From the NCBI RefSeq assembly GCF_000981895.1, contig NZ_LATD01000031.1, forward strand, positions 1-64,000: a stretch of 64,000 nucleotides of DNA, in the 5' to 3' direction. The notes beneath the pieces were generated by a model, which was given only the letters and a program-made list of their open reading frames with translations, ran no database searches and was not told where the DNA came from. Position 1 is the stretch's first letter. Each line of letters opens with the position of its first letter. Made by a program: the position numbers and the translations under genes. This DNA is from Streptomyces odonnellii. Its GTDB lineage: Bacteria; Actinomycetota; Actinomycetes; Streptomycetales; Streptomycetaceae. Shown piece after piece: positions 1-64,000 of the stretch.

Positions 1-7
1 CGGGCGC

Positions 8-751
8 TCAGGGGCGGGGGGCCAGGCCTTCCAGTGCCGCGCGGATGATCTGGTCGGCCAGATCGTCGTCCAGGGGCGAGCCGGGCTGGTGCAGGGTGCG
101 GAGCAGCATGGGGCCGGACAGCATGTCCTGCATCAGCTCCGCGCTGAGATCGTCGCGCAGCTCGCCGGAGGCGATCCCCCGGCGTACCACCGCGAGCATG
201 GCCTCGCGCCGGGGGTCGACCACCGTCCGGTGATACTCCTGCCACAGCCTGGGCCGGCTCTTCATCTCCACGACGACGTTGTGGAGGAAGGTCGAGGAGC
301 GCTGGGCCAGTCCGCGCCGGCGCATCGACTCCAGCATGGCCCGGAGGTCGTCGAGGGCGGAGGTGCCGGGCAGTTCGGGCTCGGGGGGCTCGATCTCCCG
401 GAGGACGTCGACGAAGAGTTCCTCCTTGCCGAGCCAGCGGCGGTAGATGGTGGCCTTGCCGACGCCTGCCGTGCGGGCGATGCGTTCGATGGAGAGGGAG
501 CCGAGCGGCACACCGTCCTCCAGCAGATGCACGACGGCTTCGAGGATCGCCCGCTCCGCGGCCTCGCTGCGCGGCCTGCCGCGCCGGGGTTCCTTCTCAC
601 GAGCCTCACGGATCTCGCGAACCTCAGGGACCTCGCGGGTCTCAGGGAGCTCGCCGGCCTCGCGGACCTCTTGGGTTTCATGGGGCTCAGGAGGCTCATG
701 GGCCTCTTCGGCCTCGCCGGTCTCGCGAACCTCGTGGACCCGCTCCCGCAC
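8..751 (-). CDS. TetR-family transcriptional regulator
   Basis: Probable repressor of the efflux gene transcribed just before it. The TetR DNA-binding helix-turn-helix lies at about residues 60-115, with the recognition helix around GVGKATIYRRW. The rest is an all-helical ligand-binding domain, and the length of 247 aa is slightly long for the family. The first ~56 residues are an odd charged E/R/P-rich extension encoded by short imperfect DNA repeats. The GTG at 751 has a GGAGAGG ribosome site, but a start near the RGRP motif, closer to usual TetR length, cannot be excluded. It lies 171 bp downstream of the MFS gene on the same strand, so the two may be co-transcribed and controlled from the palindrome at 2594-2612. 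Confidence 0.85.
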   Translation of the reverse strand: MRERVHEVRETGEAEEAHEPPEPHETQEVREAGELPETREVPEVREIREAREKEPRRGRPRSEAAERAILEAVVHLLEDGVPLGSLSIERIARTAGVGKATIYRRWLGKEELFVDVLREIEPPEPELPGTSALDDLRAMLESMRRRGLAQRSSTFLHNVVVEMKSRPRLWQEYHRTVVDPRREAMLAVVRRGIASGELRDDLSAELMQDMLSGPMLLRTLHQPGSPLDDDLADQIIRAALEGLAPRP

Positions 752-922
752 GTCGTTCCGCCTCTCCGTCGGCCCCCGTCAGCCGTTCCGTCCGCGGCAC
801 CACCGCCGTACCGCCGTACCGCGCCGCCGCGCTGATTCTCGTACATGGCGGGGGTGTGATCCCGCCGTTCCCGGCCACCGGTCGCCTGTACGGGCGGTCC
901 GGGCGGCCGGGAACGGCGGCTG

Positions 923-2569
923 TCAGCCCCGGGTGGCGGCGGGCTCGGGCGTTTCGCCCGCCTTGTCCGTCTCGCCGCTTCCGTCGAGCCGCTGCGCCGG
1001 GGGCCGTCCCGGCAGGAAGAACGCGACGACCGCCGCGCCGATCAGCGCCACGACCGCCGAGCCGAGGGCCGTGACATGCATGGCGTGCAGGAACGCGTCG
1101 TACGCGGAGCCGATCAGCGGCCTGCCCGCCGGGCCCAGCTTCTCCGCGACGGCGAGCGTCGCCTCGATCGACTCACCCGCCGCGTCCCGCGCTGCGGCCG
1201 GGACCGCGCCGAGGTGCCCCTCGATCGAGCCGCGGTAGGTCGCGGAGAGCACCGAGCCGAGTACGGCGATGCCCAGGGCGCCGCCGACCTGCCGGAAGGT
1301 GTTGTTGATCGCCGAGCCCGAGCCGGCCTTCTCGCGGGGCAGCGCCTGCATCACCGCGACGGTCACCGGCGGCATGATGTGCGCCATTCCGGTGCCCTGG
1401 ACGAAGAACACCACGCACAGCACCCAGACCGGGGTGCCCGCGTCGAAGAACGCGAAGGCCGCGAGCCCGACCGCGACCAGCAGCATGCCCGCCGTGCAGA
1501 CCGCGCGGGCGCCGAACCGGTCCACGACCAGCCGGGCCCTCGGCGCGAAGATCATCTGAGCCGCCGCCAGCGGCACGATCAGCAGTCCGGAGTCGAGCGC
1601 GCTGTAGCCGCGCACGCTCTGGAGATAGAAGGCCGAGAAGAACGTCACACCCATCAGCGCGAAGAAGACCAGCGCGATGGCGGCGACGGCCGCCGCGAAG
1701 GCCGGCTTCTTGAAGTACGAGATGTCGATGGCCGGATGGCTGCTGCGCTTCTCGTGCCAGACGAAACCGGCCAGGACGGCGAGGCCCGCGAGCAGCGGCA
1801 GAAGCACGGACGTGTCGCCGAAGTCGGCCAGTTCGCCGCCGCGGATGATCCCGTACACCAGGAGGACGAGTCCGACGATGGAGAGCAGCACGCCCAGCGG
1901 GTCGACCTTGCCGGGGCGGGGGTCCCTGGAGTCGGGCACGAGCAGCACCATCGCGACCAGCGCGACCACGGCGACGGGCACGTTGACCAGGAATATGGAG
2001 CCCCACCAGAAGTGTTCGAGCAGCAGTCCGCCGGTGATCGGGCCGATGGCGATACCGAGACCGACACTGCCCGCCCAGATGCCGATGGCCTTGGGCTGTT
2101 CCTCGCGCTCGAAGACATTCATCAGGACGGCGAGGGTGGCGGGCATCACAAAGGCGGCGCCGAAGCCCATCAGGGCGCGGTAGCCGATGAGTTCGGCGGG
2201 TGATCCGGACAGGGCGGCGAGCGCCGAGCCGACGCCGAACACGAAGATGCCGAAGAGCAGGACCTTCTTGCGGCCGATACGGTCGCCGAGCAGGCCCGAG
2301 GTGAAGAGGAGTCCGGCGAAGACGAGCGTGTACGAATTGATCGCCCACTCCAGCTCGCTCTGGGTGGCGCCGATGCCGGTGGGTGCGGGGGCCGCGATGG
2401 TCTTGACCGCCACGTTCAGGATCGAGTTGTCCAGCACGATGATGAGCAGGCTGAACATGAGCACGCCCAGGATCAGCCAGCGGCGGCGGTGGACGGCCTC
2501 GGGTATGCGGGGCGGTTCGGGCTGTGGTGTGCGAGGTGCGGCGGCAGCGGCGCCGGACGGTGTGGACAT
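923..2569 (-). CDS. MFS drug efflux transporter (DHA2, EmrB/QacA type)
   Basis: Proton-driven multidrug exporter of the inner membrane, 548 aa, the usual size for 14-helix DHA2 pumps. The first helix carries the D1-type motif [10 protein letters not shown], and the first cytoplasmic loop has motif A as [10 protein letters not shown]. The frame is open to 2878, but the ATG at 2569 is preferred. It gives the normal proline-rich N-terminus before helix 1, and the upstream part of the frame overlaps the operator palindrome and has no family similarity. Efflux substrate cannot be told from sequence. Regulation by the adjacent TetR protein is inferred from the operator 25 bp upstream. Confidence 0.92.
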
Positions 2570-2593
2570 GACGCACAGGCTAGACCGATTTCG

Positions 2594-2612
2594 ATACGAG
2601 ACCGTCTCGTAT
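2594..2612. promoter_or_regulatory. TetR-type operator palindrome
   Basis: Perfect inverted repeat ATACGAGAC-C-GTCTCGTAT, two 9-bp arms around one central base, 25 bp upstream of the MFS start codon. Size and symmetry fit a dimeric TetR repressor. Binding by the TetR protein encoded at 8-751 is inferred from position. Confidence 0.8.
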
Positions 2613-2817
2613 TGGAGAACCTTTACCGAGCGGGCGTTCGACGGAGTCCGGTCCGGGAATCGCCGGGCGCGCCGTCCGGTTGGACGGGCGAGGCCCTTGC
2701 GGAGCCGGTGGGTCCTGTGAGGGGGCCCACTTCCCGAGGACGGCCTCGGGATGCCACCATGGATACGGTCCGGGGACGCCGTCAGGGCGCCTCGAGATGA
2801 CGAAAGGGCCATCGGCC

Positions 2818-3693
2818 ATGACTCTTCAGGCTGCGCGGAAGTCGCCCGCGGGGAGCACCGTCGACAGTGCGAAGGCACTGTACGGCGGCAAGAGTTCCCG
2901 TCGTATCACCGTCCACGACATCGCCGCGGCCAAAGAGCGTGGCGAGAAGTGGCCCATGCTCACGGCCTATGACGCCATGACCGCCTCGGTCTTCGACGAG
3001 GCCGGCATCCCCGTGATGCTCGTGGGCGACTCCATGGGCAACTGCCATCTCGGCTACGACACCACGGTGCCCGTCACCCTCGACGAGATGGCGATGCTGT
3101 CGGCCGCCGTCGTACGGGGTACGAAGCGCGCCCTGGTCGTCGCCGACCTGCCCTTCGGCTCGTACCAGGAGGGGCCGGCCCAGGCCCTGCGCAGCGCCAC
3201 CCGGCTGGTGAAGGACGCCGGGGTCGGCGCGATCAAGCTGGAGGGCGGCGAGCGCTCGCACACCCAGATCGAGTTGCTGGTGCAGGCCGGTATCCCGGTG
3301 ATGGGACACATCGGGCTCACCCCGCAGTCGGTCAACACCCTGGGATACCGGGTGCAGGGGCGCGGCGAGGAGGCCGCTCAGCAGCTTCTCCGCGACGCCA
3401 AGGCGGTCCAGGACGCGGGCGCCTTCGCGGTGGTGCTCGAACTGGTTCCGGCCGAGCTGGCCGCCGAGGTCACCCGCATCCTGCACATCCCGACCATCGG
3501 GATCGGCGCGGGCGCCGAGACGGACGCGCAGGTGCTCGTCTACACGGACATGGTCGGGCTGACGGGCGGCAGGGTGCCGCGGTTCACCAAGCAGTACGCG
3601 GACCTGCGCCGGACACTGGGCGACGCGGCGAAGGCGTTCGCCGACGAGGTCATTGGCGGAACGTTCCCTCAGGAGGAGCACACCTTCCACTAG
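2818..3693 (+). CDS. panB: 3-methyl-2-oxobutanoate hydroxymethyltransferase
   Basis: Transfers a hydroxymethyl group from 5,10-methylene-tetrahydrofolate to 2-oxoisovalerate to give ketopantoate, the first committed step of pantothenate/CoA synthesis; cytosolic. 291 aa. Family landmarks in order: [22 protein letters not shown], the TVPVTLDEM segment, [15 protein letters not shown] and the glycine-rich IPTIGIGAG. The frame is open to 2680, but the ATG at 2818 has a GAAAGGG ribosome site 10 bp upstream and gives a normal N-terminus. The gene stands alone between a divergent efflux gene and an ABC exporter operon, with a strong hairpin after it. Confidence 0.95.
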
Positions 3694-3817
3694 CAGCCGC
3701 ACCACGGCCTGGCCGGACGCCGGATGTGCACGCCCCCGGCCCCGGCCGGCCGCACGGCCGGGTGCGCAGGCCCGTAACGCTTGTCGCAGCACGGCCCTCA
3801 AGCCACTGCCCGCACGA

Positions 3818-3857
3818 GCGGCAGCCCGCCGATCATCCCCCGTCGGCGGGCTGCCGC
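3818..3857 (+). terminator. Hairpin terminator after panB
   Basis: Perfect 15-bp stem (3818-3832 with 3843-3857, core GCAGCCCGCCGA/TCGGCGGGCTGC) around a 10-nt loop, with no T-run, as is usual in high-GC actinomycetes. It separates panB from the ABC exporter operon. Three TGTCGGYGGA-like direct repeats follow at about 3898-3932, just before the ABC gene. Confidence 0.75.
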
Positions 3858-3947
3858 ATGCGGTTGTCCACAGCCTGACGGCCCGCCGACAGCGGCTTGT
3901 CGGCGGACTGTCGGTGGATTGTCGGTGGCGGATGGTCCACTGATGCC

Positions 3948-4973
3948 ATGACGCGAATCGACAAGAACCCCAACGGCGGCCGCACCGGCAATGCCGTCGA
4001 GGTGCGGGGGCTGGTCAAGCAGTACGGCGGACCGCAGGGCACCCGCGCACTCGACGGAATCGACCTCGATGTGCGCGAGGGCACCGTCCTCGGTGTGCTC
4101 GGGCCCAACGGCGCCGGCAAGACGACGCTCGTCCGTATCCTCTCCACACTCGTCCAGCCGGACGCCGGCACCGCGATGGTCGCGGGGTACGACGTGCTGC
4201 GCCAGCCCCGCCAACTGCGCCGCACGATAGGCCTCACCGGGCAGTACGCCTCGGTCGACGAGAAGCTCTCCGGCTGGGAGAACCTCTATATGATCGGCCG
4301 TCTCCTCGACCTCTCCCGCAAGGACGCCCGCCACCGCTCCGACGAGCTGCTGGAGCGTTTCTCGCTCACCGACGCGGCGAAGAAGCCCGCGATGCAGTAT
4401 TCGGGCGGTATGCGGCGCCGGCTCGACCTGGCCGCGTCGATGATCGGCCGCCCGTCGGTGCTCTATCTGGACGAGCCGACGACCGGGCTCGATCCCCGTA
4501 CGCGCAACGAGGTCTGGGACGAGGTGCAGCGGATGGTCGCCGAGGGCGCCACCGTCCTGCTCACCACGCAGTACATGGAGGAGGCCGAGCAGCTCGCCAG
4601 CGAGCTGACGGTCATCGACCGCGGCCGGGTCATCGCCAGTGGCGGGGTCGACGAGCTGAAGGCCAAGGTCGGCGGCCGCACCCTCCAGATCAGACCGGTG
4701 GATCCGGCGCAGCTCCCGGCGATGGCGCGGGCGATCACGGAGACCGGGCTCGACGGAATCTCCGGCACCCAGGCCGTCCCCGACGAGGGCCTCCTGTACG
4801 TGCCGATCCTCAGCGACGAGCAGCTCACCGCGGTCGTCGGCCTGCTGGGCGAGCGCGGCTTCGGCATCGCCCACATCGGCACCCATCTGCCCAGCCTGGA
4901 CGAGGTGTTCCTGGCCATCACCGGCCAGAAGAGCTCCGTGTCCGACACCGCACCCGAGGAGATCGCGGCATGA
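3948..4973 (+). CDS. ABC exporter ATP-binding protein, DrrA type
   Basis: Nucleotide-binding subunit of a drug/metabolite exporter working with the permease encoded next, 341 aa. Walker A GPNGAGKTT, Q-loop around TGQYASVDEKLSG, signature YSGGMRRRLDLA, Walker B VLYLDEPTTGLD and the DrrA-style TTQYMEEAEQL switch region in place of a plain histidine. The C-terminal ~100 residues match the DrrA accessory domain. Start chosen at the ATG at 3948; the frame is open upstream to 3897 without a better ribosome site. It overlaps the permease gene by 4 bp. Export substrate is unknown. Confidence 0.9.
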   Translation: MTRIDKNPNGGRTGNAVEVRGLVKQYGGPQGTRALDGIDLDVREGTVLGVLGPNGAGKTTLVRILSTLVQPDAGTAMVAGYDVLRQPRQLRRTIGLTGQYASVDEKLSGWENLYMIGRLLDLSRKDARHRSDELLERFSLTDAAKKPAMQYSGGMRRRLDLAASMIGRPSVLYLDEPTTGLDPRTRNEVWDEVQRMVAEGATVLLTTQYMEEAEQLASELTVIDRGRVIASGGVDELKAKVGGRTLQIRPVDPAQLPAMARAITETGLDGISGTQAVPDEGLLYVPILSDEQLTAVVGLLGERGFGIAHIGTHLPSLDEVFLAITGQKSSVSDTAPEEIAA

Positions 4974-5824
4974 GCGCGACCACACTGTCCACCTCCGCCC
5001 CCGAGCGGACGCCCACGCCCGCCCCGGTGCGTACCGACGAGGGCCGGATCGGCCTGCGCGCCAATTTCCGGCACATCGGCGCGCTGGTGCGCCGCAACGC
5101 CCTTCAGATCAAGCAGGATCCGGAGTCGATGTTCGACGTCCTGCTGATGCCGGTCATCTTCACGCTGCTGTTCGTGTATGTCTTCGGCGGCTCGGTCGGC
5201 GCGAGTCTGGGCGGCAACCGGGACGCCTATGTGAACTATGTGATCCCGGGTCTGATGGCCATGATGGGCATGAACATCGCGATGGCGGTGGGCACGGGGA
5301 TGAACGACGACTTCCGCAAGGGAGTCATGGACCGGTTCCGTACGATGCCGATAGCGCGGTCCTCCGTGCTGATCGCGAAGATCGTCGTCGAGATCGGCCG
5401 GATGCTGGTCGCCACCGCGATCCTGCTGGGCATGGGCTTTCTGCTCGGCATGGAGATCAAGACCTCGGTGCTGGACCTGGCCGGGGCGGTCGGGCTCTCG
5501 CTGGCCTTCGGTGCCTCGCTGATGTGGATCTTCATCCTGCTGGGGCTGACGATGAAGACGGCCCAGGCGGTGCAGGGGGTGGCCATGCTGGTCCTGATGC
5601 CGCTGCAGTTCGGCTCGTCGATCTTCGCGCCGCCGTCCACGATGCCGGGCTGGCTCCAGACCTTCACGGACTACAACCCGCTGTCGAATCTGGCGGACGC
5701 GGCCCGGGGCCTGATAAACGGCGGCCCGGTGGCGCACTCGGTGTGGATGACGCTGGCCTGGGCGGCGGGAATCACGGTGGTGACGGCGCCGCTGGCGGTG
5801 GCGAAGTTCCGGAAGAAGTCCTGA
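4970..5824 (+). CDS. ABC-2 type permease, DrrB type
   Basis: Membrane half of the exporter, 284 aa, with about six hydrophobic helices and the ABC-2 signature region near FMDRFRTMPIARSSVLIAK (here GVMDRFRTMPIARSS). The N-terminal ~35 residues are hydrophilic and cytoplasmic. Its ATGA overlap with the ATPase gene shows translational coupling. It ends convergent with the large regulator on the other strand, about 90 bp away. DrrAB-like pairs export antibiotics or lipids; the specific role here is not visible. Confidence 0.9.
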   Translation: MSATTLSTSAPERTPTPAPVRTDEGRIGLRANFRHIGALVRRNALQIKQDPESMFDVLLMPVIFTLLFVYVFGGSVGASLGGNRDAYVNYVIPGLMAMMGMNIAMAVGTGMNDDFRKGVMDRFRTMPIARSSVLIAKIVVEIGRMLVATAILLGMGFLLGMEIKTSVLDLAGAVGLSLAFGASLMWIFILLGLTMKTAQAVQGVAMLVLMPLQFGSSIFAPPSTMPGWLQTFTDYNPLSNLADAARGLINGGPVAHSVWMTLAWAAGITVVTAPLAVAKFRKKS

Positions 5825-5911
5825 GGTCCTGAGGCCGGGAGATCCTGAGGGCGGGAATTCCTGGGGCCCGCGGTCCGACGGGAGTTGCGGGGGCGCCTCC
5901 GGTCGGCCGGC

Positions 5912-8900
5912 TCAGGCGGGCCGCTCGGCCATCGCGGTCCGTACGAGGGCGACGGCCTCCTCCACGGTGAGGCCGACGCCCTCGGCGCGGGCCTTCGTGG
6001 CGGCGGTGTCGTCGAGGACGGCGTCGACGACCTCGCAGGCGTGCGCCAGCAGCTCCCGCTCGACGGAGTTTCTGAAGTGCCCCGCGGGCAGCAGCCCTTC
6101 GTACGCGCCGATCAGCCGGGCGGCGGCACCGGCCCGCTCCGTCCCCCCGCCCTCGCGTCCGTCCTCGCCCGCCAGACCGCCCAGCGCCCAGGCGACCGTG
6201 AGCAGATGGACCGCGGCCATCTCCGGCGCGATCATCTGCGAGAGCGGCATCAGCGAGGTCTCCACGGCCTTGAGGGACGACTCCACGGCCGGCGCCCAAT
6301 TGCCCTCCATACAGTCCAGATGGGCGAAGGCGCCGTTCACGAAGCCGTCGAAGATGAGCAGGGTCCGGGAGCGGATGATTTCCAGCAGCAGCGCCAGTTG
6401 CTCACGCGCCTCGGCGACGCGTCCCGTACGGCCCAGCCAGAGCGCGAGGAAGAGCCGGGCGGCAGGCATCGCGTCGTGTGCCGTCTCCCGGTCCTCGGCC
6501 AGCACCTCGCGGAGCATGCGCTCGCCCTCCTCGCCGCGGCCCGTCTCGAACAGCGTGGCCGCGAGGCGCGACCGGAGCAGGACGACCTGGCTCTGGGCGC
6601 CGAGGCTTTCGGCATGCCGGATGGCCGCCGCGTAGTCCTCGGCCGCGAGTGCGTACTCACCGCGCTTGTCCCTCGCCTCGCCCCGGGCGGAGAGCGCCTC
6701 GGCCGCGCCCCAGGCATCGCCGAGCCGGTCGTAGATGGCCAGGCTGCGGTCGGCGTCACGGCCGGCCTCGGCCGCCCAGGCGCTTCGGTTGGCCAGGACG
6801 TTGGCCCGTACGTGGAGCGCGCCGGCCAGCTCCCATTCGTAACCGAACTCCTCACAGGTCCGTACGGTCTCGTCCAGCACGAGGCGGAGCCGGTCGGTGT
6901 CGCCGGTGAGCATGATGGCGACGAAGTTCAGCGTGCCGGGAAACCGGCAGGTCTGCGGCAGGCCGGGCCGGTAGGCGGTGGCCACCCGCTCCAGCAGGGC
7001 GCGCCGTTCGGGGCTGGTCCAGTCCTCGGAGTCGTGGCCCATGCTGACCATCTCGATCAGCCGTACCTCGCGCCGGGCCTCCTGGAGCATCTCGGGAGTC
7101 ATGGGCGGGGGCGCGTCCGTGCACCGCGCCGGAATCGGTGGGGCCGGCACGACGGGCGCCGCGAACGGATCGGGCCCGAGCAGCGCGGCGGCCCTCGCCC
7201 ACTGCCGCGCTTCGGCGCGCAGATCGAGCATCAGCCAGAACCAGCCGAGGGACAGGACAAGACAGAGCATCTCCTGCTCGTCGCCGGCGGCGTGTGCGCG
7301 GCGCAGGGCGGTACGCACATTCTCGTACTCCCGTTGCAGCACAGCCATCCCGCTCCGCTGCCGGGGCCCGCGCAGCAACGGATCGGTGGTCCGGGCCAGC
7401 TCGCGGTAGTGGACCAGGTGCCGCCGCTCGACGGCGCCCCGCTCCCCGGCCTCGTCGAGCCGCTCGGCGGCGTACTCGCCGACGGTCTCCAGCAACCGGT
7501 ACCGCATACCGCCGTCGGCCGAGGGCGCGGCGACGACCAGCGACTTGTCGATGAGCGCTCCGAGGATCCCGGCGACGTCCCGGGAGGCGACCCGGCTGTG
7601 GGCGGCGTGCCGGACGCCGTCCGGCCCCGGCTCGTCATCCGTCGCGCAGACGAACTCCGCAGCGGGCAGGGCGCAGCCGCCCGCGAAGACCGACAGCCGG
7701 CGGAGGACCGCGCGCTCCCGCTCGTCCAGCAGGTCCCAGGACCAGTCGACGACCGCGCGCAGGGTCTGCTGACGCGGCAGCACCGTCCTGCTCCCACTCG
7801 TCAGCAACCGGAAACGATCATCCAACCGGTCCGCGATCTGCCGCGGCGACAACATCCGCAACCGCGCCGCCGCCAACTCGATCGCCAACGGCAGACCATC
7901 CAGCCGCCGACAGATCTCCCCCACCGCACCCGCATCCTCACCCGCCTCGAACCCCGGCCGCACCCCACGCCCCCGCTCAGCGAACAACCGGAACGCCGGA
8001 TCCGGCGGCAACGGCTCCACCGGACGCACCACCTCACCCCACACCCCCAACGGCTCCCGGCTGGTGGCGAGGATCCGCAGCCCGGGGCAGCGGGTAAGCA
8101 GGGTCTCGGCGAGGGCGGCGGCGGCGCCGATCACATGCTCACAGTTGTCGAGGATCAGCAGCGTGTCGCGGCGCGCGAGGTGCTCGACGAGACGGGCGGT
8201 CGGGTCGTCCTGGACGGGCCTGCCCTCATGGGTGGAGAGCTGGGTCTCGCGCAGGCCGAGCGCGTTCAGGACGGCGCCCGGGACGGCCGACGGGGCTTCC
8301 AGCGGAGCGAGTTCGACCAGCCAGGCGCCGGAGGGCGCGGACTCCTCGGCGAGGCGGGTCTTGCCGGAGCCGCCGGGGCCGGTGAGCGTGACAAGGCGGG
8401 AGTGGGTCAAGTCGGCACGGATGGCTGCGAGTTCGGGCTCGCGGCCGACGAAGGAGGTCAGCCGGGGGCGCAGATTGCCGCGAGGCTCGGCGCCGGCGCG
8501 ACCGGCTTCCGCACCGGTGCCGGTGAGCGTGCCGCTGTCGGTGCGCGTGCCAGTGTCGGTGCGGATGTCGCTGCGCGTGCGGGTGTCGGCGCCGGTACTG
8601 GTGCCGGTGCCGATACTGGTGCCGGTGTCGGTGAGGGGACTCGTACCGGGCGGCGGGCTCGTACCGGCGGAGAGGTTCCCGCCGGCCGGCAACCCGTCGC
8701 CGGCCCGCATTCTCTTGTGCAGCGCGGCCAGTTCGGGCCCGGGGTCGGCGCCGAGCCCGTCGGCGAATGCGCGGCGGGTGTCCTCGTACGCGGCCAGAGC
8801 GTCGGCCCGGCGGCCCTCCGCCCACAGGGCCCGGATGAACTGGGCGCGGAAGGGTTCGTCGTACGGATGGGCCGCGACCAGTTCCATCAGCTCCGGTACG

Positions 8901-9421
8901 AGCGTGTCCGTGGCGCCCCGCCGCAGATCGGCCTCGATACGGTGCTTGTGCGCGGCCAGCCGCTGGGCCTCCGGCCGTACGGCATGGTCACGGCCGTGGC
9001 CGGGCAGATCGACGAGGGCGGGTCCGCGCCAGAGCGCGAGCGCCTCGCGGAGGGTACGGGCGGCGGCCCCGGGGTCGCCCGCGTCGAGCCGGGCGGCGCC
9101 TTCGCGGGCGAGGCGCTCGAAGACGTACAGATCGACATCGTCGCGTACGGCGGCCAGCCGGTAGCCCCCGCCCGGTACCGAATCGATCGCCTCCCTGCCG
9201 AGGACGCGCCGGAGCCGTCCGACGAGCGCCTGGAGCGCGGCGGGGGCGTCGTGCGGGGGCTCGTCGTCCCATACGTCGTCCACCAGCTCCGTGACGGCGA
9301 CGGCCCGCCCCGGCCGCAGCGCGAGCGCGCAGAGCAGGGCCCGGACTCGGGCGCCGCCGAGCGCCGGACCTCCGCCGTGCTCGTCGCGCGCCTCGGTGGT
9401 GCCCAGGATGAGATACCGCAC
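5912..9421 (-). CDS. AfsR/SARP-family regulator: wHTH-BTAD, STAND ATPase, TPR
   Basis: Large pathway-type transcriptional activator, 1169 aa. An OmpR-like winged helix occupies residues ~1-90, a bacterial transcriptional activation domain ~95-245, a low-complexity Thr/Gly linker ~255-310, an NB-ARC/STAND ATPase with P-loop GPGGSGKTRL near residue 350, and TPR-like helices to the end. Proteins of this layout activate secondary-metabolite genes in Streptomyces, but no large cluster flanks it here. The start is the GTG at 9421. About 85 codons (7790-8055) switch to TTG/GTG/GAT-rich codon use unlike either side, suggesting gene conversion. The long open frame on the opposite strand is a GC-bias shadow. 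Confidence 0.88.
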   Translation of the reverse strand: MRYLILGTTEARDEHGGGPALGGARVRALLCALALRPGRAVAVTELVDDVWDDEPPHDAPAALQALVGRLRRVLGREAIDSVPGGGYRLAAVRDDVDLYVFERLAREGAARLDAGDPGAAARTLREALALWRGPALVDLPGHGRDHAVRPEAQRLAAHKHRIEADLRRGATDTLVPELMELVAAHPYDEPFRAQFIRALWAEGRRADALAAYEDTRRAFADGLGADPGPELAALHKRMRAGDGLPAGGNLSAGTSPPPGTSPLTDTGTSIGTGTSTGADTRTRSDIRTDTGTRTDSGTLTGTGAEAGRAGAEPRGNLRPRLTSFVGREPELAAIRADLTHSRLVTLTGPGGSGKTRLAEESAPSGAWLVELAPLEAPSAVPGAVLNALGLRETQLSTHEGRPVQDDPTARLVEHLARRDTLLILDNCEHVIGAAAALAETLLTRCPGLRILATSREPLGVWGEVVRPVEPLPPDPAFRLFAERGRGVRPGFEAGEDAGAVGEICRRLDGLPLAIELAAARLRMLSPRQIADRLDDRFRLLTSGSRTVLPRQQTLRAVVDWSWDLLDERERAVLRRLSVFAGGCALPAAEFVCATDDEPGPDGVRHAAHSRVASRDVAGILGALIDKSLVVAAPSADGGMRYRLLETVGEYAAERLDEAGERGAVERRHLVHYRELARTTDPLLRGPRQRSGMAVLQREYENVRTALRRAHAAGDEQEMLCLVLSLGWFWLMLDLRAEARQWARAAALLGPDPFAAPVVPAPPIPARCTDAPPPMTPEMLQEARREVRLIEMVSMGHDSEDWTSPERRALLERVATAYRPGLPQTCRFPGTLNFVAIMLTGDTDRLRLVLDETVRTCEEFGYEWELAGALHVRANVLANRSAWAAEAGRDADRSLAIYDRLGDAWGAAEALSARGEARDKRGEYALAAEDYAAAIRHAESLGAQSQVVLLRSRLAATLFETGRGEEGERMLREVLAEDRETAHDAMPAARLFLALWLGRTGRVAEAREQLALLLEIIRSRTLLIFDGFVNGAFAHLDCMEGNWAPAVESSLKAVETSLMPLSQMIAPEMAAVHLLTVAWALGGLAGEDGREGGGTERAGAAARLIGAYEGLLPAGHFRNSVERELLAHACEVVDAVLDDTAATKARAEGVGLTVEEAVALVRTAMAERPA
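8516..8640. repeat. Short tandem repeats encoding the SARP linker
   Basis: Degenerate 6-12 bp units of the type GTGCCGGTGTCG repeat across ~120 bp inside the regulator gene. On the coding strand they give an alternating Thr/Gly/Asp/Arg linker between the BTAD and ATPase domains. Length variation of such units would change linker length without breaking the frame only in steps of three bases. Confidence 0.7.
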
Positions 9422-9560
9422 GGAGCCATTGTGGACGCCGGGTCTGACAACGCGGCCCGGGTTGCCCGGCGCGGCGCCCGCCCGCGCGGTCGCGGGGTCG
9501 CGGGGCCCGCAGGTCGTGTGACCCCGGGTGCTTGGCCGCGCCGGGCCCGCCCGGCTGCCG

Positions 9561-9812
9561 GTTCGTCCTCAAACGCCGGACGGGCTGTGTTTGCCGGGTC
9601 CGCCCGGCGGCTCGTTCGTCCTCAAACGCCGGACGGGCTGGGTGGTGCTGGACTGGCCGGGTGGTACCGGACGGACCGGGTGCTGTCCCCAAACGCCGGA
9701 CGGCCCGGGAGGTGCCGAAAACGCCGGACGAGCCGGGAAGCGCCGGACGAGCTGCAAAGTGCCGGACGAGCTGGGAAACGCCGGACGAGCTGGGAAACGC
9801 CGGGACGGCCCG
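9561..9812. repeat. Array of CAAACGCCGGACGGGCTG-type repeats
   Basis: The 395 bp between the regulator and the Tn3-like element hold no gene. Two identical 27-bp units (GTTCGTCCTCAAACGCCGG followed by ACGGGCTG) sit at 9561-9587 and 9614-9640. A diverged unit is at about 9687-9710, then five close-packed copies of CGCCGGACGAGCTGGGAAA type from 9720 to 9812. The unit is a dispersed intergenic repeat known in streptomycetes. Spacing is irregular, so this is not a CRISPR. Confidence 0.8.
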
Positions 9813-9816
9813 GGAA

Positions 9817-9866
9817 GGCCCTGTTCTCGTATAGCTACGGCCAGGTGTCGTGTAGCGCTGAGTAAC
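9817..9866. repeat. Left terminal inverted repeat of Tn3-like element
   Basis: Fifty bases starting GGCCCTGTTCTCGTATAGC and ending GCGCTGAGTAAC. It is the inverted match of 13645-13694 with a single T/G difference. Tn3 termini are usually about 38 bp, so this pair is long. Confidence 0.9.
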
Positions 9867-9937
9867 CGCCGTAGATCTCGTTTCCCTGACTTGGTCGTCT
9901 CGTCGAGCTGAATGAGTGATGGCGAGGGGCGGGGTGG

Positions 9938-11206
9938 ATGCGGCAGGACTGGGAGCCGGAGGACCTGATCGAGGTCTGGACGCTGCTCGAAGACGCCATG
10001 AGGAAGGTACGGAACAAGTCCGGGGCGACCAGGTTGGGCTTCGCGCTGTTGCTCAAGTTTTTCGAGGTCGAGGCCCGGTTCCCGGAGTCCGCCAAGGAGA
10101 TGCCCGCCGCAGCAGTCGAGTACGTGGCCCAGCAGGTCAAGGTTCCCGCCGGGGCACGGGCGGACTACGACTGGCAGGGCGACCGGATCAAGCGGCACCG
10201 CAAGGAGATCCGGGAGTCGCACGGGTTCCGGGCGAACACCGAGGGGGATCAGGAGCGGCTGGCCGAATGGCTGGCCGCTGAGCTGTGCCCCTGTGGAGCT
10301 GTCGCGGGATCGGCTGGCGGCGGCGGTGGCCCGGTGCCGTAATGATCACATCGAGCCGCCGGCACCGGGGCAGGTCGGGCGGTTGCCGAGGTCGCCTCGA
10401 TGATCGAGGGCGTGCTGCGGCACTGAACCGACATGGACGTGGACCGGCAGTACACCGACACGCACGGCGCCTCCATCGTCGGGTTCGCCTTCGCGCACAT
10501 GCTCGGCTTCAAGCTGATGCCGAGGCTGAGGAACATCGGCTCCGCGAAGCTTTACCGGCCGGCGGTCGGTCAGGACGACCAGTGGCCGAACCTGGGCCCG
10601 GTGCTGTCCACCAAGACGATCGACTGGGACCTGATCGCCCAGCAGTACGACCAGATCGTGAAGTACACCACCGCCCTGCGCCTGGGCACCGCCGAGGCCG
10701 AGCAGGTCCTCCGGCGCTTCACCCGGGGAGGGCCCAAGCACCCCACCTACCGGGCGATCGAGGAACTCGGGCGGGCGGTGCGTACGGCGTTCGTCTGCGA
10801 CTGCCTCGCGGACGTGGAGATGCGCCAGGAGATCCACGAGGGGTTGCAGGTGGTGGAGAACTGGAACTCCGCGAACAAGCACCTCTTCTACGGCAAGGAC
10901 GGCGGCCTGGCCGGTGCGGACAAGGAGTCGCAGGAGGTGTCCATGCTCGCGCCGCACCTGCTCCAGTCCACGCTGGTGCACGTCAACACGCTGCTGATGC
11001 AGGAGGTCCTGGCCGATCCGCAGCGGGCGGCGGGGCTCACCGACGCGGACCGACGGGCGCTCTCGCCGCTGTTCTGGACCCATGTGGATCCGTACGGCCG
11101 GTTCGAACTGAACATGAACAGCCGTCTCGATCTGGACCTGTCCATCCGGGCAACGGTGCCAGGCCCGCGCACCCCGCAGGAGGAGGCAGCCGCAGCACCG
11201 GCGTGA
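9938..11206 (+). pseudogene. tnpA: Tn3-family transposase, internally deleted and interrupted
   Basis: Residues of the N-terminal DUF4158 region (RQDWEPEDLIEVWTLL onward) are intact to about 10270. A one-base slip then moves the true frame (DRLAAAVARCRNDHIEPP). A large deletion joins this to VAEVASMIEGVLRH, and a TGA at about 10424 replaces the Cys codon expected there. From 10433 a 257-aa open frame carries the C-terminal DDE domain ([46 protein letters not shown]). Intact Tn3 transposases are close to 1000 aa, so over half the protein is lost. The C-terminal piece alone may be translated from the ATG at 10433 but cannot be a complete transposase. Confidence 0.88.
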
Positions 11207-11336
11207 GACCCGGGCTCCGGGATCTGGCCGGATGCCTGGTGAGGGCGGCGTTGCCCGGGACGCTGGAGCGTTCCGGGCACGACGTGCGTGAGCGGCAGCG
11301 ACAAAGCCGCTGGGAGAACCGCAGGTCCCAGCCGCC

Positions 11337-11675
11337 TCAGGTCGCGGCCGTTGGATTCCCCGATTCGGTGGCGCTGCGGTGTTCGGCGTTGATGCGCTGG
11401 GCTTCTTCGAGCTGGTCTTCGAGGATGACGATGCGGCAGGCGGCCTCGATGGGGGTGCCGTGGTCGACGAGCTCGCGGGCGCGGGCGGCGATACGCAGCT
11501 GGTAGCGGGAGTAGCGGCGGTGGCCGCCTGCGGAGCGGAGTGGGGTGATGAGGCGGGCTTCGCCGATGGCGCGGAGGAAGCCCTGTGTGGTGCCGAGCAA
11601 CTCGGCGGCCCGGCCCATGGTGTAGGCGGGGTAGTCGTCGTCATCGAGACGTCCGAACGAGTCGTCTGCTGTCAT
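11337..11675 (-). CDS. MerR-family DNA-binding protein (transposon passenger)
   Basis: 112 aa. A MerR winged helix-turn-helix covers residues ~12-75 (YTMGRAAELLGTTQGFLRAI, then GGHRRYSRYQLR), followed by a short helical tail; there is no effector domain or metal-binding cysteine cluster. Start is the ATG at 11675 with an AGAGAGG ribosome site; the frame is open to 11723 but that part overlaps a hairpin. Its gene faces away from the passenger ATPase gene across a 0.8-kb spacer full of ACTGC words, which may be its binding region. Target genes are unknown. Confidence 0.85.
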   Translation of the reverse strand: MTADDSFGRLDDDDYPAYTMGRAAELLGTTQGFLRAIGEARLITPLRSAGGHRRYSRYQLRIAARARELVDHGTPIEAACRIVILEDQLEEAQRINAEHRSATESGNPTAAT

Positions 11676-11700
11676 TGCACCTCTCTGTGGAACGCGTGGA

Positions 11701-11732
11701 GGGGCCCAGGTGCCATGTGGCACCCGGGCCCC
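11701..11732. promoter_or_regulatory. Leader hairpin upstream of the MerR-type gene
   Basis: A 14-bp stem (11701-11714 with 11719-11732, one mismatch) around the 4-nt loop ATGT, about 25 bp before the start codon in the presumed 5' leader. It could be an attenuator, an operator or a transcription block; sequence alone does not decide. Confidence 0.55.
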
Positions 11733-11738
11733 GAAGGA

Positions 11739-12356
11739 ACTGCTACACCATCTGCCGGCCCCGGTACTGCGCCGGCCTTCTGTGTCCGCACTGCCGCCGG
11801 GGGGTTGGCGGGGTGTGCGGGGATCGCGGTTGCTTGACCGGAGACCACCTCACTATCGATGTCCTGCGGTACCCGGGCTCAGCGATTCCGCCCGGGCGAT
11901 CCTGATGGCGCTCGGCTCCTCCGTCCTTCCCTCTGGATGAACTTGCGTACTGCTTGTACTGCTCGTGATGCGAACTGCTGGTGACCTGAGTAAGCGCCAC
12001 TCTTCGGCAGCCAGCCCCGTCGCCCGTCCTGCGTCTGCTCCGGCTTAGAACCCCACTGCCGAACCTCCCGGTACGCGCGCCCGCAGCCGACGCCTTTACC
12101 GAGGAACCACTGACAACTGCACTGCTGGTACTGCGAACTGCACTTACGGAACTGCCACCGCGATACTGCTCACGGCGGCCCCTGATCACTGCGGGCCACC
12201 CGGTCCGGTCGTCAGCCCCGTCGCCACCAGGCAACCACTCCGGCTTCGGAACTCCACCACCGCACCGTCCTGCAACCGCGCACTGCTGCCCGCCAGTTCG
12301 TCTCTGCCGGGCCTTGCTGATCTCGGCTACGAGAGAAACCATAACCACACCACTGC
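11739..12356 (+). repeat. Iteron-like ACTGC motif cluster
   Basis: This gene-free stretch between the divergent MerR and ATPase genes contains sixteen copies of ACTGC, all on the plus strand. They start at 11739, 11766, 11790, 11949, 11958, 11974, 12055, 12116, 12121, 12130, 12137, 12151, 12165, 12188, 12282 and 12352. Seven fall within 77 bp (12116-12192). Chance would give fewer than one or two. Spacings of 7, 9 and 14 bp recur. Possible roles: regulator iterons, a resolution (res) site, or control of both divergent genes. Confidence 0.75.
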
Positions 12357-12500
12357 CCAATGTCTACTCCATCCGACACAGGTTTCCGCATGTTCGGCGG
12401 TTAGGTAATCGGGTGGCCTGTCGGGTTGAGGGGCGCTGCCCGGGGCACAAGGGTCGGGTAGGCAGGACCGGGCATGACGAGCCATACCAAGGGGAACCTG

Positions 12501-12893
12501 ATGGACACGATGTGCGTCGACGCCACGACCATCCACTCCGCGACCGCCGTCGCCGACGCGCGCGAGACCACCCGGGCCTTCCTCGAAGCCCTCCGGCAGC
12601 CCGCCGCCGGCTCGGAAGCGGCCGACACCGTCGTCCTGGTCGTCTCCGAACTCGTCACCAACGCCCTACGCCACGGCGGCGGCACCTGCACCCTCCGGCT
12701 GACCGCCCACCCCGACCTCGTCGAGGTGGCTGTCGACGACCCCAGCTCGCAGGCGCCGCGCATCCGCGCCCCCGACCTGAACGGCGGTACCGGAGGCTTC
12801 GGCTGGACCATGGTCAACCACCTCGCCCGCGCCACCACCGTGACCCGCCGGCCGCCCGGCGGCAAGACCGTAAGCGCCCTTCTCACCCGGTAG
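12501..12893 (+). CDS. RsbW-like ATP-binding (anti-sigma type) protein
   Basis: 130 aa, a stand-alone GHKL/HATPase_c domain. The N box is VVSELVTNALRHGGG, and a G1-like box follows around DLNGGTGGFGWTMVNHL. Small proteins of this kind in streptomycetes act as anti-sigma factors or serine kinases of partner-switching modules. Start at the ATG at 12501 because AAGGGGAA lies 5 bp upstream; an ATG at 12474 in frame is the alternative. It is a passenger gene inside the Tn3-like unit and has no adjacent sigma or anti-anti-sigma gene. Confidence 0.82.
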   Translation: MDTMCVDATTIHSATAVADARETTRAFLEALRQPAAGSEAADTVVLVVSELVTNALRHGGGTCTLRLTAHPDLVEVAVDDPSSQAPRIRAPDLNGGTGGFGWTMVNHLARATTVTRRPPGGKTVSALLTR

Positions 12894-12913
12894 CGCCAAG
12901 ACGGCGGCACCGA

Positions 12914-13645
12914 CTGCACTCACCGAATTCCGGGAGCGCCGACATCCGCATCGGATACGCGCGATGCTCAACCCTCACCCAGGAACTCCAGACACAGCTC
13001 GACGCACTCGCAGCCAAGCACATCCCCCGGGACAAGATCTTCTCGGAGAAGATCAGCACCCGGGTCCGGGTCCGCCCGCAGTTCGAGGCCGCCCTCACCA
13101 CCGCCCGGGAGATCAAGGCCCACGCCCCGCACTGCCGGGTGATCTTCACGGTGTACGAGATGAAGCGCCTGGGACGCGATGCCGCAGAGCTGACAGCCCT
13201 GGCCGATCACCTCACCGCCCACGGCCTGGTCCTGGAGATGCTCGCCGGACCCCTCCAGGGGATGTACGACCCCAGCGGCCCCGGACGCCTGCTGTTCGGG
13301 TTCTTCGCCGCGATGGCCGAGACCGAGCGCGAGAACATTCGCGAGGCCACCCTCGAAGGACTCGACACCGCGGCCCGCAAGGGCAACCACGGCGGCCGGC
13401 CCCCGGTCATCACCGACGACATGCTCCGCACCGTGCTCCGACGCCGCGCCAACGGCGAGACCGTCGAGGACATCCAGCCCGACCTGCTCATCGCCACCGG
13501 CCGCCGCAAAGGACACAGCCCCAGCCTCTCCAGCATCTACCGGGCGCTGGCCGAGCACGAGAAGACCCAGGCGTACCCGGAGGCCGTCGAAACAGCGCAC
13601 GCCGGCTTCGCCGCCCTCCAGCAGCGCGACCGCAGCCCCGTGTAG
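12914..13645 (+). CDS. tnpR: Serine resolvase/recombinase of the Tn3-like element
   Basis: Site-specific recombinase that resolves transposition cointegrates. The catalytic N-terminal domain begins RIGYARCSTLTQ with the active serine in ARCS, followed by KRLGRDAAELTAL, the FFAAMAETERENI helix and a C-terminal DNA-binding helix-turn-helix near SLSSIYRALAEHE. About 243 aa, longer than classical TnpR (~185). The start is unclear: no ATG/GTG/TTG lies just before the domain in this frame. A CTG at 12914 is used here as a placeholder, so a lost start codon is possible. The stop codon abuts the right inverted repeat. Confidence 0.75.
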   Translation: MHSPNSGSADIRIGYARCSTLTQELQTQLDALAAKHIPRDKIFSEKISTRVRVRPQFEAALTTAREIKAHAPHCRVIFTVYEMKRLGRDAAELTALADHLTAHGLVLEMLAGPLQGMYDPSGPGRLLFGFFAAMAETERENIREATLEGLDTAARKGNHGGRPPVITDDMLRTVLRRRANGETVEDIQPDLLIATGRRKGHSPSLSSIYRALAEHEKTQAYPEAVETAHAGFAALQQRDRSPV

Positions 13646-13694
13646 TTACTCAGCGCTACACGCCACCTGGCCGTAGCTATACGAGAACAGGGCC
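13645..13694. repeat. Right terminal inverted repeat of Tn3-like element
   Basis: Inverted copy of 9817-9866 with one mismatch; the outermost bases on this side read GGCC in reverse complement. The 76 bp after it carry no gene. Confidence 0.9.
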
Positions 13695-13770
13695 GTAAGG
13701 GGACGTTCCCATGGCCGTTATCGGTAACTGCGGCTAACAGAACCTGCGGAGTGCCGTCAGGTGAGCTGGT

Positions 13771-13965
13771 TCATCGGCCTCGGCAGAAGTCGTAGAAGTC
13801 TTCGTCCACTGGCGGTTCGTCCCCGAGGTAGTCGTAGGGGTCGTCGTCCAGGAGGACGACCTCATCCAGGTCGCCCAGGTGAGAGATCAGCGTGCTGTCC
13901 ACGTCGAGGTCGCATGCCGAGCAGCAGAACCCGTAAGGGAGCAGGTAAGCGCCTTCGTGTCCCTC
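13771..13965 (-). pseudogene. C-terminal fragment of an unrecognised acidic protein
   Basis: On the minus strand an open frame without a start codon ends at 13771. It reads a cysteine-containing, Asp/Glu-rich tail (LLPYGFCCSACDLDVDSTL, then DDDPYDYLGDE). Codon use is normal for this genome, which supports a once-real gene. Its upstream part is replaced by IS-derived sequence at about 13960. Function not recognised. Confidence 0.5.
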
Positions 13966-13984
13966 GACCCTTCGGCCTCCTGCG

Positions 13985-14277
13985 TGGCGAATTCGCGCTC
14001 CCGATCCTCCAGGCGCACCAGCACCGCCCCAAAGGCCGACTCCTGGCTGTGGCCTGCTCCATCACCCACCGCTTGGGCTGGGGCACGAGCCCTGGTCAGC
14101 TGGGTTTCGCTCGACCACTTCAACCTCGATGCCCACCTGCTCGCCGTGAGCCACGACTCTGTTCTTGAACCCCTGGTCCGCCAGGGCCTTTTAAACCGTG
14201 TCGGCCCCGGCGGCGACCTTGTTCAGCAGGGCGGTCCTGGCGGTGTTGTCGTGGGCGGAGGCGGCCAGCATCACATT
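13985..14277 (-). pseudogene. IS5-type transposase fragment, broken
   Basis: Remnant with LAASAHDNTARTALLNK, an in-frame TAA, then KALADQGFKNRVVAHGEQVG and VEVVERNP, after which the frame slips. A piece of the small accessory gene that follows this element type (AVLVRLEDREREF) is fused at the end. The same segments occur, better preserved, at 18675-19390, so two copies of one element flank the island between them. Confidence 0.75.
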
Positions 14278-14284
14278 CGGCGGC

Positions 14285-14905
14285 TCAGTCGGTGGCGGGT
14301 CTCGTGGGGATGGCCGCGACTGCCGCTGCGGTCATCTGCCGTGCGGTGGTCATGAGGCTGGCGATCGCGTCGTCGGGGGTCAGGCCACAGAGGTCGATCA
14401 GGGCGAACAGCGACTCGGCGCTGATCACGAGGGCGAGACCGCGGACCAGTTGTTCCACGTCCGCGCGCTGCGCGGAGCCGCACCTGTCGGTCCACGGAGC
14501 GAGAGCGTGCTCGATGAGTCCGAAGCGGTGGGCGGGACGGTCCTTGGACATCGAGGGTTTCGCGATGGTCGAGGCAACGACCACCCGGACGGCACCCTGT
14601 CTGCGCAGCACCGCCCGGCCGAGGATCTCCGCGGCCTGACCGATCCGTTCGACCGGGTCGTCGCCGCGCGTCGCCGATCGCAGGACCGCGACCAGATCTT
14701 CCGTCATCACGGCGGCGCGCAGGAGTGAGAGGAGGTCGGGGAAGTAGCGATAGGCGGTCGCTTCGGAGACCCGTGCCTCGGCCGCAACGCCCGGCATCGT
14801 GATCTCCGCCCCGGTGTCGGCGAGGTCGCGGGCGGCCTCGACGATCGCCGACCTGGTGCGTTCCATCTGGTTGCTGAGCCCGTTCGGGCGACTCCGCTCG
14901 GCCAT
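14285..14905 (-). CDS. TetR-family transcriptional regulator
   Basis: 206 aa. Helix-turn-helix at residues ~14-60 (TMPGVAAEARVSEATAYRYF with recognition helix VSEATAYRYF), then a helical ligand-binding domain. Start at the ATG at 14905, which has GGAAGG at proper spacing; the ATG at 14911 is too close to that site. Divergent from the cupin/membrane-protein pair 144 bp away and likely to control it, a common arrangement. Ligand unknown. Confidence 0.88.
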   Translation of the reverse strand: MAERSRPNGLSNQMERTRSAIVEAARDLADTGAEITMPGVAAEARVSEATAYRYFPDLLSLLRAAVMTEDLVAVLRSATRGDDPVERIGQAAEILGRAVLRRQGAVRVVVASTIAKPSMSKDRPAHRFGLIEHALAPWTDRCGSAQRADVEQLVRGLALVISAESLFALIDLCGLTPDDAIASLMTTARQMTAAAVAAIPTRPATD

Positions 14906-14945
14906 GATCATCCTTCCGTGCCGACCGAAAGCTTATCGGGCGAGG

Positions 14946-14970
14946 CCACCAGGTGATGGTGGACTATTTT
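14946..14970. promoter_or_regulatory. Dyad plus T-run in TetR/cupin intergenic region
   Basis: CCACCA-GGTGA-TGGTGG (14946-14962) is followed by ACTATTTTTTT. On the plus strand it resembles an intrinsic terminator; its place in a divergent promoter region also fits an operator for the TetR protein. No choice can be made from sequence. Confidence 0.5.
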
Positions 14971-15049
14971 TTTGAGAGCCGACTTGCATGGATGTTCGGA
15001 TCGGCCATAAGGTCCTGGCGTTGGCAACCCCACCAGTCAGGGAGACTTC

Positions 15050-15511
15050 ATGGCCAAAGTGTCGATCACCGGTCCCGGCGAGGGCGAGCTCATCGCCAGC
15101 GGGCCGTCGACGATCCGGATCCTTGAGGACGGCAGCAACACCGACCACCGCCTGGGGATGGGTGAAATCACCATCCCCCCGCACACCGCTGGTCCTCCGC
15201 AGCACCGCCATGCACAGCACGATGAGGGCTTCTACATACTTTCGGGCAGCGTGCGGTTCACCGTCGGGCAGGACAACTACGACGCCGGAGCCGGTACGTG
15301 GGTCATGGTCCCGCCGGGCGCACCGCACACCTTCGCCAACGTGACCGACGACCCGGCGGTCATGCTCAACACATTCACTCCAGACCTGTACGTGCAGTAC
15401 TTCCGTGACCTCAAGGCCATGGTCGAGTCCGGGCAGCCGTTGTCGCACGGCGCCGTCGCAGAGGTCTGGACGAAGTACGGCACTGAACCGTCGGCCGAGT
15501 ACGCCTCGTGA
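15050..15511 (+). CDS. Cupin-domain protein
   Basis: 153 aa with a single cupin barrel at residues ~38-110. Motif 1 is PPQHRHAQHDEGFYILSG with metal-ligand candidates His-x-His and Glu; motif 2 is PGAPHTFANV with the third His. Small cupins of this kind are metal-dependent dioxygenases, isomerases or binding proteins; substrate unknown. GGGAG ribosome site before the ATG. A GTGA overlap with the next gene shows translational coupling, and the divergent TetR gene is the probable regulator. Confidence 0.85.
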   Translation: MAKVSITGPGEGELIASGPSTIRILEDGSNTDHRLGMGEITIPPHTAGPPQHRHAQHDEGFYILSGSVRFTVGQDNYDAGAGTWVMVPPGAPHTFANVTDDPAVMLNTFTPDLYVQYFRDLKAMVESGQPLSHGAVAEVWTKYGTEPSAEYAS

Positions 15512-15852
15512 ACGTTCTCCTCGGGGCCAACACCGTCGCCGCGGTCGCCGCCATCGCTTTCGCGCTGGTGGGAGGTGTACGCCCGGCGGCGCTGAGTGAG
15601 AGCGGTACGCCGACCTCCGGCGAACGATTCTACGGCTGGATGTACGCGACCAGAGGAGTGCCACTGGGGGTGGCGGCCCTCGTCGCACCGCTCGCGTGGT
15701 CGGGCCCCACCAGCTCGCTCATCCTGTGCGCGGCCGCCGCGGCCCAGGTGGGCGACGCCGTCATCGGAGTCGCCACTCGGAAATGGACGATGATCGCGGG
15801 TGCCTCGCTCCTGACCGCGATACACGTCGCAACGGCGGTCGCCACCGCGTGA
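15508..15852 (+). CDS. Small four-helix membrane protein (DUF4267-like)
   Basis: 114 aa, GTG start overlapping the cupin stop. Four hydrophobic stretches: residues ~8-25, ~50-66, ~70-90 and ~94-113. The pattern with RFYGWMYATRG between helices 1 and 2 resembles DUF4267, an uncharacterised membrane family. No catalytic motif is visible. Co-expression with the cupin suggests a joint role. Confidence 0.72.
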   Translation: MNVLLGANTVAAVAAIAFALVGGVRPAALSESGTPTSGERFYGWMYATRGVPLGVAALVAPLAWSGPTSSLILCAAAAAQVGDAVIGVATRKWTMIAGASLLTAIHVATAVATA

Positions 15853-16063
15853 GCGCGGCTCACTCCCGATGGGAGGCCGGACAAGTTACGCAACCGGCAC
15901 TGTTGACCGTGGTGCCGGGGCGCGGCCCAGTCCCATGTCCCGGGCCGGAGGAACATCGTGTTCACCATGATCCTGCTGGGACTCCTGCTGTCGGCCCTGG
16001 GCCAGACGATCGCGTTGAGTGCGCTGCCGACGACCATGGGAGATCTCGGTGGCTCGGGGCATC

Positions 16064-16073
16064 CGAGCTGGAT
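16064..16073. repeat. Target-site duplication, left copy
   Basis: CGAGCTGGAT, repeated exactly at 17363-17372 on the other side of the insertion. Ten bases agrees with the 8-10 bp duplications known for the ISAs1 family. Confidence 0.82.
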
Positions 16074-16107
16074 CAGGGACACGGCAAAGTCTTGAATTCC
16101 GGAGCAG

Positions 16108-16569
16108 CTACGTCGCCGATGCGGGCGGTTCGGTCAGTGAGGCGATGCACGCGGCGAGCAGACGCCGCATCTGGTCCTGTTCGCCAGCATTCAGATTGGC
16201 CAGCATGTCTTGCTCGACTCGGCGGACCGCGGCGCTGGCCATCTTGATCTGGCGGCGCCCGAGGGCGGTCAGCTCGGTGGGCAGGGCCCTGCCGACGGGT
16301 GCCTGTGCCGGGCGGACGACGAGTCCCTGGCGTTCGAGGGCCTGCAGGAGCACGTTCATCGACTGCCGGGTGACGAAGGCGCCGCGGGCAAGCTCGGAGT
16401 TGGACAGACCCGGTCGCTGGGCCAGCAGCTCCAGGCAGGAGTAGTGGGTGATCGTCATGCCCAACGGCCTCAGCACGGCCTCCAGCGCGGAGTGCAGGGC
16501 GCTCGCGGCGGCCTTCAGCATGTACCCCAGCGACGTGTCCAGCTCGATTCCGGGCTCACCTTGACTCAT
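16108..16569 (-). CDS. MarR-family transcriptional regulator
   Basis: 153 aa winged-helix repressor. MTITHYSCLELLAQRPGLSN leads into the recognition helix GAFVTRQSMNVLLQALE, with helical dimer arms at both ends. The ATG at 16569 sits at the edge of the first of two TGTCAG-N4-CTGACA operators, so autoregulation is likely. Divergent from the VOC gene 64 bp away. Both genes are passengers inside an ISAs1-type insertion. Confidence 0.88.
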   Translation of the reverse strand: MSQGEPGIELDTSLGYMLKAAASALHSALEAVLRPLGMTITHYSCLELLAQRPGLSNSELARGAFVTRQSMNVLLQALERQGLVVRPAQAPVGRALPTELTALGRRQIKMASAAVRRVEQDMLANLNAGEQDQMRRLLAACIASLTEPPASAT

Positions 16570-16611
16570 GTCAGCAGTCTGACATACGGTTCCAGTGTCA
16601 GAAGACTGACA
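16569..16611. promoter_or_regulatory. Twin MarR operators
   Basis: Two perfect 16-bp dyads, TGTCAG-CAGT-CTGACA (16569-16584) and TGTCAG-AAGA-CTGACA (16596-16611), with centres 27 bp apart in the divergent marR/VOC promoter region. Identical arms with different spacers point to one dimeric repressor binding twice. Confidence 0.85.
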
Positions 16612-16632
16612 TACTATGAGGAGGTAAGGATC

Positions 16633-17001
16633 GTGGCCGTCACCGGACCCGACTTCATTTCGCTGCAGGTGCGCGACCTGGAGCGCTCTGCCGCTTTCTA
16701 CGAGCAGTACCTGGGGCTGAAGCGCTCCGACGCGGGACCGCCGCACGCCGTCGTGTTCGACACCAAGCCGATCGCGTTCGCCGTCCGCGACGTCGTCGCG
16801 GGCGTCGACCTGGACGCGCTCGCGCAGCCGGGCCAGGGAATGGCGCTGTGGCTGCACGCCCCCGACGCGCAGGACATCCACGACGCCCTCGCCGCCGCCG
16901 GCACGACGATCGTCTCGGCGCCCATCGACGGGCCGTTCGGCCGCACTTTCACGTTCGCGGACCCCGACGGCTACCAGGTCACCCTCCACGACCGCGGCTG
17001 A
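16633..17001 (+). CDS. VOC-family protein (glyoxalase/bleomycin-resistance fold)
   Basis: 122 aa with the two beta-alpha-beta-beta-beta halves of a VOC domain: FISLQVRDLERSAAFYEQYL at the start and FGRTFTFADPDGYQVTLHD at the end. Such proteins are metal-dependent glyoxalases, dioxygenases or antibiotic-binding resistance proteins. Start at GTG 16633 with AGGTAAGGA upstream. The MarR pairing suggests induction by a small toxic or aromatic compound. Confidence 0.86.
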   Translation: MAVTGPDFISLQVRDLERSAAFYEQYLGLKRSDAGPPHAVVFDTKPIAFAVRDVVAGVDLDALAQPGQGMALWLHAPDAQDIHDALAAAGTTIVSAPIDGPFGRTFTFADPDGYQVTLHDRG

Positions 17002-17120
17002 GCCGGGCCTCCTGCTCTTCGGCGCGGCAGGCGCCCTGAGCGGGCCCCACAACGGCAGGCCGGCCGCCAGGGACACGGCAAAGCCGCTCATGCAGTTTGA
17101 AGCAGCTTTGGAGTTCGCTG

Positions 17121-17345
17121 CTAGTCGCGGGCGTGGTGGCGGTTAGCGGCGGCGATGTTGGCCTGGCCCCAAGCGCAGCAGGCTGATGGCCAGGCTCCGC
17201 AGCGAGGCCATCACGCGGGGCGCGTTTCCTGTCCTGACCAGCGATTTATCCTCCTGATAAGTCACGTCGCGGACCCAGTGAAGCCGGTTTTCTATCTCCC
17301 AGTGGCCGCGGACCCAGGCCGCCAGGGTGGCGGGATCGGCGCCGC
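17121..17345 (-). pseudogene. ISAs1-family transposase C-terminal fragment
   Basis: Reads [33 protein letters not shown] and the conserved [21 protein letters not shown] one-base insertion near 17165 then shifts the end; the correct tail [14 protein letters not shown] is in another frame and stops at 17121. The N-terminal three quarters are missing. Confidence 0.85.
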
Positions 17346-17667
17346 GGTAGCTGGGGCCCCTGCGAGCTGGATCGTGACGGCGTACATGCTCGCCGGGACA
17401 ATCGCGGCGGTCCTGGCCGGCAAGTCCGGCGACACGTTCGGGAACAGGCGCATCTTCCCAGTAGGCGTCATGGTCTTCATCGCCGGATCTCTCGTCTGGC
17501 TTCTGGCCAACAACATGCCCGCCCTCACCCCAGGCCACGCCATGCAGGGGATGGGGACGGACGGGTCGGTGGTCACCCCCGGCGTGGTGTCCGGCGTCAC
17601 CGCGGTCATCGGCCCGCTGCTCGGCGGTGTGCTCACCGACCGACTGTCGTGGAAGCCGACCGGGTGA

Positions 17668-18396
17668 CTGACAGACCTCGAACCGACGGAACTCTTCGAC
17701 GGCGCGAAGATCCTTACCGACCCCTGGTTCTCCGAAAGGGTGCTGTACCGCCAGGGCGAGCCGCGCAGCATCGCCACCGCGGCAGACCTGCCGCGACTGG
17801 ACGGCATCCTCATCAGCCACGCCCACTACGACCATTGCGACCTGGGGGCGTTGGCCCGTTACCCCGACAAGAACGTGCCCATCGTGGTCAATCGGGGCAC
17901 CGGGAAGAAGGTCCGCGCGAAGGGGTGGCGCAATGTCACCGAGCTCGACCCCTGGCAGTCCACCCTCCTCGGCCCGGTGCGCGTCACCGCCGCGTCGGCC
18001 AGCCACGGCGTGCCTGAGGTCACCTACATCCTGGAGGCTGACGGTACGACGGTCTTCTTCGGCGCCGACACCCGCCGCATACCCGAGCTGAACGAGATCG
18101 CCCAGCGCTTCCCCGACATCGATCTGGCCCTGATGCCGATCAACGGGCTCTCCTCCCGTCCGCAGGGCAACCGCCAAGAGGTCATGGACGCGGCTCAGGC
18201 CGCAGAACTCACCGCCCTGTTGCGCCCCAGGCTGGCGGTTCCGATCCACTACGCCTACACCTCCGGCGCAATCGGCGACCGGATCCTCGTGAAGCTCGAT
18301 CGCAACCATCCCGAGCACTACAAAGACGCTGCCGGCGATCTGGCTCCCGACACCGACGTGCGCATCCTGCCCACCGGACAGGCACTCACGCTGTGA
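17668..18396 (+). pseudogene. MBL-fold metallohydrolase, N-terminally truncated
   Basis: The frame follows directly after the TGA that ends the MFS remnant and is in phase with it. It encodes [11 protein letters not shown], the metal motif [10 protein letters not shown], then [24 protein letters not shown] and [10 protein letters not shown], as in UlaG-like beta-lactamase-fold hydrolases. The first strands normally found before the LTDP segment are absent. A GTG at 17740 could start a 218-aa product that still holds the HxHxDH site. Best read as a truncated gene fused to the MFS fragment by recombination; residual activity is possible. Confidence 0.68.
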
Positions 18397-18674
18397 CCCG
18401 TGCCCAATGACTTGTGTTCATCTTGAACGCGCAGGTCACGGGGGGCATGGGTGGGTGCGGTCATGCTCGTGCTGGTCGGCGGCTGTCTGCGGTGAAGATC
18501 GTCGGTCAACGGGGATCTCGTGCCAGTCGAGGACCGTCAGCGCGCGGACGAGCCAGGTTGCCCACTTCTCATCGAGGCGGAGCTGGGTCAGTACGCGCCA
18601 GTTCTGAGAGGGCGGTGCGTGACGTTTCACTGTTCCGGAGGGGCAAGCGTGCTGGTTGCGGCGTCGTCGGGCGG
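18397..18674. other. Gene-free stretch with coding debris
   Basis: No intact gene. On the minus strand the segment around 18520-18600 reads LTQLRLDEKWATWLVRALTV, which looks like the tail of a lost protein not recognised here. The remainder shows no organised signal. Confidence 0.4.
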
Positions 18675-19096
18675 CTACGGCCGCGGTCGGGTGAACGAGC
18701 CTTGCTCGGTCTCGACCAGGATTCCGCGCTCGGTCAGCCGTTTGAGTTTCAGGCGGGTGTTGTTGATGTTGTTGGGCGCGATCTCCATGTCCATCGCCTC
18801 GCACACCTGCCGCGCCCGCAGCGGTGCGTCGGCCGTGGCGAACACCGCCATGATCTGTTGGTAGGCCGGATGGTCCGGCAACTCCGGGGCCGGCGGCGCG
18901 GGCGGCCGCGGATCGGGCAGCTCCAGCAGCGTCTTGCGGGTGATGCGGACCTCCTCGGCGCCCGCCCGAGCTCGTCCAGCCGCGCGGTCAGCTGCGCGAT
19001 CTGCTCCCTCGTCGCGTCGACCTGTGCGGTGATCTCCCGTTCCCGCTCCTCCAGCCGTACCAGCACCGCCCCGAGGGTCAGCTCCCCGCCGGTCAT
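18675..19096 (-). pseudogene. Frameshifted IS-associated helix-turn-helix protein
   Basis: The start MTGGELTLGAVLVRLEERER at 19096 leads into a coiled-coil-like segment. Near 18962 one base has been gained or lost. The downstream frame reads VRITRKTLLELPDPRP, then a small winged helix (DAPLRARQVCEAMDMEIAPN, LKLKRLTERGILV). This accessory protein sits directly behind the IS5-type transposase remnant. The C-terminal 68 aa could be made separately from 18881. Confidence 0.65.
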
Positions 19097-19390
19097 GCGC
19101 TGCGCCGCCAGGCCGCAGCGGTGGCCCCGGTCAGTCGGCGCAGTATCACCGTGGTCATCGCCCAGTACACCCGTGACTCCGAACTGCGGGGCAGGTGCTC
19201 GTGGTCGCGCACCAGTCTGCGGTGCAGCATCAAGATCCCGTAGGCGCGCTCCACGATCCACCGTTTGGGGATCGGCACGAACCCGGTCTGGCCCGGGTTA
19301 CGCTCGACGATCTCCACCTCGATGCCCACCGTCTGGCCGTGCGCGACGACGGCGTTCTTGAAGCCCTGGTCAACCAGGGACTGCGCAGCG
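19093..19390 (-). pseudogene. IS5-type transposase C-terminal fragment
   Basis: Reads DQGFKNAVVAHGQTVGIEVE, IVERNPGQTGFVPIPKRWIV, ERAYGILMLHRRLVRDHEHL and ends shortly after WAMTTVILRRLTG, the typical catalytic C-terminal third of this transposase type. The upstream part is missing or shifted. Same element family as the fragment at 13985-14277. Confidence 0.8.
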
Positions 19391-19471
19391 ATTCCCCCGC
19401 CAGGACCGCCTTGCTCTCCACCCAGCGCCGCATCCGTGTCACCAGCCGTTCGGAACTACTCCCACAGCAGC

Positions 19472-19756
19472 CTGGGAGTCGTGGCGACGCTGGGTCTGGG
19501 GCAGGGCATCTTCCAGTACAAGAACATCGTCATCAAGGGATTCGCCGCTTGGCTGACGCATCGGGGATATCACGTCCTGGCGGTGCCGACGTGGGAGCGG
19601 AAGGTACGCGTTCTCATCATCTGGCTCAGCGCCGCGCTGTTCGGCAGGGACCTGGTCTCCCTGGCGTCCGTGCAGCACCCCAGGGACGCCTTTGTGACGG
19701 GTGACGATCCGCGGAGTTCCGGCGAAGGCCGGCTCGACGACCACGCGGCGGCATGA
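19472..19756 (+). pseudogene. Type II NADH dehydrogenase C-terminal fragment
   Basis: About 94 residues reading LGLGQGIFQYKNIVIKGF, AWLTHRGYHVLAVPTWERK and FGRDLVSLASVQHPR, the membrane-attachment C-terminus of NDH-2 (Ndh). The FAD and NADH domains (about 350 residues) are missing, cut off by IS-derived sequence upstream. Non-functional. Confidence 0.75.
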
Positions 19757-19885
19757 GTCCGGCGATGTCCCCCGTGTTACGGCGATGTGCCGCCCCACGC
19801 CACCGCGCCGTCCGGTTCCACGCACCGTCTCGGCGGACCGCTTGCCGAAGGCCGTTCGTCCGGGCGCATGGACCTGCCGTCGTGG

Positions 19886-19905
19886 ATTCGTCGGCTTGAA
19901 CGAAC
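19886..19905. promoter_or_regulatory. Dyad operator 1 (ATTCGT-N8-ACGAAC)
   Basis: Inverted repeat TTCGT/ACGAA separated by 8 bp, 74 bp before the first gene of the D-amino-acid operon. The same geometry recurs at 24666, 26486 and 27592. TAGGGT at about 19927 could be the -10 element downstream of it. Confidence 0.72.
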
Positions 19906-19979
19906 GGCGGTCCCTGGTCCCCTCCTAGGGTCGGCTGGAGCAATGTGGGTGCTCCAGTACCTCCTTGAGGAGATGAAGC

Positions 19980-21455
19980 ATGCAGACACTCCTGCGTGGC
20001 GGCCGTGTCATCGACCCCGGCACCGGGTTCGACGGCGTCGCCGATGTCCTCGTGTCCGACGGTGTCGTCAGCGCCATCGCCGCCGGGCTCGCCGCGCCGC
20101 CGGGGTGTGCGGTCGTCGACGTCGCCGGCCTGGTTGTCGGCCCCGGCTTCATCGACCTGCACAGCCATGTGCACTCGATCGCGGGTCAGCGCCTCCAGGC
20201 CATGGACGGTGTGACGACCGCGCTCGACCTGGAAGCCGGCCTCATGCCCGTTGAGCGGGCGTACGCCGACGCCGCGGTGGCCGGGCGCCCGCTGCACTAC
20301 GGCTTCTCCGCCTCGTGGGGCGCGGCCAGGGCGCAGGTGCTCCTCGGTGCCGAGGCCGACGCGCGGTTCGAGAAGACTCTCACCGTGCTGGGGAACCCCG
20401 GGTGGCAGCGCTCCTCGTCCGAGCGGGAACTCGCCGAGTGGCTCGCCCTGCTGGAACGCGACCTGGCCGCCGGAGCGCTCGGCATCGGCGTGCTCCTCGG
20501 GTACGCGCCGGGCAGCGAGCCCCGCGAGTTCCTCGCCGTCGCGCGGCTGGCCGCGAAGGCCGGCGCGCCGACGTACACGCATGTGCGCGAACTGGTCGAG
20601 GTGGATCCCGGTACGCCCTTCGACGGTTCCGAGGAGATCGCCGTCGCCGCGGCCGAGACCGGGGCGGCGATGCACCACTGCCATGTGAACAGCACCTCGG
20701 GCCATCACATCGACCGCGTGCTCGACGTCCTGGACCGCTCGCGGCGGTCCGGTTCGCGCGTGACGGTCGAGGCGTACCCGTACGGCGCGGGCAGTACGGC
20801 CATCGGCGCCTCCTTCATCGACCCCGGCCGGCTGAAGATGAAGGGCCTGTCCCCGTCGAGCGTCGTGCTGCTCGAAACGGGGGAACGCGTCGCGGACGAG
20901 GGCCGACTGCGGCAGCTCCGCGACAGCGACCCCGCCGCGCCCGTCGTCCTGGAGTTCCTGAACGAGGACGATCCGCGCGACCTGGCGCTGCTGCACAGCC
21001 CGCTCGTCTTCCCCGGCACCGTCGTCGCCAGCGACGCGCTGCCCGTGAACTGGCCGGACGGCAGCCACGAGAGCACCGAGTGGCCGCTGCCGCCCGGGGG
21101 CACCACACACCCGCGTACCTCGGGGACGTTCGCGAAGACGCTGCGCGTGATGGTGCGCGAGAGCCGGGCCTGGGACTGGCCGGAGGCGTTCCGGCGGTGC
21201 TCCTACCTGCCGGCGCGCGTCCTCGACGAGGTGGCGCCGGGCGCACGGGCGAAGGGCCACCTCGGTGCGGGCGCGGACGCCGACATCGTCGTCATCGACC
21301 CGGCGGCGGTGACCGATGCCGCGACCTACGCCGACCCCACCCGCCCCTCGGTCGGTGTACGGCACCTGTTCGTCGCCGGTGTGCCGGTCGTCAGCGCCGG
21401 GGAGCTGCGGACCGACGCGTTTCCCGGACAGCCGCTGCGGGGTGAGCCGCGATGA
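19980..21455 (+). CDS. Amidohydrolase, N-acyl-D-amino-acid deacylase type
   Basis: Metal-dependent hydrolase of the D-aminoacylase group, expected to split N-acyl-D-amino acids; cytosolic, 491 aa. TIM-barrel landmarks: GFIDLHSHVH (HxH), GVTTALDLEAG, THVREL, MHHCHVNSTSG with metal/catalytic His, and LPVNWPDG near the C-terminal end. The beta-sandwich is completed by GADADIVVIDP. ATG 19980 has an AGGAG site. It opens the operon, overlaps the M20 gene by 4 bp and lies behind dyad operator 1. Whether it acts on acyl-D-amino acids, a dipeptide or a cyclic ureide needs biochemical proof; the neighbours favour the first. Confidence 0.85.
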   Translation: MQTLLRGGRVIDPGTGFDGVADVLVSDGVVSAIAAGLAAPPGCAVVDVAGLVVGPGFIDLHSHVHSIAGQRLQAMDGVTTALDLEAGLMPVERAYADAAVAGRPLHYGFSASWGAARAQVLLGAEADARFEKTLTVLGNPGWQRSSSERELAEWLALLERDLAAGALGIGVLLGYAPGSEPREFLAVARLAAKAGAPTYTHVRELVEVDPGTPFDGSEEIAVAAAETGAAMHHCHVNSTSGHHIDRVLDVLDRSRRSGSRVTVEAYPYGAGSTAIGASFIDPGRLKMKGLSPSSVVLLETGERVADEGRLRQLRDSDPAAPVVLEFLNEDDPRDLALLHSPLVFPGTVVASDALPVNWPDGSHESTEWPLPPGGTTHPRTSGTFAKTLRVMVRESRAWDWPEAFRRCSYLPARVLDEVAPGARAKGHLGAGADADIVVIDPAAVTDAATYADPTRPSVGVRHLFVAGVPVVSAGELRTDAFPGQPLRGEPR

Positions 21456-22564
21456 CGGTGACGCCCGCCGATGTGTCCCTACGGGACCTGCTCGCGGACA
21501 TCGAGACCCTGGTGCGGTGCGAGTCGCCGTCGTCCGACCACAGGGCCGTCGCCCGCAGCGCGGACGCCGTGACGGCGCTGGGCCGCAGGCTCCTGGGCGC
21601 CGAACCCGACCGCATCGTGATCGACGGGGTCACACATCTGAGGTGGCGGTCCGGCGGCAAGCCGCGTGTCCTGCTGCTCGGGCACCACGACACGGTGTGG
21701 CCCGAGGGATCGCTGGAGACCCATCCGTACTCGGTACGGGACGGTGTGCTGCGCGGGCCGGGCTGCTTCGACATGAAGGCCGGTGTGGTGATGGCCCTGC
21801 ACGCCGCCGCGGCCACCGGAAACCCGGCGGGGCTCTCGATCCTGATCACCGGTGACGAGGAGATCGGTTCGCCGTCGTCGCGGCGCCTGATCGAGGAGGA
21901 GGCCCGCGGCTGCGACGCGGTGTTCGTGCTGGAGGCGTCGGCCGACGGGGGAGCCCTCAAGTGCCGCCGCAAGGGCGTCTCCCTCTACCGGATCGACGTG
22001 GACGGCCGGGCCGCGCACGCCGGGCTCGAACCGGAGAAGGGCGTGAACGCCGGGGTGGAGATGGCCCACCAGGTCCTCGCCCTGGCCGCGCTCTCCGACC
22101 CGGAGCGCGGTACGACCGTCGTACCGACCGCGCTCTCCGCCGGTACGACGGCCAACACCGTTCCGGCGCGGGCCGGCGTGGCGGTCGACGTGCGGGTGTG
22201 GGACCACGCGGAGCAGGCGCGGGTTGACCGGGCCGTACGGGAACTCCGCCCGGTGCTGGCGGGGTCGCGGATCCTGGTCTCGGGGGGCGTCAACCGCCCG
22301 CCGCTCCAGGCGGAGGCGTCGTCGGCGCTGTTCGGCCTCGCCACATCGCTCGCGCGCGAACTCGGTCTCGGTGAACTCACCGCCGCCGCCGTCGGTGGCG
22401 CGTCGGACGGGAACTTCACCGCGGGCCTGGGGGTCCCCACGCTCGACGGCCTCGGCGCCGTGGGAGGCGGGGCGCACGCGGACCACGAGCATGTCGTCGT
22501 CGCGGAACTGCCCCGGCGTACGGCGCTGCTCGCCGCCCTCATCGAGGCTGTGCTGGCGCGGTGA
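21452..22564 (+). CDS. M20-family metallohydrolase (deacylase/carboxypeptidase)
   Basis: Zinc hydrolase of the ArgE/CPG2 family, 370 aa. Metal and catalytic sites are visible: GHHDTVWP, PGCFDMKAG, TGDEEIGSPSSR and the final His in GGGAHADHEHV. The lid/dimer domain lies at residues ~180-290. In the known D-to-L pathway of Geobacillus the last step is an L-specific N-succinyl-amino-acid desuccinylase of this family, so that role is proposed here. ATGA overlap with the amidohydrolase gene; 85 bp to the GNAT gene. Confidence 0.87.
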   Translation: MTVTPADVSLRDLLADIETLVRCESPSSDHRAVARSADAVTALGRRLLGAEPDRIVIDGVTHLRWRSGGKPRVLLLGHHDTVWPEGSLETHPYSVRDGVLRGPGCFDMKAGVVMALHAAAATGNPAGLSILITGDEEIGSPSSRRLIEEEARGCDAVFVLEASADGGALKCRRKGVSLYRIDVDGRAAHAGLEPEKGVNAGVEMAHQVLALAALSDPERGTTVVPTALSAGTTANTVPARAGVAVDVRVWDHAEQARVDRAVRELRPVLAGSRILVSGGVNRPPLQAEASSALFGLATSLARELGLGELTAAAVGGASDGNFTAGLGVPTLDGLGAVGGGAHADHEHVVVAELPRRTALLAALIEAVLAR

Positions 22565-22649
22565 ACGCGGTGCGCGACGACGAACGGGACGGACGTCTCT
22601 GGTGCGGCACAACGGTGACATACCCGGTAGGTCCGGAAAGGATTGTTCC

Positions 22650-23546
22650 GTGACTCATCTCGCGACAAACGCGGCAGGCACGGTCCCACCGGCCGTGAGA
22701 GCGGACGCGGTGGCCGCCGCGACCACGGCCGCCGAGGCATCGAAGGTGGAGATCAGGGACCTGACGGAGGTACCCGAAATGGACGAGGTCGCCGCGCTGT
22801 TCGCCGCGATCTGGCAGTCGGGCGCCGGCTCCCGGCCGGTGACGACCGAGCTGCTGCGGGCCATGGCCGTGGCGGGGAACCATGTCGCGGGCGCGTACGA
22901 GGACGGCGAACTCCTGGGAGCCTGCGTCGGGTTCTTCGGCAGCCCGGCCAAGGCGAGCCTGCACAGCCATATCGCCGGGGTCTCGCCGCGCGGCCTGGGT
23001 CGGGGCATCGGGTTCGCCCTCAAACTGCACCAGCGGGCCTGGGCGCTGCTCCAGGACGTCTCGCTGGTCACCTGGACGTTCGACCCCTTGGTACGGCGCA
23101 ACGCGCACTTCAACCTGGCCAAACTCGGTGCCCGCCCGGCGCGCTACCTCCCCGACTTCTACGGGCCGATGCGCGACGGCATCAACGGATCGGGGGACAC
23201 CGACCGGCTGCTTGTCCGCTGGGAGCTGACCCGCCCCGCCGTGTCCGCCGCTTCGCTCGGCGAACCCGTCACGGTCGACGCCGCCGCGCTGCGGGAACGG
23301 GGCGCGGTGACCGCCTTGTCGGTCGCCTCCGACGGGGGGCCGCAGACGGGCTCCTCGGACGGCCCCGTCGTGCTGGTCGCCGTACCGCCGGACATCGAAG
23401 CACTCCGGCGCGCGGACCCGGGCCGGAGCCAGGCGTGGCGCGTCGCGCTGCGCGAGGTGTTGAGCGACCTGATGGCCGAAGAGGCCAGGGTCGTCGGATT
23501 CGATCGTGCCGGCTGGTACGTGGTCTCGAAGGAGCGGTCCTCGTGA
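22650..23546 (+). CDS. GNAT N-acyltransferase (COG3375 type)
   Basis: 298 aa. The acyl-CoA-binding GNAT core spans about residues 30-200. HSHIAGVSPRGLGRGIGFAL contains the pyrophosphate-binding R/Q-x-x-G-x-G/A loop, followed by TWTFDPLVRRNAHFNLAKLG and YLPDFYGPM. That last region is typical of the COG3375 proteins that neighbour N-succinylamino-acid racemases and act as succinyl-CoA:D-amino-acid transferases. Start at GTG 22650 with AAAGGA upstream. It overlaps the racemase gene by 4 bp, which supports a joint pathway. CoA donor (succinyl or acetyl) is inferred, not seen. Confidence 0.84.
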   Translation: MTHLATNAAGTVPPAVRADAVAAATTAAEASKVEIRDLTEVPEMDEVAALFAAIWQSGAGSRPVTTELLRAMAVAGNHVAGAYEDGELLGACVGFFGSPAKASLHSHIAGVSPRGLGRGIGFALKLHQRAWALLQDVSLVTWTFDPLVRRNAHFNLAKLGARPARYLPDFYGPMRDGINGSGDTDRLLVRWELTRPAVSAASLGEPVTVDAAALRERGAVTALSVASDGGPQTGSSDGPVVLVAVPPDIEALRRADPGRSQAWRVALREVLSDLMAEEARVVGFDRAGWYVVSKERSS

Positions 23547-24649
23547 AACTCAGTGGTGTGGAACTCCTGCGTGTCCGGATGCCGTTGGTGGCACCGTTCC
23601 GGACGTCGTTCGGTACCCAGGACGTACGGGACGTGCTGCTCGTACGGGTGGTGACGGCGACGGGCGAGGGCTGGGGCGAGTGCTGCGCGATGGCGGGCCC
23701 CGTCTACTCCTCGGAGTACGTGGACGGCGCCGAGCACGTCCTGCGGAACTTCCTGGTGCCTGCCCTCCTCGCGGCGGACGAGGTCACCGCGCACAAGGTC
23801 GCGCCGCTGCTGGCCGCGTACAAGGGCCACCGGATGGCCAAGGCCGCCCTGGAGATGGCCGTCCTGGACGCGGAACTCCGCGCGAGCGGCCAGTCGTTCG
23901 CCACGGCGCTCGGATCCACCCGCGACTCCGTGCCCTGCGGTGTGTCGGTCGGCATCATGGACTCCGTTCCCCAGCTCCTGGACGTCGTCGGCGGCTATCT
24001 CGACGAGGGTTATGTGCGGATCAAGCTCAAGATTGAACCCGGCTGGGACGTCGCGCCGGTGCGCGCGGTGCGGGAGCGCTTCGGTGACGGTGTACTGCTC
24101 CAGGTCGACGCCAACACGGCGTACACCCTGGCCGACGCGCCGCTTCTCGCGCGTCTCGACCCGTTCGGCCTTCTCCTGATCGAACAGCCCCTGGCCGAGG
24201 AGGACGTCCTCGGCCACGCCGAACTGGCCCGCCGCATCCGTACGCCCGTCTGCCTGGACGAGTCGATCGTGTCCGCGCGCTCGGCGGCCGACGCGATCAG
24301 ACTCGGCGCCTGCGCCATCGTGAACATCAAGCCGGGCCGGGTCGGCGGCTATCTGGAGGCCCGGCGGGTACACGACGTGTGCGCCGCCCACGGCATCCCC
24401 GTGTGGTGCGGCGGCATGATCGAGACCGGGCTCGGGCGGGCGGCCAATGTGGCGCTTGCCTCGCTGCCCGGGTTCACGCTGCCGGGCGACACCTCGGCGT
24501 CCGACCGGTTCTACCGGACCGACATCACAGAGCCCTTCGTACTGAAGGACGGCCACCTGCCGGTGCCCACCGGACCCGGACTCGGAGTCGCCCCCGTCCC
24601 CGGTCTGCTGGCCGCCGTCACCACCGCGAAGGCATGGCTCGGATCGTAG
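23543..24649 (+). CDS. OSBS/N-acylamino-acid racemase, enolase superfamily
   Basis: Enolase-superfamily enzyme of the MenC/NSAR subgroup, 368 aa. All catalytic residues are present: the K-x-K pair in YVRIKLKIEPG, metal ligands in LQVDANTAY, LIEQPL and LDESI, and the opposite-face Lys in VNIKPGRVGG. MenC and NSAR cannot be separated by motif. The context (GNAT, M20, deacylase, no menaquinone genes) argues for racemisation of N-acyl-amino acids, converting N-acyl-D to N-acyl-L forms. GTG start within a GTGA overlap. Last gene of the first operon. Confidence 0.88.
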   Translation: MKLSGVELLRVRMPLVAPFRTSFGTQDVRDVLLVRVVTATGEGWGECCAMAGPVYSSEYVDGAEHVLRNFLVPALLAADEVTAHKVAPLLAAYKGHRMAKAALEMAVLDAELRASGQSFATALGSTRDSVPCGVSVGIMDSVPQLLDVVGGYLDEGYVRIKLKIEPGWDVAPVRAVRERFGDGVLLQVDANTAYTLADAPLLARLDPFGLLLIEQPLAEEDVLGHAELARRIRTPVCLDESIVSARSAADAIRLGACAIVNIKPGRVGGYLEARRVHDVCAAHGIPVWCGGMIETGLGRAANVALASLPGFTLPGDTSASDRFYRTDITEPFVLKDGHLPVPTGPGLGVAPVPGLLAAVTTAKAWLGS

Positions 24650-24665
24650 GGTGGCGCGCGGGCCC

Positions 24666-24685
24666 ATTCGTACCTCCCGACGAAT
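24666..24685. promoter_or_regulatory. Dyad operator 2 (ATTCGT-N8-ACGAAT)
   Basis: The most symmetrical of the four sites, a perfect 6-bp-arm dyad, 64 bp before the PucR-type regulator start. It suggests autoregulation. Confidence 0.75.
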
Positions 24686-24749
24686 CACGGGGCCATTTCC
24701 GTCGGCCCGTACCAATGCGGCCCGGGGACGGCCGGGCTATTCTCGGGCG

Positions 24750-26423
24750 ATGCTGACACCGGTACCCGGGACGTCCCATACGAGCCTGGCGCGCGTGCTC
24801 GAAGACCTCGGGGACGTGCTGCTGGAGCCGATCGCCGGCGGCCGGAGCACGCGTCGGCGGCTCGGCGGAGTGGTCATCCACGATCCGCTCGACGAATCGG
24901 AGTTCCCCGCGCGGGCCGTCGTGCTGGGCGTGGGTGTCCACGATCCGGACGACGTCGTACGTCTCCTGCACGACCTCGGCCGCAAGGGCGCGGCGGCGCT
25001 CGTCGTCCGGTCCCCGTTCGTCCCGACCGCGGAAGTACGGCGGGCGGCGGGCGCGGCGGGCGTCGCCCTGCTCGGGCTCACCCGTGGCGCCTCGTGGGCG
25101 CAGATCGCCGCCATGCTGAGAACCCTGCTGGTGGAGGGCGACATCGGCGACGTGTCGCCGCAGACGCTCGGCGGGATGCCGTCGGGCGATCTGTTCGCGC
25201 TGGCCAACGCGGTGGCCGCGCTGCTGGACGCGCCCGTGACCATCGAGGACCGCAGCTCGCGGGTGCTCGCCTTCTCCGGCCGTCAGGACGAGGCCGACCA
25301 GTCCCGTGTGGAGACGATCCTGGGCCGCCAGGTGCCGGAGCGGTTCACCCGTGGCCTGGCGCGCGACGGCGTCTTCGAACGGCTCTACCGCGACCACGCT
25401 CCCGTCTACGTCGGTCTGATGCACGACGAGACGATGACCGTCCCCCGGGTGGCGCTCGCGGTGCGGGCCGGCGACGAGATCCTCGGCTCGATCTGGGCGG
25501 CGGTGCCGGGCCCGCTGTCCGAGGAGCGCACGCAGGCGCTGATCGACGCGGGCAAACTGGTCGCGCTCCATATGCTGCGGCTGCGCGCGGGCGCCGATGT
25601 CGAGCGCCGGCTGCGGGCCGACCTGGTGAGCACGGCGCTTGAGGGCGGTACGGGGGCGCCGGAGGCGATCGCCCGGCTCGGGCTCCAGGGGCAGCCCGCG
25701 ATCGTCCTGGCCCTGGGCCTGTCCGGCGACTCGGAGGAGGATCCGTCGACGGAGGACGATCCTCGCAGGATCACGGACCGCCAGCGGGTCGCGGACGCGC
25801 TGGCCATGCATCTGAGCGCGGTCCAGGCGCGCTCGGCCGTGGCGCTCGTGGGCGATGTCGCCTTCGGCATCGTGCCGATGCCGGGGAGCGAGGCGGACTT
25901 CCAGGAACGGTCGGTCCGCATCGCCTCGACCTTCCTGGAGCGCACCGGACACCGGGTGGCGGCGGCGATCGGCATCGGCCCGCCGGCCCTCGACGGCACC
26001 GGGCTCAGCCGCTCGCGCGACGGCGCGAAGAGGGCACTGCGGGTGCTCCTCACCAACGCGGGAGCCAGGCGGGTCGCCACCGCGGAGGACGTGCACATCG
26101 AGGCGCTCATGCTGGACCTCGCCGATCTCGTGGCCTCGCGCGGCGATGTGGCGACCGGGCCCGTCGCCCGCCTGCTCGACTACGACGCCCGGCACCAGTC
26201 GCGGCTGGTCCACACGCTGCGGTGCTGGCTGGACGCCTTCGGCGACGTGGCCACGGCGTCGGCGGCGGCGTACGTGCACCCCAACACCTTCCGGTACCGC
26301 CTGCGACGGCTCGCGGAGGTCGGCGGGATCAACCTCGAAGACCCGGACGAACGGTTCGCGGCGATGCTGCAACTCCGGCTGCACCCGGGCACGACGCGTC
26401 CGGCCACGGGCGGCGAAAGCTAG
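24750..26423 (+). CDS. PucR-family transcriptional regulator
   Basis: 557 aa. N-terminal PucR purine-catabolism-like sensor domain, residues ~10-130; a GAF/GGDEF-like middle around VTIEDRSSRVLAFSG; C-terminal PucR helix-turn-helix AAYVHPNTFRYRLRRLAEVG with the INLEDPDERF ending typical of the family. Family members activate or repress catabolic operons in response to a metabolite. ATG at 24750 preferred over the upstream open frame. Placed between the two halves of the D-amino-acid locus, it is the only regulator inside it and the natural candidate to bind the TTYGT-N8-AYGAA sites. Confidence 0.9.
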   Translation: MLTPVPGTSHTSLARVLEDLGDVLLEPIAGGRSTRRRLGGVVIHDPLDESEFPARAVVLGVGVHDPDDVVRLLHDLGRKGAAALVVRSPFVPTAEVRRAAGAAGVALLGLTRGASWAQIAAMLRTLLVEGDIGDVSPQTLGGMPSGDLFALANAVAALLDAPVTIEDRSSRVLAFSGRQDEADQSRVETILGRQVPERFTRGLARDGVFERLYRDHAPVYVGLMHDETMTVPRVALAVRAGDEILGSIWAAVPGPLSEERTQALIDAGKLVALHMLRLRAGADVERRLRADLVSTALEGGTGAPEAIARLGLQGQPAIVLALGLSGDSEEDPSTEDDPRRITDRQRVADALAMHLSAVQARSAVALVGDVAFGIVPMPGSEADFQERSVRIASTFLERTGHRVAAAIGIGPPALDGTGLSRSRDGAKRALRVLLTNAGARRVATAEDVHIEALMLDLADLVASRGDVATGPVARLLDYDARHQSRLVHTLRCWLDAFGDVATASAAAYVHPNTFRYRLRRLAEVGGINLEDPDERFAAMLQLRLHPGTTRPATGGES

Positions 26424-26485
26424 CGCCCCCCGCGGAAACCCCGGCGAAACCTTGTTGGTCGGGGCCGCCCGAAAACCTCCCGTAG

Positions 26486-26505
26486 CTTTGTGGAACTCCA
26501 CGAAC
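26486..26505. promoter_or_regulatory. Dyad operator 3 (TTTGT-N8-ACGAA)
   Basis: CTTTGTGGAACTCCACGAAC: same arms and spacing as the other sites with one mismatch, 97 bp before the class A serine hydrolase. The spacer itself completes a longer imperfect palindrome. Confidence 0.65.
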
Positions 26506-26602
26506 CCGTTCCGTCACCGGATGTTCAGGATGGAACACCAACGCGACAGCACCAATCGCCCCGACGCGGCGACGCTGATCGCGAAGGCGGACAGACGGGA
26601 GC

Positions 26603-27533
26603 GTGCGTTTCATGGTCATCGAATCGGAGTCGTCGTCGGAGCTGGTCGAGACGATCAACGGCCGCGCGGCCGAGGTGGGCGTCCAGGTCCGGATGCACGC
26701 GGCGGATCTGGACGGCCCCCGGCAGGTGGGCATCGGCGCCGACGAGCCCGTGGTCTCGGCGTCCGTGTTCAAGGTTCCCGTGTCGGTGGAACTGGCCCGC
26801 CAGGGCGCGGCCGGCGAACTCGGCCTCGGCGAGCGGATCACCGTACCGCCGGGACCCCCGGAACCCCGTTCGTACGGTCTGGCGACGTTCCGCCATGACG
26901 CCACGATGTCCTGGTTCGACCTGGCCGTCCTGATGATCGGCGTCAGTGACAACGTCGCTACCGACCTGATCCTCGGGAAGGTGGGGAAGCCCGCGGTCGC
27001 CGAGTCGCTGCGGCGGCCCGGCCTCCCGCACACGGCGGTCCCGCAGAACTGCGCGGAACTGATCCGCGTCCTCGGGGAGGACCTGGCGCACGGCGGGGAT
27101 CCCGGGACGGGCCACGGGGACGAGGAACGGGCCATGGCGGGGCTGTCACCCGCGCAACTCGCCAGGCTGCGTGTGCTGGTGCCCGAGCGGACCTGCCGTA
27201 CCACCGCCGCCGAGAGCACCCGGCTGCTCGGCCTGATCTGGCGGGACGAGGCCGCGCCCCCGGCGGCGTGCGCCGATGTACGGCGCTGGCTGGAGTTCCA
27301 GGGGGCCGCACCGGCTGCGCTCCGGCTTCCCGGACGACGGCGTCAAGGTCAGCGGCAAGACGGGAACCCTGCCCTCCGTGCGCAATGAGACCGGCGTCGT
27401 GGAGTACCCGGACGGCGGCCGGTACGCGGTCGCCGTGTTCACCCGGGCCGACGACGCCCGGTTGATCGTCCCCGAGCGTGACGCCTTCATCGGGTTCGCC
27501 GCCGCCCGGGCCGTGGAGTGGCTCCGGCGGTGA
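26603..27533 (+). pseudogene. Class A beta-lactamase-like serine hydrolase, frameshifted
   Basis: Penicillin-recognising serine hydrolase. SxxK is S54-VF-K57 (ASVFKVP) and SDN is at residues 115-117 (GVSDNVATD). The KTG motif (VSGKTGTLP) lies in another frame. An extra G in the GGGGG run at about 27300-27304 shifts the reading. Removing one G restores EFQGPHRLRSGFPDDGVKVS and a full ~309-aa protein ending AAARAVEWLRR at 27533. As sequenced, the product stops at 27388 without KTG and should be inactive. A run-length sequencing error is equally possible. GTG start at 26603, or ATG at 26612. Confidence 0.8.
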
Positions 27534-27591
27534 CCGCCGGATCCGGGGGCGAACGCCGGTTCAGCCGGTGACCGCCCCCGGCGCCCGGACG

Positions 27592-27611
27592 GTTCGTCCG
27601 GCGCGATGAAT
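27592..27611. promoter_or_regulatory. Dyad operator 4 (TTCGT-N8-ATGAA)
   Basis: GTTCGTCCGGCGCGATGAAT, one mismatch from the shared dyad, 103 bp before the S12/ABC/peptidase operon. TACCAT at about 27663 could be its -10 box. Confidence 0.65.
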
Positions 27612-27714
27612 GTTCTGCCCGTTCTCGTCGTCCTTCACGAATCGGGGGTGACGGCGCGGGTCCTACCATCCCCGAAATCGCCCGTTCTCCCTTCTCCGAG
27701 ACCACGAGGTGCGC

Positions 27715-29124
27715 ATGTCGAAACTCAACGAACTCGACGCCTGGCTGGAAGAACGCCTCCCCCGGCTGCTGGCCGAACACCACGTCCCCGCCGCGTCAAT
27801 CGCGGTGTACGCGCACGGTGAGGTCATCACTCGGGCGGCCGGCGTCCTGAACAAGAACACCGGTGTCGAGGCGACCACGGACTCCGTGTTCCAGATCGGC
27901 TCGATCACCAAGGTCTGGACGGCCACGCTGGTGATGCAGCTCGTGGACGAGGGCACGGTGGACCTCGACACGCCGGTCCGGACATATCTCCCGGAGTTCG
28001 CCCTCGCCGACGGCAAGGCCGCGGCGGAGATCACCGTGCGGCAGCTCCTGTGCCACACCAGCGGATTCGAGGGCGATGTCTTCCCCGACACCGGACGGGG
28101 CGACGACGCGGTGAGCAAGCTGATGCCGCTGCTCGCCGACGTGCCCCAACTGTTCGCGCCGGGCGAGATGTTCTCGTACAACAACGCCGCTTACTGCGTG
28201 CTCGGCCGTCTCGTCGAGGTGCTGCGGGACAAGCCCTATGACGCGTGCCTGGGAGAGCATCTGATCAAGCCCCTCGGCCTGACGCACGCGGCCCCCTCCC
28301 CGTACGAAGCGGTCATGCATCGCGCCGCGACCGGCCACCTCCCCTCTCCGGCGGGCGACGGGCCGGTCCCGGCGCCGGTCTGGGCGCTGGTCCGGTCGAA
28401 CGCACCCGCCGGTTCGATGCTGGCGATGTCGTCGGGCGACCTGATCACCTTCGCGCGCACGCACATCGACGGCGGCCTGGGCCCGGACGGGACCCGGGTC
28501 CTCTCGGCGGAGAGCACGCTCGCCATGCGGCAGAGCCAGGTGAAGGTACCGAAACTCGGGTACATGGGTCCGGCCTGGGGGCTGGGCTGGTCGCTGTTCG
28601 ACTGGCCGGGCGGCGCGGTCGTCGGCCACGACGGCGGTACGATCGGCCAGTCGGCGTTCCTGCGGGTGGTGCCGGAACACGATGTCGCGGTGGCGCTGCT
28701 GACCAACGGCGGCGACACGTTCCCGCTCTTCAGCGGACTCGTCGGACGCGTTCTGCGCGAGCTGGCCGGAGTCGAGATGCCTGCGCTGCCGGTCCCCGGC
28801 GCGCGATCGACGCCGGGCGCGCAGGCGGCGGATGCCGGGGCGTCCCGGTTCGTGGGCGCATACGCGTCATCCGTCTTCGACACCGTGATCAGCCAGGACC
28901 CCGACGGCCGGCTGTGGGCCGAACGCATCCCCAAGGGCGCGCTCAGCTCAGTGGCCGCGGAAGCACCCGAGAAGGTCGAACTGGTCGCCTACGACGGCGA
29001 CACACTGATCGCGACGGAGCCGATCCAGGGGTTGCACCTCCCGTACGTCTTCGTCGGCGACGACGGAGAGGGCCACGCGCTGTTCCTGCACACCGGCCGC
29101 GCCGACCGGCGGGTGAAGCAGTGA
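27715..29124 (+). CDS. S12-family serine hydrolase (beta-lactamase class C fold)
   Basis: 469 aa, no signal peptide. Catalytic S63-IT-K66 (GSITKVW), Y155-N-N157 (FSYNNAAY) and the HxG-type third motif GHDGGTIGQ. A ~100-residue C-terminal lipocalin-like domain follows, as in D-aminopeptidases and esterases of the family. Very similar in its core to the C-terminal half of the S9-S12 fusion at the end of the operon (LNKxTGVE, FQIGSITKVWT, MQLVDEG in both), so one arose from the other. Family members release N-terminal D-residues or cleave D-amino-acid peptides. ATG 27715 with GAGG; stop overlaps the next start. Confidence 0.87.
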   Translation: MSKLNELDAWLEERLPRLLAEHHVPAASIAVYAHGEVITRAAGVLNKNTGVEATTDSVFQIGSITKVWTATLVMQLVDEGTVDLDTPVRTYLPEFALADGKAAAEITVRQLLCHTSGFEGDVFPDTGRGDDAVSKLMPLLADVPQLFAPGEMFSYNNAAYCVLGRLVEVLRDKPYDACLGEHLIKPLGLTHAAPSPYEAVMHRAATGHLPSPAGDGPVPAPVWALVRSNAPAGSMLAMSSGDLITFARTHIDGGLGPDGTRVLSAESTLAMRQSQVKVPKLGYMGPAWGLGWSLFDWPGGAVVGHDGGTIGQSAFLRVVPEHDVAVALLTNGGDTFPLFSGLVGRVLRELAGVEMPALPVPGARSTPGAQAADAGASRFVGAYASSVFDTVISQDPDGRLWAERIPKGALSSVAAEAPEKVELVAYDGDTLIATEPIQGLHLPYVFVGDDGEGHALFLHTGRADRRVKQ

Positions 29125-30749
29125 GTGCCGCCCGCGGCACGGCCGCCCGGACGGGGCTGCGGCACACCGTCATGCTGGTCGGCGCCGTGGCACTCACCGC
29201 GAGCGCGTGCAGCGGAGGTTCCGGGTCCGGGCAGGGCGCGGACGGGAACCGGCAACTCGCGGACGGCAGGACGTTCACCCAGGCGCTCACGAGCGACCCC
29301 GGCACGCTCGATCCGCATATGACGGTCCTGGCAGTCGCTCTCCAGGCCGACAAGTACCTCTACGACTCACTGCTCGGCCTGGCCCCGGACGGCAAGCCGG
29401 TGGCGGGACTCGCGGAGAAGTGGGAGGCCACGACGACGAAGGCCGCCTTCACCCTGCGGCCCGGGATCACCTGCGCCAACGGCACGCCCCTGACGGCCGA
29501 GGACGTCGCGGCGAACATCAACTTCGTGGGTGATCCGGCGAACAAGTCGCCGATGGCCGGTGTGACCATCGTGCCGGGGACGAAGGCGACGGCCGACGCC
29601 GCGACCCGCACCGTCACCGTGACCAGCGGCGCGCCGGACGCCTTCCTGCTCCGTAACGCGGGCAGCCTGGCGATCGTGTGCCCCGCGGGTCTGAAGGACC
29701 GATCGCTGCTCGCCAAGGGCGGGGCTGGCACCGGCATGTTCACGCTCACCGAAGCCGTGCCGAACGACCACTACACGCTCACCCGCCGCAAGGACTACAC
29801 CTGGGGTCCCGGTGAGTGGAAGGCGGACCAGCGGGGGCTGCCCGGCAAGGTGGTCCTGCGCGTCATCCCGAATGCCACAACCGCGTCGAACCTGCTGTTG
29901 TCCGGGGAGCTCAGCGCCGCCGCGATCTACGGCCCCGACCAGAAGCGGCTGACCGCCCAGAAGCTGTTCCACGCGGACTACTCCCTGGCAGCGGGTCAGG
30001 TGTTCTTCAACCAGGCCCCCGGCCGGGTGGGCAAGGACGAGGAGGTCCGCCGTGCCCTGGCTCAGGCGCTCGATCTGCCGAAGATCGGCAAGGTGCTCAC
30101 CAGCGGCACCGGCAAGCCCGCCACCGGGCTGGTCACGGCCGAACCCCTCGCCTGCTCCGGCGACGCCGTGACGGGCAACCTGCCCGCCTACGACGTCGGC
30201 GCGGCCAAGGCGGCGCTGGACGCGGCCGGCTGGCGCGCGGGCCCGGACGGCGTACGCGTCAAGGACGGCAAGCGGCTCGCCCTCACCACGGTCTACCCGT
30301 CCCAGCTCGGCCCGACGGCGGCACCCACCGCCGAGCTGGTGCAGCGGACGTGGAAGGAGATCGGCGCCGACATCACGCTGAAGCCCGTCGACGGTCCGGG
30401 CATCAGCCAGGTGCTGTTCGGCACCGGCGACTGGGACATCTCGCTGAACCCGGTGGGGTTCGCGCTGCCGAGCCAGGGGGTGCCGTTCCTGTCGGGGCCG
30501 AAGCCGCCGGACGGCACGAACTTCGCACACCTGGAGAACGCCGAGTACACGGCACAGATCCGCAAGGCGGCGGCGCTGACCGGCGAGGCGAGCTGCCCCG
30601 CCTGGCTCGCGGCCGAGAAAGCGCTGATCAAGGACGTGGACGTGGTGCCGTACATGGACGCCGTCACACCGGTCTTCGGCAAAGACGCGCGGTTCGAGAT
30701 CAGCGAGGGCTCCGTCGTCCCGTCGACGATCAGGATGTACGCACGATGA
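29121..30749 (+). CDS. Peptide ABC transporter substrate-binding lipoprotein
   Basis: 542 aa SBP_bac_5 (DppA/OppA-type) receptor on the outer face of the membrane. Signal peptide with lipobox LTASAC; the lipidated Cys is residue 30. FTQALTSDPGTLDPHMT matches the usual entry strand, and GLAPDGKPVAGLAEKWE the conserved family segment. GTG start overlaps the S12 gene by 4 bp. It serves the permeases and ATPases encoded next. Peptide uptake is inferred from family and from the flanking peptidases. Confidence 0.9.
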   Translation: MSAARGTAARTGLRHTVMLVGAVALTASACSGGSGSGQGADGNRQLADGRTFTQALTSDPGTLDPHMTVLAVALQADKYLYDSLLGLAPDGKPVAGLAEKWEATTTKAAFTLRPGITCANGTPLTAEDVAANINFVGDPANKSPMAGVTIVPGTKATADAATRTVTVTSGAPDAFLLRNAGSLAIVCPAGLKDRSLLAKGGAGTGMFTLTEAVPNDHYTLTRRKDYTWGPGEWKADQRGLPGKVVLRVIPNATTASNLLLSGELSAAAIYGPDQKRLTAQKLFHADYSLAAGQVFFNQAPGRVGKDEEVRRALAQALDLPKIGKVLTSGTGKPATGLVTAEPLACSGDAVTGNLPAYDVGAAKAALDAAGWRAGPDGVRVKDGKRLALTTVYPSQLGPTAAPTAELVQRTWKEIGADITLKPVDGPGISQVLFGTGDWDISLNPVGFALPSQGVPFLSGPKPPDGTNFAHLENAEYTAQIRKAAALTGEASCPAWLAAEKALIKDVDVVPYMDAVTPVFGKDARFEISEGSVVPSTIRMYAR

Positions 30750-31741
30750 CCACCCTGGCCGTGGCACCCGGCCCGCGCGCCGGGGTCCGGGGCACCAGCC
30801 CCTGGCTCTCCTTCGCCCGGCGCAGGCTGACACGGTTCCTCGTCTCCCTGTGGGCGCTGGTGACCACGGCGTTCCTGATGATCCAGTTGGTCCCGGGCGA
30901 TCCGGTCCGGGCCTCGCTGGGCCTGACGGCGCCCGTCGAACTGGTCGAGGCCCGGCGGGAGGCGCTGGGCCTCAACGACCCGGTGTGGGTGCGGTACGGC
31001 CACTATCTGGGCGGTCTGTTCACCGGCGACTTCGGGACGTCGATGGGCAGCGGGCAGCCGGTGTCCCAGGTGATCGGGGACCGGCTGCCCGCGACGCTGG
31101 AGCTGGCGCTGCCGGCGTTCGCCGTGGTGGCCGTCCTGTCCGTCCCGCTCGGTGTGCTGTTCGCGGTGCTGACCAGGGGCGGCCGGCGGCGCGGCGCCGA
31201 GCTGGCGTTCACCTCGGTGAGCGTGTTCCTCGCCGCCGTACCGGAGTTCCTGGTCGCGGTGGGGCTGGTCGCGCTGCTGTCCGTGCGGCTGGGCTGGTTC
31301 CCGGTCGCGGGCAGCGACGGCGCCAGCGCGTTCGTGCTGCCCGTGGCGGCGCTGGCGATCGGCCCGGCCGCGGTACTGGCGCGGATCGTGCGGGTGGAGA
31401 TGCTGTCGGTGCTCGGCGACGACTTCATCCGTACCGCGCGGGCGAAGCGGCTTCCCCGCCGGCTGGTGTACGTACGGCACGCGCTGCCGAACGCGCTGAC
31501 CGCCGCGCTGACGATCGGCGGGCTGCTGCTCACCTCGATGGTCGCCGGGACGGTCCTGGTGGAGAACGTCTTCGCCTGGCCCGGCCTCGGTTCGACCATC
31601 GTGCAGTCGATCCTCCAGAAGGACTACCCGCTGGTGCAGGGCGTCGTGCTGATGTACGGCGTCGGGGTGCTGCTGGTGAATCTGCTGGTCGACGTGGTGC
31701 TGGCGCTGCTCGACCCGCGTTCGACGATTCGAGAGAACTGA
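30746..31741 (+). CDS. Peptide ABC transporter permease, DppB type
   Basis: 331 aa inner-membrane permease with an N-terminal helix (residues ~28-48), VPGDPVRASLG after it, as in DppB/OppB, and five further helices. The EAA loop region is around DDFIRTARAKRLPRRLVYVR. ATGA overlap with the binding-protein gene and one base to the next gene. Confidence 0.9.
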   Translation: MTTLAVAPGPRAGVRGTSPWLSFARRRLTRFLVSLWALVTTAFLMIQLVPGDPVRASLGLTAPVELVEARREALGLNDPVWVRYGHYLGGLFTGDFGTSMGSGQPVSQVIGDRLPATLELALPAFAVVAVLSVPLGVLFAVLTRGGRRRGAELAFTSVSVFLAAVPEFLVAVGLVALLSVRLGWFPVAGSDGASAFVLPVAALAIGPAAVLARIVRVEMLSVLGDDFIRTARAKRLPRRLVYVRHALPNALTAALTIGGLLLTSMVAGTVLVENVFAWPGLGSTIVQSILQKDYPLVQGVVLMYGVGVLLVNLLVDVVLALLDPRSTIREN

Positions 31742-31742
31742 C

Positions 31743-33701
31743 ATGACGGCGACGACGGCGGCAACGGCGGCGGCGGTGCCGGAGAAGACGGGGCGCGGCA
31801 GTCCCTGGCTGGCGGCCGTACGAACACCGGTGGGCGCGTGCTCCGCGGTCCTGCTGGCGGCGGTGGTCCTGCTGGCCGTCCTGGCACCGCTCGTGTGGGG
31901 CGACCGGGCCGCCACGGTCGACACGAACGCGATCGGCCAGGGCCCGTCCGGGGCGCACCTGCTGGGGACGGACTCCCTCGGCCGCGACATCTTCTACCGG
32001 ACGCTGGTGGCGACCCGGCTCTCCGTCGGGCTCGCGGTGGTCTCCACCGTGATCGGCGTGACGGCCGGGCTGGTGCTGGGCACGCTTCCTTCGGTGCTGC
32101 CGCGCCCGGCGGGCCGGCTGGTGACGGCCGCGGTGAACATCGCCGTGGCGTTCCCCGGTCTGCTGCTGGCGCTGTTCTTCGCCGTCATCTTCGGCGTCGG
32201 CACCCGCGGCGCGACGCTCGCGATCGCGTTCGCACTGGCCCCGGGCTTCGCACGGCTGGCGCAGACACTCGCCGCCGGGGTGGTGGGGCGGGACTTCGTC
32301 TCCGCCGCGCGGATCGCGGGGGTCGGCCGGTTCCGGCTGCTCGTCCGGCACGTACTGCCCAATATCGGCGAGCCGCTGGTGGTGAACGCGACCATCGGCG
32401 CGGGCGCCGCCCTGCTCGCCTTCTCCGGGCTGTCGTTCCTCGGCATCGGCGTGCAGGCGCCCGACTACGACTGGGGGCGGCTGCTCCGGGAGGGCCTGGA
32501 CGGGATCTATGTGAACCCGGCCGTCGCGCTCGCGCCGGGGGTGGCGGTGGTCCTCGCGGGGCTGGCGTTCAACCTGGTGGGAGAGACCGTCGCGGCGGTC
32601 GTCGGGGTGCGTACGCGGTCGGCGAAGGTACGGGACCGGCCGGTGCCGCCCGTCCGTACGGCGGCGGCCGGGGAGACCGGCGACGAGTCGCTGCTGGTGG
32701 TGGAGAACCTCCAGGTGGCGTTCCCGGGCCCGGCCGGGTGGACGACGCCGGTGCGCGGGGTGAGCTTCACCGTGCGTGTGGGCGAGGCGATCGGTGTCGT
32801 CGGTGAGTCCGGGTCGGGCAAGAGTCTGACCGGGCTGGCCGTGTCGCGGCTGATCGAGGCGCCCGGGGTGGTGACCGCGGACCGGCTCGACTTCGCCGGA
32901 ACGCCGCTGCTGACGACGTCGGAGCGGGAGCTGCGCCCCCTGCTCGGCACCTCGCTCGCGATGGTGTTCCAGGACCCGATGACCTCCTTCAACCCGACCC
33001 GGCGTATCGGGCGGCAACTGGCGGAGGTGTCCGAGCAGCACCAGGGGCTGTCACGGAGCCGGGCGCTGGCCCGCGCGGTCGACCGGCTGCGCGCAGTGCG
33101 GATCCCGGCCGCGGAGCGGCGGGCGCGGCAATATCCGCACGAGTTCTCCGGTGGGATGCGGCAGCGCGCGATGATCGGCATGGGACTGATGGGGCAGCCG
33201 CGGCTGATCGTCGCCGACGAGCCCACGACGGCCCTGGATGTCACCGTGCAGCGTCAGTTGCTGCGCCTGCTGGCACGGACGAGGGACGCCGAGAACGCGG
33301 CGATCCTGCTGATCAGCCACGACATCACGGTTGTCGCGCAGAACTGCGACCGGGTACTGGTGATGTACGCCGGGCGCATCGTGGAGGACCTGCCGACCGC
33401 CGATCTGACGTCCGCTCCGCGGCACCCCTACACGCGGGCCCTGCTCGCCGCGACGCTGGAGCTGGACACCGACCGTGACGCGCCGCTGGCGGTGATCCCC
33501 GGTCGCCCGCCCGAGCCGTCCGAAGTGCCCGTGGGCTGCGCGTTTGCCGCCCGCTGCCCCCGGGCCGCGGACCGGTGCCTGGCCGAGGACCCGGTGCCGG
33601 CGCTCGTCGGGCCGGGGCACCGGGTCGCCTGCTGGCATCCGTACGAGGACACCGGGCGCGAGTCCGGCCGGGAAGCCGTCGCCTCCGGAGGTGCCGAATG
33701 A
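31743..33701 (+). CDS. Fused DppC-type permease and DppD-type ATPase
   Basis: 652 aa single chain. Residues ~1-290 are a DppC permease (GTDSLGRDIFYRTLV, EAA region DFVSAARIAGVGRFRLLVRH). Residues ~315-640 are an ABC ATPase with Walker A GESGSGKSLTG near residue 354, signature FSGGMRQRAMIG, Walker B LIVADEPTTALD, the H-loop in LLISHDITVV and the oligopeptide C-terminal cysteine motif CAFAARCPRA. The two are normally separate genes. The fusion is in frame with no stop between, and the linker near 32620-32690 is short. ATPase partner is the next gene. Confidence 0.9.
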   Translation: MTATTAATAAAVPEKTGRGSPWLAAVRTPVGACSAVLLAAVVLLAVLAPLVWGDRAATVDTNAIGQGPSGAHLLGTDSLGRDIFYRTLVATRLSVGLAVVSTVIGVTAGLVLGTLPSVLPRPAGRLVTAAVNIAVAFPGLLLALFFAVIFGVGTRGATLAIAFALAPGFARLAQTLAAGVVGRDFVSAARIAGVGRFRLLVRHVLPNIGEPLVVNATIGAGAALLAFSGLSFLGIGVQAPDYDWGRLLREGLDGIYVNPAVALAPGVAVVLAGLAFNLVGETVAAVVGVRTRSAKVRDRPVPPVRTAAAGETGDESLLVVENLQVAFPGPAGWTTPVRGVSFTVRVGEAIGVVGESGSGKSLTGLAVSRLIEAPGVVTADRLDFAGTPLLTTSERELRPLLGTSLAMVFQDPMTSFNPTRRIGRQLAEVSEQHQGLSRSRALARAVDRLRAVRIPAAERRARQYPHEFSGGMRQRAMIGMGLMGQPRLIVADEPTTALDVTVQRQLLRLLARTRDAENAAILLISHDITVVAQNCDRVLVMYAGRIVEDLPTADLTSAPRHPYTRALLAATLELDTDRDAPLAVIPGRPPEPSEVPVGCAFAARCPRAADRCLAEDPVPALVGPGHRVACWHPYEDTGRESGREAVASGGAE

Positions 33702-34696
33702 GCGAGCTGGTGTTCGACGACGTGAGTGTGCGGTACGGCGGCAGGCGCGGCGGCCTGACCGCGGTCGACCGCGTCAGCCTGACCGTACCCGCGGGACAGG
33801 TGGTCGGACTGGTCGGCGAGTCGGGTTCGGGCAAGTCGACGCTGGCGCGGGCCGCGGTCGGTCTGTCGCCGGTCACTGCCGGCCGGGTACTGCTCGACGG
33901 TGTCGACGTACGGCGCCTGCCGCAGAGACGGCCGCTCCAGATGGTGTTCCAGGACCCGTACTCCTCCCTCGATCCGCGCATGAGCGTCGGCGAGTCGATC
34001 AGTGAGGCCATGCCGCGCGGCGCACACCCGGGGAGGGCCGGCAGGCGCGCCGAGGTGGCCCGGCTGCTGGAGCTGGTCAACCTGGATCCTGGTCGCGCCG
34101 GCATGCTGCCCGGGCAGCTCTCCGGCGGCCAGCGTCAGCGTGTGGCGCTGGCCCGCGCTCTGGCTGGGCAGCCGGAGGTGCTCATCGCCGACGAGATCAC
34201 ATCCGCGCTGGACGTCTCGGTGCAGGGCGCCGTACTCAATCTGGTCCGTTCCGTGCGGCGGCGGCTCGATCTGTCGATGCTGTTCATCTCGCACAACCTC
34301 GCCGTGGTCCGCTACATCAGCGATGTGGTCGCCGTCATGTATCTCGGCCGCATCGTCGAAACGGGTCCCGCCGAGCAGGTCCTCACCGACCCTCAGCACC
34401 CCTACACGCGGGACCTGCTCGCCGCCGCGCCCTCCATGGGCGCCGACGGCACGGGCGACGACGGCGGCCCCGCCGACATCGAACCGCCCGACCCGCACCA
34501 CCCGCCCTCGGGCTGCCGCTACCACACCCGCTGCCCGATCGGCCCGCTCACCAACGCGGAGCGGACCGTCTGCGCCACGACCGATCCGGCCGACGGCGCG
34601 ATCCGCCGTCGCCATCGAGCGGCCTGCCACTTCGCCGAAGGCGACAGCGAACATCCCGGCATATCCGCCATGTCCAAAGGAGACGGTCCGCTATGA
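33698..34696 (+). CDS. Peptide ABC transporter ATP-binding protein, DppF type
   Basis: 332 aa. Walker A GESGSGKSTLA, Q-loop MVFQDPYSSLDPRMS, signature LSGGQRQRVALA, Walker B VLIADEITSALD (Ile-Thr where Pro-Thr is usual), H-loop LFISHNLAVV and a C-terminal oligopeptide-transporter motif with CRYHTRCPIG. ATGA overlaps on both sides. Completes the importer with the fused permease-ATPase. Confidence 0.9.
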   Translation: MSELVFDDVSVRYGGRRGGLTAVDRVSLTVPAGQVVGLVGESGSGKSTLARAAVGLSPVTAGRVLLDGVDVRRLPQRRPLQMVFQDPYSSLDPRMSVGESISEAMPRGAHPGRAGRRAEVARLLELVNLDPGRAGMLPGQLSGGQRQRVALARALAGQPEVLIADEITSALDVSVQGAVLNLVRSVRRRLDLSMLFISHNLAVVRYISDVVAVMYLGRIVETGPAEQVLTDPQHPYTRDLLAAAPSMGADGTGDDGGPADIEPPDPHHPPSGCRYHTRCPIGPLTNAERTVCATTDPADGAIRRRHRAACHFAEGDSEHPGISAMSKGDGPL

Positions 34697-37600
34697 GCCG
34701 ACAGACCCGACGCCAGGGCATCGACGACCTGTACGACTTCAGGATTCCGGAGAAACCCGCGGTCTCACCGGACGGCAGCCGGATCGTCTACGTCCTGCGG
34801 GCCGCGGACCGCGCGGCGGACAAGGACACGCTCGCGCTCTGGGAGATCGCCGCCGCGGGCGGCGAGGCCCGGCAGCTCACCCGGGGCACGGCCGACACCG
34901 ACCCGGCGTGGTCGCCGGACGGCGGCCGGATCGCGTTCCTGCGGGCGCGGGGCTCGGCGCCGCAGCTCTGGGTCCTGCCCGTGGCGGGCGGCGAGGCCGA
35001 ACAGCTCACCACGCTCCCGCTGGGGGCGGGCACGCCGGTCTGGAGCCCGGACGGCGACCGCATCGCGTTCACGGCGCCGGTCGACCTCCACGCGGCGGAC
35101 GGTGAGGACGACGCCGCCCGTACCCGCAGGGCGAAGGCCCCGGTGGTGGCCGACCGGCTGGACTTCAAGGGCGACGGCGCCGGGCTGCTGCGTACCGTAC
35201 GCACCCACGTACACGTCCTCGACCTCGAAACCGGGGAGATCCGTCAGATCACCTCGGGGGACTGGCACGCCGGTCGGCCCGCCTGGTCGCCCGACGGCGG
35301 CCTGCTGGCCTTCCCTGGCGCGCCGGACGCCGACGCCGACCTCACCTTCCGGTCGGGCGCCTATGTCGTCGATCTGGCCGAGCGTTCCGCGAAGCCGCGC
35401 CCGACCGGCTCGGGCGAGGGGATCGTCGGTGCTGTCGGCTGGACCGCCGACGGCGCGGCGCTCCTCGTCGTCGGCCGCCGGGACACCCGGCTCGGGCACA
35501 GCGGCCTGCTGCGGGTACCACTGGACGGGACCGGCACCGTCGACCTGACGGCGGCCCTCAACCGCAATGTGATGCGGGGCGGCCCCGGCTACCCCGGCGG
35601 GCTGCCCGCGCAGACCGACGCGGGTCATGTGCTGTTCTGCGCGCGCGACCGGGGGTGCACCCATCTGTACGCCGTCGACCCCGCCGACGGCGTGCCGCGG
35701 CTCGTGGCCGGCGGCGCGGGGAACACCGTCTCGGACCTGTCCATCGCGGGCGGCACGGTGGCGGTCGTCCTCGCCACTCCGACGTCGTACGGCGAGATCG
35801 CGACCGTGACCCTGTCCCCGACGGTTCCTCCGGCCGGGGAGTCGGCAGAGGCGACGGCCGGGGAGGCTGCCGAGGAGCCGGCCGGGGTGACGGCCGAGGG
35901 GACGGTCTCCGTGCTGACGCGGCACGGCGCGAGCGGCGCCGACGTCGAGCTCTTCGTACGCGAGGAGCGCGAGTTCACCATCTCCGACGGCACCGTCGCA
36001 CAGGGCTGGCTGGTGCGCGACCCCGCGCGCACCGGGCCCCTGCCGCTGCTGCTGGACATCCACGGCGGCCCGCACAACGCCTGGAGCGGTACGGCCGACT
36101 CCGCCCACCTGTACCACCAGGTGCTGGCCGCGCGCGGCTGGGCGGTGCTGCTGCTCAACCCGCGCGGCAGCGACGGCTACGGCGAAAAGTTCTTCACCGG
36201 AGCGATCGGCGCGTGGGGCGTGGCCGACGCCCCCGACTTCCTGGAGCCGCTGGACCGGCTCGTCGCCGAGGGCGTCGCCGACGCGGAGCGGCTGGCCGTC
36301 GCCGGCTACAGCTACGGCGGATACATGACCTGCTATCTGACCAGCCGCGACAACCGCTTCGCCGCGGCCGTCGCGGGCGGGGTGGCAAGTGACCTGACGA
36401 GCATGGCGGGCACCTCCGACAGCGGGCACTACCTCGCTGTCGGCGAACTGGGCAGCACACCATGGGCGGCGACGGAGGACTACGCGGCGCAGTCACCGCT
36501 CACCCGGGTCGACCAGGTGCGGACACCCACACTGATCGTGCACGGCGCCGACGACATGCGCTGTCCCGTCGGGCAGGCCGAGCAGTGGTTCACCGCACTG
36601 CGCGAGCGGGGCGTACCGGCCCGGCTGGTGCTCTACCCCGGCAGTTCGCACCTGGTCATCCTCAACGGGCCGCCCTCGCACCGCGCGGACTACAACCGCC
36701 GCGTCGTCGACTGGGTCGAGCAGTACGCGGGTCCGCGCGGGAGCGCACCACGGGTACCCATCGACGCGGCGCACTGGCAGCGCCGGCTGGACGAGCTGTC
36801 GCGGCGGTACCGCGTGCCCGGCGCGGCACTGGGCATCCTGCGGCTCGGCGACGGCTCCGGCGGCGGCGCCGACGAGCTGGTACGGGCGAGCCACGGCGTC
36901 CTGAACAAGCGCACCGGTGTCGAGGTCACCGACGACTCGCTCTTCCAGATCGGCTCGATCACCAAGGTGTGGACGACGACCGTCGTGATGCAACTGGTCG
37001 ACGAGGGCCTGCTCGACCTCGACGCGCCCCTCGTGGACGCCCTGCCCGAACTGCGGCTCTCCGACCCGGACGTCACCAAGCGGGTGACCATGCGGCATCT
37101 GCTGACCCACACCAGCGGCATCGACGGCGACGTGTTCACCGACACCGGCCGCGGCGACGACTGCCTGGAGCTCTATGCCGACCTCCTCAAGGACGTCGGG
37201 CAGAACCACCCTCTGGGCGCGACGTTCTCGTACTGCAACTCCGGATTCACCCTGGCCGGCCGGGTGATCGAGAAACTGACCGGCAAGACCTGGGACGCCG
37301 CCCTGCGCGAGCGGCTGTTCATACCGCTCGGCCTGCACCACACGGTCACACTGCCGGAGGAGGCGCTGCTGTTCCGCGCCGCGGTCGGCCATGTCGCGGC
37401 GGGCGAGGAGGAGCCACGGCCCGCGCCCGTCTGGGTGCTGCCGCGCACGGCGGGTCCGGCCGGGCTGGTCACCGCAGCGACCGGGGACGTCCTGGCGTTC
37501 GCCCGCCTGCACCTGACCGGCGGTCTGGGCCCGGACGGCGAGCGGGTGCTGTCCCGGGCGTCGGCCGACGCGATGGCGGCCCTGCAGACCGACCTGCCCG

Positions 37601-38145
37601 ACAAGCACGGCCTCGGTGACTCGTGGGGCCTCGGCTGGATCCGGTTCGACTGGGACGGCCACCGGGTCGTCGGCCACGACGGCGGCACCATCGGGCAGTC
37701 GGCGTTCCTGCGGCTGCTCCCCGAGCAGGGACTCGCGGTCACGCTGCTCACCAATGGCGGGAACCCGCGCGACCTGTACGACGGGCTGTTCCGGGAGATC
37801 TTCGCCGAACTGGCCGGAGTCCCCGTACCGCACTCGCTGGAGCCGGCCGCCGAACCGCCCGCCGTCGACGCGACACGGCACCTCGGCGTGTACGAGCGTG
37901 CCTCGATGCGCCTGGAGGTGCTCCGCGGCGAGGGCGGACTGCGCATACGCCAGACCATGACCGGTCCGCTCGCCGACCTGCTCCCGGAGCAGAGCCAGGA
38001 GTACGACCTGGTGCCGGTCTCCGACACACTCTTCGCGATCCGGGCGCCCGGGACCGAAGGCTGGACCTCGGTGACCTTCTACTCGTTGCCGACCGGAGAA
38101 CCGTACGTACACCTCGGTGTGCGGGCGACCCCGAAGGTCTCCTGA
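34693..38145 (+). CDS. S9 prolyl-oligopeptidase-like peptidase fused to S12 hydrolase
   Basis: 1150 aa cytosolic two-enzyme fusion. Residues ~1-420: beta-propeller with TolB-like repeats (AWSPDGGRIAF, VWSPDGDRIAF). Residues ~430-685: S9 alpha/beta-hydrolase with nucleophile S540 in GYSYGGYM, Asp in VHGADDMRCP and His in PGSSHLVI. Residues ~695-1150: class C beta-lactamase-fold domain with S755-IT-K758, YCN, and GHDGGTIGQ. Both active sites look complete. The S12 half is a close paralogue of the operon's first product. A peptidase plus D-specific hydrolase in one chain fits processing of imported mixed-chirality peptides. ATGA overlap upstream; strong terminator 77 bp downstream. Confidence 0.88.
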   Translation: MSRQTRRQGIDDLYDFRIPEKPAVSPDGSRIVYVLRAADRAADKDTLALWEIAAAGGEARQLTRGTADTDPAWSPDGGRIAFLRARGSAPQLWVLPVAGGEAEQLTTLPLGAGTPVWSPDGDRIAFTAPVDLHAADGEDDAARTRRAKAPVVADRLDFKGDGAGLLRTVRTHVHVLDLETGEIRQITSGDWHAGRPAWSPDGGLLAFPGAPDADADLTFRSGAYVVDLAERSAKPRPTGSGEGIVGAVGWTADGAALLVVGRRDTRLGHSGLLRVPLDGTGTVDLTAALNRNVMRGGPGYPGGLPAQTDAGHVLFCARDRGCTHLYAVDPADGVPRLVAGGAGNTVSDLSIAGGTVAVVLATPTSYGEIATVTLSPTVPPAGESAEATAGEAAEEPAGVTAEGTVSVLTRHGASGADVELFVREEREFTISDGTVAQGWLVRDPARTGPLPLLLDIHGGPHNAWSGTADSAHLYHQVLAARGWAVLLLNPRGSDGYGEKFFTGAIGAWGVADAPDFLEPLDRLVAEGVADAERLAVAGYSYGGYMTCYLTSRDNRFAAAVAGGVASDLTSMAGTSDSGHYLAVGELGSTPWAATEDYAAQSPLTRVDQVRTPTLIVHGADDMRCPVGQAEQWFTALRERGVPARLVLYPGSSHLVILNGPPSHRADYNRRVVDWVEQYAGPRGSAPRVPIDAAHWQRRLDELSRRYRVPGAALGILRLGDGSGGGADELVRASHGVLNKRTGVEVTDDSLFQIGSITKVWTTTVVMQLVDEGLLDLDAPLVDALPELRLSDPDVTKRVTMRHLLTHTSGIDGDVFTDTGRGDDCLELYADLLKDVGQNHPLGATFSYCNSGFTLAGRVIEKLTGKTWDAALRERLFIPLGLHHTVTLPEEALLFRAAVGHVAAGEEEPRPAPVWVLPRTAGPAGLVTAATGDVLAFARLHLTGGLGPDGERVLSRASADAMAALQTDLPDKHGLGDSWGLGWIRFDWDGHRVVGHDGGTIGQSAFLRLLPEQGLAVTLLTNGGNPRDLYDGLFREIFAELAGVPVPHSLEPAAEPPAVDATRHLGVYERASMRLEVLRGEGGLRIRQTMTGPLADLLPEQSQEYDLVPVSDTLFAIRAPGTEGWTSVTFYSLPTGEPYVHLGVRATPKVS

Positions 38146-38221
38146 CCTTCGGGGGCCGACCGGTGCGGCACCTGCCGGGGTGGGGCAGGGACCGCCGGCC
38201 GGCTCTCCGCCGGCAATGAGG

Positions 38222-38254
38222 ACGGACCGGGCACCCCAGCGGTGCCCGGTCCGT
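38222..38254 (+). terminator. Terminator of the peptide-salvage operon
   Basis: Perfect 14-bp stem ACGGACCGGGCACC/GGTGCCCGGTCCGT with a 5-nt loop, followed by TCTGCT. It ends the 27.7-38.1 kb operon and marks the switch to the insertion-rich zone. Confidence 0.85.
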
Positions 38255-38289
38255 TCTGCTCCGCCGCCGGTACGAGCGAGGCCCTGCTG

Positions 38290-38570
38290 CTATGGCGCCG
38301 GTGTGATGGTGACGTTCCGGTCGAGGATGTCGTCCGGATCCCACTCGGCCTCCAGGCCGCGCAGCCGGGCCAGAACCGGTTCCGGAAAGGCGTCGGACAG
38401 ACGCGCCGGATCGGTGTCCGTCTCAAAGCCCGGATATGTACGTCCAGTTGCGGATGCAGCCGGGACCAGAGCGCGTTCATACCGGCGACCCGGCCCGGGG
38501 CCGCCGCGGCGAGCACCGAGAAGTCCTGCGCACGGGTGCGCCCACGCCAAGAAGTCGTCCACCTGGAGGC
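38290..38570 (-). pseudogene. FAD-linked oxidoreductase C-terminal fragment
   Basis: The final ~50 residues read YPGFETDTDPARLSDAFPEP, then LRGLEAEWDPDDILDRN, the berberine-bridge (BBE) ending of FAD-dependent oxidases. A preceding segment (VLAAAAPGRVAGMNALWSRL) is in another frame. Start, FAD domain and most of the gene are gone. Confidence 0.7.
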
Positions 38571-38654
38571 CGCTTCTTTTGGCTGCGGAACCGCCAACCG
38601 GCGGCAGCCGAAAAGGGACGCGGCTGTACCGGCGAAGACGAGGAAGCGTTCGGC

Positions 38655-38815
38655 CTCGCGTTCGAGGCGTTCGACGGAACCGCACCGAGTGCAGGGACGG
38701 TGGGCGGCTGGATGCTTGGCCCAGCAGGTCCGGCACAGGAGCCCGCCCTCAGGGGGCCGGCCGCTGGTGCGGAAGATCCCGCCGTAGCCGCAGCCGGCGC
38801 ACAGCCTCCGCGCGC
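38655..38815 (-). pseudogene. Zinc-ribbon-like cysteine-rich remnant
   Basis: About 50 residues with paired cysteines: LCAGCGYGGIF, LLCRTCWAKHPAAHRPC and TRCGSVERLE. The CxxC pairs resemble the N-terminal zinc ribbon of some actinobacterial recombinases. No start or continuation remains. Assignment tentative. Confidence 0.4.
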
Positions 38816-38889
38816 TCCTTGGCGCTGCGGGGCAGGCACTTGGGGGCGTCGGTGGAGTGCCCGCAAGGAGCAGGTGCTGCCGGTCCGGG

Positions 38890-39695
38890 GATCGCGTCCC
38901 GGTCCTCCCGTGCCCACTGGCTGAAGGTGATGGGGCGGATGCCCCACTGCTTCTCCAGGTCGTCCGCCAGCGGTGCGTGATAGCCGATCCGGCTGTCCCA
39001 CAGTTGGCTGTGCAGCACGCCCGGGGACATGCCGGCGCCCTGGGCCTCGGCCAGTGTGAGGGTGCGGTGGGTGTAGGGGTGGCCGGTCTCCGCGCTGAGC
39101 GCGGCGGCGATCTCACCCATGGTCAGGGCCTGCGCGGCCAGCTCGATGCTGTGACGGGTGAACCGCTCCGGGTCGTCGACCGCGGCCACGGCGAAGGCGG
39201 CGATATCCCGGACGGAGATGTGCTGGACGCGGGCGTCGCCGGGGCGCGTGGAGTCCAGACGGCCGGAGGGCATTCCCGGATACATGTGCCGCGCCTTGGT
39301 CCCCGCGAAGTTCTCCATGAACGCCGCCGGTTGCAGGATCGTCCAGTGGCGGAACCCGGCCGCGCGCACCGTCTCCTCGATCTCCAGGCGCACGCGTGCG
39401 TAGGGCTCGTTGCTGTATCCGGTGCCGGGGTCGCCGAAACCCAGGTGTTCGGGGAGGGAGGCGACGGAGGACTGCACAAAGTGGCGCACACCGCTCACCT
39501 GAGCCGCCTTGACGAGCAGTCGGCCGTTGCGGGCCTTGCGGCCTCCTCGGGCCCGCCCACGGGGACCGCGAAGACGGCGTCCGCTCCGTGAACCGCGCGG
39601 CGGACATCGTCGGAGGCGGTCAGATCGCCGGTCATCACCTGGGCGCCTGCCTAGGCCAGCGCGCGGGCGCCGGGCTTGGCCGGTGCGGAATGCTG
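38890..39695 (-). pseudogene. NmrA-like NAD(P)-binding protein, broken
   Basis: Atypical short-chain dehydrogenase/NmrA relative. The main frame reads VSGVRHFVQSSVASL, FRHWTILQPAAFMENFAG and VQHISVRDIAAFAVAAV. The segment before it (AGAQVMTGDLTASDDVRRAV, GADAVFAVPVGGPEEA) is one base out of phase near 39545, an in-frame TAG replaces a sense codon near 39651, and the N-terminal Rossmann motif is missing. Three independent lesions make it a pseudogene. Confidence 0.75.
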
Positions 39696-39814
39696 GGGGA
39701 GGACGGCCCGGCAGCACTCTGGTCTCGGCACCGGTGTGCACGGCCCAGGCCGGATCTCATCCCACCTAGGCAAGATCGGTCGATCTGGCCGGACTGCGGT
39801 ACGTCTTGGATCCG

Positions 39815-41038
39815 CCCCCACCGGCGGTGGGTCATGGCCCGCCGCAGCAACGCCCGGCCGACGAGATCGGCCTACTAGCCGCCTCATGTTCATGCCCCCA
39901 CCGGGACGGCCGTCGACCAACTGGTCAAGGTCGGAGGAAGCCGCTGGTCCACCGAAGCCTGCTTCCAAAGCGCGAAGAACGAGTGCGGCTTGGACCAGTA
40001 CGAGGTCCGCCGCTACCCGCCCCGGTACTGGCACATCACTCTGGCCATGCTCGCCCACGCCTTCCTCGCCACAGAGAATTGCCAGATCGGGGTATTCGCC
40101 GCCTACGCTTCTGCCAGGGGCCGGGCGCTGGTGGACCGCGAGCTCTACCTGCCCAAGTCCTGGACCCAGGATCCCGATCGGTGCCGCGCGGCCCGGATCC
40201 CCGAGGAGAAGTCCTTCGCTACCAAACCGGAGCTGGCACGCGTCATGGTTCAGCGGGCGCTGGACTCTGCCCTGCCGATTGCCTGGGTGACCGCGGATGC
40301 GGCCTACGGGCAGGAGTGGCACTTCCGGCGGATGCTGGAGGAAGCCGGTGTCGGCTATGTGCTGGCCGTGCCCAAGTCGCAGCAGGTCAAGTCGCCCGCG
40401 GGGAGCTGGCGTATCGACCATGTCCTGACCGGCGCCCCGCCCGAGGCGTGGGAGCGAATCTCCTGCGGGGACGGCGCGAAGGGGCCGCGGGTCTACGACT
40501 GGGCCGCGGCCAAGCTGCCCACCATCGAGGGCTCAGACCCTGCCCACCACCGATGGGTGCTGGCCCGCCGCAGCCTGGCCCGTCCTGAGGAGGTCGCCTA
40601 CTACCTCGCGTTCGCCCCGGCTGACACCACCGTCGCGGAGTTGGTCCGGGTGGCCGGCGCCCGGTGGGCCATCGAGGAGTGTTTCCAGGCAGCGAAAAAC
40701 GAATGCGGCCTGGACCAGTACGAAGTCCGTCGCTACGTCGGCTGGTACCGCCACATCACCCTTGCCATGCTCGCGCACGCCTTCCTGGCAGCCATGACCG
40801 CCCACGCTCTCGAAAGGGGGGCCGAAGAAACGGTTCGAGCGGCCTCGTTCCCCTCTCCGTGGCAGAAGTCCGGCGACTCCTGGACCTTGCCCGTCCCTCC
40901 GCGGCCCGGCATCGGCCACCCGCGCACCGGCTCCGCTGGTCCCACTGGCGCCGACGCCACCAGGCCATCGCCCGCCACAGCCACTACCAGCGCCGCACGC
41001 ACCCCGATCGGGTGAGTCACGAACCACCACCACCCTGA
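39815..41038 (+). pseudogene. Chimeric IS701-family transposase remnant
   Basis: Two copies of one transposase type are joined. Copy 1 gives only its C-terminal part (WVMARRSNARP, frameshift, then VKVGGSRWSTEACFQSAKNE up to AMLAHAFLA at about 40070). It continues in frame into the internal and C-terminal part of copy 2 (VTADAAYGQEWHFRRMLEEA, VAGARWAIEECFQAAKNECG, LDQYEVRRYVGWYRHITLAM). Copy 2 is itself frameshifted between 40810 and 40855; its proper tail SVAEVRRLLDLARP ends at 41038. The ECGLDQYEVRRY segment therefore occurs twice. No N-terminal domain remains. Confidence 0.8.
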
Positions 41039-41111
41039 CGGAGCGCCAGCTCGCTAGACTCTCAAAAGGCACTGTGACCAGGACAAATGGAGAAGTGCAA
41101 CTGGAGTACTA

Positions 41112-41980
41112 AGACGGTGTCCTATGTGGTGAGGCGGACGAGTCGTTTGTAGCAGCAGAGGACGGCGGCGAGGCCGAGGAACGCCAGGTAGTTGCGGGGG
41201 TGGCGTTCGTAGCGGTGGTTGAGTCTGCGGTAGCCGGTCAGCCACGACATCGTGCGTTCGATCACCCACCTTCGACGTCCCAGTCGTTCGCCGGATTCGA
41301 TGCCTTTGCGGGCGATGCGGACGCCGACGCGTTTACGGCCAAGCCATTTCCGCAGGTCAGGGACATCGTATGCTTTGTCGGCGTGGAGTTTGCCGGGCTT
41401 GTAGTGCCAGCCGTTCTCGGGGTCGTGTCTCGTTTGGAGACCGGCCACCATGGGCTTCAGTCCGTGGCTGTCGTGGGTGCTGGCCGCGGAGACGCCGACG
41501 ACCAGGGGCAGTCCGGCCGCGTCCGACAGGACGTGCATCTTGGAACCCGGTTTGCCCCGGTCCACGGGCGACGGGCCTGTGAGTTCGCCCCCTTTTTTTG
41601 GCCCGCACGTGCGCGGAGTCGAGGACCACGCGGGAGAGGTCGAGCAGACCGCACTCGTCGATACGGTCGATAACAGCCTCGTGCAGCCGCCCCCAGACGC
41701 CGGCCCTGGACCAGATCGTGAACCGCCGGTGAGCGGTCGACCTCGAGATCCCGAAGCACGGCGGCAGCGCCCGCCACGCACACCCGCTCACCAGCACATA
41801 GACGATCGCCGCGAACAGCGTCTCATCAGGCGTGTCCTGCGTCCCGCCACCCTGTCGCCGGACTTTCGACGGCGGGATCAGCGGCTCCGCAATCTCCCAC
41901 AGCCCGTCCGGAACAATCCAACTCCACGTACCCCGCCCCATACACAGCCCAACGAACCATCTCCACATAGGACACGGTCT
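41112..41980. mobile_element. Complete IS5-family (IS427-type) insertion sequence
   Basis: 869 bp with imperfect inverted ends (AGACGGTGTCCTATGTGG at 41112 and its counterpart with one mismatch ending at 41980), flanked by TA on both sides (41110-41111 and 41981-41982), the usual target preference of this group. One transposase read across two frames covers almost all of it. A deleted derivative with the same ends sits at 48233-48355. Confidence 0.88.
41122..41968 (-). CDS. IS5/IS427-type transposase in two frames with slip site
   Basis: The first frame starts at ATG 41968 (or 41941) and reads LWEIAEPLIPPSKVRRQGGG, FAAIVYVLVSGCAWRALPP, DLSRVVLDSAHVRAKK. The second frame takes over with GGELTGPSPVDRGKPGSKMH and carries ADKAYDVPDLRKWL and RRRWVIERTMSWLTGYRRLN to the stop at 41122. 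The frames meet at A7G5 (41588-41599 reversed), a slippery run of the kind used for programmed frameshifting in this group. DDE residues are spread over both parts: D in VLDSAHV, D in LHADKAYD, E in RRWVIERT. The frameshift is probably natural rather than decay. Confidence 0.84.
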
Positions 41981-42058
41981 TAACCCCCACATAACAACAG
42001 GGGACACAGTCGCTCCGCGTGTGCTTCCTTGCACGCCCCGACCTAAGGAATCGCCGTC

Positions 42059-42309
42059 ATGTCTGCTCCGACCATCCCAACCGACCCACCTATCCAGCCG
42101 CCCGCCGGGCCGCAGCCGCGAGCCCCGGTCGCCCCGCAGGGGGCGCCTGTCACCGCCGTGGTGGTGCTCGCGGTCGTGGTGCTGCTCCTGGCGGCGGCAG
42201 GCGCCGCGTATCTCGTCTACGCCCATCCCAGTGCGAAAGAGCCCTTGGCGGCGGCCGGGCTTGTGCTGATGGTGCTGCGCCGGTGGTGCTCGCCTCCTTC
42301 CGCCGGTGA
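42059..42309 (+). CDS. Small proline-rich single-helix membrane protein
   Basis: Proline-rich N-terminus (PTDPPIQPPAGPQPRAP), then a hydrophobic helix AVVVLAVVVLLLAAAGAAYL and a second weak hydrophobic stretch. The open frame runs on past the terminator at 42319. An alternative frame ending APVVLASFRR at 42309 fits better, so one base was probably lost near 42278. ATG 42059 with AAGGAA upstream. Function not recognised. Confidence 0.5.
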
Positions 42310-42318
42310 TCTGGAACA

Positions 42319-42354
42319 GCCGGTGTGGGGCCGTACGTACGGCCCCACACCGGC
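42319..42354 (+). terminator. Perfect 36-bp palindromic terminator
   Basis: 18-bp arms meeting without a loop (arm GCCGGTGTGGGGCCGTAC), followed by CTTCTCT. It ends the small membrane-protein gene and supports its stop at 42309. Confidence 0.82.
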
Positions 42355-42400
42355 CTTCTCTGTCGCTCGCCTTCACGATGAGGGGGGTGCGGCCCTCTGG

Positions 42401-42590
42401 CTACAGCGCGGGTTCGTACTCCACCGGTTCTTCGCAGCCGGCCGCAGCACGGTGCAGCGCTGCCCGCTCCGCCGAGTCGACCGTCAGAGCCCAGCGCAGT
42501 TTCGTGGACACCCAGTCCGCCAGGTACATACAGCGAGCGTCGACCCGCGGGGGCAGCCAGGTGCTGGGGTCCTGATCCGCCTTGCTGCGT
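42401..42590 (-). pseudogene. HNH endonuclease (DUF1524 type) C-terminal fragment
   Basis: About 60 residues: VRSKADQDPSTWLPP, then CMYLADWVSTKLRWALTVDS and a Cys-containing tail ending YEPAL. This is the usual end of secreted actinobacterial HNH-family proteins (KSDKDPxxWLP, ADWVxVKxRW). The HNH motif and the rest are missing. Confidence 0.62.
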
Positions 42591-42736
42591 ACGCTTCCCG
42601 ACGCTGGGCGGACCAGGCGTGGACAACCGGAGCCGACCTGTCCCAGAGCCCCCGGCGGCGGAGCCGAATGGCGGGTCGAGTGCGGGGTACCCGGGGGATG
42701 CATGGGCCATGTACAGCGGCGACGAGGGAGATTCCG

Positions 42737-42964
42737 ATGCTGATGGCGCACCCCGCAGTCCTGAGAGGTCTCATCGATCAGTACGAAACACTCTCGGCCC
42801 TGCACGCCGAGACCAGCGGCCCCGAAGCACGCCGGCGCATGGACGATGTCTCCTACACCTTGTGCGTGTCGACGGGCACCCGCGACATCGGCGCCGCCCT
42901 CGCCGTAGCCCGCCACCAGCTGCCCGATGCCCCCACCGAAGACGACACGCTCGTCCCTCTCTGA
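42737..42964 (+). CDS. DUF5133-type small protein
   Basis: 75 aa. LMAHPAVLRGLIDQYETLSA, ARRRMDDVSYTLCVSTGTRD and ALAVARHQLPDA match the streptomycete DUF5133 pattern, an alpha-helical family without known function that is often near stress or sporulation genes. GAGGGAGA ribosome site before ATG 42737. Stands alone; complete. Confidence 0.78.
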   Translation: MLMAHPAVLRGLIDQYETLSALHAETSGPEARRRMDDVSYTLCVSTGTRDIGAALAVARHQLPDAPTEDDTLVPL

Positions 42965-43117
42965 CACCCGCCACCGCGGACCGGCTGCGCGGCCGTGCTT
43001 TGCCAAGGCATGTGACAGAGGTACCGGCGTATGAGGCGCCTGTCGAATCCGGGAGCATCCCTGATCAGGTCCTCCGCGCGGTCCCGCAGATGCCTTCTGA
43101 TCTCCTGTCTCCGACAT

Positions 43118-43154
43118 GTCCTGGGGCGACCCGGAAACCGGGTCGCCCCAGGAC
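43118..43154 (-). terminator. Terminator of the CsbD gene
   Basis: Perfect 17-bp stem (GTCCTGGGGCGACCCGG and its complement) with a 3-nt AAA loop, 14 bp after the csbD-like stop codon. Confidence 0.8.
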
Positions 43155-43167
43155 GCATGCCGTGCGG

Positions 43168-43341
43168 TCAGTCCTTGAAAACGTCCTTGACCTTCTCCTT
43201 GGCCTGACGGGCATCCCCCTTGGCCTGCTCCGTGCGGCCCTCGGCGGTGAGACGCTCGTTCCCCGTGAGGCGGCCAGCGGTCTTCTTGGCCTTGCCCTTG
43301 GCCTGCTCGGCCCTGGCCTGAGTCTTCTCTTCACTCGACAC
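43168..43341 (-). CDS. CsbD-family stress protein
   Basis: 57 aa, Lys/Ala/Glu-rich and helical: EKTQARAEQAKGKAKKTAGR, LTGNERLTAEGRTEQAKGDA, KEKVKDVFKD. CsbD proteins are general-stress proteins of the sigma-B regulon in Bacillus and accumulate under osmotic or phosphate stress; exact role unknown. GTG 43341 with GGAGTGAT upstream is preferred to the longer open frame. Divergent from the small hydrophobic protein gene. Confidence 0.88.
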   Translation of the reverse strand: MSSEEKTQARAEQAKGKAKKTAGRLTGNERLTAEGRTEQAKGDARQAKEKVKDVFKD

Positions 43342-43535
43342 GGTTATCACTCCAAGCAGTCGAAAAAGCTTACAAAGCGCGTCTGCCCTGGCCCCGGAGA
43401 TATAGACACGCGGGCTGTGACTGCACAAGGGGACGCGGCCCGCACGGCTTGCCGCCAGTGCGGATAAGAAACGCGTAAATTCGGGTGCATGGGTGCCGGT
43501 GGTCGGGGCACACGGCTTTCCGGAGGTTGATAACT

Positions 43536-43697
43536 ATGGTTCCCCTGCTTCTTGTTCTTCTGCTCGCTCTGATTCTCTTCGGTGCCGGTTTCGCGGTGAA
43601 GGTCCTGTGGTGGGTCGCGATCGCGGTTCTGGTGCTGTGGCTGATCGGGTTCGTGGCCCGCCCGAAGGGCGGCAGCGGACGCTGGTACCGCTGGTAG
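43536..43697 (+). CDS. Small hydrophobic membrane protein
   Basis: 53 aa. VPLLLVLLLALILFGAGFAV and VLWWVAIAVLVLWLIGFVA form two helices, ending in a glycine/arginine tail (GGSGRWYRW). This small protein type is common in streptomycetes near CsbD and other stress genes. Ribosome site GGAGG before ATG 43536. Very strong terminator right behind it. Confidence 0.8.
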   Translation: MVPLLLVLLLALILFGAGFAVKVLWWVAIAVLVLWLIGFVARPKGGSGRWYRW

Positions 43698-43717
43698 ACG
43701 GGCCTTCCGTCACCCCT

Positions 43718-43764
43718 GGCGCAGCGGTGGGGCCCGCCCTTTCGGCGGGCCCCACCGCTGCGCC
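43718..43764 (+). terminator. 21-bp-stem terminator
   Basis: Perfect 21-bp stem (arm GGCGCAGCGGTGGGGCCCGC plus C) with loop CTTTC, 20 bp after the hydrophobic-protein stop. The strongest hairpin in the window. Confidence 0.9.
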
Positions 43765-44034
43765 CGAACGTCCCCTGATGGAGCGGGAATTCTCCGGGCA
43801 CACGCGGTGTGCGGCGGAACGGCAGCCGTGGCGCAGTCGGGAACCGGTTGCCTCCATAGCCCGGCTGCCGTTTTGCCCACCCAAGACTAATTCGCGGGTC
43901 CGAATGTGTGGAAGGGTTCTGCGGGGGCAGGCGAATTCTCGCGGCGGGTTCCGCACCCGCCCGATTCCCGAATACGTGAAACCGGGCGGGAAAGCGCCCG
44001 CTGGTATCACCACCTGTGAAAGGGGTTGGTCTCA

Positions 44035-44406
44035 GTGTCCGACAGCATATGGGGCTACCACGAGACGTCCGGCCGCCTGGCCGACAGCGATCTGACGGGC
44101 TACAAGGTCGAGGCGACGGACGGCTCCATCGGCGAGGTCGACAAGCACTCCGACAAGGTCGACTCCTCGTACATCGTCGTCGACACCGGCCCGTGGATCT
44201 TGGGCAAGGAAGTCCTCCTTCCCGTCGGCACGGTCACCCGTATCGACACCGACGACCGGAAGATCTACGTGGACCGCACCAAGGAACAGATCAAGAACGC
44301 TCCCGAGTTCCACCGGGACAAGCACCTCCACAACCCGGCCTACACCGACGAACTGGGCACCTACTACGGCACCGGCGGCACCCCCTTCGACGGCCGACCC
44401 CTCTGA
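44035..44406 (+). CDS. PRC-barrel domain protein
   Basis: 123 aa. The PRC-barrel lies at residues ~15-85 (DLTGYKVEATDGSIGEVDKH, YIVVDTGPWILGKEVLLPVG, VDRTKEQIKNAPEF). These small beta-barrels bind RNA or protein, or act in stress responses. GTG 44035 is chosen because AAAGGGG is 10 bp upstream. Neighbouring CsbD and PP2C genes suggest a stress role. Complete. Confidence 0.85.
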   Translation: MSDSIWGYHETSGRLADSDLTGYKVEATDGSIGEVDKHSDKVDSSYIVVDTGPWILGKEVLLPVGTVTRIDTDDRKIYVDRTKEQIKNAPEFHRDKHLHNPAYTDELGTYYGTGGTPFDGRPL

Positions 44407-44491
44407 CGGGGCGGCCCCCCTCGCTGCCCCGTCGCTGCAGCGACGGCGAAAGGCCGCACACGAATACACCTTCCCAAGGCGAGGACCCGAC

Positions 44492-44710
44492 ATGAGCGAA
44501 CACAAGCGCCACACCCCGACACCTCCCTCACAAGCCCCCGGGCGAGGCCGGCGACGACGAAGCCCGACGCGAAGCAGAAGACGCCGTCACCCCGCCACCC
44601 CGCCCGGCGAGACAGCCGGCAGGACAACCCCCGACACGGCCCACCGCCACGAGGCGACACCACGCCCCGACACAGACGAGGGAACACAGCCCCCGCCTCG
44701 GCCGTTGTGA
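44492..44710 (+). CDS. Short ORF, probably frameshifted
   Basis: 72 aa starting MSEHKRHTPTPPSQ at an ATG with GCGAGGA upstream; the rest is a low-complexity Arg/Pro stretch. A neighbouring frame reads HKPPGEAGDDEARREAEDAV from about 44528, which looks more like real protein, so a small indel near 44525 is likely. No function recognised. Confidence 0.35.
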   Translation: MSEHKRHTPTPPSQAPGRGRRRRSPTRSRRRRHPATPPGETAGRTTPDTAHRHEATPRPDTDEGTQPPPRPL

Positions 44711-45075
44711 CCGCGTCCCTCTCGCGATGCGGGGACTCCCCCTTCACGCGCAAGCGACGGAAACGGGCCGGGTTCTCCCGCGCCCAATGCCCCCGCCGGT
44801 GAAATTCCGGCGGGGGAGGCGAATGAAACCCGCTTCGGCGGTCAGGCGGGCCCGAGGCCGGGAAGGAAACTCCTCCCCTCCACCATGCCCACAAGGAGCC
44901 CCTCACGGCGCCGGGTCCCCGGAACTACTCCTGTCGGCGAGAAGTAAAGCGCCGGCTCAAGTACGGGCCGCCGGGCCGGGAACTGTGCGGCGGACGGATC
45001 GCGGGGCACACGGCGAACGCCGCCGCTCATGAGAGGGTGGCCCGCGGAAATGAGGACCTGGAGGCGCGGGAGATC
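44711..45075. other. Intergenic region with hairpin at 44790-44816
   Basis: No gene seen. A 10-bp perfect stem CCCCCGCCGG/CCGGCGGGGG with loop TGAAATT (44790-44816) probably terminates upstream transcription. The following ~250 bp should hold the promoter of the phosphatase gene, but no clear -10/-35 was identified. Confidence 0.55.
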
Positions 45076-46815
45076 ATGCCCAAGATAGAGCCCGGGGTCG
45101 CCGACGTGCCGGTGTCGGTGCCGAGGCCGGCCCCTCCGGCCGGCACACCCGACATTGAGGCAGCGGTGTGCGTAGTGGACGAAAGCGGGACGATCACCTC
45201 GGCAAACGCGCTCGCCCAGCGGCTGCTGGGCAGGAACGCCGCCGATCTCGTCGGCCGGAACGCGCATCAGCTGCTGCACCGTGACCAGCACGGCCAGCCG
45301 CTGGCCAGATCCCGGTGCCGGATGATCGAGGCGTTCCTGGCCCGCAAGGCGCAAGCCGGCGTCGGCTGGTTCGAGCGCGGCGACGGATCACTGGTGCATC
45401 TCGCCTGGCTCGTCGCGCCGTGCGCCTGCGCGAGTGATCACACGGACACGATGGTCGTCTTCACCGATCCGGACCGCGGCCCGGATCTCACCGAACGGCC
45501 GCCCGCGCCCAGCTCAGCGCTGCCGGAGTTGGAGCGGCTGGAGCTGCTGGCCGAGACAACCACGCAGCTGACCTCGACCCTCGACAGTGACGAGGCGCTG
45601 CGCAGGCTGGTGCGGCTGGTGGTCCCCAGGATCGCGGACTGGGCGGTGGTCGATCTGATCACGGAGCACGACGAGGTCGAGCGGGTCATCGTAGTGCACC
45701 ACGAAGAGGGCGCGTTCGTCGCCCGGGAGGACTTGCAGGGCCCGATGCCACCGGTTCCGGAGGACTCCCCGATGCCGCTGTCACGGGCGCTGCGCGGCGC
45801 GGCCTCCACGCTGGTGACACCGGAGACGTACCACGGGCCACCGGACTCCGGTATCGCCATCGAGCAGCGACGCCTCTTCGAAGCCACCGGCATGGACTCG
45901 GCGGCGATCGCACCGATACGAGGAGTGCGCGACGTACTCGGCGCACTGACCCTGGGCCGGTCAGGACACCGTGAACCGCTGACCGCCGCCGACCTGTCGC
46001 TGCTGGAGGACCTCACCCGCCGCACCGGCCTCGCCCTGGACAACGCCCGGCTCTACCAGCGCCAGCGCAAAGTCGCCGAGACCATGCAGCGTCACCTGCT
46101 GCCGCAGCTGCCCTCGGTGCCGGGCCTTCAGATGGCCGCGCGTTACCTGCCCGCGCCCGACGACTCACAGGTCGGCGGAGACTGGTACGACGCCTTCACC
46201 GTCGCCGACGGAACCACAGCCGTCGCGATCGGCGACGTGGTCGGCCACGACCTGGACGCCGCCGCGGGCATGGCCCAGGCCCGCAGCATGCTCCGCGCCT
46301 ACGCGTGGACACGCCACGAGCCGCCCAGCGCGATCGTGCACCGGCTGGACGGATCGCTCACCCACCTCACCAGCGTACCCATGGCGACGCTGGTCTTCGG
46401 AAAGGTGAAGCGGACCGCCGCCGGAACCTGGCATCTGACCTGGACGAACGCCGGCCACCCGCCACCGCTGCTCATCACCCACGACGGCCAGGCCCGCTAC
46501 CTCACCGACGGACACGGGCTGCTGCTGGGCGCCAGCCCGGCGGGGCCCGCACGCGACGACGCGAGCATAATGCTCCCGCCCCGGTCGACACTCGTCCTCT
46601 ACACCGACGGACTCGTCGAGACCCGCGACCGCCCGATCGACGTCGGCCTGGAACAGCTGAGCAGACACGCCGCCTCGCTGGCCCATCGGCCCCTGGCCGC
46701 CTTCACCGATCTGCTTCTGGAACGCCTCAGACCCATCAGTGAGAGGAACGACGACGACATCGCTATCCTGACCCTGCGTACACCCGAGCAGGACGCGACG
46801 CCGCCGGATGCCTGA
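45076..46815 (+). CDS. PAS-GAF-PP2C (SpoIIE-type) protein phosphatase
   Basis: 579 aa cytosolic Ser/Thr phosphatase of RsbU/SpoIIE type, which dephosphorylates anti-anti-sigma factors. N-terminal PAS (VCVVDESGTITSANALAQRL) at residues ~35-125; GAF (LTSTLDSDEALRRLVRLVVP onward) at ~160-330; PP2C at ~345-575 with VGGDWYDAF, GDVVGHDLDAA, WTNAGHPPPLL, LYTDGLVE and NDDDIAIL, so the metal-binding acids are present. No kinase domain is attached. Start set at ATG 45076; GTG 45037 would add 13 residues but has poor spacing to its Shine-Dalgarno site. Regulatory link to the CsbD/PRC genes is inferred. Confidence 0.9.
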   Translation: MPKIEPGVADVPVSVPRPAPPAGTPDIEAAVCVVDESGTITSANALAQRLLGRNAADLVGRNAHQLLHRDQHGQPLARSRCRMIEAFLARKAQAGVGWFERGDGSLVHLAWLVAPCACASDHTDTMVVFTDPDRGPDLTERPPAPSSALPELERLELLAETTTQLTSTLDSDEALRRLVRLVVPRIADWAVVDLITEHDEVERVIVVHHEEGAFVAREDLQGPMPPVPEDSPMPLSRALRGAASTLVTPETYHGPPDSGIAIEQRRLFEATGMDSAAIAPIRGVRDVLGALTLGRSGHREPLTAADLSLLEDLTRRTGLALDNARLYQRQRKVAETMQRHLLPQLPSVPGLQMAARYLPAPDDSQVGGDWYDAFTVADGTTAVAIGDVVGHDLDAAAGMAQARSMLRAYAWTRHEPPSAIVHRLDGSLTHLTSVPMATLVFGKVKRTAAGTWHLTWTNAGHPPPLLITHDGQARYLTDGHGLLLGASPAGPARDDASIMLPPRSTLVLYTDGLVETRDRPIDVGLEQLSRHAASLAHRPLAAFTDLLLERLRPISERNDDDIAILTLRTPEQDATPPDA

Positions 46816-46817
46816 CA

Positions 46818-46854
46818 GGCGCCCTCCGCACGTCGGCGGCATGCGGAGGGCGCC
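46818..46854 (+). terminator. Terminator of the phosphatase gene
   Basis: Perfect 13-bp stem GGCGCCCTCCGCA/TGCGGAGGGCGCC with an 11-nt loop directly after the stop codon. Confidence 0.85.
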
Positions 46855-46858
46855 CGGC

Positions 46859-47185
46859 TCAGTCGTCGGTGCTGCCGTGGTGGCCGCCGTCCCGGTGCCG
46901 CCCGCCCGGGAGCATCTCCTGCGTCTTGGCCTTGAGGACCTGCTTGACCATGGAGCCGCGATCGCTGTCACCGAGCACGACGGCGGAAACCGCGCGGCCT
47001 CGATCTGGTCCAGCTCGGCGTGGGGCAGGACCGGCGGTACGGCGGGGTCGGTCCGGAAGCCGATCCGGTCCAGGCGTCCGCAGCCCGTACGCCGTCGGCC
47101 CCGGCCTGGATCGCTCGGGGTGGGGGCTGTGTCGTGTCGGGATGCGGGTGTGACCATGCTCGCCGTGCAGGAACTGCTGGAGCAT
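46859..47185 (-). pseudogene. Degenerate small gene, unrecognised
   Basis: The C-terminal end reads VVLGDSDRGSMVKQVLKAKT then a Gly/His/Arg tail and looks like coding sequence. The preceding part (DPAVPPVLPHAELDQIEAAR) is in another frame, so at least one indel has occurred. Family not recognised; no start assigned with confidence. Confidence 0.35.
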
Positions 47186-47231
47186 CGCCGAGTGGGCCGC
47201 GACCCCGTCCGCCCCGGCGCACCGTCATCGC

Positions 47232-47480
47232 CAAGGAGGAGAACCGTGCTGGAGCTGGCCGCCACCGGCCGGCCCGCTCGAAGCCGTCGCCCTGCCTGCC
47301 GTCGAGGACGCCAGCGCCGACGGCTACGCGATCGTGCTGCACCGCCTCATCCAGACTGACGGCCGCCTGGACCGCCGACGTCCCCGCCGCCCTGGCCCGG
47401 GCGGAGCTCCGCGGCCTGTACGCGGCGATCGCCGAGCTCCCGCCCCGCCAGGAGAACCCGCCGACTGACCTCGCCAGGAC
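47232..47480 (+). pseudogene. Degenerate small gene behind a strong ribosome site
   Basis: AAGGAGGAG at about 47234 precedes GTG 47246. The product would begin VLELAATG and then, after a one-base slip, PLEAVALPAVEDASADGYAI and, after another, ALARAELRGLYAAIAELPPR. Three frame pieces in order suggest a decayed gene of ~75 codons. Function unknown. Confidence 0.35.
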
Positions 47481-47769
47481 TGCGTCCCCGGCCAGTGGCC
47501 CGTCTCCGGGGTGCGTTCCCGTGCGACTACACGGGGTGCGCGGCGGACGCAGACAAACGGGCCCCTGGAAGCGCTACCCCAGCCCCGCGGCTGCATCGGT
47601 GAGTCCGGATTCACCCGATTTGTGGGCACCGACAAGGAATTTGCCATGGTTCAACCAATGTTGACTAGAACAGGGCTATTCAGATGGGCGTGCCGGTTCT
47701 TACCTTCGGTGGAGCGCCGGAAGCACCGGCGCGTTTCACAGGGGGAATCGTTCACGCACGCCCCGTACC

Positions 47770-48147
47770 GTGGCCGCCGCCTTAGCGGCCGGCGAGCTCA
47801 GCGCCGCGTCCGCGTCCACTGCGGCAGCCGGGCCTCAGACGGCCCAGTCCTGCTACGGCAGCGCGAAGTCCTACTCCAAGCCGGCGGGCGATCGGTGGGT
47901 CCCGAACAACGGATCCACTTCGTTCCTGACGACGAGCAACTGCAACGACATCAACATCAAGCCCAACACGACCACCACGATCGCGGTCTGTTTCCTTCCG
48001 TCCTCCGGCGGCTGGTCCTGCCAGACTTCGTTCAAGACCGCCCCGGCGGGCCAGTGGACTGTGGTCGCCACCGACGTCTTGGACAACACCCGCTTCATCT
48101 TCGACTTCGGTCACACCTCGGCGAACACCGGAGTCTGGGCCGGCTGA
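47770..48147 (+). CDS. Small secreted protein, start region damaged
   Basis: About 125 aa from GTG 47770. The mature part has paired cysteines (QSCYGSAKSY, TTSNCNDINIKP, AVCFLPSSGGWSCQ) and ends NTGVWAG, like a small family of exported streptomycete proteins without known function. The N-terminus AAALAAGELSAASASTAAAG resembles only the second half of a signal peptide. In the same frame upstream RSRTPRT would supply the positive part, but no start codon precedes it, so the start may be mutated. Export and activity are doubtful as sequenced. Confidence 0.55.
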   Translation: MAAALAAGELSAASASTAAAGPQTAQSCYGSAKSYSKPAGDRWVPNNGSTSFLTTSNCNDINIKPNTTTTIAVCFLPSSGGWSCQTSFKTAPAGQWTVVATDVLDNTRFIFDFGHTSANTGVWAG

Positions 48148-48232
48148 CCACCGACCGCCGTACGCGCAACGCGAGCTCGGACCGCATCGGTCCGGGCTCG
48201 CCAACGTTTGCCCCGGTTTCGGAAGCTCAGCC

Positions 48233-48355
48233 AAGACGGTGTCCATGTAGTGAGTAGGAACGCCGCCCCCGCAACTACCTGGCCTTCCCCGGCCTCGCCG
48301 CCGCCCTCTGCTGCTACAAACGACTCCTCCGCCTCACCACATAGGACACCGCCTA
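48233..48355. mobile_element. MITE-like deletion derivative of the IS5/IS427 element
   Basis: About 123 bp with ends matching the 41112-41980 element (AGACGGTGTCC on the left, GGTGTCCTATGTGGTGAG reversed on the right). Inside, only the last ~25 codons of its transposase remain (RNYLAFPGLAAALCCYKRLL). Short, both ends kept, transposase lost: mobilisable in trans by the full copy 6.3 kb away. Its right end supplies the stop codon of the neighbouring excisionase gene. Confidence 0.75.
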
Positions 48356-48640
48356 AGCGCACAGGCTATGGAGATCGCCCCCGGCTTCGATCTGGTCACC
48401 CTCCAACTGCCGGCGTTCCAACCCGAGCAGCTTCAGTAGGTCAGCAGTCACAACTCGGTAGGCGTTCCCGAGCCGAAGCACCCTGACCGGGTACACCCCC
48501 TGCTTGGCGAGCCCGTACCCGGTGGATCGTCCGATCATCAGCGCCCGGTTCGAGGTGTCGAGGTCGATCACCGCCGGGAGAGCTAGTAGCCCGTCGCTCG
48601 TCAGCCCTCGCGGCTCGCGGGAAGAAGCAGGTGCAGTCAC
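48353..48640 (-). CDS. Excisionase-like helix-turn-helix protein
   Basis: 95 aa MerR/excisionase-type DNA-binding protein: LDTSNRALMIGRSTGYGLAK, GVYPVRVLRLGNAYRVVTAD, LLKLLGLE. Proteins like this sit beside tyrosine integrases of actinomycete integrative elements and direct excision. GTG 48640 with AGGGG is preferred. The stop codon at 48353 lies in the end of the MITE-like element, so the original C-terminus may be altered. Divergent from the XRE-integrase pair. Confidence 0.78.
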   Translation of the reverse strand: MTAPASSREPRGLTSDGLLALPAVIDLDTSNRALMIGRSTGYGLAKQGVYPVRVLRLGNAYRVVTADLLKLLGLERRQLEGDQIEAGGDLHSLCA

Positions 48641-48733
48641 GACAACCCCTAGCGTTGACCATTGGTGTTTCCATGCCGCCATAGATGTACCACGTAGTTG
48701 CAGCGGCCTCTTTTTCGAGCTTAAAGTGTCGCC

Positions 48734-49387
48734 ATGACACCAAATCAATGGCCGACAGCGTTCACCGCTCGGGTCGCCCAAGCAATGCGGGAGGCGCGGA
48801 AGGTAGCCGGCCTCACCATGGCCGAGGTCGCGCAGGGCTGCGCCGACCGCGGCCTGCCTGAGATCAGCGAGCACTCCATGAAGAACCTGGAATCCGGCCG
48901 CAAGGCGAGTCTCACCATCGCGGACTTCGTGGTGCTGGCCGACGTCCTGGGCGCCCCCCCAGTGACCCTCCTCTTTCCCCTCGGGGCCTCCTCCACCGTG
49001 GAGGTCCTCCCGGGACGCGAGGAGTCCACATGGGACACGCTCGCGTGGTTCACCGGCGAGACGCCCTTGCACCAGCCTGCCCCCGAAGGCACACCCCGCG
49101 AGGTCCTCGACACCTTCCGGAACCACAGCTACCTGGTAGCCGCCGCAAGGACGTCCACCGCATTGGCCACGGAGAGACGCCGCCAGGCCAGCACCACCCT
49201 GGACCGGTCACGCCGGGCCGCTCTCCTGGAACGGGCCAGCGGCTACGAGGAGCACGCATTCGAAGACTGCGCCGAACTGCGGGCCTTCCGCGAACGCATG
49301 CGTGACCGCGACCTGGTACCGCCTGCGCTCCCCGCTGAACTGGCGCATGTCGACGACCCCGAGAACCAATCCGAGGACAACGAGTGA
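48734..49387 (+). CDS. XRE-family helix-turn-helix regulator
   Basis: 217 aa. N-terminal helix-turn-helix at residues ~12-75 (MREARKVAGLTMAEVAQGCA, MKNLESGRKASLTIADFVVL), then a longer region without a recognised domain. Overlaps the integrase gene by GTGA, so the two are co-translated. Probable control gene of the integration module. Confidence 0.82.
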   Translation: MTPNQWPTAFTARVAQAMREARKVAGLTMAEVAQGCADRGLPEISEHSMKNLESGRKASLTIADFVVLADVLGAPPVTLLFPLGASSTVEVLPGREESTWDTLAWFTGETPLHQPAPEGTPREVLDTFRNHSYLVAAARTSTALATERRRQASTTLDRSRRAALLERASGYEEHAFEDCAELRAFRERMRDRDLVPPALPAELAHVDDPENQSEDNE

Positions 49388-50997
49388 AGAAGGGCACGGT
49401 CTCCAGGCGCTGCGCCTGCCGCAACCCAGCCACGGGCAAGCCGTACGGGACGGCATGTCCGAAGGCATCCAACACCCGGCACGGCCTCTGGTACGTCATT
49501 CAGGAGCTTGTCCCCCGGCAGGACGGCACCCGCCACCGTTACCGCCGGGGCGGGTTCGAAACCGCGACCGACGCGAAGAATGAGCTGTCCAAAGTCGCGG
49601 CGCTCATGGCGATACCTGACGAGGACGACCCGGCCGGCCAACTCGTCATCAATGATCTCCTCGAAGCCTGCGCGGCGGCCAAGGAGCCCCTGCCGGATTA
49701 CGATGAGATTCTGCGTCGCTTCAAGACCGGCCAGACGCTCAATTCGAAAACGACCGTCGGAGACTGGCTCGACACCTGGCTCGCCGGGCGCAAGCGTCTT
49801 CGCGTCACCGGCTACAAGCGCTACGCCTGCGACGTCCGCGTCCACCTCAAGCCCCATCTGGGCAGCATCCGGCTGGACAAGCTGAGGGTCCACCACCTGA
49901 ACGCGATGTTCGACGCGATCAACGAGCGCAACATCGAGATCCAGGAACAGAACACCCAGCGCAAGGCGCTCCAGGCCGAACTCAACGCGACCCCGAACAA
50001 GGGCGCCGAGAACCGGGCCCGCAGGGCATCGCTCAGGGCCCAGCTCGACTCCATGCCCGCGTTCCGCCGGATCACCGGCCTCAACACCCAGCCGCACATC
50101 AGGGCCACGCTCAGGGCCGCCCTGAACGTGGCCATCGCCCAGCAGGTGATGTCCCCCTTCAACCCCGCCGAGCACGTCGAACTCCTTCCCGGCACCAAAC
50201 CGAAGGCCCTCATCTGGACCGACGAACGCATCGCCCGCTGGCAAGAGACCGGCGAGAAGCCCTCGCCCGTCATGGTCTGGACCCCCGAGCAGGCTGGCAC
50301 CTTCCTTGACTTCGTCGCGCAGGATCGCCTCTACATGCTCTGGCGGATCATCGCCTTCCGGGGTACGCGCCGGGGCGAAAGCTGCGGCGTCCGCTGGGAG
50401 GACCACTCCGCCAAGGCCCGCTCACTGGCCATCGCCACGCAGCTCATCCAAGACGGCTGGGACGTCCACGAGGGCGCTCCCAAGACCGACAGCGGCTTCC
50501 GCCTCATAGCCCTCGACGACGAGACCAACGAGGTGCTTCTCTCGCACAAGGCACGCCAGCAGCGGGAGCGGGAGGCGTGGGGCGAGGGCTGGCAGGACAC
50601 CGGGCGCATCTTCACCCAGGAGGACGGCTCCCTTCTCCACCCCGGCAAGGTCAGCGACCTCTTCGAGCGTCTGGTCACCGCCGCCGGCCTGCCGCCGATC
50701 CGGCTTCACGATCTCCGGCACGTCGCCGCCACGCTCATGCTCGCGGCGGGAGTGGACATCAAGGTCGTCAGCGAGACACTCGGCCACTCCGACACCCGCA
50801 TCACTCGCGACATCTACCAGGCGGTCCTGGACGACCTCGCACACGACGCAGCCGAGAAGGTCGTCCAACTCGTGCCCCGCACGCGCTCCCACCCGACCGC
50901 AGTTCCGGACAAGCAGCCAGTCGACGCGTCCCGTGCCCTGCCGAGGATGCACCCTCCAAAGCGCCCCTCGGTCAGGGAAGAGAAGGGCACCGCCTGA
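49384..50997 (+). CDS. Tyrosine-type site-specific integrase
   Basis: 537 aa phage-type integrase. Core-binding SAM-like domain at residues ~120-290 (TVGDWLDTWLAGRKRLRVTG, with an insertion rich in Gln/Ala/Arg). Catalytic domain ~300-500 with the first Arg in FRGTRRGESCGVRW, HDLRHVAATLML (H-x-x-R) and the GHSDTRITRDIY region carrying the final His and the nucleophilic Tyr. All catalytic residues appear intact. It points to a tRNA-Thr 3' fragment 400 bp downstream, the expected att position. Confidence 0.92.
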   Translation: MKKGTVSRRCACRNPATGKPYGTACPKASNTRHGLWYVIQELVPRQDGTRHRYRRGGFETATDAKNELSKVAALMAIPDEDDPAGQLVINDLLEACAAAKEPLPDYDEILRRFKTGQTLNSKTTVGDWLDTWLAGRKRLRVTGYKRYACDVRVHLKPHLGSIRLDKLRVHHLNAMFDAINERNIEIQEQNTQRKALQAELNATPNKGAENRARRASLRAQLDSMPAFRRITGLNTQPHIRATLRAALNVAIAQQVMSPFNPAEHVELLPGTKPKALIWTDERIARWQETGEKPSPVMVWTPEQAGTFLDFVAQDRLYMLWRIIAFRGTRRGESCGVRWEDHSAKARSLAIATQLIQDGWDVHEGAPKTDSGFRLIALDDETNEVLLSHKARQQREREAWGEGWQDTGRIFTQEDGSLLHPGKVSDLFERLVTAAGLPPIRLHDLRHVAATLMLAAGVDIKVVSETLGHSDTRITRDIYQAVLDDLAHDAAEKVVQLVPRTRSHPTAVPDKQPVDASRALPRMHPPKRPSVREEKGTA

Positions 50998-51010
50998 CAA
51001 CTATGCGACA

Positions 51011-51047
51011 AGGGGCTCCGGTCAGCGGGTATCTGACTGGAGCCCCT
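51011..51047 (+). terminator. Integrase terminator
   Basis: 15-bp stem with one mismatch around loop CGGGTAT (core GGTCAGCGGGTATCTGAC), 14 bp after the integrase stop. Confidence 0.8.
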
Positions 51048-51356
51048 CGGCGTTTCCCCACCGCGCTGTCGAACACCTCTCTGTCCGGCCCCTGCAATCC
51101 GCTTCGGGGGCTCAGCGCCACTCACCTGGCGGTCAACACGACAGCGTCGTCGCCCTCGCGATGCAACCGCACAGAGCGCCACACCGATTTGGGGGTATCG
51201 CACAAACCTGCTGCCTACGCGCCGAACTGCTGCTCACCAGCGCTGGCCACACCCGTGCAGCGGCTCTGCAGAAATGGCCGCACCTCGGCCGCACATCGCC
51301 GTCTGCAGGCTCCCGAGCCCTCCGTCGTTCCCGAGGAAGGATCACGGAAAGGCAAA
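51048..51356. other. Gene-free DNA between integrase and att site
   Basis: No coding sequence recognised. By position this should contain the arm and core regions of the attachment site, but no clear arm-type direct repeats were identified by eye. Confidence 0.4.
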
Positions 51357-51389
51357 AGGCCCAGGTCAGCGAGTATCTGACCTGGGCCT
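51357..51389. terminator. Second, near-identical hairpin at the att site
   Basis: Perfect 13-bp stem AGGCCCAGGTCAG/CTGACCTGGGCCT with loop CGAGTAT, preceded by AAAA and followed by CTTT, so it could act in both directions. Its centre GTCAGCGAGTATCTGAC differs by one base from the integrase terminator 345 bp upstream. Confidence 0.75.
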
Positions 51390-51392
51390 CTT

Positions 51393-51437
51393 TGGAGCCG
51401 CCTTCGGGATTCGAACCCGAGACCTACGCATTACGAG
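51393..51437 (-). other. tRNA-Thr(CGT) 3'-end fragment, putative att site
   Basis: Read on the minus strand: CTCGTAATGCGTAGG (anticodon loop and variable region), then CTCGGGTTCGAATCCCGA (T arm), then AGGCGGCTCCA. This is the 3' half of tRNA-Thr with anticodon CGT. Homology breaks off at about 51437, so no complete tRNA is present. Integrases of this kind insert into tRNA 3' ends, leaving such a copy at one junction of the element. Confidence 0.75.
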
Positions 51438-51662
51438 CGCTTGCAAGATCATCCCAGACGGTGTCGCGTGATGCCGCAGCATCTCGTTTCCGCTGCTCAG
51501 GAGGATTCAGCCACGATTCGCGTGACACTGTGTCCGCCCGAATGCCAGCGGGTCCGCTCACGCAGCGCTCACGCAAGTTAGGCCCGCAGGGCCCCTCTCT
51601 TCCTCGCCGCCAGGGCTGGAGACGAGGAAGAGAGTCAAACGATTGAAGCGGGACGCTGCTTC

Positions 51663-54600
51663 TCAGCCGATTAGTTCGGTGACCAGTTGATCCAGTTCTT
51701 CGGCGTCGGTAGAGCTGAGGAGAAAGTCGCGCAGGGCTCGGCGGATCTGGATGTAGCTCTTGCCGCCCTCGAACTTCAGCTCCGCGATCCGCCGTGCCTC
51801 CAGCTCACCGATCTCCGCGATTCGTGCGTGCTTGACGTCGACCGGGTCGAAGTCCGGGATGGGCAGCTCCCATACGGCCTTGTCGATATGCCGTTCGTCC
51901 TTGCCGTAGGACATCAACGGGCGCACGGCTTCGGTGAGGCGTGGGGTATTGAGTAGCGCAAGGAGGTACATGCCCTCCTGCCGGGTGGCGACCGTAGCCC
52001 AGTACAGCGCGTGCTCAATAACTGCGTTCGGATCGTCCACCAGCGCGGCGGACATGTGCATTCCAGAGGCACCGTAGACCACGCGTAGAGGCGCGCCGGG
52101 AAGCTGCTCGGTCAGCTTCTTCCGGAAGTTGAGCTGTTCGGCCAGGGAAAGCCGGGCACTGGAGCGGTTGTCATCCCAGAGTCGTTCGGCGTCGCGCCAC
52201 CATTTCGCCAGGTCCGGGTATCGGTCGAGGTGGTCATGCTCACCATCCATGATGGTATTCGTCCCCTCGATGGGCAGGACGACCTTGTCGGCACCGATGA
52301 TCCTGTAGGGAACGACGTGCTCCCCGAGCAAGATGGGCCGAACGAATTGCTTCTCGACCGTTCCTTCCCGGTCGGAGAGTTCCTTCCAAGGCTTCTTCTC
52401 CATAGCGCTGCGCTGTGAGCGGACCGAGACACGACCGCCGCCGAGCCCGAGGGGACTGGCAGCCTGTTCCTGGACGAAAAAGAGGACCTTGGGAACGACG
52501 GTAGCCCCCTGCCCAAACCGGTCCCGGTACGGCGAACTGATCAGCCCGTCCTTGGGGTAGCGCAGCTCACCTGCCTTCCGGGTGATCCAGCCCCTGGCGC
52601 GTTCCCAACGAGCGGCGCTCTTGGCGATCTTCCCCGTCCAGATTTCAGTCTGCTTAGGCAGAGCGACGGCGCTGTTGCCCTGCTGACCGATGGCGAGCGA
52701 GCGGCGGCGACCGAAGATGACGGCGGCAGCACGGGGGAAGAAGTGCGGACGTAGCCGACGCAGGTCCCAGGAGCCGGTGAAGTTGACCTTGACGGGGTGG
52801 TCGGGGTCGCTCCATTCTCCGCTGCGGAAGCCGGTCCAGTAGGGACGATCCAGCACGGGATTGGGGACGACGAAGGCGAAAGAACCGCCATCCCGTAGGT
52901 ACTGCTGGACAGCGCGAGCGATGAACAGGCCAGAAAGATCCTGATGGGTAGCGACCTCAAAGCCCTTCCACAGGCCGCGGGCCTGCATCATCTCCTTGAA
53001 GGTCGTCTGCATGTCGCTCGGCATGTGCCGGTAGGAAAGCCACGGCGGATTGCCGACGAGGACGTCAACACGGTTCTCGGCGCGGGACAGCCACATGGGG
53101 CGGGCCAGGTTGCGAACGTAGTAGGACCAAATGTGGTTGCGGCCCTCGTCGACCAAGTCACACAGGACACGGAAGTTGTCCGTCAGCTCTTCCCGGTCGT
53201 CCACGCCGGAGACCCCGTGTCGGTTGAAGAGGGCGCTGAGGGAGGGCAACTTGCCTTCAGCTCGGTGCGGGTCAGCTGCCTTGTCAGCGAGCTCGTTGAC
53301 GATCGAGTCAAAGCGGCTGGCATCTTGCAACAAGGCTTCGGAGAAGCGAAGTTCGTTGGTGAAGAGCTGGTTGCCCGTGCCGGTCTGGATGACGAGGTGG
53401 CCATGGTCGATGAGGTCAGTGCGCTGGTCCCACTGGAGGCTGTCGCCCAGGTAGACGGGGACGCTTATCGGGCCGCGCTCCTCAGAGGTAAGCGTTTCGC
53501 GGCCGATAGCGAGGAGATAGGTGACGCGGGCAAGGGCTACGGCGACAGGGTGGAGATCGATGCCTGCAACATGGTCGTGGAGCCCGTCCAGCGCCTCTCT
53601 CAGCGGCAGTCCGTTGTCCCGCGCGGCCGCCAGATAGCGGCGGACGCCGTGGAAGAGGAACGTGCCGGAACCACACGACGGGTCCATGATCCGCAGGTTC
53701 AGCGGATCGGGGACCGCCTCGGCCACCGTCGCTTCCGCCAACCAGTCTGGCGTGTAGTACTCGCCCTGCTTCTTGCGGGTCTCCGCGGCGATGACCGACT
53801 CGTACAGAACCTTCAGTACGTCATGCTCGACCCTTGACCAGTCGAAGCCTGCGAGGCGACGAGACAGGTCTTGGACAAATCCCTCGCCGCCCTCAATCTC
53901 AAGCGGCCAGCCGAAGAAGTCCGACTCGACCACACCCGAGATCCGTGCCTGTGTGAACAGCTGACCGTTGACTAGCGAGGCTGGCGGGGTGTCCTTCACG
54001 TCGATGCCCATCACCGCGTGGGCGATGATCGAGGCGGTATTCACGAGGAGCGTGTGCTCGATGAACAGATCGTCGCTGTCCTCGAACTGAGCGCCCAGGG
54101 CACTGCGCAGCAGCCGTGACCACAGATCGCGCTTCAGCTGGACGGTCGGCAGACTCTTGTTTTCCTCGTACAACGCGGCCAGTACCGTCTTGTCGATGGA
54201 GTGGGCGACGCTGTCCGCTCCAAGGCGGGTTGCGATGGCGTCCGGCGTGGGTGCCGCGCCCTCGGACGTCGCCAGGACACCTTCGAGCCACCGGACCAGG
54301 TCCAGCGCCTTGACGTTGCGCTCCCGCGCATCGAAATGGCTAACCTCGTTCAGCTCGTTGTTGACCAGCGTGTAAGCACGCCAGTCAGCGCCGTCGGTGA
54401 GGATGCCGACGTGCCGCCGCTCACGTTGCTCGGTACGGGCCCGCACATACTTCGCCAGTTGCGGGACCGCGTCCTTGCGAATCTTTGGGCGGCTAATGTC
54501 CTTCTTGACCTCTATTACGGTCGCGCCCATCTCAATGTCAATGCGGTGACCAGTGCCGCCACCCACCTGCGCTTCCAGCACGGGAGTCAAAAGATCCTGC

Positions 54601-54743
54601 TCGCCGAGATTGAGGTCCGCATCCAGCAGGAACTGGCGAATGTCTGCCTGCAGTGTCGCTTCGGCGCGGACAGCCTTGCGCTCGATGACCCGCTTGAACA
54701 CGGTTTCAAGCGCAGTAGGCGAAGGAGGGACTGAGAGCGTCAC
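51663..54743 (-). CDS. Type IIG-like restriction-methyltransferase fusion
   Basis: 1026 aa. N-terminal PD-(D/E)XK-like nuclease: D69 in HRIDIEMG and E78-V-K80 in VIEVKKD. Then a helical region, then an N6-adenine methyltransferase with SAM motif MDPSCGSGTFLFHG preceded by KKQGEYYTPDWLAE, and catalytic NPPW in VLVGNPPWLSYRH. The C-terminal ~400 residues are a probable target-recognition domain. One protein with cutting, modification and recognition fits type IIG; no separate S or R gene is adjacent. GTG 54743 with GGAG is chosen over the longer frame to 54887. It lies next to the att fragment, a common place for defence genes. Confidence 0.84.
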   Translation of the reverse strand: MTLSVPPSPTALETVFKRVIERKAVRAEATLQADIRQFLLDADLNLGEQDLLTPVLEAQVGGGTGHRIDIEMGATVIEVKKDISRPKIRKDAVPQLAKYVRARTEQRERRHVGILTDGADWRAYTLVNNELNEVSHFDARERNVKALDLVRWLEGVLATSEGAAPTPDAIATRLGADSVAHSIDKTVLAALYEENKSLPTVQLKRDLWSRLLRSALGAQFEDSDDLFIEHTLLVNTASIIAHAVMGIDVKDTPPASLVNGQLFTQARISGVVESDFFGWPLEIEGGEGFVQDLSRRLAGFDWSRVEHDVLKVLYESVIAAETRKKQGEYYTPDWLAEATVAEAVPDPLNLRIMDPSCGSGTFLFHGVRRYLAAARDNGLPLREALDGLHDHVAGIDLHPVAVALARVTYLLAIGRETLTSEERGPISVPVYLGDSLQWDQRTDLIDHGHLVIQTGTGNQLFTNELRFSEALLQDASRFDSIVNELADKAADPHRAEGKLPSLSALFNRHGVSGVDDREELTDNFRVLCDLVDEGRNHIWSYYVRNLARPMWLSRAENRVDVLVGNPPWLSYRHMPSDMQTTFKEMMQARGLWKGFEVATHQDLSGLFIARAVQQYLRDGGSFAFVVPNPVLDRPYWTGFRSGEWSDPDHPVKVNFTGSWDLRRLRPHFFPRAAAVIFGRRRSLAIGQQGNSAVALPKQTEIWTGKIAKSAARWERARGWITRKAGELRYPKDGLISSPYRDRFGQGATVVPKVLFFVQEQAASPLGLGGGRVSVRSQRSAMEKKPWKELSDREGTVEKQFVRPILLGEHVVPYRIIGADKVVLPIEGTNTIMDGEHDHLDRYPDLAKWWRDAERLWDDNRSSARLSLAEQLNFRKKLTEQLPGAPLRVVYGASGMHMSAALVDDPNAVIEHALYWATVATRQEGMYLLALLNTPRLTEAVRPLMSYGKDERHIDKAVWELPIPDFDPVDVKHARIAEIGELEARRIAELKFEGGKSYIQIRRALRDFLLSSTDAEELDQLVTELIG

Positions 54744-54899
54744 GGCGAGAGCTCCAGGAGCGTCAAGGTGTGTAGGGCAGCGAAGGGACGTCTGGTCCCG
54801 TTGGCCATTGTTGTGCAGGTGGTACGAGCCAGCACAGTCTTTGCTGGGCGGAGCCGCGCTGTCACCCTGGTTCAGCACGCTTCTCACGGCTCGTCGGCC

Positions 54900-55200
54900 T
54901 GCAGCACGCTGCTGCAGCGCTCATCCGCGTTGAAACGACCACCATCGAAGAGGTTGAAGGACCTCGTCCCCTTCTCCCGAGTTTGTGCCCGGTCCACGAC
55001 GAGTGGGCAGCCGATGGCCGGCATGACAGCCAGGTCCCCATGGACCTCGCACATGCTGGCTTGTAGAAAGACTCACCCTGCTCGACGTATCCGGCGGGGA
55101 TGCGCGGATATGGCGGCAGTCGTGCACATGAGGGCCCTGTAAGCAGCACTCGGTCGACGCCATCGAAGAAAAATACACCCGCTACCGCGCGGTGGGCCAT
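54900..55200 (-). pseudogene. NUDIX hydrolase, frameshifted
   Basis: Starts MAHRAVAGVFFFDGVDRVLL and IPAGYVEQGESFYKPAC, the first strand and GxxE-like start of a NUDIX box. The continuation VREVHGDLAVMPAIGCPLVV, then FNLFDGGRFNADE, lies in another frame. The REUEExGU core is not intact. Pseudogene between the methylase gene and the GluRS gene. Confidence 0.6.
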
Positions 55201-55356
55201 CTACGCTTCGTGCTCGTTCTCGGTGACGGACTCTAGCCTCCGACGGTGCCGAGCCTGCGTGCCGTGTCTGCCACGGACTGGGACGTCCGGAAAACGTCGG
55301 CACTGAGGTAGGTGGAGTGACCAGGGCGGGTGTCCGGCGTCGGTACCCTGGAGCGC

Positions 55357-56781
55357 ATGTCTACTGCCCCGGTTCGCGTTCGTTTCGCCCCGTCTCCGAC
55401 CGGCATGTTCCATGTTGGTGGTGCGCGGTCCGCTCTCTATAACTGGGCCGTGGCACGACAGTCCGGCGGCACGTTCGTCCTCCGGATCGAGGACACCGAC
55501 GCGGCCCGGAACAAGCCGGAGTGGATCGACGGGATCATCAGCGCGCTCGCGGCGATCGGCATCCACGGTGAGGACGCGGCCTTCGAGGGGCCGTACTTCC
55601 AGTCGCACAACGCCGACCGGCACAGGGAAGCGGGCCTGCAGCTCTTCGCGGCCGGGCGGGCGTACTACTGCGACTGCACCCGGGAGCAGTTGAAGGAGCG
55701 CACGGGGTCGGAGCATCTCGGGTACGACGGGTTCTGCCGGGAGCGGGGGCTGGCCTTCGAGGAGGGGCGGGCGCTGCGGTTCCGGACGCCGGACGAGGGT
55801 GAGACCGTGGTGCTCGACCTGGTCCGCGGCGAGCCGGCGTTCCCGAACAGCGCGATCGAGGACTTTGTGATCGCCCGTGGCGACGGGTCTCCGGTCTTCT
55901 TGATCGCCAACGTGGTTGATGACCTGGACGAGGGAATCACGCAGGTCATCCGGGGCGAGGAGCACCTGTCGAACACGCCGAAGCAGCAGCTGCTGTGGGA
56001 GGCGCTCGGCGCCCAGCCGCCGGTGTGGGCGCACCTGCCGGTGATCGTGAACGAGAAGCGGCAGAAGCTTTCGAAGCGCCGCGACAAGGTCGCTCTGGAG
56101 GACTACCTCGCGGAGGGCTTCCTGCCCGAGGCGATGGTGAACTACCTCATGCTTCTGGGCTGGGGCCCCGGCGGCGACCGGGAGATCATGCCGTACGAGG
56201 AGCTGGAGCAGCTCTTCCGCATCGAGGACGTCAACACCGCGCCGGCCTTCTTCGACGTGAAGAAGCTGACGGCGTTCAACGGCGACTACATCCGCGCGCT
56301 GTCCCCCGAGCAGTTCGCCAATGCCTGCACGCCGTGGCTCGTCGCCCCGTATGCGCCATGGGCCCCGGAGGCGTTCGACAAGGACCTCTTCGAGGTGGCC
56401 GCCTCGCTGGCCCAGACCCGACTGGCGCTGCTGTCGGAGATCACCAGCTACGTGGACTTCCTGTTCCTTGACGAGCCGGTCGAGGACGAGGCGTCATGGA
56501 ACAAGGCGATGAAGGCCGGTGCCGACGACATCCTGTCCGACGCCCGTGCCGAGCTGGCCACCGTCGCGGACTGGAAGGCGGACGATCTGAAGGGCGTTCT
56601 GCTTGCCGTCGGCGAGAAGCATGGCCTCAAGCTGGGCAAGGCCCAGGCGCCCATCCGGGTCGCGGTCACTGGCCGGACAATCGGACTCCCGCTGTTCGAG
56701 TCCATGGAGCTGCTCGGCCGGGACCGTGTGCTGGCCCGTCTGGACGCGGCGGCCAAGAAGCTGGCCGCCGCGCAGGCGTAG
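55357..56781 (+). CDS. gltX: Glutamyl-tRNA synthetase, divergent type
   Basis: Class I aminoacyl-tRNA synthetase that charges tRNA-Glu; cytosolic, 474 aa. The HIGH-equivalent is in [18 protein letters not shown] and the KMSKS-equivalent is KLSKRRDK. The Glu-binding/CP region ([18 protein letters not shown]) and the helical anticodon-binding domain (to residue 474) are all present. The sequence differs clearly from the usual Streptomyces GltX as I remember it (for example in the KLSKR context and the N-terminal segment), so this is probably a second copy. ATG 55357 with GGAG. Its stop is 7 bp from the end of the convergent biosynthetic operon. Confidence 0.9.
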
Positions 56782-56788
56782 CCGCCGG

Positions 56789-57775
56789 TCAGGCGACCTT
56801 CGCGAGAAGGTCGCCCCAGGCGTTGCCGAAGTAGTTCAGATCGAACCGGGCCAGCGCCTCGTACGCGGCCTTGGCCTCGGTCTTGCGCGCTGCCGCGCGT
56901 TCCCGGACCTGCGTTGGCAGGCGGCCGAGGTCCGGGGCCGACTGGCCGGTCAGTGCGGCAAGGTCGCCCAGACCCGCCACCGGGCGGATCAGGCAGGGCA
57001 GGCCGAGCAGTAGGGCTTCGGCCGCGCAGCGGCTCCAGCCCTCCCGCATCCGGGGGAGGAAGACGCCGACGTCGCAGGCGCGCAGCAGCCGCAGGTACCG
57101 CTCGCGCTCCACGTCGAAGTGGGCGCCGTCGAAGCCGATGGTGTTGCTGCCGCTGGTGATCACCCGTATCCCCTGAGTTTCGACCAGAGCTGCCGAGACC
57201 TCCTCGGTGCCCTTCCAGTGCACGGCCTTGCCCGCGTACACGCCGATCATGTTCGGGGCCAGACCGAATTCGTTGCGGCATTCGGTTCGGTCGAAGCCGC
57301 GGGCCCGCTCGACCTCGGTCATGTCGAAGGCGTTGTAGATCACCCGCACGTTGTCGACGCCTCGGGCCCGGAGGAAGTCCGCCCAGTACGGGGCTACACA
57401 GACCACGGCGGCGCACTGGGGCAGGACTCGGAACAGGTGCTCCCAGAGCATGGCCTCGACGGGAGCGGAGTCGTGCTGCAGCGGCTCGTAGTGGTGGAGG
57501 AGGAACACCGTGCGGGCCCGCATCTCCGGCGTGAAGAGCAGCAAGCTCAGGTCGTCCCACACGAAGGTGCCGGTGGTGCCGTCCAGCGCTCGGACCGTCG
57601 GGGCCAGGCGGGCGAGGTGGCGGAGCTTGCGCCAGCGGCGGACGCGATAGGTGCGCTTGTGGTCCGGGACCGTGCGCCACTCCACGTCGTCGGCCGTCGC
57701 CTCGTGAAGCATCCGCAGGTAGACCCGGCCGCCGGTCCGGCCGACCGGCTCCATCGAGTAGACGACCCGCTTCAC
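56789..57775 (-). CDS. GT4-type glycosyltransferase
   Basis: 328 aa, GT-B fold. N-terminal acceptor domain from VVYSMEPVGRTGGRVYLRML; C-terminal nucleotide-sugar domain with GKAVHWKGTEEVSAAL and the E-x7-E-like segment PRMREGWSRCAAEALLLGLP. No signal or membrane helix. GTG 57775 with AGGAGGT and a GTGA overlap with the HD gene. Last gene of the operon. Donor and acceptor are unknown; the context suggests decoration of a small molecule. Confidence 0.86.
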   Translation of the reverse strand: MKRVVYSMEPVGRTGGRVYLRMLHEATADDVEWRTVPDHKRTYRVRRWRKLRHLARLAPTVRALDGTTGTFVWDDLSLLLFTPEMRARTVFLLHHYEPLQHDSAPVEAMLWEHLFRVLPQCAAVVCVAPYWADFLRARGVDNVRVIYNAFDMTEVERARGFDRTECRNEFGLAPNMIGVYAGKAVHWKGTEEVSAALVETQGIRVITSGSNTIGFDGAHFDVERERYLRLLRACDVGVFLPRMREGWSRCAAEALLLGLPCLIRPVAGLGDLAALTGQSAPDLGRLPTQVRERAAARKTEAKAAYEALARFDLNYFGNAWGDLLAKVA

Positions 57776-58386
57776 GGACGTACCTCCTGTTGGCGTTGGA
57801 CGTACTCGGCGTGGAGCAGCGCGCGCATGGCCGCCAGGTGGGGGCTGAGGCCGCGGGCGGCGTCGGCGAGCGGGAGGTAGAAGTCCTCCAGGCTCTGGAG
57901 GAATCGCCGACGCCTGTCGACGTTGGGCGAGGCAGCGAGATCGCGCAGGTTGTGGAGGCGGTCGGCGAGCCGGACAAGGAGGTCCTCGGATGGGAGCGCG
58001 GCCTGCTTGAAGCGCCAGCTGGTTTCGTCGCCAACGGCCTTGGGACGCTGTTCGAGGCGGTGGTCGGCCGTCATGGCACGCAGGCGAGCGGTGAACCGGG
58101 CGCCGAGGTGCTGGACGAGTAGTGGCTCCGATTCGGGAGCCACTTCCAGGGCGTCGTGGAGGAGGGCGAGGATGAGAGTCTCGGGGTGGCTGACCCTGAT
58201 CTCCGTACGCAAGAGCGTGACGACGGCCAGCGGGTGCTCCAGGTACGGGGTGCCCTGATCGCGGGTGTGTCCGTCGTGGACGGTGAGGGCGAGGGTGCCG
58301 GCAACGCGGGCGCGGGACTGTTCGTCCGTGCCCCACGAGGCGGCGCCGAGGGCGGTCAGGACGTGGTCCAGGTCGATGGGGTTCAT
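57772..58386 (-). CDS. HD-domain phosphohydrolase (SpoT-like hydrolase fold)
   Basis: 204 aa. Metal-site motifs in order: YLEHPLAVVTLL (His), LALLHDALEVAPESEP (HD) and LVRLADRLHNLRDL (Asp), the layout of RelA/SpoT-type hydrolase domains without synthetase or regulatory parts. It could remove a phosphate or pyrophosphate from a nucleotide-like intermediate or ppGpp. ATG 58386 has GAGGTGAGG upstream; GTG 58395 overlapping the previous stop is an alternative. Coupled to both neighbours. Confidence 0.84.
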   Translation of the reverse strand: MNPIDLDHVLTALGAASWGTDEQSRARVAGTLALTVHDGHTRDQGTPYLEHPLAVVTLLRTEIRVSHPETLILALLHDALEVAPESEPLLVQHLGARFTARLRAMTADHRLEQRPKAVGDETSWRFKQAALPSEDLLVRLADRLHNLRDLAASPNVDRRRRFLQSLEDFYLPLADAARGLSPHLAAMRALLHAEYVQRQQEVRP

Positions 58387-58391
58387 CCGCC

Positions 58392-60107
58392 TCACCTCGT
58401 ACGGAGGGCCGTGGCACGGGGGTCGGACACGTGGTCGGCGAGCAGCAGGGTGTCCCCGACCGCGAGGGCGTCAAGGCCCAGGTCCGCCGTCGCCGCCACG
58501 GCTTGCTCGGCGGTCCGCAGGATCGGGGTGCCCTTTCGGTTGAACGAGGTGTTCAGCAGCAGCGGCAGTCCGGCGCGCTCGTGGAACTGCTCCAGGAGTT
58601 CACGCAGGCCCAGGTGGTCCGCGGCGACGGACTGGACGCGGGCGGTGCCGTCGTGATGGGTGACCGCGGCGATGCGGTCCGCTCGGCATCGGCGGACGTG
58701 GGCGACCCGGTTCATGAAGGGGTCGCCGGCCGACATGAACCACTCCGTGGCGTGCTCGGCGAGGACGGCCGGGGCGAAGGGGCGATACGAGGCTCGCTTC
58801 TTGATCGCGTTGAGGCGGTCTCGCGTGGCGGCGTGGCCGGGGTGGGTGAGGATCGAGCGGTGGCCGAGGGCTCGTGGCCCGAATTCGAGTTGCCCCTGCA
58901 CCCAGCCGACGATGTGGTGTTCCGCGAGCAGCGCGGCAACCGTGGGGGCCACTGTCTGCCCGAGGTCGGTCAACGCGCGGTATCCGGTCGGCACCGCCGT
59001 CGGCGGCAGGGCGCCCGGCCGTGGGCCCCAGGCCGCGTCGGTCGGCACGGGGAGGAGCCCCTGCCCGAGCTGGTAGTGCCAGCCGTACAGCGCGGCGCCG
59101 ACGGCGGTGCCCGCGTCGTGCGGGGCTGGGGCCACGAACAGGGTGTCGAAGCCGCTTTCGGCTGCCAGCTGACCGTTGAGGTGGGAGTTCAGGGCGCACC
59201 CGCCCGAGAACACCAACGTCGAGGCCCTGGTGAGCCGTTGCAGGTGGCGGGCGATGTGGACGACCGATTCGGCGAAGACCTCCTGGACGGCGGCGGCCAG
59301 GTCGGCCCGCTCGTCTTCGGGCTGCTCCGTGACGTTGTCAGCGGTCCAGGCCCGGCTACCGAGCAGCAGCGGTGTGCTGCTGTCCGCCGAGCCCCAGGGG
59401 TGATTGATGCGGACCTCGCCGTCGTCGCCGAGCCGGATCAGCTCGCGGATCTGGGCTCCGTAGCGCTGGGGATCGCCGAAGGCCGCGAGCGCCATCATGC
59501 TGCCTTCGGGCTCGTCGCCGGGCGGGATCACCCGCCGCGCGAGATTCCGGTAGAAGTGCCCAAGCGAGGAGTGGACGCGCCGAGGTCCGGCCGGGCTGGG
59601 GAGAACGGTCGGCATGCCCTGGTGGAGGCGGTCGATGCGATCGGGCCGCAGGTCGTACCCGGTGATGCGCTCGCGGCCAGGGCCGAAGTCGGAGCCGAGG
59701 GAGGAGCCGCCGGCGTCGATGACGAGGCCCGCCGCGTGCTCGTGGCCGGAGAGCAGGTAGCCGGAGAGCACGTGGGCCGTGTGGTGGGAGAGGAGGCGGA
59801 GATGTTCGCCGAGCGGGGCGGGCAGGAGGGCGGCGAGTTCGTCGCGCTCCTCGGCCAGCCACCAACCGGCGGCGGGGTTGGGGCGCATGGACGCGGCCCA
59901 GACGGCGTCGACGTCCTGCGGTTCGAGGCCGGCGGTTTCCAAGCACCACTGGAGCGCGCGGGTCGGGGCGGTGAGCGTGCCCTTTCGGGTGGGGTGGTTG
60001 TGTTTGACGCCACTCCAGCGTTCCTCCTCGGCCGCGTAGAGGCGGCCGTCGACGACTAAGGCGGCGCTGGTGTCGTGGTGGAAGTTCAGTCCGAGGACTG
60101 CGGGCAT
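58392..60107 (-). CDS. NodU/CmcH-type O-carbamoyltransferase
   Basis: 571 aa. The N-terminal Kae1-like domain with LLSHHTAHVLSGYLLSG and GLVIDAGGSSLGSDFGPG forms carbamoyl-adenylate from carbamoyl phosphate and ATP. The C-terminal YrdC-like-partner domain with FGPRALGHRSIL and LLNTSFNRKGTPI transfers the carbamoyl group to a hydroxyl. ATG 60107 with GGAGGT. Such enzymes tailor cephamycin, tobramycin and nodulation factors. It is the clearest sign that this operon makes a small-molecule product. Confidence 0.93.
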   Translation of the reverse strand: MPAVLGLNFHHDTSAALVVDGRLYAAEEERWSGVKHNHPTRKGTLTAPTRALQWCLETAGLEPQDVDAVWAASMRPNPAAGWWLAEERDELAALLPAPLGEHLRLLSHHTAHVLSGYLLSGHEHAAGLVIDAGGSSLGSDFGPGRERITGYDLRPDRIDRLHQGMPTVLPSPAGPRRVHSSLGHFYRNLARRVIPPGDEPEGSMMALAAFGDPQRYGAQIRELIRLGDDGEVRINHPWGSADSSTPLLLGSRAWTADNVTEQPEDERADLAAAVQEVFAESVVHIARHLQRLTRASTLVFSGGCALNSHLNGQLAAESGFDTLFVAPAPHDAGTAVGAALYGWHYQLGQGLLPVPTDAAWGPRPGALPPTAVPTGYRALTDLGQTVAPTVAALLAEHHIVGWVQGQLEFGPRALGHRSILTHPGHAATRDRLNAIKKRASYRPFAPAVLAEHATEWFMSAGDPFMNRVAHVRRCRADRIAAVTHHDGTARVQSVAADHLGLRELLEQFHERAGLPLLLNTSFNRKGTPILRTAEQAVAATADLGLDALAVGDTLLLADHVSDPRATALRTR

Positions 60108-60130
60108 GGTCGTGTACCTCCGGTCTGGGG

Positions 60131-60928
60131 TCAGACGGTGAGGGCAGGGACGGGCAGGAGGGCGGCGCCGGAGTCGGTGTACTCGTGGCAGCGCAGGCAG
60201 AACCGGAAGTGGTGGCCGCGGGGCGCGAACACCTTGGCCGCGAAGTCTTTGTCCCAGATGCTGAATTCGCTGTCTTCCTTCGCCATGGCGTTGAAGCAGC
60301 GGTAGCAGGATCCGTCCATCTCGATCATCAGATGCTGGTCGAGGTAGCGGTCGCACATGCCGCGCAGCTCGTTCGTCGGTTGGCCGACGTCGACGTGGTG
60401 CACGTGGTTCGTAACGTGGATGGCGCCGTACCTGTCGCACAGCCTCGCGAGCTGCGTGAGGCGCGAGGAACTGATGCCTTCCAGGACGCTGTTGATGACC
60501 ACGGTCTTGCCTGCCTCGCGGAGGCGGGGCACGACGGCGTGGACTTCGTCGTAGTTCTCGTGCTCGTCGTCGCAGCCGATGAGGACCTGGTCATACGAGC
60601 GGAGGGCGGCCTCCATGATCCGCTTGTTGCGGGCCAGGGTGATGGCGTTCGTGCCCAGGACCATGACCTTGTCCGGCAGGCGGGTGCGGGCCGCGTCACT
60701 GAGGGTGGGGAAGTCCCGGTGCACGGTGGGCTCGCCGCCGTTGATGTGCAGCTGCTGGAAGGGGATGGTCTCCAGCCTGGCCAGGATGGTGGAGAACAGC
60801 TCCAGGGACATGTTCTCGCCCTGGGCGCCGTCGGCGAAGATACAGAAGTCGCAGGACCGGTTGCACTTCGTCGTGATCTTGATCTTGGCCGTCTTCAGGG
60901 CGCGGGGCAGGGGCGCACGCGCGGGCAT
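60131..60928 (-). CDS. Radical SAM enzyme with SPASM-like C-terminal cysteines
   Basis: 265 aa. The radical-SAM cluster motif CNRSCDFC lies at residues ~19-26, and HINGGEPTVH follows as the SAM-binding GGE segment. C-terminal cysteines in SCYRCFNAM and FCLRCHEY suggest an auxiliary Fe-S cluster. ATG 60928 with AAGGAG is chosen over 60961. 16 bp from the nucleotidyltransferase stop and 23 bp from the carbamoyltransferase start. The substrate could be a peptide or a small metabolite; no precursor peptide was seen nearby. Confidence 0.88.
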   Translation of the reverse strand: MPARAPLPRALKTAKIKITTKCNRSCDFCIFADGAQGENMSLELFSTILARLETIPFQQLHINGGEPTVHRDFPTLSDAARTRLPDKVMVLGTNAITLARNKRIMEAALRSYDQVLIGCDDEHENYDEVHAVVPRLREAGKTVVINSVLEGISSSRLTQLARLCDRYGAIHVTNHVHHVDVGQPTNELRGMCDRYLDQHLMIEMDGSCYRCFNAMAKEDSEFSIWDKDFAAKVFAPRGHHFRFCLRCHEYTDSGAALLPVPALTV

Positions 60929-60944
60929 GGCGGGACTCCTTGCG

Positions 60945-62063
60945 TCAGGGGTGGTAGTCACCGGGGGTGAGACTGAGGAATTCCTGCACGGTGGACTTTT
61001 GCCGGTGCCAGAGCGCGAGGGTCGCGCGCAGCGTGTCGGCGGTGGTCGGTCCGGTGGGGATCAGCGCCGCCATCCGGACGGCCAGCCGCTGGGAGGAAGT
61101 GGTCTCGTCCGCCGCGAGCGCGTTCAGGATCTGCGCGGCGGCTCGGAGTTCCTTCGCCTCGCGCCGGATCAGGTAGTCCGTAGCCACGTTGGGCGGCGGG
61201 TCGAGGTAGTACAGCCAGCGGGCGATGCGTACGCGGAGCATTCCGGCGGCCATCACCCAGTCGGTACGGGCCTGTTCCTCGTCCTGGTCAGCGGGACGGT
61301 CCATGTCGGGGACGCGGCGCATGGCTGCTTCCAGGGCGACATGGGCCGTGCGAAGGAGACGACGCGGACTGCGGGGACGGGCGTCGGGTCCGTCTTCGGC
61401 GTGTCCGAGGAACAGCTCGGCGTACCTGTCGAGACCGTCCGGACGCCATTGTGTGAGGGCGGCCGTCTTGCCGGGGCAGCGGGTCCGTGTCGCGAGCGCG
61501 GCTGCGGCGAACCAGCACGGGGCGAGGTAGTGCCAGGCCACGCAGTGGCGCCGGTACGCGGCGATGTCCTCCACCACGTTGTCGGTGCTGTCCGCCGTCA
61601 GCTCGTATCGACCTCCCAGCCGCCCCTGGAGGATTCCCCGATAGAACCGCTCGTCGACTTCGCACCACGGCGCCATCTGCGCCCGGGACTTCCAGCGCTG
61701 GAAGTCCCGGGCGCTCCCGCTGATCAGCGACCAGGTCGCGAGCTCGGGCGCGGAGACGAGCCGTCCGTCCACCTCGGCCACGGTGAACGCGAAGCCGGGC
61801 GGGTGCTCCAGGAGACGTCGATGGGAGACCTCCCGGCCGACTGCGGCGGTGTGCGCTGCGGCCAGGCGGTGGTTCCACTCCTCCCAGTCCGCCGGGGCCC
61901 GGGGAACGAGGATCCGTACGTCGATGTCGGAGTGGGGAGCCAGCAGGTCGGCCGTCTGCCACTTGTGGGTGAGCATCACCGCGCCGACGCCGTGGGCTTC
62001 CAGTTCGCGCTCGTACAGCGCTCCCAGCCCCAGGTAGAGGGGCGGCGCTTCGACCACGGCCAT
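60945..62063 (-). CDS. Nucleotidyltransferase-fold protein
   Basis: 372 aa. The N-terminal nucleotidyltransferase motif is HSDIDVRILVP (D-x-D) after LTHKWQTADLL. The long helical remainder has no recognised domain. It overlaps the upstream radical-SAM gene as TGATG, with GGGGGA as ribosome site. Could nucleotidylate or activate a sugar, acid or aminoglycoside-like intermediate. Low similarity to well-known families by eye; specific reaction unassigned. Confidence 0.7.
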   Translation of the reverse strand: MAVVEAPPLYLGLGALYERELEAHGVGAVMLTHKWQTADLLAPHSDIDVRILVPRAPADWEEWNHRLAAAHTAAVGREVSHRRLLEHPPGFAFTVAEVDGRLVSAPELATWSLISGSARDFQRWKSRAQMAPWCEVDERFYRGILQGRLGGRYELTADSTDNVVEDIAAYRRHCVAWHYLAPCWFAAAALATRTRCPGKTAALTQWRPDGLDRYAELFLGHAEDGPDARPRSPRRLLRTAHVALEAAMRRVPDMDRPADQDEEQARTDWVMAAGMLRVRIARWLYYLDPPPNVATDYLIRREAKELRAAAQILNALAADETTSSQRLAVRMAALIPTGPTTADTLRATLALWHRQKSTVQEFLSLTPGDYHP

Positions 62064-63172
62064 CACCGTTCCCCCGTGGAGGCGCGGGCGCAGGCGGGCC
62101 GGGCTGCGTCCGTGGTCAGGAGCGGGAGCAGGGGCAGGACCGGGGTGCCTTCGGGGCGCTCCATCCGGTCCCAGCGCAGGTCGTAGTCGACGTAGTGGAA
62201 CCCTTGCCAGGCGTCGTTGGTGTTGCGGTCGAGCATGGCCTGGAAGAGGTGGGCGAAGGCGTCGCCGAGGGTGCCGTCGGAGAGGTGGGGCTTCAGAGGG
62301 ATGTCGCGGTTGTGGAGGACGCATGGGCGGGCCACGCCCGTGGGGGTGATCTTGATGCGGTTGGCGTCGGAGCAGGTGGCGCAGCTGGAGTTGGAGATGA
62401 AGCCGATTGAGCCCGCCCAGCCGTCGGGTCGGAGATACCGCCCGGGGCTGCGGACCCCGAGCTCCTCTCTGCGGACCTCGCCGGCGTCCGCGAACCACTC
62501 GTGGAGACGGTCGCGTACCTCCGCCTCGGGGATGAACTCGGTGTCGAAGAGTGCCTGCGCGGGGCCGATGTTCTGAAGTTCGATCAGCCGGACCGCGATG
62601 GGCAGGTCGCGGGCGAGCTCCGCCACAGCGAAGGCGTCGTCCAGGTAGGTGCGCTGGAGAACGCAGTTGATCTTCACGCGCAGGCCGAGGGAGAGCGCGG
62701 TGTCGAGGGTGCGTCGGGTGACGCGTGGGTCGCCGCCGCCCATGATCTCGGCGGACCGGGCCGGGTCGAGGCTGTGGAGGCTGAGGTTGAGGTACGTCAG
62801 GCCGGCTCGGTGGAGCTTCTCGACGCTCAGTCCGCGGCGCAGGTTGCCGTGGCTCGTCATGCCGATCGCGGCGTCGGGCCCGAGGCCGTCGGCCAGGCCC
62901 GCGATCACGTCGAGGATGTCTGCCCGTAGGGTCGGCTCCCCGCCGGAGCAGTGCGCCTTCCTGATTCCCCAGGCACCGGCCTCGGCGGCGATGGCGGCGT
63001 AGTCGGAGGCGGTCAGGGGGCGGTCCTTGTGACCGTAGTCCGGCATGCAGCGCGGCTTGCAGAACACGCAGTCCAGGTTGCAGAGCGAGTTCAGGGTGAA
63101 GGCCAGGTAGGGGTGGTTGCGGCCGGTCGCGGCGAAGGCGGCGGCCAGGTCGCGCTGGGTTGCGGTGGGCAT
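62063..63172 (-). CDS. MoaA-like radical SAM enzyme
   Basis: 369 aa. N-terminal CNLDCVFCKPRC cluster motif and HCSGGEPTLR. The C-terminal second-cluster motif CATCSDANRIKITPTGVARP (final Cys next) is laid out as in MoaA. The C-terminus lacks the GlyGly needed by true MoaA, and no other molybdopterin genes are near, so a GTP-cyclising role in cofactor synthesis is unlikely. More probably it is a relative acting on a nucleoside or other metabolite. ATG 63172 with GGAGG. Confidence 0.88.
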   Translation of the reverse strand: MPTATQRDLAAAFAATGRNHPYLAFTLNSLCNLDCVFCKPRCMPDYGHKDRPLTASDYAAIAAEAGAWGIRKAHCSGGEPTLRADILDVIAGLADGLGPDAAIGMTSHGNLRRGLSVEKLHRAGLTYLNLSLHSLDPARSAEIMGGGDPRVTRRTLDTALSLGLRVKINCVLQRTYLDDAFAVAELARDLPIAVRLIELQNIGPAQALFDTEFIPEAEVRDRLHEWFADAGEVRREELGVRSPGRYLRPDGWAGSIGFISNSSCATCSDANRIKITPTGVARPCVLHNRDIPLKPHLSDGTLGDAFAHLFQAMLDRNTNDAWQGFHYVDYDLRWDRMERPEGTPVLPLLPLLTTDAARPACARASTGER

Positions 63173-63175
63173 CGG

Positions 63176-64000
63176 TCAGCCTCCTACGAGGGGGGAGCGG
63201 GTAGCGGGCACCTCGGCCAGGCCGTTGAGCGGCTGGTCAGTGAGATGGCGGCGCAGGTTGTCGGCGAAGAACGCGACTGCCTCGTCCATGTACGTGCGGC
63301 TGAGCGTGGAACTCTTCGGCGTGAGGACGACCCGGGGGTGGAGCCGCAGCGGATGGCGGGCGGGCAGCGGTTTCGGGTCGAAAACGTCCAGGGCGGCGCC
63401 TCGAAGGTGGCCGCCATTGAGGGCGGCTAGGAGGGCCGACTGGTCGATGGTCGACGCGCGGCCGAGGTTGAGGAAGACGGACTTCGGCTTGAAGGCCGTG
63501 AAGAGGCCGTGGTCGAAGAAGCGGTCCGTGGCCCGGGTGGCGGGCAGCAGATCAACCACAACATCGGCGACGGCGACCGCCTGGTGCAGGGCCGACGTCT
63601 GCATCCATGTGATCCCGCCCTCGGCGGCCACCGGCGGCGTCCGCCGTACGCCGATGACGTCCATCCCGAAGGAGTTGGCCGCACGAGCGAGGTGCTCTCC
63701 GATTCTGCCGCAGCCGACGATGGTCATCGTCGCCCCCGCCAGGTCGAAGAACTCCTCGGCCAGGTCGTCCTTCCACCAGGTCCGGTTCCGCTGAGCGAGC
63801 TGGCTCATGAACAGTCCGCGGGAGAAACCCAGGACCATCCCCATGGCGTGCTCGGCCATGGGCCTGCCGTGGAATCCGTACGAGCGGGTCAGAGCCACCC
63901 CGGCGGAGCGGGCTTCGGCGACGGGCAGATGGTCGGTGCCGGCCGCCGGGGAGGCAATCCACCTCAGATGAGGCGCGCCCAATAGCCACGACGGCTCGAA
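63176..64000 (-). CDS. D-2-hydroxyacid dehydrogenase-like protein (partial)
   Basis: The 5' end lies beyond the window; 274 residues are visible. NAD-binding GCGRIGEHLARAANSFGMDV with the following VIGVRR (Arg suggests NADP preference), NLGRAS with the catalytic Arg, and DVFDPKPLP. The usual catalytic His in the TPHxxG segment is replaced: here it reads VVLTPKSSTLS. Normal oxidoreductase activity is therefore doubtful, or the chemistry is altered. 3 bp before the MoaA-like gene, so part of the same operon. Confidence 0.82.
   Translation of the reverse strand, partial: FEPSWLLGAPHLRWIASPAAGTDHLPVAEARSAGVALTRSYGFHGRPMAEHAMGMVLGFSRGLFMSQLAQRNRTWWKDDLAEEFFDLAGATMTIVGCGRIGEHLARAANSFGMDVIGVRRTPPVAAEGGITWMQTSALHQAVAVADVVVDLLPATRATDRFFDHGLFTAFKPKSVFLNLGRASTIDQSALLAALNGGHLRGAALDVFDPKPLPARHPLRLHPRVVLTPKSSTLSRTYMDEAVAFFADNLRRHLTDQPLNGLAEVPATRSPLVGG

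Follow-up and report, generated by a model that had tools for sequence, protein, structure and literature searches.

Natural inhibitors are known for several aminoacyl-tRNA synthetases (aaRSs), including those for serine, isoleucine and tryptophan, together with matching resistant second copies of the target enzyme. The producers of albomycin, indolmycin and mupirocin carry such insensitive second aaRSs, according to the available portion of one source (PMC9437257). For glutamyl-tRNA synthetase (GluRS) neither a natural inhibitor nor a characterised cluster with the gene set described below was found in the literature searched, the coverage of which mostly excludes subscription journals; this agrees with the initial annotation of the locus, which had not recognised the combination. 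Glutamyl-sulfamoyl-adenosine is a synthetic analogue. It is the best known inhibitor of E. coli GluRS in the accessible text of PMC4393105. Bacteria lacking GlnRS need GluRS for the production of Gln-tRNA as well, as the available part of PMC7916415 states.

The window, the whole stretch of 64,000 nucleotides of Streptomyces odonnellii DNA that was analysed, contains most of an operon with the gene order GT4a–2-hydroxyacid dehydrogenase–MoaA-like radical SAM–nucleotidyltransferase–twitch/SPASM-type radical SAM–O-carbamoyltransferase–HD hydrolase–GT4b, extending on the minus strand from contig position 65481 down to 56789. The operon presumably encodes a pathway to a sugar- or nucleotide-like compound, and the presence of a second GluRS gene, gltX2, beside it suggests an antibiotic with GluRS as its target. 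Our analysis favours the reading that the eight-gene operon makes an undescribed GluRS-inhibiting antibiotic and that the adjacent gltX2 encodes a tolerant GluRS for self-resistance, on the model of albomycin, which is probable rather than assured. The locus comprises:

64171-65481, minus strand: GTa, second GT4 glycosyltransferase, first gene of the operon; beyond the window, read from the flank
63176..64000 in the window, start at contig 64174, minus strand: HADH, D-2-hydroxyacid dehydrogenase-like, 332 aa (Pfam 2-Hacid_dh_C, 7.6e-43)
62063..63172, minus strand: rSAM1, MoaA-like radical SAM enzyme, 369 aa (Pfam Radical_SAM and Mob_synth_C)
60945..62066, minus strand: NTase, nucleotidyltransferase-like protein, 373 aa, SDxD motif (AlphaFold model and fold match)
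60131..60961, minus strand: rSAM2, twitch/SPASM-type radical SAM enzyme, 276 aa, or 265 aa from the ATG at 60928 (Pfam Radical_SAM)
58392..60107, minus strand: CTase, NodU/CmcH/TobZ-type O-carbamoyltransferase, 571 aa (Pfam Carbam_trans_N and _C)
57772..58395, minus strand: SpoT/MESH1-like HD hydrolase, 207 aa (Pfam HD_4, 6.5e-15)
56789..57775, minus strand: GTb, GT4-family glycosyltransferase, 328 aa (Pfam Glyco_transf_4; EX7E)
55357..56781, plus strand: gltX2, second glutamyl-tRNA synthetase, proposed self-resistance gene (Pfam tRNA-synt_1c and Anticodon_2)
55339..55356, plus strand: short conserved element immediately 5′ of gltX2 (alignment of 11 upstream regions)

Adjacent operon genes share 4 bp, or 17 bp where a start at 60961 is taken for rSAM2, or else have no more than 23 bp between them. 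gltX2 is convergent with the operon, tail to tail, with 7 bp between them. No exporter gene occurs among the eight operon genes. The initial annotation had described seven minus-strand genes of an unassigned biosynthetic operon of nucleoside, sugar or cyclitol type, continuing past 64 kb. All seven reading frames are present at the coordinates listed here (ORF and Pfam reading), and the flank adds the start of HADH as well as GTa. The proposed type of operon fits the tests made on this point, but the description was incomplete, since the operon has eight genes and the linked gltX2 had been overlooked.

A species-level scan recovered 42 operon loci, 40 from Streptomyces and the others from Planomonospora and Nonomuraea, with the six core genes in 42/42 and each glycosyltransferase in 41/42; both glycosyltransferases are missing from a single locus, L044. 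The operon also occurs in a third actinobacterial family (G512). With its order repeated across 42 loci the operon is genuine, far beyond chance, and its genes co-occur strictly in other genomes; it may well produce a metabolite. Homologues of NTase are carried by 19/392 Streptomyces genomes. Against 394 genomes of the class, NTase had strong matches in four (the genome of the window, G067, G512 and G615) and two further ones at E 0.005-0.01, taken as noise. Matches in plasmid records were all weak (<31% identity), and four of the five carry a MoaA annotation. In the Planomonospora genome GTb is absent at E <= 1e-10 and a GTa homologue (47%) is located on a separate contig, so that glycosylation there may have been lost or moved. 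The contig end truncates GTa in L014, several frames are broken in L045, and the DAAO gene encodes a DAO-family oxidoreductase.

In the same species-level scan gltX2 is linked to the operon in 42/42 loci, the copies being partial or split in L033 and L045; a second aaRS copy thus stands beside the cluster in all carriers. Exactly two gltX genes were present in 13/13 operon genomes examined (10/10 plus G303, G366 and G512; G615 is the Planomonospora already counted in the ten and was not added). The genome of the window, G011, G022, G067 and G077 have two each, and G006 gives three gltX rows because its gltX2 is split. Among 392 Streptomyces genomes gltX2 is found in 18/19 operon (NTase) carriers against 11/373 others (Fisher p 1.3e-22), at E-value limits of 0.001 for NTase and 1e-160 for GltX2, on which the NTase-negative count depends. 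The sole NTase carrier without gltX2, G444, has a genome only 55% complete.

In phylogeny the second copy and the housekeeping copy are separate. Operon-linked and orphan GltX2 proteins form one clade (support 95/98), apart from the housekeeping enzymes of Streptomyces and of Planomonospora/Nonomuraea, in a tree using 54/95 rows from which L152 and many others were left out. The underlying alignment dropped L033 and L045 as short (split frames), and some of the genomes behind its 11 'op2' rows are already represented among the named loci, giving an independent count of 41 rows (the window and 40 others). Housekeeping GltX is 54% identical to GltX2 in the genome of the window and 51-55% among the Streptomyces rows listed (G082 is not among them), with 43% in G031; in G512, from another family, the linked GltX2 is 81% identical to the copy in the window and its own GltX 45%. 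Upstream of gltX2, 11 aligned regions conserve little beyond the element at 55339..55356, and inspection by eye found no leader peptide or attenuator conserved far upstream in them. Within the element, TACCCT at 55344-55349 resembles a -10 box in a position that would suit a leaderless gltX2 transcript.

Tail-to-tail genes can remain together passively within one genus, and gltX2 and the operon might be adjacent through shared ancestry only, with no functional link. This is very improbable: three families whose housekeeping GltX enzymes diverge all retain the pair, in L016 it persists although an inserted segment carries a DDE transposase gene, operons without gltX2 number 0/42, and the sequence past gltX2 is mostly not conserved. 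The outer 4 kb past gltX2 is common with the window in 0/38 loci and the inner 4 kb in 38/38; compared all against all, the outer sequence is common to 78/1482 ordered pairs. This comparison started from 44 sequences, of which L044 was not located by motif and four short flanks were dropped, leaving 39 including the window.

Eleven Streptomyces carry gltX2 without the operon. In L144 the 5′ part of an ATPase gene is followed by the last 90 aa of GTb and then by an intact gltX2, and in L086 the last 56 aa of GTb adjoin gltX2; these two are operon deletions sparing gltX2. In 9/11 no remnants of the eight operon genes were found in the 20 kb examined. One of the eleven has gltX2 inside a different gene set; in L145/L153 gltX2 closes a set of other content, all on one strand, that includes a radical SAM enzyme, a carbamoyltransferase and an MFS transporter. 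These contexts bear on a biosynthetic or dual role for GltX2, which could provide Glu-AMP or Glu-tRNA as the source of a glutamyl group in the product, in the manner of AbmK and VlmL. Such a role would account for the strict linkage to the operon and for the retained tRNA-binding domain (Pfam), and it has precedents in AbmK (albomycin) and VlmL (valanimycin) in the available text of PMC9032320 and in SbzA in that of PMC9437257. It is nevertheless unlikely, as the eight operon proteins include no homologue of a tRNA-dependent transferase, ATP-grasp ligase or class II aaRS (Pfam, NCBIfam), and gltX2 outlasts operon deletion, occurs in a different set and stands elsewhere without operon genes. 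This independence from the operon makes resistance fit better than a biosynthetic role.

A homologue of the NsdA family lies in the fetched flank of 36/42 loci by mechanically built gene models, one of them weak (33%, L044). Together with the missing exporter, it would fit an operon making a conserved non-antibiotic metabolite (a signal, a cofactor or a cell-surface nucleotide sugar), with GltX2 as a GluRS specific to stress or development and controlled by the adjacent NsdA-type regulator. However, members of the NsdA family are also regulators of antibiotic production. The patchy spread (19/392 Streptomyces; 42 loci), the deletion in L144, which leaves the flanking regulator in place, and the occurrence in distant families with gltX2 give the operon the look of an accessory cluster, and a non-antibiotic product is accordingly rather improbable, a shade more so than a biosynthetic GltX2.

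The antibiotic and self-resistance reading draws on the strict linkage of gltX2 across three actinobacterial families, on the distinct GltX2 clade, on the survival of gltX2 after operon deletion and on its occurrence within one or more other gene sets that look biosynthetic. Against it stand the convergent orientation of gltX2, outside the operon, the want of an exporter gene, the nine operon-less genomes free of remnants and the ordered pairs that do share the outer flank. The predicted active sites add further points on that side: Phe179 of GltX2 also occurs in native single-copy GluRSs, HADH and the HD hydrolase have catalytic changes, and NTase is assigned by fold alone.

Phe179 is a pocket residue of GltX2, where 27/27 sampled housekeeping enzymes of the same genera have Tyr. 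It presumably corresponds to Tyr187 in Thermus (Tth) GluRS numbering; a literature search on this residue found no paper with both Tyr187 and GluRS. A Tyr of GluRS touches the glutamate C-gamma, as the accessible part of PMC7387524 describes. Native GluRSs from two further families, each encoded by a single copy, also have Phe at position 179 (4/4). This rules it out as a pure resistance mark; it characterises a class of GluRS and does not prove resistance.

rSAM1 shares the Radical_SAM and Mob_synth_C domains of MoaA, the GTP 3′,8-cyclase. MoaA ends in a GG tail, which rSAM1 lacks in 19 aligned rows; its second-cluster CX2C is shifted by three residues and the R17 position is lost (HMMER alignment). 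Its score against TIGR02666 moaA is 171.4 bits, under the cut-off of 284. At R266 and R268 of the triple R17, R266, R268, named in the title of PDB 2fb2, it has Arg272 and Lys274, both invariant in 43 rows, and at R17 the protein of the window has Ala24. By score and by triple, rSAM1 would thus not be classed as a GTP 3′,8-cyclase. In rSAM2 the CX3CX2C motif and C219, C222, C255 and C258 are invariant in 43 rows. Its model (pLDDT 70) has folds in a tie between SuiB (Z 15.8), SkfB (15.5), BlsE (15.2), BtrN (14.9) and EpeE (14.8), and no single relative stands out in this comparison.

The label 'nucleotidyltransferase' held at the level of predicted fold but had no counterpart in sequence families, NTase being without a Pfam or NCBIfam match. 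The AlphaFold model (pLDDT 84) appears to have an AadA-type adenylyltransferase fold (VIA-align Z 10.9, rmsd 4.1, 215 residues aligned; Foldseek probability 0.99 but E 0.09), and S46, D47, D49 and E87 are invariant in 43 rows. The predicted fold and the SDxD motif are shared with the AadA / ANT(3″)(9) aminoglycoside adenylyltransferases, whereas NTase is ~110 residues longer, 14% identical and part of an operon, not a stand-alone resistance gene.

CTase matches GdmN, decarbamoylnovobiocin carbamoyltransferase and TobZ in the PDB. Like the TobZ / GdmN / NodU O-carbamoyltransferases it has both Pfam domains and the conserved His/Asp motifs, with HHTAH, DAGG and GGCALN invariant in 42 rows. Its gene contains one TTA codon. 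The HD hydrolase keeps H54, H80, D81, E84 and D145 invariant, but the ED pair reads Glu then Val/Ile in 42/42 rows, a sequence that departs from SpoT/MESH1 at this pair while retaining the metal ligands. In HADH, Arg254 is invariant, the catalytic His position is an invariant Lys302, and the Glu of DVFxxEP, which we take to be the usual 2-hydroxyacid dehydrogenase motif (its positions in HADH being assumed likewise), is replaced in all 41 rows, by Lys in 32 of them and by Arg in the other 9. The full Arg/Glu/His triad of D-2-hydroxyacid dehydrogenases thus seems to be lacking, although the Pfam domains are present. The changed catalytic positions make the chemistry proposed below for HADH and the HD hydrolase tentative. 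The EX7E glutamates of GTb are invariant in 41 rows. A length filter had removed two rows from the HADH motif alignment and one each from those of HD, CTase, GTa and GTb.

The envisaged product is an antibiotic that inhibits GluRS, nucleotide- or aminocyclitol-like in structure and bearing carbamoyl and sugar groups. rSAM1 would remodel a nucleotide, given that two of the three basic MoaA positions are kept as Arg/Lys, and the HD hydrolase may remove phosphate or pyrophosphate. HADH and rSAM2 would oxidise or reduce a carbon of a sugar or acid, the two GT4 enzymes would attach sugars from primary sugar nucleotides, and CTase would cap a hydroxyl with a carbamate, which possibly stands in for the glutamate side chain. 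Addition of AMP by the AadA-like NTase would yield a glutamyl-adenylate mimic, and with the housekeeping GluRS blocked, tRNA charging would pass to GltX2.

Tentatively, and at somewhat less than an even chance, this would be the first recognised cluster for a natural GluRS-targeting antibiotic, with a new combination of MoaA-like radical SAM enzyme, AadA-like adenylyltransferase and carbamoyltransferase leading to the glutamyl-adenylate mimic; GltX2 would mark a cluster family including the chemically different L145/L153, and the Phe179-type GluRS would be a resistance gene also spreading without the cluster. If true, the target has been named ahead of the compound, the resistance gene can be used to mine more such clusters, and radical-SAM and AadA-like enzymes form an undescribed pairing in one pathway. 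The carriers include many named strains whose genomes are sequenced, and the proposal is therefore directly testable.

The biosynthetic chemistry of indolmycin and mupirocin is unrelated to that of this operon. Their producers resemble the locus in that an insensitive second aaRS (TrpRS or IleRS, respectively) shields the producer (available part of PMC9437257), and differ in the target enzyme. The cluster for albomycin, a SerRS inhibitor with the second SerRS AbmK, likewise unites a radical SAM enzyme with a carbamoyltransferase and a second aaRS, and its chemistry is of nucleoside type (accessible text of PMC9032320). In contrast, its target is SerRS and its carbamoyltransferase acts on cytosine N4. 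The siderophore genes, N-methyltransferase and aaRS-like AbmF of albomycin are without counterpart among the eight genes, whereas the operon described here has two GT4 enzymes, a MoaA-like radical SAM enzyme, an AadA-like NTase, an HD hydrolase and a 2-hydroxyacid dehydrogenase.

The window covers the opening 64 kb of a contig of 69,744 bases, in a genome of 8.28 Mb. The initial annotation read seven minus-strand genes there as a biosynthetic operon that continues past the window. These genes are present, and the continuation is borne out by flank sequence, which takes the operon to contig position 65,481, but the unit has eight genes, headed by the glycosyltransferase gene GT4a, and the original inventory missed an adjoining second glutamyl-tRNA synthetase (GluRS) gene, gltX2.

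Operon, gltX2 and adjoining features (contig positions)
64171-65481, minus: GT4a, operon head, beyond the window
63176-64174, minus: 2-hydroxyacid dehydrogenase
62063-63172, minus: MoaA-like radical SAM enzyme (rSAM1)
60945-62066, minus: nucleotidyltransferase-like protein
60131-60961, minus: second radical SAM enzyme (rSAM2)
58392-60107, minus: O-carbamoyltransferase
57772-58395, minus: SpoT/MESH1-like HD protein
56789-57775, minus: GT4b
55357-56781, plus: gltX2, full-length GluRS, converging on the operon with 7 bases between them
51666-54920: type IIG restriction-methylation enzyme (PADLOC), beyond gltX2
49339-50994: phage-type integrase, beyond gltX2

The eight genes are arranged head to tail with 4-base stop/start overlaps at several junctions. 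The upstream flank holds a small anti-sigma-type ATPase gene and a divergent NsdA-family regulator and DAO-family oxidoreductase. A species-level scan with the rSAM2 protein (84,980 species, one genome each) yields 42 loci, 40 in Streptomyces, where the closest ones fall, and one each in Planomonospora and Nonomuraea. Named carriers include S. varsoviensis and S. bikiniensis (L018 and L020). Treating the genes as one unit, as initially annotated, agrees with their co-occurrence: by tblastn with every operon protein, six core genes stand together in 42/42 loci in the same order and orientation, in pieces at L045, a poor assembly. GT4a and GT4b are each found in 41 of the 42 (tblastn); a contig end truncates GT4a at L014, and both are absent from the Planomonospora locus L044, where an rve-type transposase gene lies upstream of the operon (L044:1270-2262). 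A further search, covering 394 genomes of the class, adds a complete operon in G512, from another family. The nucleotidyltransferase occurs in 19/392 Streptomyces genomes. The operon is an accessory, sharply bounded cluster.

gltX2 adjoins the operon in all 42 loci (tblastn). At L016 (S. corallincola) an insert of about 4.5 kb parts it from GT4b, yet gltX2 is retained; the insert contains a DDE_3 transposase gene (L016:16416-17465). The 4 kb inside gltX2 is common with the window in 38/38 loci and the 4 kb beyond it in 0/38; over all 1482 ordered locus pairs the inner 4 kb is shared in 1482 and the outer in 78. The conserved island stops at gltX2. Directly beyond it, window positions 48725-54920 hold an ORF with a sub-threshold HTH_31 match, the integrase and the restriction-methylation enzyme, which probably form a mobile or defence island of their own; ARAGORN finds no tRNA genes in the 64-kb window. 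Elsewhere in the window are a Tn3-type transposase gene (Pfam DDE_Tnp_Tn3, 10427-11203), an M20 peptidase/amidohydrolase pair (19977-22561), and an oligopeptide ABC transporter (31680-33698), next to which an open stretch encodes Peptidase_S9 and Beta-lactamase (PF00144) domains (34006-38142).

At a cut-off of E <= 1e-160, 29 of 392 Streptomyces genomes carry a GltX2-class gene: 18/19 operon carriers versus 11/373 others (Fisher p 1.3e-22, only a guide because the genomes are related). The sole carrier without one, G444, is a genome 55% complete. Counted at E <= 1e-30, gltX is present in exactly two copies in 10/10 operon genomes (linked copy 72-96%, plus one housekeeping copy) and likewise in G303, G366 and G512 (linked copy 80-90%). 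Among the matches listed, two copies also appear in the window's genome, G011, G022, G067 and G077, and G006 has three rows from a split gltX2. The other GltX of the window's genome is 54% identical to GltX2; among the matches listed, Streptomyces housekeeping enzymes are 51-55% identical, except that of G031 (43%). Identity to the window GltX2 is 84% for the linked copy and 69% for the housekeeping copy in Planomonospora, 83% and 68% in Nonomuraea, and 81% and 45% in G512. A maximum-likelihood tree built from 54 proteins places linked GltX2 and orphan GltX2 (from genomes lacking the operon) in one clade (95/98), separate from both housekeeping sets. Thus gltX2 tracks the operon rather than the species, and its product is distinct from the housekeeping enzyme. 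A short conserved element with TACCCT immediately before the start codon suggests that gltX2 has its own, perhaps leaderless, promoter.

The window GltX2 retains intact HVGG and KLSKR motifs. The pocket tyrosine position, which we take to be Tth Tyr187, is Phe in 41/41 operon-linked rows (the window and 40 named loci), 10/10 orphan GltX2, 2/2 distant GltX2 and G512; it is Tyr in 25/25 sampled Streptomyces housekeeping enzymes and in 2/2 of Planomonospora and Nonomuraea. An excerpt of PMC7387524 describes a Tyr contacting the glutamate C-gamma in GluRS. Phe is also found in 4/4 single-copy native GluRSs of two other families, which counts against a simple reading of the Phe. Glu190 is present in 40/41 operon-linked rows, the position being Met in 25/25 Streptomyces housekeeping and 4/4 native rows and Gln in the two Planomonospora and Nonomuraea housekeeping rows. 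Across these rows, positions such as Glu190 separate GltX2 from housekeeping and native enzymes.

Surroundings were fetched for all 11 operon-less Streptomyces with a GltX2-class gene. At L144 the last 90 GT4b codons directly follow the regulator gene and a 5' fragment of the ATPase gene, with an intact gltX2 after them; at L086 the final 56 GT4b codons adjoin gltX2. Both are operon deletions that left gltX2 in place. At L145/L153 (Streptomyces G440; L153:12079-14311 and L145:469-10319) gltX2 closes a same-strand set of other content: radical SAM/SPASM, nucleoside phosphorylase, MFS transporter, GDSL hydrolase, haem-oxygenase-like enzyme, carbamoyltransferase (33% identical to that of the operon), ATP-grasp ligase, gltX2. 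This is possibly a second GluRS-inhibitor cluster. The main rival to self-resistance, that GltX2 supplies glutamate for incorporation into the product, is unlikely: its likelihood is lowered both by the deletion survivors that keep gltX2 and by the different content of the L145 set. Near the orphan gltX2 of L147 (Streptomyces G404; L147:5709-10780) lies a methionyl-tRNA synthetase gene, possibly forming with it a small group of resistance-type synthetases. The fetched surroundings of L145, L147 and the other seven orphan loci hold no remnants of operon genes. Outside Streptomyces, in G092 of the same order, a GltX2-class gene has as neighbours a radical SAM gene, an FAD/nucleotidyltransferase ORF, an amidase and a TrwC-type relaxase (L088:3326-14886); the gene may therefore be carried by a conjugative element.

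The domain pair of MoaA is present in rSAM1, whose score falls far under the moaA cut-off. In a HMMER alignment, Arg272 and Lys274 stand at the positions of MoaA R266 and R268 and do not vary over 43 rows; Ala24 takes the place of R17, and the second-cluster CX2C is displaced three residues. Its substrate would be a nucleotide other than GTP, or one handled unlike GTP in MoaA. The nucleotidyltransferase retains S46, D47, D49 and E87 and resembles AadA in fold (Z 10.9; Foldseek alone E 0.09); it is predicted to adenylylate a sugar or cyclitol hydroxyl. rSAM2 belongs to the twitch/SPASM enzymes, and by fold it has no single clear relative; the carbamoyltransferase looks active by domains and motifs. 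The HD protein keeps the metal ligands and lacks the second acid of the ppGpp-hydrolase acid pair, and in 41/41 rows the dehydrogenase has Lys for the catalytic His and Lys or Arg for the Glu of DVFxxEP (motif positions as we assume them). Because catalytic positions are replaced, both proteins probably have altered substrates or chemistry. EX7E is kept in both GT4 proteins; none of the eight genes is a dedicated sugar-nucleotide gene, so the donors probably come from primary metabolism.

No natural GluRS inhibitor was found in the literature searched; the only agents that an excerpt of PMC7916415 gives as acting on GluRS are synthesised microcin C derivatives, and the GluRS entry in a table excerpt of PMC9437257 is YadB only. 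Self-resistance through a second aminoacyl-tRNA synthetase is a known strategy, and the gene combination is without match in the literature searched. According to part of PMC9437257, an insensitive second synthetase protects the organisms that make albomycin, mupirocin and indolmycin. The albomycin pathway includes a radical SAM enzyme, a carbamoyltransferase and a second synthetase (PMC9032320, in part), a logic that the operon and gltX2 repeat. On these two grounds we favour, with moderate confidence, a product that would be an antibiotic against GluRS, probably mimicking glutamyl-adenylate, with GltX2 as the putative self-resistance enzyme. GltX2 could also combine resistance with glutamate supply, as with AbmK.
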